From the IMG/VR virus record IMGVR_UViG_3300015360_001272, positions 1-24,027 of that record: DNA of 24,027 bases. One strand, 5' to 3'. Positions 1 through 24,027 of the stretch are shown piece after piece; positions within the stretch are counted from its first letter, which is position 1, and each line of letters begins with the position of its first letter. Origin of the DNA: a virus. The translations under genes and the position numbers were made by a program. The notes below the pieces were generated by a model. It saw only the letters and a program-made list of their open reading frames with translations. It ran no database searches and was not told where the DNA came from.

Positions 1-758
1 ACGGGATCGCCGCATCCGCCGCCGACCCGATGGAGTCCAAGGGCGAGATCGTGGGCATCGTGCTCGCGAACCTACCCATTGACGCACTGGCCGCGGCATC
101 GCGGATGCAGGCAGCACGGGTCGAATCACTGACGTCCGTATCAACGACGGCGTCCGATCCGATCGCCACGCAACGCAGCGGGGCAGTGACCATTGCCGCG
201 CTGATCGAGTCGCTGCGCGGGGTGAAGTACGCGCCGGTCGCGCCGGTCGAAAGCCTAACAGCCGTCTCGGCCCTCGCACCCAGCGTCCTCGAATCGCTGG
301 CGACCGTCACGCAGCAGCAAGCACTCGCGCTTGAATGGCTCGCGGCCAGGTCCGTTTCGGCGGCGGCCGTCGTCGAGATCCTGCACACCGTCACGCGCCA
401 GCTCGGCGCCGTGGTTGGAGCGACCGCCGGCACAGGCGCGCAGGCGCAGGCTATCGTCGAGGCTCAGCACGGGATCGCGCAGGCACGCGCGCTCGTGATC
501 GAAGCGCGGCAATCCGTCTTGTCTGTCCTAGCCTCGCTGCCGTTCGAGGTGCGCGGGTTCGTTTCCGCTCTCGGCATCGTGCACGCCAGCGGCAGCACCA
601 TCAGTGACGGCGAAGCCTCGGGCATGGCGCTCGTGGCGAGCCAGGCACTCGACCAGACGCTGCGGGCCACGCTCGCCACGCTGCTCGCGATCGACAGCGT
701 GCACGCGACCACCAAGCAGCTCGCTGGCGACATCGCTGGCGCGAAGTCTGTGCAGTAA
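1..758 (+). CDS. Repeat-containing phage protein, 5' end outside the window
   Basis: The frame is open from base 3, so the true start lies upstream. The ATG at 30 has no ribosome site and is probably internal. Counting from that Met, the 242 residues are Ala/Val/Leu-rich and built on a strict 14-residue period. An aliphatic residue stands at 17, 31, 45, 59, 73, 87, 101, 115, 129, 143 and 157. It is followed in most units by E or D and then by Leu three places after the aliphatic, as in VESLTSV, IESLRGV, VESLTAV, LESLATV and VEILHTV. The part after about residue 170 does not repeat. I see no enzyme motif, signal peptide or membrane segment. Its place just before virion structural genes suggests a virion or assembly protein, but I do not recognise the family and the function is unknown. 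Confidence 0.75.
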   Translation, partial: GIAASAADPMESKGEIVGIVLANLPIDALAAASRMQAARVESLTSVSTTASDPIATQRSGAVTIAALIESLRGVKYAPVAPVESLTAVSALAPSVLESLATVTQQQALALEWLAARSVSAAAVVEILHTVTRQLGAVVGATAGTGAQAQAIVEAQHGIAQARALVIEARQSVLSVLASLPFEVRGFVSALGIVHASGSTISDGEASGMALVASQALDQTLRATLATLLAIDSVHATTKQLAGDIAGAKSVQ

Positions 759-788
759 CCCCCAACCCTTCCACCCTAGGAGCTTCCT

Positions 789-1577
789 ATGCCGCCTCTT
801 GCAACGACAGACTTTCGCCCGTGGTGCGTCAAGAATGCGCCCGAAGATAACACCGCCACCAGCGGCGGCGTGATCGACGACACTGGCACCTCAAGCGTGC
901 CGGGCGTCGAGCCCGTGTTCACCCAAATGGCTGCGGCCGACTCGGTGCAAATCGTCTCGGACGGCGCCGACACCCGGACGGTGGCCGTCACATGCCGCAA
1001 GGCTGACGGCACCATCGTCGCGCAAACCGGTACGCTGAACGGCACGACCGCCGTCACGCTCTCGACGATGGGCTCGGTGCTCTACGTCCTGAAGGCGATT
1101 GCCAGCGCGGTCGACGCCGCGCGCACGATCACCGTCCGCCGCCTGACTGGCCCGGTCACGATCCGCACCATCGAGCCCACCCGGCGCGGCTTCCGACTCA
1201 TGTTCTACGACACCACGTCGGACGAGTCGGTGACCAAGACGTATTACGAAGGCTTCTATTGGGTGAACCATAATGCGTCGCTCGCCCTCACGCACGCGCA
1301 GGTCACGCTCACCGTCGATGGCGCCAATGCGGCCAGCGCGCTTGCGGATATCTCGCAAGGCATCGCCGCTGCGAAGGGTGACGTTTCCACGATCACCAAC
1401 CGCGTGACGACGCCCGGCGGCATCACGTTCGTGACCGATGGCACCGTGCAGGACGTGCCGACCACGAACCTCGCCAACGGCGAACGCATCTTCGTGTGGC
1501 AGCGACTCGCGCTGAGCGCCACCTGCCCAGCGATTAATGCGTCGTTCACCTCGAAGATCAGCGGCAGTGGATTCTAA
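789..1577 (+). CDS. Phage virion structural protein (beta-rich)
   Basis: This 262-residue protein starts at ATG 789, with AGGAG at 778-782 as a well-spaced ribosome site. The N-terminal half contains a GGVIDDTGTSS segment. The middle (about 140-175) reads as FYDTTSDESVTKTYYEGFYWVNH in two adjoining blocks followed by LALTHAQVTLT. The C-terminal part has NLANGERIFVWQRLAL. This pattern resembles a family of phage structural proteins encoded between the capsid and connector genes, which are predicted to be beta sandwiches. The likely role is a head- or neck-associated virion protein. Placement supports this: the connector is two genes downstream and all genes are co-directional. Family assignment is from remembered pattern only, so the exact role is uncertain. 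Confidence 0.75.
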   Translation: MPPLATTDFRPWCVKNAPEDNTATSGGVIDDTGTSSVPGVEPVFTQMAAADSVQIVSDGADTRTVAVTCRKADGTIVAQTGTLNGTTAVTLSTMGSVLYVLKAIASAVDAARTITVRRLTGPVTIRTIEPTRRGFRLMFYDTTSDESVTKTYYEGFYWVNHNASLALTHAQVTLTVDGANAASALADISQGIAAAKGDVSTITNRVTTPGGITFVTDGTVQDVPTTNLANGERIFVWQRLALSATCPAINASFTSKISGSGF

Positions 1578-1588
1578 GGAGCCATCAC

Positions 1589-2047
1589 ATGAGTGCAATC
1601 GAAACCGAAATCGAAACCGAAGCAGCCGAACCGACGCCGATTTCCGGCGTGCGTTACCGATGCGCCGGCCCGCGCGTCCTGACCGACGCGCTACGCGGAG
1701 CAAGCATCGCGAAGCGCGAAACGCTCGAAGCGGCGGGCGACCACCCGTCGCTCGTGCTGTTCGCCCGGAACCTCGCAAAGTCGATGGAGCGTGCCGACGA
1801 GCTCAGCGCGGAGCCGTCGACGACCGAGGTCACCGAGGCGCTGGTGCAGCTGACCAACGCCCGTAAGGGCTGCGGCACCGACACCACCGAGCTGATCGAG
1901 GCACTGTCATTCGATGGCATCGAGCACGCGATCAGCTGCCCGACGTGCGGCACGGTCACGAAGGTGACGCGCACCCCACGCAATGCCGAGGACGCGAAAG
2001 CGGCCGACGCCAAGAAGCTCGCCAAGATCGTCGACGTTCTCAAGTAA
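1589..2047 (+). CDS. Small protein with a CPTCG zinc-ribbon-like motif, unknown role
   Basis: The protein has 152 residues. Start ATG 1589 follows AAGGAG at 1576-1581, which overlaps the stop of the preceding gene. The N-terminus is acidic and slightly repetitive (ETEIETEAAE). The middle is helical, and the C-terminal third has CPTCG, preceded by further cysteines in RYRC and GCGTD. The two cysteines of CPTCG could bind a metal together with the upstream pair, although the spacing is irregular. The C-terminus is Lys/Ala-rich. It lies between a structural protein and the head-tail connector, so it could be a small assembly factor or virion component. No known family is recognised. Confidence 0.7.
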   Translation: MSAIETEIETEAAEPTPISGVRYRCAGPRVLTDALRGASIAKRETLEAAGDHPSLVLFARNLAKSMERADELSAEPSTTEVTEALVQLTNARKGCGTDTTELIEALSFDGIEHAISCPTCGTVTKVTRTPRNAEDAKAADAKKLAKIVDVLK

Positions 2048-2062
2048 CGACCCGAGGTTCCC

Positions 2063-3055
2063 ATGTCTGACCTGCTCGAAATCTTTGCCGTCGACGAGAA
2101 ACAGTCGCGCGAGTTCTCCACTGTCCTCGCCGACAAGAACGGCGTGCACCCGACGCTGCTGACGGCAAAAATGCGGCTGTATAACGCCGACCTTGAAAGT
2201 GACGACTCCGCGTTCATCATCAACGCGCGGGACGGCGCGAGCGGGGCAAACGCCAACGTGCTGCAAGCGGGTGGCTGCACGTACGACAGCGGAACCGGCC
2301 TGTTCACCTGGAACATCACGGCCGCGGACACCACGATCGCGGATCAGAACACGACCACGGTGCTGTATATCGCCGAGGTCGAATACACCTATGGCGTCAA
2401 GAACGGCGGTTTTCGAGTCGGCCTGCGAGTCACCAACTGGCTCGCAGGCGGGCTCACCCTCTGCGATCGCAACGACGTGCTGCGGCACCCGTCGATGAAG
2501 GCGGAACGTGACTCGCTGGTCGAGGATACGGCGGTCACCGAGCACATCGAAAACCTGATTGCGGCGGTGTCGGGTCACGTCGAGAAACGCACCGACCGCG
2601 TGCTGCGTCGCAAGACGTACACGCATACGCTGGACGTCGAGCCTGGCAGCCGGTCGATCCGACTGCGCGGGTACCCGATCGTCTCGATTGCGTCGATCAA
2701 GGAATCGTCGACCGGCGACTTTGCCGGCACGACCGCGAAGGACACGAGCGAATGGGCGATGCTCGACGAGGGCCGCTTCGGTGAGGTCGGGCTGCGCGCT
2801 GGCTGCTTCGTCGGTGGCATCGCGTCCGTACAGGTCGAGTACCGTGGCGGCATCGCGTCGCGCGTCGAGCTGGTGGACCCGACCACGCGCTATGCCGTCG
2901 CGGATCAGGTCGCGTTCATGTTCCGCCGCGGCACCAAGGTCGAGCTAGCGTCGGAAGGTCAGCCGCAGGGCTCGGCCTCGTTCCTGGTGGCAAAGGACTA
3001 CACGCCGCTATTCGCGATGGCACTGGCAAGCCTGATGCCCCCCGGCATCGCGTAG
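2063..3055 (+). CDS. Head-tail connector (gp6/gp8-like) with an extra N-terminal beta domain
   Basis: The protein has 330 residues. The start is ATG 2063 after GAGG at 2054-2057. The C-terminal 200 residues look like the gp6-type head-tail adaptor. A helical stretch (about 135-180, containing AERDSLVEDTAVTEHIENLI and then GHVEKRTDRVL) leads into a beta part with the typical LRGYPIVSIASIK motif and ending in VQVEYRGG. Such proteins form a 12- or 13-subunit ring under the portal that the tail docks on. Residues 1-130 are a separate beta-rich domain (TAKMRLYNADL, LYIAEVEYTYG) that canonical gp6 proteins of about 100-200 residues lack. It may decorate the neck. The next gene starts one base after this stop. 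A perfect inverted repeat lies in the DNA of the domain junction. Confidence 0.8.
   Translation: MSDLLEIFAVDEKQSREFSTVLADKNGVHPTLLTAKMRLYNADLESDDSAFIINARDGASGANANVLQAGGCTYDSGTGLFTWNITAADTTIADQNTTTVLYIAEVEYTYGVKNGGFRVGLRVTNWLAGGLTLCDRNDVLRHPSMKAERDSLVEDTAVTEHIENLIAAVSGHVEKRTDRVLRRKTYTHTLDVEPGSRSIRLRGYPIVSIASIKESSTGDFAGTTAKDTSEWAMLDEGRFGEVGLRAGCFVGGIASVQVEYRGGIASRVELVDPTTRYAVADQVAFMFRRGTKVELASEGQPQGSASFLVAKDYTPLFAMALASLMPPGIA
2421..2449 (+). repeat. Perfect 9-bp inverted repeat at a domain junction
   Basis: GCCTGCGAG (2421-2429) and CTCGCAGGC (2441-2449) are exact reverse complements with an 11-nt loop. They lie in codons 120-129 of the connector gene, exactly between the extra N-terminal domain and the gp6-like domain. 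No T-run follows. Confidence 0.6.
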
Positions 3056-3056
3056 G

Positions 3057-3743
3057 GTGGCGTCCGTATACGCGGGTGCGGCGTCGTTTCGCGTCGACAC
3101 CGCAGAGCTGGAACAGCTCGTCGCGGATTTCCACGACGGCGCCGTCATCCTGCGTCAAGCGGTGCTGACCGTCACGCAGAAGCGCATCCGCATCGCCGAG
3201 CGTGAAGCCGTACAGAAGGCGTCGGGTCGACTCGTTGACCTAGCGCAAGGTCGGGAAATCCATCGGCGCACGGGTCGACTCGCGGCGTCGATCTCGTCGC
3301 GCGTTGAGCAGGAAGCAGCGGCAGTGTTCGCCCGGCTCGGGCTGCTGACGGGCGGTGACCTGCTGGCGTACGCGGCCATTCAGGAATTCGGCGGCACGGT
3401 CCGACCGAAGCGCGCGAAGGTGCTGACCATCCCGCTCGCGGCGGCGCTGACCCCGGCTGGTGTGCCGCGCTTCACGGCGCGCGAGGCGTCCGAGCAGTAC
3501 CTGACGTTTTGGCACAAGCAGCAGGACGGCGACCTGATTCTGTACGGCTACAAGGGCGGCGGCAAGAACGTGAAGGAACGGCAGCTGGTGCCGCTGTTCC
3601 TCGGCGTCACGCAGGTGACGATCAAGCCGGCGTACTTCCTGACCAGCAGCATGAACAACGCAGCCGATGCCATTCAGGCCGAGCTGCAAGCGAACATCGC
3701 CGGGCAGCTGCTCGGTCAGCAACGTGGAGGGGTGCGCGGGTGA
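3057..3743 (+). CDS. HK97-gp10-like head-tail/tail completion protein
   Basis: The 228-residue protein starts at GTG 3057, one base after the connector stop. There is no clear ribosome site, so it is probably translated by coupling. Diagnostic gp10 features are TGRLAASI (72-79) and YAAIQEFGGTVRPK (105-118) followed by VLTIPLAAA, the usual 'Tgr-Lr-Si ... YA-ihEfGg-i' pattern of this family. A roughly 50-residue segment (about 140-190, including YGYKGGGKNVKE) enlarges the protein beyond the usual 120-150 residues. This family acts in head-tail joining or as a minor tail component at the neck. Its position between connector and tail terminator fits. Confidence 0.85.
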   Translation: MASVYAGAASFRVDTAELEQLVADFHDGAVILRQAVLTVTQKRIRIAEREAVQKASGRLVDLAQGREIHRRTGRLAASISSRVEQEAAAVFARLGLLTGGDLLAYAAIQEFGGTVRPKRAKVLTIPLAAALTPAGVPRFTAREASEQYLTFWHKQQDGDLILYGYKGGGKNVKERQLVPLFLGVTQVTIKPAYFLTSSMNNAADAIQAELQANIAGQLLGQQRGGVRG

Positions 3744-4210
3744 AACGAGCGATCAAGAATCTGATCCTAGACGCCGTGGTGGCGCAGCTGGCAGCGGGCA
3801 CGTATCCAAAGCCGCTCGCGGTCTGCAAGCGGGGCAACCCGAACGCGGTGCAAGCCAAGGGTCGGCCGCAACCGGCCATCTACGTGTACGGCGCGGTGCG
3901 CACGTCCGATGTCGTCGCGAACCCGCTGCAGTTCAACGAAATGGAAATCGTCGTTGTGTGCCTCGCGATGGCGACCGAGGACACGCAAGAGGATGTCGGC
4001 AACGAGTACGAGGCGAGCATCGAGGAGGCGCTGGCCGACGACAACGCGCTGATCATCGACCTAGGTGACGGCGTGAAGATCGGCGCGGATGTTCAGCTGC
4101 TCGGCGGTCGCGTGATTGCCGGCGGCGAGCAGCCCGCGCAGGCGTGCGTGACGGCCATCTACAAGGTCGCGTACTCGACCGGCCTCGGTACCCCGCGGGG
4201 CATGCGTTGA
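3740..4210 (+). CDS. Tail terminator protein
   Basis: The protein has 156 residues. The start is GTG 3740, which overlaps the previous stop by 4 nt and is preceded by a strong GGAGGGG at 3726-3732 with 7-nt spacing. The frame is open further upstream to 3509, but that part overlaps the gp10-like gene out of frame and is not credible as coding. The protein begins with a helix (IKNLILDAVVAQL) followed by beta strands (AIYVYGAVRT, MEIVVVCLAM) and a second acidic helix. That is the alpha/beta layout of tail terminators that cap the tube and join it to the neck. Assignment rests on size, fold pattern and order (connector, gp10-like, terminator, tube), not on a catalytic motif. Confidence 0.7.
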   Translation: MKRAIKNLILDAVVAQLAAGTYPKPLAVCKRGNPNAVQAKGRPQPAIYVYGAVRTSDVVANPLQFNEMEIVVVCLAMATEDTQEDVGNEYEASIEEALADDNALIIDLGDGVKIGADVQLLGGRVIAGGEQPAQACVTAIYKVAYSTGLGTPRGMR

Positions 4211-4956
4211 GCGAGGAGCTGGTCAAGGGCCTGTCGGTCGTGACGCTCTCGTACAAGCGGCCCGACCTGTTCGCGCAGCTCGCGGACAATCTGCCGCAAG
4301 GCGACGACATCATCGTTGAGAGAATCGTTGTGAATAACGGTGGTGACGAGGGCACCAACCGGGCGGCGGATCGCCGCGGCTGGAAGGTGCTCGAACCGGG
4401 GTGCAACCTCAGTTTCTCCGAGGGCTGCAACTACGGCGTGGCCGAGTCGGTGTCGACGCACGTGCTGCTCGTCAGCAACGACGCCGTCGTGACGCCCGAG
4501 GCGGTGCGCACGCTCTGGTTGCACCGCTCGCGTCCGCTGATCGCGCCGATGATCCTGAACAGCGACGGGACGGTCAACTTTGCCGGCGGGGCGATCCAAT
4601 CACCGAGCTGGGCGCCGGTGCATATCGACCGCGGCAAGAACCCGGACACGCTCGATCAGCGGCCCCGCTTCTGCCCGTGGCTGACGGGCGCCTGCATCAT
4701 GGTTGCGCGCGACCTGTGGGACGACTTGGGCGGAATGTCTGAAGCGTTCCCGCGGTACGTCGGACACCAAGACACTGACTTTTCGCTGCGCGCCCTGGAG
4801 CGCGGAATCATGCCGATGGTCGTCATGGAAGCGCGAATCACGCATGACGAGTTCGGCAGCCGCAGCCCGAACGACGAAGGCGAGGGCGGAAAGGTGTTCT
4901 CGGAACGCTGGTACACGAACCAGCGCCTACAGCGCGCGCTCGGCGTCTACGAGTGA
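4207..4956 (+). CDS. Glycosyltransferase family 2 (GT-A fold)
   Basis: The 249-residue protein transfers a sugar from a nucleotide donor. The start chosen is TTG 4207. It overlaps the tail terminator stop by 4 nt and has GGGG at 4197-4200 in front; no ATG exists close by in frame. GT2 features in order are VVTLSYKRPD (11-20, N-terminal strand with donor-binding helix), VVNNGG (41-46), GCNLSFSEGCNYGV (65-78) and the metal-site equivalent SND (90-92, in place of DxD). TGACIMVARDLWDDLGGMSE (160-179) and the acidic HQDTDF (187-192) follow. This resembles rhamnosyltransferase-type GT2 enzymes. There is no membrane segment, so it is cytosolic. It is coupled to both the tail terminator and the next glycosyltransferase, so it is expressed with tail proteins. 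Acceptor unknown: virion protein or host glycan. Confidence 0.88.
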   Translation: MSEELVKGLSVVTLSYKRPDLFAQLADNLPQGDDIIVERIVVNNGGDEGTNRAADRRGWKVLEPGCNLSFSEGCNYGVAESVSTHVLLVSNDAVVTPEAVRTLWLHRSRPLIAPMILNSDGTVNFAGGAIQSPSWAPVHIDRGKNPDTLDQRPRFCPWLTGACIMVARDLWDDLGGMSEAFPRYVGHQDTDFSLRALERGIMPMVVMEARITHDEFGSRSPNDEGEGGKVFSERWYTNQRLQRALGVYE

Positions 4957-5996
4957 TCGCCGTCGATTGGAAGTCCGAGCCGGTCCAGCCGCAAGGCGGC
5001 AATGACACTGGGTACCTGACCGCGAACCGCTGCATGCGAGACGCGGTGCAAGCAGCCGGCGTTGTCATCGACCCGATGGCGCAACTGTCGGTGTCGTTTG
5101 AAACCCCGCTTACGTATCGCCGCGCGCGTTCCGGCTCGAAGCTCGAAGTGCTCTACACCATGTGGGAATCACCCGACTTCCCGCTGAGCGTGCGCCCGGA
5201 GCTCGACCAGGCGGACGTCGTCCTGGTGCCGTCTACGTTCTGCCGCGACCTGCTGGCGCCGTACACGAAGCGTCGCCCGCTCATTGTGCCGCTCGGCTTC
5301 GACCCCGCGACGTTCTCACCCCCCGCAACGGATCGTGAGTGGAAGCGGGGCGAGTCCTTCCAGTGGCTGATGGTCGGCGCCCCGAATGCTCGCAAAGGCT
5401 GGGATGTCGTCGAAGACATCTGGGATCAGACGCCCTACGGTCACCGCGAGGATTCACACCTGTACGCCAAAACGGTGATGACGCGCTCCGCGATCACCGC
5501 GGCCGTGAACGACGGTTGGGAAATGCAGGAATCCGGCGTGCTCACCAAGCGGCGCATCGTGCTCGATCCGCGCCGGCTGCCGGTCGCGCTGCTGGCCGAG
5601 ACGTATCGTAGGTCACACGCGTTCCTATTCCCGACGGCGGGCGAGGGCTGGGGCCTGACGCTGCTCGAAGCAATGGCAACCGGCTTGCCCTGTATCGCGA
5701 CGCGGTACAGCGGGCTGCTCGACTTCACGAACCCTGACACCGTTCGCTATGTCGACTGGAAGCCGGTAGCCACCGGCATGGGCGTCGATGGCGACATCGT
5801 CAACAGTGCGCTGGCCGACTTAAACCAGGTCGTCGAGCACATGGCGAGCATTCAGCATCAGTATCGCGCAGCGGTCCGCATGGGGAAGCGGGCCGCACGC
5901 GACGTGCGACAGCGGTTCACCTGGCAGCATGCGGGTGCAGCGCTCGCCCGCACACTCTCCGACATCGCCGCAAGACGCTCTACGTTCACATTGTAG
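4953..5996 (+). CDS. Glycosyltransferase family 4/1 (GT-B fold)
   Basis: The 347-residue protein starts at GTG 4953 in a GTGA overlap with the GT2 gene. The N-terminal Rossmann part has GGNDTGYLTANRCMRDAV (15-32), the usual glycine loop and helix. The linker has IVPLGFDPATFSP (111-123), the classical 'plGvD-f-p' element. The C-terminal donor domain has LMVGAPNARKGWDVV (139-153) and PTAGEGWGLTLLEAMATGLP (227-246), giving the EX7E motif with E231 and E239, then CIATRYSG. All expected catalytic-domain elements are present, so the enzyme is probably active and cytosolic. The last few codons (from about 5972) and the stop lie in DNA that encodes an HNH remnant in another frame. The original C-terminus was probably replaced there. 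Confidence 0.9.
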   Translation: MIAVDWKSEPVQPQGGNDTGYLTANRCMRDAVQAAGVVIDPMAQLSVSFETPLTYRRARSGSKLEVLYTMWESPDFPLSVRPELDQADVVLVPSTFCRDLLAPYTKRRPLIVPLGFDPATFSPPATDREWKRGESFQWLMVGAPNARKGWDVVEDIWDQTPYGHREDSHLYAKTVMTRSAITAAVNDGWEMQESGVLTKRRIVLDPRRLPVALLAETYRRSHAFLFPTAGEGWGLTLLEAMATGLPCIATRYSGLLDFTNPDTVRYVDWKPVATGMGVDGDIVNSALADLNQVVEHMASIQHQYRAAVRMGKRAARDVRQRFTWQHAGAALARTLSDIAARRSTFTL

Positions 5997-6322
5997 CTTG
6001 GGAAGAAAAGCACGGCCCGGTTCCAGACGGTCAGCAACTGAACCACGGATGCAACGTGGCGAATTGCGTACGCGATGGCGCTGGTCACCTCTACCTAGGC
6101 ACCCAGCAACAAAATTGCGCTGACCGTGAAGCAGCGGGACGAACAAACCCGCCGCGTGGCGAGGCGCACTACCGCAGCACACTCGTCGAATCTCAGGTGC
6201 TGGAGATTCGCCGCCGGGCTCTGACGGAAACACACCAGGGCCTCGCAACCGAGTTCGGCGTGAGCCGCGCGCACGTGACGACGATTTTGTCGAGGCGTGT
6301 CTGGAAGCACCTTCCTCTCTGA
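5972..6322 (+). pseudogene. HNH homing-endonuclease remnant (5'-truncated, active site degraded)
   Basis: Read from 5972 in frame to the TGA at 6320-6322, the DNA encodes a recognisable phage HNH endonuclease: KTLYVHIVAWEEKHGPVPDG, then LNHGCNVANCV, HLYLGTQQQNCAD and a C-terminal helix-turn-helix tail (GLATEFGVSRAHVTTILSRR). Intact relatives start well upstream of the 'GPIPDG' turn. Here no ATG, GTG or TTG precedes GTG 6056, which falls inside the HNH fold, and the upstream part is glycosyltransferase sequence in another frame. The segment between the second Cys and the HL is VRDGAG, where the family has VNP-x, so the catalytic Asn is missing and two residues are inserted. It is therefore read as a decayed mobile endonuclease gene. 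Expression of a short product from 6056 is possible but would lack half the fold. Confidence 0.75.
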
Positions 6323-6369
6323 ACCAACCTCGCCCGCAGCACTAACCACAACCGAATACGAATAATCGT

Positions 6370-6391
6370 CGGACTCGTATAGTCCGGGAGG
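6370..6391 (+). promoter_or_regulatory. Perfect hairpin abutting the ribosome site upstream of the tail tube gene
   Basis: CGGACT (6370-6375) and AGTCCG (6381-6386) form a perfect 6-bp stem with a 5-nt loop. The stem's last G is the first base of GGGAGG (6386-6391), the only ribosome-site-like sequence before the tail tube gene. The stretch 6340-6400 is noticeably less GC-rich than its surroundings. A TATAGT hexamer (6378-6383) lies across loop and stem, but no matching -35 box is seen, so a promoter is only a possibility. The hairpin could control translation of the tube gene or be an RNA processing site. Confidence 0.4.
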
Positions 6392-6408
6392 ATAGCATCA
6401 TCGCAGAC

Positions 6409-7398
6409 ATGCTCGTCAATACTGTAGCGTTCAACTCGCTACTGGAAGGGACATACGCAGGCGGCACCCCTGAAACGACTGCGTTCAGTTCCCCGTCTTA
6501 CCTGTTCCGCAATTCGCAGATCGTGCAGGTGCAGACGGATTTCATCGACCCGCAGATCCTGAAGGCGTCGCAGACTCCGGTCGGCTTTGCCATCGGTCGG
6601 CAGCTGCAGATTTTCACGCCCGGCATGCTGCTCATGGGTCACAACAACGCAGCCAGCACGTACCGTCTGGGCAAGCTGTTTCAAGTCTGCGGCGCGGCCG
6701 AAACGCTCGTGCATGCGTCCTCGGTAATCTACAAGCCGCGGTCGAGCGGCTGGGCATCGGGTGCGATCTCGGTGCACGAGCAGGCCGAGACGGGCAACGG
6801 CGTGCTGTACCGTGCGGTCGGCTGTCGCGGCAACATGGTGATTGCCGGCTCGGCCGGTCAGCTCGTCACCGTCGACCCGACCATCACGGGTCTGTACGCC
6901 GCGCCGATCGCGCAGGCGATTCCGACGTTCCCGGTCCCGCTGCAGCCTGGCGGCTACATCGCCGAGACGATGAAAAGCGCCAACCTGCTGATTGATCCGC
7001 TTGGCGCGGACGCAGCGGTGACGCCGTACCTCAAGTCCTTCTCGTTCGACTTCGGTCAGACCATTTCCGAGGTCAAGGACGCGAACGCGGCGGATGGCCT
7101 GTCCGCGCTCCGCTTCACGGCGCGGCAGTCCAAGCTGCAGCTCGTCGTCGGCCTCGACTCGGCGCAAGCCGTAACGTGGTTCAAGAACCTGAAGGCCGGC
7201 ACTGACGAGTACCACACGGTCAGCTTTCAGCACGGCTCGTCCACGCCGGGTGGTCGCAAAATCAAGTTCGTATTCAACGGACAGCTGGAGGACGTGCCGA
7301 AGGCGGATGACGCTGGACTGCGTACCGCCACACTCACCTATCGACTGATGCACCCGACGGTGGACGAGGGCGAGTGGGAAATCCACTGCCAGCCGTAA
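6409..7398 (+). CDS. Major tail tube protein
   Basis: The 329-residue protein begins at ATG 6409. It forms stacked hexameric rings that make the long tail tube. Visible features are an N-terminal MLVNTVAFNSLLEGTYAGGTPET segment, a central FTPGMLLMGHNN and LGKLFQVCGAAETLVH region, GVLYRAVGCRGNMV (a 'y-g-rG' motif typical of Phage_tube_2-type proteins), and a long beta-rich second half. Location between terminator and chaperones, and the strong terminator behind it, fit a highly expressed tube subunit. The start is odd: GGGAGG at 6386-6391 is 17 nt away, too far for the ATG. It would suit a non-standard ATC at 6397 or 6400 in the same frame. Alternatively, loss of normal spacing may follow from the HNH insertion. 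The tail-tube call is fairly firm; start position is uncertain. Confidence 0.78.
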   Translation: MLVNTVAFNSLLEGTYAGGTPETTAFSSPSYLFRNSQIVQVQTDFIDPQILKASQTPVGFAIGRQLQIFTPGMLLMGHNNAASTYRLGKLFQVCGAAETLVHASSVIYKPRSSGWASGAISVHEQAETGNGVLYRAVGCRGNMVIAGSAGQLVTVDPTITGLYAAPIAQAIPTFPVPLQPGGYIAETMKSANLLIDPLGADAAVTPYLKSFSFDFGQTISEVKDANAADGLSALRFTARQSKLQLVVGLDSAQAVTWFKNLKAGTDEYHTVSFQHGSSTPGGRKIKFVFNGQLEDVPKADDAGLRTATLTYRLMHPTVDEGEWEIHCQP

Positions 7399-7419
7399 CA
7401 CGCTGACGATGATTGTTGC

Positions 7420-7462
7420 GCCGGGGCTCCCTTCGGGGGGCCTCGGCCTCTTTCGTCGTTTC
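7420..7462 (+). terminator. Intrinsic terminator with UUCG tetraloop after the tail tube gene
   Basis: A 12-bp stem runs G7420-C7447 to C7431-G7436, with two G-T wobbles. It closes on a C(TTCG)G tetraloop at 7432-7435 and is followed by a T-rich run (CTCTTTCGTCGTTTCT, 7448-7463). This is the textbook form of a Rho-independent terminator. It lies 21 nt past the tail tube stop and would lower expression of chaperones and tape measure relative to the tube subunit. Confidence 0.85.
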
Positions 7463-7505
7463 TACTCCAACGCAGCACAACCAAAGCAATAGAGGAGCTG
7501 ACATC

Positions 7506-7997
7506 ATGGGTGGTTTTCTTTCTGGTGCGATCGACGAGAGTCCGAAGGTCGAGCGCGTGGTGGATTGCGGGGAGGGTTTCAAGGTCACGATCAACTGGCT
7601 GCCGGTCGCGACGCGCGACAAGCTCTCGGATGACGGCACCAAGGTCAAGCGCAGTAAGCTCGTGAGTGATCGCGAGGGCTACGCCAGGACGTGGTGCAAG
7701 GCCGTGGTGCGGGACTGGACCGGACTGACCCCTGACGTGTTCCTCAACAAGCTGAAGCTCTACGTCAAGCCGTCGAAAAAGGCTGCCGTCGATCAGGTGT
7801 TCAAGGACAACGGCGGCGAGTATCCGTATTCGTTCGAGGACGCGCAGATCATTTTCCTGAACGCGCTCCCCGACTACTTCGCGACGCCGATCCGCAACGC
7901 GATCGCCGAGATGGACGAGAACGACCGCGACGACGTCGAATCGGAGGACTCGAAAAGCGCTCCGGCTGTTCGGGTATCTCAAGCGGGCGCTGCCTAA
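7506..7997 (+). CDS. Tail assembly chaperone (gpG-like), first paralogue
   Basis: The protein has 163 residues. Start ATG 7506 follows AGAGGAG at 7491-7497 with 8-nt spacing; the frame is open upstream to 7413, but that lies across the terminator. The fold is VERVVDCGEGFKVTINW (15-31), a helical part with RDWTGLTPDVFLNKLKL (69-85), and a second helical block ending in NALPDYFATPIRNAIAEM. The tail is acidic (DENDRDDVESEDSK). Size, acidic tail and position between tube and tape measure are those of G-type chaperones, which coat the tape measure protein and recruit tube subunits. It is a clear paralogue of the gene at 8376. The G family often makes a longer G-T product by ribosomal frameshift; a possible +1 site is AAAA at 7953-7956. 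Confidence 0.72.
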   Translation: MGGFLSGAIDESPKVERVVDCGEGFKVTINWLPVATRDKLSDDGTKVKRSKLVSDREGYARTWCKAVVRDWTGLTPDVFLNKLKLYVKPSKKAAVDQVFKDNGGEYPYSFEDAQIIFLNALPDYFATPIRNAIAEMDENDRDDVESEDSKSAPAVRVSQAGAA

Positions 7998-8019
7998 ATC
8001 CTGCACCGAATGTGAGGAT

Positions 8020-8379
8020 ATGGCTGAACGCAAAGTCGGCCCGGTCCTCACAGGTCCGAACGGGGAGGAAGTGCCCTGCGTGCCCTGCTGTGAATCGCAG
8101 CACCCCGTCGGCACTGAATGCGACGAGTGCCCCTTCCAGCAGGCAGGCGAACCAGGCGACCGCCTACAGCGGTTGTTCTACGCCAGCGCAGAGGCACACC
8201 CCGTCGACCACAAGCACCCTGACGGGGCGAAAAAATGGCACCTCGATCGCAACGGAATCGAGATGGCATTCAACGTCTACGAAATTACTGAGAAGCCACG
8301 CGCGTACGAGCTCCTGCAGCACGCGTGCGCCGTGATGAACGGTGACGAAGAACCACCCGAAGCGCCGGAGGAAACGTGA
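8020..8379 (+). CDS. Cys-rich small protein between the two tail chaperones
   Basis: The 119-residue protein has CVPCC (20-24) and CDEC (34-37), which together could form a four-Cys zinc site, plus His-rich HPVDHKHPDG (60-69) and a helical C-terminus. Start ATG 8020 has GAGG at 8014-8017 only two bases before it, which is unusually close. The same frame is open upstream without any start codon to beyond 7957, so the protein may also be made as a +1-frameshift extension of the preceding chaperone. Its end overlaps the next gene in a GTGA. By position it is the likely T-part of a G/T tail-assembly pair. I do not recognise a known domain, so a role in tail assembly is inference from context. Confidence 0.68.
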   Translation: MAERKVGPVLTGPNGEEVPCVPCCESQHPVGTECDECPFQQAGEPGDRLQRLFYASAEAHPVDHKHPDGAKKWHLDRNGIEMAFNVYEITEKPRAYELLQHACAVMNGDEEPPEAPEET

Positions 8380-8744
8380 GCCTGAAAGACGCCCTGTCCG
8401 AACCTCCTGCGTCAGCGCCTCGGGTGGTCCCTATCGTGAACGGTTTTGCGGTGACGGTAAGCTGTCCGTCACCGCAGACGTTCATCCGCATCGAATCACT
8501 GCCGCCGCTCGAAGCGCTGGCAGTCGAAGCGCAGAGTATCCTGCGCGGATGGGATGGCCTGACGCCGTCCGTACTGCTCGACGATCTCGGGCTGCCGATG
8601 GGTCGCGCCGGTCGTGAGCAGCTACACCGCGACGTCGCCAAAACCGGCGGTGTCGTCCCGTACGTTATGCGCACGGGTGTCATGGTGTGGCTCTACGCTG
8701 ACGACGCCGCGTTCCGGTCGATCGTGTTAGCGGCGCTGCGCTAA
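8376..8744 (+). CDS. Tail assembly chaperone-like protein, second paralogue
   Basis: The 122-residue protein starts at GTG 8376, overlapping the previous stop, with GGAGGA at 8367-8372. It aligns with the protein at 7506 without gaps in two blocks. RVV-x4-GFxVT occurs at 16-27 here and 17-28 there. R-x-W-x-GLTP-x-V-x-L-x-x-L-x-L occurs at 57-73 here and 69-85 there. Both also share a GG-x2-PY segment before the last helix. It lacks the acidic C-terminal tail of the first copy. The pair looks like an old gene duplication with the Cys-rich gene between the copies. The role is probably another tail-assembly chaperone or a diverged partner for the long tape measure protein. Its last 18 bases overlap the end of the minus-strand gene tail to tail. 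Confidence 0.7.
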   Translation: MSLKDALSEPPASAPRVVPIVNGFAVTVSCPSPQTFIRIESLPPLEALAVEAQSILRGWDGLTPSVLLDDLGLPMGRAGREQLHRDVAKTGGVVPYVMRTGVMVWLYADDAAFRSIVLAALR

Positions 8745-9146
8745 AAACGAGTCAAATAGCTTCATCCAGTCTTCCTGTGTTCGCATCTGCCACAAGCAAG
8801 ACTGAACACAGGCAAGGTCGCTAACCTTGCCGGCATCCTTCAGCGCCTCTCGAAAACTCCCCTTGGCGTACGCGGCAAGGGCCTGCGGCTGTTCACACTC
8901 GTACTCGTACTTGTGTCGACGGCACTCGAGGGCGTCCCTTAGCCGCGCCACTGCGATGTCGCATAGCTGCTCGGCGCTCCAGCAGGCGCGGTTCGCTGCT
9001 CGGGCGCGGGCTTCATCCGCCCGCTTGCCGTCAGCCCACATGCTTCGGCCGGTGAATATGACGGCAGCCACGATGAACGCAGCCGTGACGGCCTTAAACA
9101 GCTTCGCGTCGCGCAGCACCTGCTGACTCGGAGTTAGATCGGTCAT
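8727..9146 (-). CDS. Small Cys-rich single-pass membrane protein, moron-type gene
   Basis: The only credible minus-strand gene in the window encodes 139 residues. A hydrophobic helix lies at about 18-33 (KAVTAAFIVAAVIFTG) after a short polar N-terminus. A roughly 100-residue domain with six cysteines (55, 62, 75, 84, 113, 117) follows, mostly helical and charged, including CRRHKYEYEC. An N-in, C-out anchor with disulfide-bonded periplasmic helices is plausible. I chose ATG 9146 because a TTGACA/TATTAT promoter lies just before it. GTG 9203, with GAGGG in front, would add 19 residues but would start upstream of that promoter. Opposite orientation, own promoter and position inside a tail operon are typical of morons (superinfection exclusion or host modification), but no family is recognised. 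Confidence 0.65.
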   Translation of the reverse strand: MTDLTPSQQVLRDAKLFKAVTAAFIVAAVIFTGRSMWADGKRADEARARAANRACWSAEQLCDIAVARLRDALECRRHKYEYECEQPQALAAYAKGSFREALKDAGKVSDLACVQSCLWQMRTQEDWMKLFDSFLAQRR

Positions 9147-9158
9147 CGGGTCAACCCC

Positions 9159-9185
9159 ATAATACAACGGTTGTCGTTTTGTCAA
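9159..9185 (-). promoter_or_regulatory. Sigma70-like promoter of the minus-strand membrane gene
   Basis: On the minus strand TTGACA (plus 9180-9185) is a perfect -35 box and TATTAT (plus 9159-9164) a 5-of-6 -10 box. The 15-nt spacer is slightly short. The expected transcription start near 9152 leaves only about 6 nt before ATG 9146, so the mRNA would be almost leaderless. The region is AT-rich against a GC-rich background, which supports a real signal. Confidence 0.55.
9164..9174. promoter_or_regulatory. Operator-like palindrome in the promoter spacer
   Basis: ACAAC-G-GTTGT is a perfect inverted repeat of 5-bp arms around one base. It sits between the -35 and -10 boxes of the minus-strand promoter and touches the -10. 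A bound repressor dimer here would block transcription. Short arms make chance occurrence possible. Confidence 0.35.
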
Positions 9186-9237
9186 GACACCGCCCCGCTT
9201 CACCGCTGTTCCCTCTGCTGTCTACCGAGCGAGTGCC

Positions 9238-12200
9238 ATGGCTGAACGTACTGTCGAAATTCGTCTGCGCGTTGCTGCGCCTGGAGCTGACGCGGTGTTT
9301 GCCGCGCTCTCGAAGGGTGGCAGCGACGTCGCAAATAATCTGGGAGTCTCTATCGCGAGCGACGGCCTCACCGCCAGCTCCGGCAAAGCTACCCAAGCGC
9401 TCACGCTGAAGGCCAAAACGATGGAGGGGCTGCGCAACGTCGCGCGGCAGTACGCGGCGCAGCTCGGTCCGGTGGGTTCGTCTGTCGCCGCTCTCGGCCC
9501 AGCGGCGCTTGTGGCAGTCGCCGGGATTGGGGCGCTCGGGAAAATCCTTTCCGACTCAATCCGATTCGGTCGCGAGTTTGAAAAGGGCCTCGCTAACCTT
9601 TCAGCGATCACTGGCGCGACGGGCAAGGATCTCAACTATCTGCGTGATCAGGCCATTGAGCTTGGCCGGAGCACCACCAGTGCCGCGATTCAGACCGTCG
9701 AGGCGTTCAAGCTCATCGCGAGCGCTAAGCCTGAGCTGCTAGAGGACGCGAAAGCGCTAGCGGCGGTGACGCGCGAAGCCATTGCGCTCGCCGAGGCGAC
9801 GGGGACGGCAGTTCCCGAGTCGTCACGTCTGCTCGTCACCGCACTGAATCAGTTTGGAGCTGGCGCCGGGGAGGCGTCGCGCTTTATCAACGTGCTCGCG
9901 GCCGGCGCCAAGTTTGGTGCAGCCGAGATTCCTGACTTGGCGGATGCGATCGTCAAGGCCGGTACCGAGGCGCGAGGCGCAGGTCTGTCGTTCGAGCAAT
10001 TTAACGCCGTCCTGCAGAAGCTCGCGGCGTTCGGCACGCCGGCCGAGAAAATCGGCACGTCGCTGCGTAACATCTTCCTGGAATTGCAGAAGGGTAGCGA
10101 CGCCACCAATCCCAAGATCGTTGGGATTACTAAGGCGCTTGAAAACCTTGCGGCGCAGCAGCTCACCGTTACAGAGCTGACGGACCGCTTCGAAACCGAA
10201 AACGTCACGGTCGCCCAGCAGCTTCTGCAGGTGTCCTCGTCGTTAGAAACAATGACGGGGCAGATCACTGCGACGTCAGAGGCGTACGACCAGCAACGAA
10301 TCAACACGGACACGCTTGAGGGGTCTATCGCGAAGCTGCGCAACGCTTACGAGGAGCTGCTGGCCGCGATCTCGCAGGACCAGAGCCTCCTGCGCGACCT
10401 TGTTGTGATCTTCGGTGAGCTACTCCACGTAACAGCACTCGTCGCTAACTCCACGGACGGTTGGAAAATCGTCATTGGGGCAGCCTCGGCCGCCGCTGGG
10501 TTACTTACGGGCAATGTAGCCGTGGCCGCAGGGGCATACGTTACCCTTTCGTCCGCCCTGGACGCGAATCGTGCACACCAAGAGAGCGTAGCCCAAACGC
10601 AGCGGGACGCCGCCGAAGCCGCTCGACTGGCCGCAGTGGCGCAGCGGGACGCCGCCGAAGCCGCTCGACGGGCCGCAGAGTTCGTCAGCGGCCTCGACGC
10701 GGAAGTGCGGGGGCTCACCACCGGACTGGGCGGCATGAGTCCGCTCATCGCCGACACCGCGAGTTTTCTTGCGTCGCTCGGTGGCGCCGCAGCAGGGGCC
10801 GCCAAGGATCTCGAAGCGCTCAAGGCTGCACAAGAGGCCGCGATCAAGGAAAACGACGACTCGAGCAAGCGCCTGCAGGTCGAGGTCAAAGTACGCGAGG
10901 AGTCGAAGCGACTCGGCCGCGATCAAGTTGAAACGAACCTGGCGGTCGCGGATGCGCTGCGGCAGTCCAACGGAGTAGAGCATGACGCGTCAGTCTCGCG
11001 CGGTGAATTGGAACGTAAGAACCAGGCGCTGATCACCTCCGGTAAGGATCACGCCAAGTCGATCAAAGCCGAAGCCGGAGAGTTTCAGCGGCTCCGCGAG
11101 GCGATGGCCGAGAAGATCGCCACCACGGAAGCGGAGGCGAACGCCATCGCGCAGTCTATCGCGCGAGGCGACTCCTACGTTCAGACGTTGGCGAACATTG
11201 CCGCAGCACAGCTGCACGCGAAGGGCGCCACCGACAAAGAGACGGAATCCTACCGGCAGCAAGCGCTGCATGCCGAGGAAGCCGCCGAGAAGCTGAGCAA
11301 GCTGAAAGAGTTCCAGTCGTTCACGACGAACGGTAACGAACGGCTGGCTCAGCTGGACCTAGAGCGCAAGGCCATTGACGAAGTCGGTGCCGCGCGCGGA
11401 CGCTCAATCGACATCGAGCGTGCACAGGCTGTCGCTGCGGCTGAGTTCACGGCTCGCACTGCGCAGCAAAACGATGAGAAAATTGAAGGCGCGAGGCGAC
11501 TTGCGGCCGAACTATTTGACCAGCAGCACGCCAACGACGCCCTGCGGGATTCGCAGGCAGCCCTCCAGGGCACCCGCGACTCTATCGGGGACATCCAAGC
11601 CCGCATCAACGTCCTGAACCAGCAAGCGTCCGGCACGCTCACGTTAGCGCAAGCCACCGAGGAGCTGGCCGTCATCGAAGCGCGGCGGCGCGCGATCAAT
11701 CAGGGTGGCACCCTCAGTCCCGAAGCGGAAGCGGGCGTCAGGCAGCTGGTGCAGCTGCAAGAGGAGTACGCGCACGCCGAGCGCGCCGCTGCGCGGTTCG
11801 CTCGCACGACGCAGGACTCGCTCGACGACGCGTTTGATAGCGTCGTGGATCTTGGACGGGGTGCGTTCGAGGAGCTGTTCGCAACAGGTAGGATCGACGC
11901 CGGACGATTTGCCGACGGCCTGAAAAGTATCATTTTCAAGGCGCTCGCTGACATCGCCACGCAGAAGATCATCCTACCGATCGTCGCCAATATCGTTGGC
12001 GCCGTCGGCGGCGCCGTCGGCGGTGGTGGTGGCGGTGGTGGTGGCGGTGGTGGTGGCGGTGGTGCTGGGGGAATACTCCAGCAGGGCCAGCAGCTGTTTT
12101 CGCTCGGCAAGCAGCTTTACTCGGGGTTCGGGGCACTTACGAACGCCCTTGGCCTCACGACATCCGCTGTGGCGAATGGGGCCGCAGCGACCACGCTATT

Positions 12201-15200
12201 GAGTGCCGATATCTCGTCGCTTGCGGCTTACAGTGTCGTCGGACCTTCGATCGCAGGTACCGGCGCGCTCGGTGCCGTCGGTGGCGGTGCCATCGCCCCC
12301 GGCCTGGTCGTCGATGTCGCTACGGGCCTGACCGTCGATGTCGCTACGGGCACCATCGTAGGCGGCGCAGCGCCCGGCCTAGGTAGCGCCGGGGCAGTGG
12401 GTGGTGGTGGTGCGCTCGCTGGAGCCGGCGCCTCACTCGCCGCAGCCGGCGTCGCGGCGGCGGTCGCCGCGGCCGTCATCGGTATTGTCGGCACGCTGAG
12501 CATCGCCGCAGGGGCGAGCCAGGCGCGCACGTCATTCTTCGATCGTGAGGACAGTTTCAAGTACGTCTCGAAGGCGGTGACGGACGATACGACCCTGAAT
12601 GCCCTCTCTGAGCTGACGGTCCGACTCATGTCCTTCGGTGCGATCAGCGGCAAGGAAGCCGGCAAGGCCATGTTTGACCTGTTCAATGGCGAGGTGAGCT
12701 TCGGCAATATCGCCGGCACCACGGCGCTGATGCTCGCCAACCCTCTCGCCCCGCTGCTCTACCTCGCATCGCAACCGCCCACGAAGGGCACCGCGATCCG
12801 AAAGAACTTCGAGGAGTTCATTGAAAATGACGAGATCGGTTCGGGTTTCTTCGGACGGGACTCGGGTACGTTCATCCGCGGCATTGGTCAAGACGGTAAA
12901 GTCGGCGATCGCGCTGACCGCCTGACGCCGGAGCAGCTCACGTCCGTAGGCGGCGGCACGCGCGGCATCATAGCGGAAACCGGCCTGGAGTTCGTGCCGG
13001 CCATGCGCGAATTCATCAAGCTCCAAGAGGAAGCGATCGGCCTGAATAAGGAACAGATCGACGGTGCCTTTGGGCTCGGTGTCGCCTACCGCGCGATCAT
13101 CGGCAAGAAGGGCGGCAACGAGGAGCAGCGCTCCCTCGCGATCATCGCCGACCTGCTCGGTTCCATCAACGTCGAAGGCGCCGATGCGGCCGAGTCGATG
13201 GAGATTTTCGGCAACGCGATTCTTGCGCTCGGCCGACCCCGGCAGACGCTCGAAACCATGCTGCGATTTTTCGCGAGCGAGGACAACGACGTTGCGCTGC
13301 AAGATCAGGAGCGCGCCGTGCAGGGCGTTGCGGCAGCCTTCTATCAGGATTTACCGCAGGGTGTGGACGCGGCAGCCATCGCGATTGCGATGTTCCACAA
13401 GAACGCGACGTTTACGTTCGAGGAGCTTGACAAGCAGATCCGCGGCGCAGTCGCGGAAGCCGAGGCGTTCGGTCCTGCCCTGCAGGAAGCATTCTCGTCC
13501 GGCCTGTTCGACGGGGATCTCAACGTCGAGGCGTTCACCAAGAGCCTCACCACGTCAGTCGACAATGCGTTTCGTGAGCAGATCGCGAAGCTGACGTTTG
13601 ACTCGGTGATCGACGGGGCATTCAAGGGCGACATCCTTGGGCCAGTGCTCGACACGATCACGGACACCGAAGAAAAGGTAAAGTCCGGTGACCTGACGCG
13701 GGCCGAAGCGAGCGAGATCCAGAAACAAGCGTTGCGTGATGCTCGCACCGCGATGGAAGGGCTCAGGCCCCTGATGGAGGAGCTGATCAACGCCGGGCGT
13801 GACCTGGCGTCAGTGTTTACCGAGGCTGACAATTCGGTCCTGGGGCTCGCCACTGCGATCGTTCAGCTGCAAGCGGCACAGGAGCAATTCAATAACGCAC
13901 TGGACGCCCGGATTTTTGCGCTGCGCAATGATGGCGGTGCATCAGCGGAGGTCATTCGCCGCGACTTGCCGGACATCGAGCGAGAGTTTCGCCTGACGCA
14001 GCTCCAAAACTTCGGGTCGCAATCCGAGATCGTGGCGGCGGCAAACTCCGGCGTCATCACTGCGTCGGAACTGGAGCAGTACCTGAGGCGCGTTCCGGGT
14101 GGCCCGGACGAAGCGACGACCGAGGATAAGCTCGGAGCGCTGACGAGGCTGCAGGCACTGGCCGAGCGTGACCTTGAGATCAGGGTCGCGGCTATCAACG
14201 CTGAAACCGCGGTGATCGTAAAGCAGCACCAGGATAATATCACCCGGCTGACGAAGGAGCGCGAGCAGATCCAGCGCAACGCTCAAGCGGCGATTGACGC
14301 GAAGCAGACTGAGCTGGAAGCGGTACAGGAAGCACTCGCGACCGCACAGGCGTGGAAAGCGACGCTTGATCAGGTCACCGACACGCTGCTGCAAATTCAA
14401 GTCGGGAACACATCGCCCGACTCGGGGATCGTCCGACTGCAGACACTGCAATCGGAATTCTTCGCGCAGCAGGCACGGTTTAACGACACGAGCCTGACCG
14501 ACGAGCAACGCCAGGAAGCCGCCGGCAAGCTCTCCACGCTCGCTCCGCAGATTCTGGGGCAGGCACAAGCCGCCGGTATCGCGCAGTCGAGCGAGGCGTT
14601 TCGCGTGATCTTCGAGCAGGTCGCTCTGGCTCTCGACAAGATCAAGAACGAAGCGGGCGTCAAGGCTGTCGACGTCGATGCCTTGATCGTCAAGCAGACG
14701 AAACTGCAAGAGGACATCAAGGCGCTGCAGAAGGGAACCAACGCAAAGCTCGACGCGATCGAAGCACAGCTTCGGACTGAGCAGGACGCGATCACGGCTG
14801 CGCAGGATGCGGCCAAGGAAAAAATTCAAGAGGTCAGCAATAACACTGCTGGCGTTCTCGAATGGATTCAGGGGCAAGGTAACGCGATCTTCGAGCAGAA
14901 GCAGGACGAGCTGAAAGCAAAGCTCGCGGCGCTCGGCGTTACCGATATCTCGATCGAGTCGATTCAGGCTAGCTCGCTGACTGAGCTACAGGCGATCCGC
15001 GCGCTGATCGAAGGACAGGGCAGCACTGTCGTCAACGGCCCGGTCAAGTCTGGTGACGGTGGCGACGGCGGCACTGGCGGTGGTGGCAGCACTGGTGGCG
15101 GCACCGGTGGTCCTGGCGGCGGGCAAAGCTCGGGTCGTTACGGGCTGACGGCCGTCGGGCAAGAGAAGCTGAAAGCGGCGATCGAACCGCTAGGTGTCGG

Positions 15201-15837
15201 CGGACTCACGTACGCGCGGCTAGGTGGTATCCTTGGGTTCGACGCCAAGACGCTTGCGAAGGTCAAGGCTGAAGGTGGGCCGATCGCTGACTTGATCGCC
15301 ACGCTGCAGGAGCTGGCACCGGGGGCAACCTCCCTCAGTGCACTGCAGACACTGGTCAAGGAAGTCCGCCACAAGATCGAGGATCGCGACTACGTGAGCC
15401 CCGTTCTCGGGTTCGCTAACGGCGGGCTGGTGCGCGGTTCGACGGTGGCGCGGGTCGGTGAAAACGGCCCCGAGCTGATTCTACCGCTCAGTCAGGCTTT
15501 TCGCACGAGCGAGGTGCAACGCTACTTCGCGCGCATGGTTGCTGACATGCCGCGACTGCTGACTGATTTCCGCCCGCGGCAGCCGTTCACGCCCGCGGCA
15601 CAGGGTCCACGCGAGGCACCGCCTCGGGTCAACCTGACACAAGCACCGCAGCAGCCCCGTGACGTTGCCATCAAGGTCGAAATCAACATCAGCGGCCTGG
15701 ATACGACGAACCCCAAGGAAGTCGCCGCAGCGATCAAGCCTGTGATCGTTGACGCGATGTCGGAAGCCTTGAAGCGAAGCAACAAGCTCCGCGCCGAAGT
15801 CGCCATCATTGGCGGGTCCGGTCCGACGTATCGTTAA
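9238..15837 (+). CDS. Tail tape measure protein
   Basis: The 2199-residue protein starts at ATG 9238, with only a weak GAG-type ribosome site. It fixes tail length and is ejected with the DNA. At a usual 0.15 nm per residue the tail would be about 330 nm. Order: short N-terminal domain; hydrophobic ALGPAALVAVAGIGALGKIL (85-104); PhageMin_Tail-type helical domain (about 108-300, with FGREFEKGLANLSAITGATG); coiled coils to about 900; a 15-Gly run (928-942). A hydrophobic, Ala/Gly-rich, membrane-active part follows (about 945-1100). More helical repeats and coiled coil (about 1620-1880), a Gly/Thr-rich linker (about 1939-1967), and the hallmark FANGGLVRGSTVARVGENGP (2059-2078) come after. It is the largest gene here and follows the chaperones that coat it. 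Confidence 0.95.
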   Translation: MAERTVEIRLRVAAPGADAVFAALSKGGSDVANNLGVSIASDGLTASSGKATQALTLKAKTMEGLRNVARQYAAQLGPVGSSVAALGPAALVAVAGIGALGKILSDSIRFGREFEKGLANLSAITGATGKDLNYLRDQAIELGRSTTSAAIQTVEAFKLIASAKPELLEDAKALAAVTREAIALAEATGTAVPESSRLLVTALNQFGAGAGEASRFINVLAAGAKFGAAEIPDLADAIVKAGTEARGAGLSFEQFNAVLQKLAAFGTPAEKIGTSLRNIFLELQKGSDATNPKIVGITKALENLAAQQLTVTELTDRFETENVTVAQQLLQVSSSLETMTGQITATSEAYDQQRINTDTLEGSIAKLRNAYEELLAAISQDQSLLRDLVVIFGELLHVTALVANSTDGWKIVIGAASAAAGLLTGNVAVAAGAYVTLSSALDANRAHQESVAQTQRDAAEAARLAAVAQRDAAEAARRAAEFVSGLDAEVRGLTTGLGGMSPLIADTASFLASLGGAAAGAAKDLEALKAAQEAAIKENDDSSKRLQVEVKVREESKRLGRDQVETNLAVADALRQSNGVEHDASVSRGELERKNQALITSGKDHAKSIKAEAGEFQRLREAMAEKIATTEAEANAIAQSIARGDSYVQTLANIAAAQLHAKGATDKETESYRQQALHAEEAAEKLSKLKEFQSFTTNGNERLAQLDLERKAIDEVGAARGRSIDIERAQAVAAAEFTARTAQQNDEKIEGARRLAAELFDQQHANDALRDSQAALQGTRDSIGDIQARINVLNQQASGTLTLAQATEELAVIEARRRAINQGGTLSPEAEAGVRQLVQLQEEYAHAERAAARFARTTQDSLDDAFDSVVDLGRGAFEELFATGRIDAGRFADGLKSIIFKALADIATQKIILPIVANIVGAVGGAVGGGGGGGGGGGGGGGAGGILQQGQQLFSLGKQLYSGFGALTNALGLTTSAVANGAAATTLLSADISSLAAYSVVGPSIAGTGALGAVGGGAIAPGLVVDVATGLTVDVATGTIVGGAAPGLGSAGAVGGGGALAGAGASLAAAGVAAAVAAAVIGIVGTLSIAAGASQARTSFFDREDSFKYVSKAVTDDTTLNALSELTVRLMSFGAISGKEAGKAMFDLFNGEVSFGNIAGTTALMLANPLAPLLYLASQPPTKGTAIRKNFEEFIENDEIGSGFFGRDSGTFIRGIGQDGKVGDRADRLTPEQLTSVGGGTRGIIAETGLEFVPAMREFIKLQEEAIGLNKEQIDGAFGLGVAYRAIIGKKGGNEEQRSLAIIADLLGSINVEGADAAESMEIFGNAILALGRPRQTLETMLRFFASEDNDVALQDQERAVQGVAAAFYQDLPQGVDAAAIAIAMFHKNATFTFEELDKQIRGAVAEAEAFGPALQEAFSSGLFDGDLNVEAFTKSLTTSVDNAFREQIAKLTFDSVIDGAFKGDILGPVLDTITDTEEKVKSGDLTRAEASEIQKQALRDARTAMEGLRPLMEELINAGRDLASVFTEADNSVLGLATAIVQLQAAQEQFNNALDARIFALRNDGGASAEVIRRDLPDIEREFRLTQLQNFGSQSEIVAAANSGVITASELEQYLRRVPGGPDEATTEDKLGALTRLQALAERDLEIRVAAINAETAVIVKQHQDNITRLTKEREQIQRNAQAAIDAKQTELEAVQEALATAQAWKATLDQVTDTLLQIQVGNTSPDSGIVRLQTLQSEFFAQQARFNDTSLTDEQRQEAAGKLSTLAPQILGQAQAAGIAQSSEAFRVIFEQVALALDKIKNEAGVKAVDVDALIVKQTKLQEDIKALQKGTNAKLDAIEAQLRTEQDAITAAQDAAKEKIQEVSNNTAGVLEWIQGQGNAIFEQKQDELKAKLAALGVTDISIESIQASSLTELQAIRALIEGQGSTVVNGPVKSGDGGDGGTGGGGSTGGGTGGPGGGQSSGRYGLTAVGQEKLKAAIEPLGVGGLTYARLGGILGFDAKTLAKVKAEGGPIADLIATLQELAPGATSLSALQTLVKEVRHKIEDRDYVSPVLGFANGGLVRGSTVARVGENGPELILPLSQAFRTSEVQRYFARMVADMPRLLTDFRPRQPFTPAAQGPREAPPRVNLTQAPQQPRDVAIKVEINISGLDTTNPKEVAAAIKPVIVDAMSEALKRSNKLRAEVAIIGGSGPTYR
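10599..10678 (+). repeat. 42-nt tandem duplication inside the tape measure gene
   Basis: Bases 10599-10627 recur perfectly at 10641-10669, and the next nine bases match with one change, giving a 42-nt period. The protein reads QRDAAEAARLAAVA then QRDAAEAARRAAE. The near-identity of DNA indicates a recent in-frame duplication of 14 residues in the coiled-coil region. Confidence 0.85.
12019..12063 (+). repeat. GGC-GGT-GGT-GGT 12-nt repeat encoding 15 glycines
   Basis: The 12-nt unit GGCGGTGGTGGT occurs three times, followed by GGCGGTGGT. All units are in frame, so copy number changes would alter the Gly linker by four residues without frameshift. It separates a helical part from the hydrophobic part of the tape measure protein. 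Confidence 0.9.
12310..12351 (+). repeat. Short direct repeat of 18 nt in the tape measure gene
   Basis: The 18-mer starting GTCGATGTCGC occurs at 12310-12327 and 12334-12351, a 24-nt period. It encodes VDVATGLT followed by VDVATGTI in the hydrophobic Ala/Gly-rich region. It is probably a small recent slippage duplication. Confidence 0.75.
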
Positions 15838-15860
15838 CCCCAACACACTAAGGAGTCCAT

Positions 15861-16436
15861 GTGATGCGAACGATTGTCGGCGCGTGCTGCGCCCTGTCCG
15901 TTATGGTGTCGGTTGCGTTTGCGCAGCCGGCACCCGTTACGTTCCGGGCGCGGTTCGCGCCGTTCGCATCCAACGCGACCGCGGCTCGCATGCTGCGCGT
16001 CAGCTCCCCTGACGTCGTCGTCCTGCCGGACGCGTTCGTGGCGCAACAGGAGTGCGACCCGCCGCAAGCGGGCGTACTCTGCGCCTACTTCATCACGCCA
16101 GCCTCGCCCGGTGAGGAGCTGCGGTTTCGGCTCTGTCAATCGAACGGGGCCGGGGAAGCCTGCACGGGATGCGGCGGGGCGACTCAGTGCGACACGCCTG
16201 ACCGCTTCGCCACCATCCCGACGGCCACCCCGACGGCCACTGTTACACCTACCGCCACGGCCACCGCTTCTCCGACTCTGACTCCTACGCGGTCACCTAC
16301 TCCTGTGCTCACGGCTACGCGGACCGCGACGCGTACGCCGACGCCATCACCCACACGCACCCCGACCCCGACGGCGACCCCAACGCCGGTGCGGCCCCCC
16401 GCGCCGGTATTCGAGTCGGTCGAGGTGGTGCCGTGA
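15861..16436 (+). CDS. Exported protein with Thr/Pro-rich C-terminal tail
   Basis: The protein has 191 residues. AAGGAG at 15850-15855 serves GTG 15861 or ATG 15864; both are in frame and give the same protein but one residue. A Sec signal peptide is clear: MRTIVGACCALSVMVSVAFA with likely cleavage before QPAP. The mature domain (to about 118) has six cysteines (65, 74, 92, 101, 104, 110, including CTGCGG), suggesting disulfides outside the cytosol. Residues 120-178 are TP/TA repeats such as TATPTATVTPTATATASPT, a stiff, extended stalk of a kind common in secreted proteins of Deltaproteobacteria-like genomes. It is translationally coupled to a second exported protein. Function unknown: it may be displayed on the infected cell or be an external tail component, though virion proteins normally lack signal peptides. 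Confidence 0.75.
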   Translation: MMRTIVGACCALSVMVSVAFAQPAPVTFRARFAPFASNATAARMLRVSSPDVVVLPDAFVAQQECDPPQAGVLCAYFITPASPGEELRFRLCQSNGAGEACTGCGGATQCDTPDRFATIPTATPTATVTPTATATASPTLTPTRSPTPVLTATRTATRTPTPSPTRTPTPTATPTPVRPPAPVFESVEVVP

Positions 16437-16885
16437 GGATCACGTTAGCGACCGTGGCGCTGCTCGGGCTGCTTGCGCAGCCCGTGCACGCCGCGGTGCT
16501 CACCTTCCAGTGGACGCAGCCGCAAGGCTGCGCCTCACTGGCGGGGTGGGAAATCCTCGCGGCGCCGATCACCGAGCGCAAACCGAACCCCGCTGTCAAA
16601 CGAGCTGAACCGGCCGGCGTCATCCCGAATGACGCGGCTGTCCGTTGCGAGCCGCACGCCACTGCAAACGTGGCGGTCGATGGGCTTGGGCGTCGTCGCC
16701 TCTGGCTGCGCGCGCTCGGCACGCGACCAAACCTCGACAGTCCGACGTCGGAACCGCTCGACGTCAATCTGCCGCTCGTCATCGAGTGGCCGGCGAAGTG
16801 CACGCGGCTGATCGTCGCGCGTCACGATGACGCCGACAACGAGCCCCGCATCCAATGGCAGCCGAACCGCTGCGACGAGCGCTAA
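16433..16885 (+). CDS. Second exported protein, coupled to the Thr/Pro-rich one
   Basis: The 150-residue protein starts at GTG 16433 in a GTGA overlap, with GAGG at 16421-16424. The N-terminus is a good Sec signal peptide (MRITLATVALLGLLAQPVHA, cleavage before AVLTF). The mature part of about 130 residues begins LTFQWTQPQGCASLAGWEIL, which recalls the first strands of a fibronectin III-like beta sandwich, and ends PNRCDER. It has four cysteines, probably two disulfides. No membrane anchor or lipobox is visible. It probably works with the upstream exported protein in the periplasm or at the surface. I do not recognise a specific family. Confidence 0.72.
   Translation: MRITLATVALLGLLAQPVHAAVLTFQWTQPQGCASLAGWEILAAPITERKPNPAVKRAEPAGVIPNDAAVRCEPHATANVAVDGLGRRRLWLRALGTRPNLDSPTSEPLDVNLPLVIEWPAKCTRLIVARHDDADNEPRIQWQPNRCDER
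16465..16484 (+). repeat. Perfect 8-bp hairpin within the signal peptide codons
   Basis: CGGGCTGC (16465-16472) and GCAGCCCG (16477-16484) form a perfect stem with a TTGC loop, 32 nt into the coding region of the second exported protein. It has no T-run, so it is not a terminator. It might slow early translation or be chance in GC-rich coding DNA. Confidence 0.4.
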
Positions 16886-16894
16886 GGAGTTCAT

Positions 16895-18166
16895 GTGTCT
16901 GGTCCGTATAGTGACGTGGTCTGGCAATCCCTAAACGGGTACCTGCGTGTCTCGCCTAACGCTGCGGTGGTGGTGAAGAATGCAGGCACGAGCACGGTCG
17001 CCGCATCGACGACCGCCGACGCGAATGGCAACTGGACCGTCACGCTGGCGGTCAGCGGGTTTTACGACATCTTCATCACCGCGCTGACGGGTCAGACGGG
17101 GTCGCTCTTGAACCGCTGGCTGCAAATCGACGCGGGCGGCACGGCGCTCGCAGTCATTGACGGCGGGTCGCACGTGGCACGCGCGTCGGCCGATCAGTTC
17201 TTTACGTCGAGTCCGTTCCCTGCCGCGACGTCCGCGGCGGCTGAGCGCCCGTTGCCGTTCGCCGGCACGGTCAACGCGCTGAGTGCGAGCGTGACGCCTG
17301 CGCTCACCACCGGCGAGCAGATCGTGCTCGACCTGATGAAGAACGGGGCATCGACGGGCCTGACGGCAACGCTCTCGTCGTCGACGCAACAATCTAACGT
17401 CGGCGGCGGCGTCGCGTTCGCGCTCGGGGATCGCTACGCCATCCGCGCCCAACGCAGCGGCCCGCTCGTCGGTGTCGTCAGTGGCTCGTCGACCGGGTCC
17501 AATGCGTCGGCCAACGGCGTCAATATCAGCGTCAGTGGCCTGACGTCACCCGGTCCAGCCGCGGGTGAACGCATCGCCATCGTGGCAATCGCCGCGTTCG
17601 ACGCAAGCACGGCGCTCGGCGTTCTGGAACCCACGGCGGTGACACACGCCAGCTTCGCCGCGATGACCAAGCTCGCGGCCACGCAGCTGATCGTCGGCGG
17701 CAAGACGCTGCGGTTGTCGCTCTGGTACATTCTCAATCCACCCGTCACGCTGACCACCTTCACCATGGGGAGCGCGTTCACCACGCACCCCCGCGAGTAT
17801 GCGACCGCGGCGTGCATTCTGTTGCAGGGCGCCGCGTCGATCACGTCGTCCGGTTCCAGTACGGCAGCCGGCGGCAGCGTCGGGGTGACACTGACCCCGA
17901 CCGTCGCTAACGCCATCATGGTCGATGCGGTCGTTGGCAACGGCAATATCAACCTCGTCGGCGCCACGAGTCAGACTGAAATCGCCGAGGTCGGCACCAC
18001 GAACCACCTCGCGATCGGGGTGCGGCTCACGCCGAACACGTCGCCGCTGCTGTCCACGTGGACGCAAGCGGCGGGCACGCAAATGGTGATGGTCAGCGCG
18101 ATGGTCGCGCCCACGACGGGCTACGTGCCCGGCACCGACGTCGCAACGTCGCTCAAGTTTTCGTAA
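16895..18166 (+). CDS. Predicted tail/virion protein, beta-rich
   Basis: The protein has 423 residues. AAGGAG at 16884-16889 sets the start at GTG 16895. An ATG two bases upstream is out of frame and stops quickly. The sequence is rich in Thr, Ser, Ala and Gly and in short beta strands. The N-terminal 80 residues have an Ig-like pattern (ADANGNWTVTLAVSGFYDIF). A second unit (about 95-215) has PLPFAGTVNALSASVTPALT and ALGDRYAIRAQRSG, reminiscent of jelly-roll domains. The third (about 220-410) has VTHASFAAMTKLAATQLIVG, LSLWYILNPP and a final AGTQMVMVSAMVAP. No signal peptide is present. Position after the tape measure gene in the tail-tip cluster suggests an adhesion or tip protein; the specific role is unknown. 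Confidence 0.72.
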   Translation: MSGPYSDVVWQSLNGYLRVSPNAAVVVKNAGTSTVAASTTADANGNWTVTLAVSGFYDIFITALTGQTGSLLNRWLQIDAGGTALAVIDGGSHVARASADQFFTSSPFPAATSAAAERPLPFAGTVNALSASVTPALTTGEQIVLDLMKNGASTGLTATLSSSTQQSNVGGGVAFALGDRYAIRAQRSGPLVGVVSGSSTGSNASANGVNISVSGLTSPGPAAGERIAIVAIAAFDASTALGVLEPTAVTHASFAAMTKLAATQLIVGGKTLRLSLWYILNPPVTLTTFTMGSAFTTHPREYATAACILLQGAASITSSGSSTAAGGSVGVTLTPTVANAIMVDAVVGNGNINLVGATSQTEIAEVGTTNHLAIGVRLTPNTSPLLSTWTQAAGTQMVMVSAMVAPTTGYVPGTDVATSLKFS

Positions 18167-18175
18167 GGAGTTTCG

Positions 18176-19357
18176 ATGGCATACACGGGGGGCATCAAAG
18201 TCGTATACGCCAGCGGCTCGCCGCTGTTCGGCACGTACGGCAGCACGCCGCGCTATCTCGCGGCGGGCACCGTCATCAACGGGTCCGACGGTCCGTTCGC
18301 GTCGATCGACGTCAAGCACGGGATCAAGCCGGACGATAACATCTCCGGGGCCTACGCGATGGTAGGGAACGCTGGGTATCCTTACGGTGTCGTGGGCATT
18401 GATTCGCAGTCCGATGACACCATGAACACGCTGACGATCTACTGTAACGACGCGAGCAACGAGTGCGTGATCAACGGGTCGCTTCGCGCGTTCGCTGGCG
18501 CGCGCGTGGTCGTGAAAAATAAGCTCTGGACGGGCGACAGCGTCGGCAGTCGTGGTACGTCGTCGCGGCTCCGCGTCGGTGGGCTCCGCGCGAGCGGTCC
18601 CGGTGCCTGCTTCAGCACGCAATTCGTCGATAACGTCACGTGTACCGGCGCCGTGTGGGTCGACTTCCACGCGTTCTCCGCGATCGGTTCCTATTGGGGC
18701 GTGTTCGATCTTTCGAGCACGATCATCTCGCAACGCGCGGGGCACCTCGACCTGCGCGGCTTCATCTATCAGCACTCCTCGGGCGGCAGCGTCGGCAACT
18801 ACGTCGTCTGGATCGAGGATGACAACGTGCTTCTTGGTGAGGGCCTGGGCGTGCTGACCGGGCTCGCGGCGGACTCGCTGCTCACACCCGCCAACGGCTA
18901 CACCAACGGCGGCGACTTCGTCGGGTGGTTGATCGACCTGCAGAGCTCTAGTCACCAAGGCATCGGGCTATTCGGTAAGGGTCGCTCACGACTCGGCGGC
19001 AGCACCGGCGCGGTCAAGATCACGGGGCCGAACATGGCGACTGTGCGCGCCGTCAGCGTCGGCCAGCTCTCGTATGTGGCGGTGCAGCTCGACACGAACA
19101 TGCCCGATTGCTGGCTGAACGCGGCCGGGCTGTCCGCGATCGACTTCGGCGTGCAGCCGTCAACCACGTACCCGCCAGCATGGAAGTTCACGGCCGATTA
19201 TAACAGTGCGATCGGCTGGCTGCCATCCGGCGCGACCGCATCGCAGTGGCTCGCGGGCCTAGAGAACGGCACGCAAGTCGCGGTCCGCGCCAACAGTCGC
19301 GGCGAGCTGTGTGCGCCGTCGGACCCGCTCATCGCCGGCACGATCACCGTCCGCTAG
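18176..19357 (+). CDS. Predicted tail-tip or adhesin protein
   Basis: The 393-residue protein starts at ATG 18176 after AAGGAG at 18165-18170. The sequence is made of many short strands with Gly, Ser, Asn and Asp turns. The centre (about 85-240) has a strand-turn rhythm that could be a parallel beta-helix like tail spikes (LTIYCNDASNECVINGSLRA, HLDLRGFIYQHSSGGSVGNY). There is no obvious catalytic triad, signal peptide or membrane segment. The C-terminus (LCAPSDPLIAGTITVR) is compact. It is encoded in line with the preceding structural gene using the same strong ribosome site, so it is probably made in similar amount. Receptor binding is a reasonable guess but unproven. Confidence 0.68.
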   Translation: MAYTGGIKVVYASGSPLFGTYGSTPRYLAAGTVINGSDGPFASIDVKHGIKPDDNISGAYAMVGNAGYPYGVVGIDSQSDDTMNTLTIYCNDASNECVINGSLRAFAGARVVVKNKLWTGDSVGSRGTSSRLRVGGLRASGPGACFSTQFVDNVTCTGAVWVDFHAFSAIGSYWGVFDLSSTIISQRAGHLDLRGFIYQHSSGGSVGNYVVWIEDDNVLLGEGLGVLTGLAADSLLTPANGYTNGGDFVGWLIDLQSSSHQGIGLFGKGRSRLGGSTGAVKITGPNMATVRAVSVGQLSYVAVQLDTNMPDCWLNAAGLSAIDFGVQPSTTYPPAWKFTADYNSAIGWLPSGATASQWLAGLENGTQVAVRANSRGELCAPSDPLIAGTITVR

Positions 19358-19425
19358 CGCGGCGCTTCCTTCTCACTGCTGCGGGCATCGCTCGCATAGG
19401 CCAAATCATGCCCATCGTACTTGAC

Positions 19426-19430
19426 GGAGG
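19426..19430 (+). promoter_or_regulatory. Ribosome-binding site deciding the start at 19435
   Basis: GGAGG lies 4 nt before GTG 19435. The alternative ATG at 19408, 27 nt upstream in the same frame, has only a weak AGG before it. The 77 bases between the previous stop and 19435 hold no other feature that I can see. Confidence 0.55.
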
Positions 19431-19434
19431 ATTC

Positions 19435-20196
19435 GTGGCAACGTCGAAGCAATACAGCCCGCTGGCAAAGTCATTCACCGTGTTTGCGGCGACGAACATG
19501 CACGCGAGCTATCCCGCGACGCGTATCGCGGTGCCGAACCCGCGGCGGTTCGCCCGGTCATCCAGCACCACCGCCCCGGTGTTCACGCTGAACCTCGGCG
19601 CCCCGACCACGATTCAAGCGTTCAGCATCGAAAACGTGAATTTCGGCACCCTCACCATCGAAGGTAGCAACTCCAGCAGCAGCGGATTCACGCAGCTTCA
19701 AACCTTCAGCGTGAGCACGGCCGAGCGCTGGACGACGCGCCGGAAGCTGATTTGCGTGCCGTCGTCGACCTGGACGTTTCAGTATGTGCGACTGACGCCC
19801 GCCAGCCTCGATGCAGGGGCGACCTTTTTCAAGGTCGGCATGGTTGGGGCCTGGCCGCTGCTTAAGACGCTGAGTCAGAACGTCGCAACGGGGTACAGCA
19901 AGCAACTGCCGTCCAAGGCCGAGGAGCTGCAGATCGGTGGCTCTGAGGAGGTCGGGATGGCGACGCCGACCCGGACGGTGATCACCGCGACGGTGCGACC
20001 CGAAACGACAGACACCGCGACGCTGAATCAATACGCGGAGCTGGCGAACATCCCAAAAAATCGCGTGTTCCTTTGGTACGACAACGAGGGTGACTTGACG
20101 CAGGTGCATCACATGCAGCGAACGGGTGACTTCGAGGTGGTGCGCGAAGGTGTCGAGTCGCCCATTTCGGGCATTCAATTTCGCGAGGTGCTGTAA
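19435..20196 (+). CDS. Tail protein with discoidin (F5/8 type C)-like N-terminal domain
   Basis: The protein has 253 residues from GTG 19435, or 262 from ATG 19408. Residues 10-130 read like a galactose-binding jelly roll: an ATRIAVPNPRRFARSS lead-in, VFTLNLGAPTTIQAFSIENV, TLTIEGSNSSSSGFTQLQTF, then FQYVRLTPAS. This is the 'lDLG...i.-i.v.g.n...-v.i..S.dg..w' pattern of discoidin-type domains. The C-terminal 120 residues (ITATVRPETTDTATLNQYAE, RVFLWYDNEGDLTQVHHMQR) look like a tail-tip scaffold similar to distal tail proteins. It directly precedes the large hub gene by 3 nt, the usual place for a distal tail or Dit-like adaptor. A carbohydrate-binding adaptor at the tail tip is the most likely role, by pattern and context only. 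Confidence 0.65.
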   Translation: MATSKQYSPLAKSFTVFAATNMHASYPATRIAVPNPRRFARSSSTTAPVFTLNLGAPTTIQAFSIENVNFGTLTIEGSNSSSSGFTQLQTFSVSTAERWTTRRKLICVPSSTWTFQYVRLTPASLDAGATFFKVGMVGAWPLLKTLSQNVATGYSKQLPSKAEELQIGGSEEVGMATPTRTVITATVRPETTDTATLNQYAELANIPKNRVFLWYDNEGDLTQVHHMQRTGDFEVVREGVESPISGIQFREVL

Positions 20197-20199
20197 GCC

Positions 20200-23100
20200 A
20201 TGGCGCAAGTGATCAATCTGCTGGAGCTGCAACTCTTGTCCGGTACCGTCTACTGGTCGACGGCGGAAACCCTGCCGGACGGGTCCGCCGTGCTCGATGG
20301 TTCGAGCAACGTCTACGAAGCTCGGCTCAAGCCGTACCCCAAGATTCAACGCAAGCTGAGCGACGCTTTTTTCGGCATCCCCGAGGACGGCACCCTGACG
20401 TGCGTCGTTGGCGCGCTCGATCAGTCCGACGTCACCGTCACCGGCGAATGGGATCAAGCAGCGGGCACCAACGCGATCGCGAGCCTGTTTCGCTCGACCG
20501 ATGCGCGTGGCCGTCGAGCGATCCTGCGTCGCATCCTCGTCAGCGAGGACGGCACCACGACGCTGTCAGACCGCTTCTATGGCATGGTCGAAGATCGTCA
20601 ATTTCAGGAGGACGGGTCAGTTGAGCTGAGCATCACTGACCAGTCCGCCGACGTGCTGGACACGCCGTACCCGCGGCTCGTCATTGGAACCGACCTGTTC
20701 CCGAAGGCCACCGACGAGCGCTTCGCAGTCGGCTCGACCATCCCCATTCACCTCGGGGCGCATCGCGAGCACAGCCCTTGCCGTTACGTCGAGGGCACCG
20801 ACCGCCTCGCTTGGGCTGCGGCCGAACCGCGTCTGTACTCGCAGCACCGCTACCTCGTCGGCTGCGATCTCGCGGCCGCCAACGGTTATGCAAACGTACA
20901 GCCGCATGTGAACGCGCTGTATCTTGGCGCCGACACCGGAGCGTCGCTGATCAATCCGGGTGAGTACGCGATCCGCTACGATCGCCGGCTGACGATGTCG
21001 ACGCCGTCAATTTCGCTGCTTGCGGGCGGGTCGCTGACGGCCGCAGCGTACACGTACGAGGTGACCGCATGGAACGGCCTGCGCGAGTCCTCGCAGCAGA
21101 CCGTCTCACGCACGCTCACCGCTGGTGAGGTCTCTGCCAACACGCGCACGCATCGTCTTTCGTGGTCGCGGGTCGACGGCGCGATTGGCTACTTCATTCG
21201 TCGGAACACGTTCCTGCTCGCCGTCATCGGCGGCATTAACGGCAGCACTGCATCGTTCGATGACACCGGCACACTGACGCCGATCAGCTACGACAGCGCA
21301 AGCGTAACCAATCTCACCGGGCAAAACTTCTTTGAGGCGGTGTTCGAGGGCGCCGTCATATCAAAGACTGACGAGCTGGTGCCGGTGCTCGCCGATGTCG
21401 AGTGCACCGAAATGGGCTGGCAACCCGAGGTGTCTGGCCTGTGGCACTTCCGGGGCAACGACGGCGCCGCGATTCACGACAGCAAGCCGGAGCGCAATCA
21501 CTACCTGCGCCGCAGCACGACGGTCGGCTTCTGGGCGTTCAAGAACAACGGCAACAGTCAGCTGGCGTCGAACGTCAACCCCCTGACCATCACCGGCGCG
21601 ACGCCCGGCGACTACGTCGCGAACGGCAAGAACGGCAAGCCATGCCTACTCGGTGACGGCATCATCACGGGTACGCTCACCGATGCGGCGCAGAACGGCA
21701 ACCTTGATCGCGGCACGTCCACCACGCTGATCGCGGCGATGGTTCGCCCTGACCGCGGCTCCTCGTCTCGGGCGGATATGACCCTGGTCGAGAAGGGTGG
21801 GCCAGCATTCGGCGTGTCCGGCTACAACTTGGTCGTTGACAAGGGTTGCGCGCAGGGGTCCATCGGCGACGGCGTCACTGAGGTGACCGTACGCGGCACC
21901 ACGCCGCTCGATGGCGCGTGGCACTTGGTCGAGCTGTGCATTGATCGGACGTCACAGACGCTCTACCTGCGTGTCGATGGTGCGGTGGATTCCCCGTCAC
22001 CGAGCATTGCGGCGGTCGGCTCGATCAGCAATTCGGCTGACTTCACGGTCCTCGGCGGGTTCGGACACTTCTACGGCGCGATCGACTGGCTGCTCGTTGA
22101 CACGGCCCTCGCCCCGTTGACGAACCTGCAAAATGGCAAGGCGAACAGCTCGCTGAGTGCCTACAATATCGAGACGTCGACGAATCAGCTGCCGCTCTAC
22201 ATCGAGGACGGCTCGCAATCGAACCTCGATTCCTTCGGCACCATCACGGTTGAGTTCTGGGGCATGCACACCGTCAGCCCCGGCGGCACGCTGAAAACCG
22301 CGGTGACGAAGTATGATGCCGCCGTCGGCGGCTACAAGCTCGGCCTGATCAACAGCTCGGGCGACAAGTTTCAGGTGGTGATGAATAACATCGGGACCGC
22401 GACGACGGTCACCGGGAGCACCACCGTGACACAGAACGTCTGGCATTACTTCGCGGTGGTGCAGAGCGGCACCGGCGTTACGCTATACCAGGACGGCGAG
22501 GTTGTCGGCAGCGCGACCGGTTCGGCGTCGGGAGGCGACAATACGCAACCGTTTATCATCGGAGCCGACACTACGGCTGGATCGAATCGGTTCCCCGGTG
22601 CGATCGACGAGGTGCGCGTCACGCAGCGGGATCGCACGCAGGGTGAAATACGCGAGGCGTACTACCTCGGCATGCGCAACCCGGTACGGCAACTCCGCAC
22701 CCTACTGGTGAGCAGTGCACACGGCCCCGGTGGAGACATCAACGTGACGACATGGGATCAAGCCGAGGCGGACGTGGCGGCAGCAGGCAGCAGCAAGCTC
22801 GCCACCGACATCGCGCTCGTCGAGCCGCAGCGGCTGCGCGACTACGTCACCGAGCTGGCAAAGGTGCGAGGGCTGCGGTTGGCCTTCTCCAGCGCCGGCA
22901 CGATTGATTGCGTGGCCGACACCCAGAAAAGCGAGCTGACGTCGTTCGGCTGGCAGGATGGTGGCATCGCGGCGGGCTCGATGAAGTCGCGCCCGCAGTG
23001 GGGCACGCGATCCATTCGCGAGGCACCCAAGACGCTGCGCACGCGGTACCGACGGCGCCGCGGTCGTGACGGGTCACTGAATCGGTTCCTGCTCAAATCG

Positions 23101-24027
23101 TCAGAGCGTTCGGTGCTGGCGGTCGGGATGTCCGACGCCATCAGCATCGACCTGGCGGCCGTTCGCGAAACGGAAGCGGGCGACCGCGTCGCGTATTACT
23201 ATCAGCAGCGTGCCATCCTCGCCGATGTCACGTGCGAGTTTGGCACCGGCGGCGATGGCCTAAGCCTCGCTCTCGGCAGCGTCGTGCGTCTCTACGACCC
23301 GTCGAGCGGCATCACGTCGACCGGCGACTTGCACGAAGTCGTCGCGCTCTCGGAGCAAGGCTCCGAAGTCGAAGTCAGTACCCGCAGCTGGTCGTCGGCT
23401 ATTTACTCGTACTCAGCGGGCACGCTGCCGTATGGCATCGGCGCGGAGAGCGAGGCCGACTACTCTGCGACCCTGCCGCCGTCCATCCTCGGCCTTGGGG
23501 TGACGTTCGCAGCCACCGTCGCGGCGCATGGGCAAACCATCTGGACCCCCACGGCGAGCTGGACAGCGCCGTCATCGACAAACGTCGCCTTGATCGTCGT
23601 CGAGTTTCGCCCGTCAGCTGAAACGCCTTGGCGATCGCTCGGCATTTTTCGGAAAGGTACGACGTCGGCCAAGGGTGACGCCAACTTCAACGACTCGACG
23701 GCCTACGAGTTCCGCATTTACGCTCGCAGTAAGTTCGGCCTCGACGGGCCAGCGACGCAAGTAGCCGTGTCGACCGCGCTGCCGGGGGCACCAACCAACC
23801 CCGACACGGCCGGCTCGCCTGGGTCGTGGGCGATCACTCTGTCGGCAACGGGCTCAGGGCATCGCTCGCGCGGGTTTAAGTGGGCCAAGCACCCCGCCAG
23901 TAATATTGATTACTACGAGTGGGAAACCTACGCCGCGTCCTCGGGTGGCTCGGTCATCCTCACCGGACAGACTCGCAGTCACCGCATCGTAATTCAGGAG
24001 GCGGGACTCGCGCGTGGCACCGCTCGC
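20200..24027 (+). CDS. Large tail hub/tip protein with LamG and FN3-like domains, 3' end outside
   Basis: The frame stays open from ATG 20200 to the last base, 1276 codons, so the gene continues beyond the window. GAGG at 20186-20189 may serve the start. Order: an N-terminal hub-like domain (1-260, MAQVINLLELQLLSGTVYWS); an FN3-like unit (about 268-370, AAAYTYEVTAWNGLRESS); LamG/concanavalin-like unit 1 (about 506-638, GAWHLVELCIDRTSQTLYLR); LamG unit 2 (about 680-826, NVWHYFAVVQSGTGVTLYQD). A second hub-like alpha/beta domain (about 828-1080, with VEPQRLRDYVTELAKVRGLR) and an FN3-like unit (about 1088-1191, STAYEFRIYARSKFG) follow. LamG and FN3 domains bind glycans or act as spacers. It is probably the tail-tip hub that opens the tube and contacts the receptor. 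Confidence 0.82.
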   Translation, partial: MAQVINLLELQLLSGTVYWSTAETLPDGSAVLDGSSNVYEARLKPYPKIQRKLSDAFFGIPEDGTLTCVVGALDQSDVTVTGEWDQAAGTNAIASLFRSTDARGRRAILRRILVSEDGTTTLSDRFYGMVEDRQFQEDGSVELSITDQSADVLDTPYPRLVIGTDLFPKATDERFAVGSTIPIHLGAHREHSPCRYVEGTDRLAWAAAEPRLYSQHRYLVGCDLAAANGYANVQPHVNALYLGADTGASLINPGEYAIRYDRRLTMSTPSISLLAGGSLTAAAYTYEVTAWNGLRESSQQTVSRTLTAGEVSANTRTHRLSWSRVDGAIGYFIRRNTFLLAVIGGINGSTASFDDTGTLTPISYDSASVTNLTGQNFFEAVFEGAVISKTDELVPVLADVECTEMGWQPEVSGLWHFRGNDGAAIHDSKPERNHYLRRSTTVGFWAFKNNGNSQLASNVNPLTITGATPGDYVANGKNGKPCLLGDGIITGTLTDAAQNGNLDRGTSTTLIAAMVRPDRGSSSRADMTLVEKGGPAFGVSGYNLVVDKGCAQGSIGDGVTEVTVRGTTPLDGAWHLVELCIDRTSQTLYLRVDGAVDSPSPSIAAVGSISNSADFTVLGGFGHFYGAIDWLLVDTALAPLTNLQNGKANSSLSAYNIETSTNQLPLYIEDGSQSNLDSFGTITVEFWGMHTVSPGGTLKTAVTKYDAAVGGYKLGLINSSGDKFQVVMNNIGTATTVTGSTTVTQNVWHYFAVVQSGTGVTLYQDGEVVGSATGSASGGDNTQPFIIGADTTAGSNRFPGAIDEVRVTQRDRTQGEIREAYYLGMRNPVRQLRTLLVSSAHGPGGDINVTTWDQAEADVAAAGSSKLATDIALVEPQRLRDYVTELAKVRGLRLAFSSAGTIDCVADTQKSELTSFGWQDGGIAAGSMKSRPQWGTRSIREAPKTLRTRYRRRRGRDGSLNRFLLKSSERSVLAVGMSDAISIDLAAVRETEAGDRVAYYYQQRAILADVTCEFGTGGDGLSLALGSVVRLYDPSSGITSTGDLHEVVALSEQGSEVEVSTRSWSSAIYSYSAGTLPYGIGAESEADYSATLPPSILGLGVTFAATVAAHGQTIWTPTASWTAPSSTNVALIVVEFRPSAETPWRSLGIFRKGTTSAKGDANFNDSTAYEFRIYARSKFGLDGPATQVAVSTALPGAPTNPDTAGSPGSWAITLSATGSGHRSRGFKWAKHPASNIDYYEWETYAASSGGSVILTGQTRSHRIVIQEAGLARGTAR

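Follow-up and report, generated by a model that had tools for sequence, protein, structure and literature searches.

A coupled pair of predicted exported proteins encoded beside the tail-tip genes of an uncultivated bacterial virus: a possible shield of the host surface

Exported proteins encoded beside phage tail genes

Llp is encoded beside the receptor-binding gene of T5 and blocks FhuA (PMC9586334); its expression is early according to a 1994 paper cited in that article. The cor cassette is an exported multi-gene unit located just downstream of the tail-fibre genes in T1, HK022, N15, ES18 and phi80, which also encodes two more proteins predicted to lie in the membrane or outer membrane and has been tied to superinfection exclusion (PMC13164509). 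For Nixviridae prophages of Porphyromonas gingivalis, one report describes several signal-peptide genes with unassigned function, which are proposed to modify the host surface (PMC10367356).

Exported genes are also found between the K and I homologues of lambda-type tail clusters, for instance in phiKO2 (gp19), with a Fostie lipoprotein at the matching place and many relatives in IMG/VR. These morons are varied in sequence, are inserted in the tail-tip cluster and accompany a tape measure of the same family as the one described here. In the enteric tape-measure relatives these genes occur singly, some 1.8 kb beyond the tape measure, and many code for lipoproteins. In streptococci, the phage tail proteins PblA and PblB serve as surface adhesins; to our knowledge they lack a Sec signal peptide and arrive at the surface in a different way.

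Here we describe two genes, p1 and p2, which resemble the K-I slot morons in their insertion in a tail-tip cluster, and Cor and Llp in coding for small, predicted exported proteins beside tail-tip genes. They differ from the former, which are single, in being an overlapping, non-lipoprotein pair right after the tape measure. Cor and Llp are lipoproteins encoded after J or the receptor-binding gene, whereas p1 and p2 have no lipobox, match no family in Pfam, NCBIfam or PHROG apart from a low-complexity hit on the p1 stalk, lie directly after the tape measure and include a Thr/Pro stalk in p1. The Porphyromonas genes belong to other hosts and encode other proteins, and no coupled tail-tip pairs are described in the available part of that report (PMC10367356). 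The likeness to PblA and PblB is that of phage-encoded fibre-like proteins at the cell surface. A first-pass annotation of the locus knew of no described phage system of this shape, which is too strong: its novelty is reduced, but not removed, because exported K-I slot genes, Llp, the cor cassette (PMC13164509) and the Porphyromonas phage genes are known. We regard shielding of the infected cell from adsorption as the most likely function of p1 and p2, the main rivals being late decoration of the virion and a surface modification unrelated to superinfection.

The gene pair and its surroundings

The window, the whole stretch of DNA analysed, is a linear IMG/VR fragment of 24,027 bp from an uncultivated bacterial virus. 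Two sister contigs in IMG/VR are 99.8% identical to positions 1-12047. Both stop within the tape-measure gene, so that p1 and p2 are known from one contig and assembly only; the tape-measure ORF is unbroken across the point where the sisters stop. The 56-kb sister contig (G001; L005-L007) contributes 44 kb of the same phage upstream of the window. Only distant relatives of the terminase and the capsid were found in the phage records searched.

Table 1. Features of the gene pair, its neighbours and further predicted exported genes of the same phage. Positions refer to the window unless G001 is named.
Feature	Position	Strand	Characteristics
Tail tape-measure protein, 2199 aa	9238..15837	+	PF10145 6.5e-24; PHROG tape-measure families
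p1 start region	15849..15866	+	TAAGGAGTCCATGTG; AAGGAG ribosome site and GTG/ATG
p1	15864..16436 (15861 if GTG start)	+	signal peptide, Cys-containing head, Thr/Pro/Ala-rich stalk, short C-terminal tail
p1 signal peptide	15864..15923	+	MRTIVGACCALSVMVSVAFA; predicted cut after A20
p1 Thr/Pro stalk and C-terminal tail	16200..16433	+	composition
p2	16433..16885	+	Sec signal peptide, then domain of ~130 aa with 4 Cys
p2 signal peptide	16433..16492	+	MRITLATVALLGLLAQPVHA
Downstream neighbour, 423 aa	16895..18166	+	weakly CarboxypepD_reg-like, PF13620 2.5e-4, below gathering score
Downstream neighbour, 393 aa	18176..19357	+	no family found (Pfam, PHROG)
phrog_8610 protein, weakly discoidin-like	19408..20196	+	profile match; counterpart in G004
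Tail hub/tip candidate with laminin-G domain	20200..24027, past window end	+	PF13385 4.7e-25
Predicted exported protein, 518 aa	G001 31484-33040 (L006:11484-13040)		Thr/Pro linker, HEAHH motif
Predicted exported protein, 251 aa	G001 41754-42509		'YYRGDGGW' fibre-like motif; first of tandem
Predicted exported protein, 100 aa	G001 42524-42826		6 Cys past signal peptide; second of tandem

The first-pass annotation had described p1 and p2 as overlapping, coupled genes inside a tail-tip cluster, and this holds. Both ORFs are present where it had placed them and overlap by 4 nt (GTGA, the p1 stop and p2 start). They sit between the tape measure and the hub candidate, p1 starting 23-26 bp past the tape-measure stop (15837) at GTG15861 or ATG15864; the spacing from AAGGAG is better for ATG15864. 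The start context of p1 is nearly the same as that of the structural-type gene at 16895 (TAAGGAGTTCATGTG). No clear ribosome site was seen for p2 itself, which is probably translated by coupling to p1. The GC3 values of p1 and p2 (0.78 and 0.81) are like those of the neighbouring genes. A search of 15000-18400 detected nothing resembling a promoter, and the coding strand at p1/p2 showed no terminator-like site. The pair would thus be embedded in an operon and expressed along with the tail genes.

A PhageMin_Tail-type protein, the tape measure is at most 47% identical to those of enteric phages, a value reached with E. coli phage Fostie across 65% of the query. The 423-aa neighbour has no signal peptide and shares 44% identity across 52 aa with a protein encoded on L004. 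There, the CarboxypepD_reg match sits in a head-region gene and was therefore dismissed as a tail-tip parallel. The hub candidate had no relatives in phage records or in the IMG/VR search.

The architecture given for p1, a Cys-containing head and a long Thr/Pro stalk, was borne out: six cysteines lie past the signal peptide, and residues 113-190 contain 25 Thr and 18 Pro among 78. Tandem Repeats Finder detected no DNA tandem array in the stalk. Searches with p1 against Pfam, NCBIfam and PHROG gave no family, the sole match being a low-complexity one on the stalk (PHROG); no relatives of p1 were found in IMG/VR or phage records, and none of its head in the genome collection. A solved-structure search matched the head to FN3 at chance level (E 0.41), and a single-sequence structure model of the head was too poor for use. 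The Cys-containing domain ascribed to p2 is likewise present. Pfam, NCBIfam and PHROG gave no family for p2, IMG/VR no relatives and the phage records only noise (E=5). Its AlphaFold2 model from one sequence is weak (mean pLDDT 58, pTM 0.56) and mostly beta. Foldseek against PDB and BFVD returned nothing significant, a search of solved structures gave no relative, and the Cry23/Cry37 complex, best in VIA-align at Z 5.5, was discarded as lying within the range deemed common. Profile libraries and the weak single-sequence models revealed no fibre repeat, adsorption domain or virion-anchor domain in p1 or p2.

Such stalked, Cys-containing exported proteins look like ordinary surface proteins. The pair could therefore be an envelope-modifying moron, an exported adhesin or surface protein which alters attachment, protection or nutrition of the host and has no relation to superinfection. 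The exported genes of the Porphyromonas phages, with the host-surface change proposed for them (PMC10367356), would be a parallel. Against this speak the location within a morphogenesis cluster, where no promoter of its own was found, and the lack of an integrase or repressor among the 20 upstream proteins scanned against Pfam, a count from an incomplete genome that is no lifestyle test. We consider this explanation rather unlikely.

Several other features of the phage were observed. Two glycosyltransferase-like genes (4144-4956 and 4953-5996) overlap by 4 nt between head-completion and tail-tube genes; relatives of the second one occur in G001 (39509-40570) and in the related phage G004 described below (2578-3954). 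Window 1-758 belongs to a repetitive ORF rich in Ser and Ala (G001 42600-44711). An exact second copy of the first 91 bases of the window lies some 0.9 kb further upstream in G001 and may be the reason why the window contig starts here. A small protein (1589-2047) has a weak match to the Mu Com-like zinc ribbon, below gathering score. G001 also encodes a Type ISP restriction-modification enzyme-like protein (15099-17849, L005; PF18135 1.6e-115), an odd cargo for a phage.

Signal peptides, cysteines and further exported genes

Signal peptides were searched with a home-made scan for a basic n-region, a 9-residue hydrophobic core and small residues at -3/-1. Both proteins are flagged: p1 with a cut between MRTIVGACCALSVMVSVAFA and QPAP (site AFA), and p2 with a cut between MRITLATVALLGLLAQPVHA and AVLT (site VHA). 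The two Sec signal peptides with AxA sites that had been annotated are thus confirmed in their Sec-type form and in the site of p1, but the p2 site is not strictly AxA. In the rest of this phage's genes the scan flagged 0 of 489 starts, comprising 24 true starts and 465 in-frame internal ones. Shuffling of residues 2-45 attains the observed score in 6.6-7.9% of shuffles for p1 and 3% for p2, because hydrophobic composition alone supplies much of the score; the signal-peptide call therefore rests on the empirical control.

As a consequence, it has to be considered that p1 and p2 are cytosolic virion proteins with a signal-peptide-like hydrophobic start that is kept or trimmed by a phage protease. 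The shuffling result and the S78 prohead protease encoded by this phage are compatible with that. According to PMC10367356, capsid proteins can begin with a sequence that resembles a signal peptide and is probably removed by the prohead protease, and a signal-peptide call therefore does not prove export. We nevertheless judge this explanation improbable, given that p1 and p2 both show a clean basic-hydrophobic-small pattern, that the pattern recurs in many like genes and that exported genes are enriched in Cys in two phages.

Neither p1 nor p2 contains a credible lipobox; no lipobox cysteine is present at the cut sites, and both signal peptides are of type I. No membrane anchor or surface-anchoring motif was recognised in either protein. 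Overlapping genes and a proline-rich exported protein are also features of LysB/LysC-type spanins (PMC3556154), so that a divergent spanin or other lysis pair was considered. The lack of a lipobox led us to reject the spanin and lipoprotein readings; the expected uncut N-terminal anchor is not found, both signal peptides being type I, and no lysis gene was recognised in the window, which is part of an incomplete genome. A lysis pair is thus highly improbable. Export of p1 and p2 is well supported by their sequences, and with six cysteines in p1 and four in p2 past the signal peptides disulphides are possible. That the two form a coupled, disulphide-capable pair that is exported appears very probable, while their role is a matter of inference.

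Three further signal-peptide genes are present in G001, two of them in tandem (Table 1). The C-terminal part of the 251-aa protein matches the final part of gp31 from Streptomyces phage Wentworth (31%, E 3e-3). The 518-aa protein has a Cys-containing N-terminal part, a zinc-protease-like HEAHH motif in the C-terminal half and no convincing family match. Its gene is immediately preceded by ORFs which, from a reading of the translations only, resemble an IS607-type pair of serine recombinase and TnpB with a CPECG...C..C zinc finger (G001 ~29.6-31.2 kb, L006:9600-11200).

A related phage was found with an alignment of tape-measure domains (A1), which retrieved 80 IMG/VR loci; one of them, L071, derives from the 88-kb contig G004. 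Glycosyltransferase (33% identity), major tail protein (33%) and tape measure (50%) occur in the same order in G004 and this phage, and both share the phrog_8610 gene and part of the hub, the candidate here being 26% identical over 297 aa to the gene next after the G004 tape measure. Two overlapping genes with signal peptides (15377-16261 and 16243-20301) are found in the tail-tip cluster of G004 as well, located after the hub and directly followed by the phrog_8610 gene. The gene order is tape measure, hub, pair, phrog_8610 in G004 and tape measure, pair, two genes, phrog_8610, hub here. The second member of the G004 pair contains LamG. Altogether, G004 has about nine signal-peptide genes; many are Cys-rich, and a lectin domain or fibre repeats occur in some of them. 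They include a run at 67.5-74.0 kb, in which one gene contains the fibre sequence GGTGANNTATADRYLKGNGTNFLTSAGAA; an exported protein with a fibre repeat is encoded at 67968-68861. The exported proteins of G004 are not homologous to p1 and p2. Two of them (16243-20301 and 59245-61173; L100:3130-4722, L102:4353-5744) have a common domain, 29% identical over 540 aa, and contain numerous Cys as well as long Ser/Thr linkers. The phage records and genomes searched gave no relative, and a genome scan with the two-member alignment of this beta-helix-like domain gave no match.

In both phages the median Cys content is higher in exported than in other genes (3.08 vs 1.24%, p=0.006; 3.61 vs 1.57%, p=0.0014). 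Cys counts are even in 12 of the 14 exported genes, a figure without a parity baseline. The density of exported genes is 0.74 and 0.79 per 10 kb in the two phages, compared to 0.24 in 84 tape-measure relatives (Poisson p 0.026 and 0.006) and 0.03 in 76 fibre-motif loci, all figures coming from the home-made scan in a post hoc comparison, made after the genes had been noticed, with loci that are partial and mostly tail regions. The export assignment is strengthened by the three additional genes in G001, the approximately nine in G004 and the Cys enrichment in both. It seems that this phage and G004 produce a whole group of proteins for secretion or for the cell surface, probably at a late stage of infection.

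Possible functions of the exported proteins

Among 61 classifiable phage proteins that share one common fibre repeat, only one carries a signal peptide. The exception is a classical tail-fibre-like protein encoded directly after a J-like hub (L038:11951-12490), with a Sec signal peptide before the fibre sequence; none of the 60 others has one, which for fibres agrees with the earlier premise that such N-termini are not normal in virion proteins. A signal peptide on a fibre-like protein is thus a rarity in general, but a frequent feature in these phages.

One alternative is that p1 and p2 are exported virion parts: they would pass through Sec so that their disulphides form during periplasmic folding, and would be added to the virion, at lysis or later, to decorate the tail tip or the fibres. 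The position of p1 and p2 among tail genes, the Cys enrichment, the LamG domain and the fibre repeats in exported proteins (G001 41754-42509, G004 67968-68861 and the L038 protein) all fit this explanation. However, the virions of tailed phages are assembled in the cytosol, which counts against it, as do the 60 fibre proteins without signal peptide. In addition, the fibre repeat of G004 recurs in the P22-like MW202475 behind an ordinary, non-exported N-terminal domain, as if the signal peptide had replaced a virion anchor. We therefore think it unlikely that p1 and p2 are virion parts.

Shielding of the infected cell could proceed as follows. Through the host Sec pathway, p1 and p2 would reach the cell surface or the periplasm, and their cysteines may pair there as disulphides. 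There p1 would form a small head on a Thr/Pro stalk, and p2 a small beta-rich domain that probably acts with p1. Both would be part of the larger exported set of this phage and its relative, which partly has fibre or lectin domains. With the cell surface occupied or masked, sister phages, rival phages and freed progeny would adsorb poorly, in the manner of Cor and Llp but with a different protein. Known adsorption-blocking exported proteins encoded beside tail genes, Llp (PMC9586334) and the cor cassette (PMC13164509), argue for this reading. The searches found no homologue of p1 or p2, and there is therefore no comparative test of function. Two further points count against this reading: no lipobox, membrane anchor or surface-anchoring motif that would keep the proteins on the surface was recognised, and the exported proteins of G004 are not homologues of p1 and p2. 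Taken as a whole, from expression with the tail proteins through a disulphide-stabilised surface pair to protection against superinfection, the chain is proposed tentatively.

More speculatively, the phage lineage might make a whole set of Sec-exported, disulphide-rich, stalked, fibre- or lectin-like proteins, encoded as coupled pairs or runs in morphogenesis clusters. In that case, adsorption modules of the virion would have been redirected to the surface of the host, where they serve as shields or decoys, a signal peptide having taken the place of the virion anchor. The known exclusion proteins adjoining tail genes are, as far as we found, mostly small lipoproteins of enteric phages. In contrast, two related environmental phages appear to encode many exported Cys-rich proteins, partly with fibre or lectin domains and in coupled pairs. 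If the shielding reading is true, superinfection exclusion would here take a broader form, matched to the receptor.
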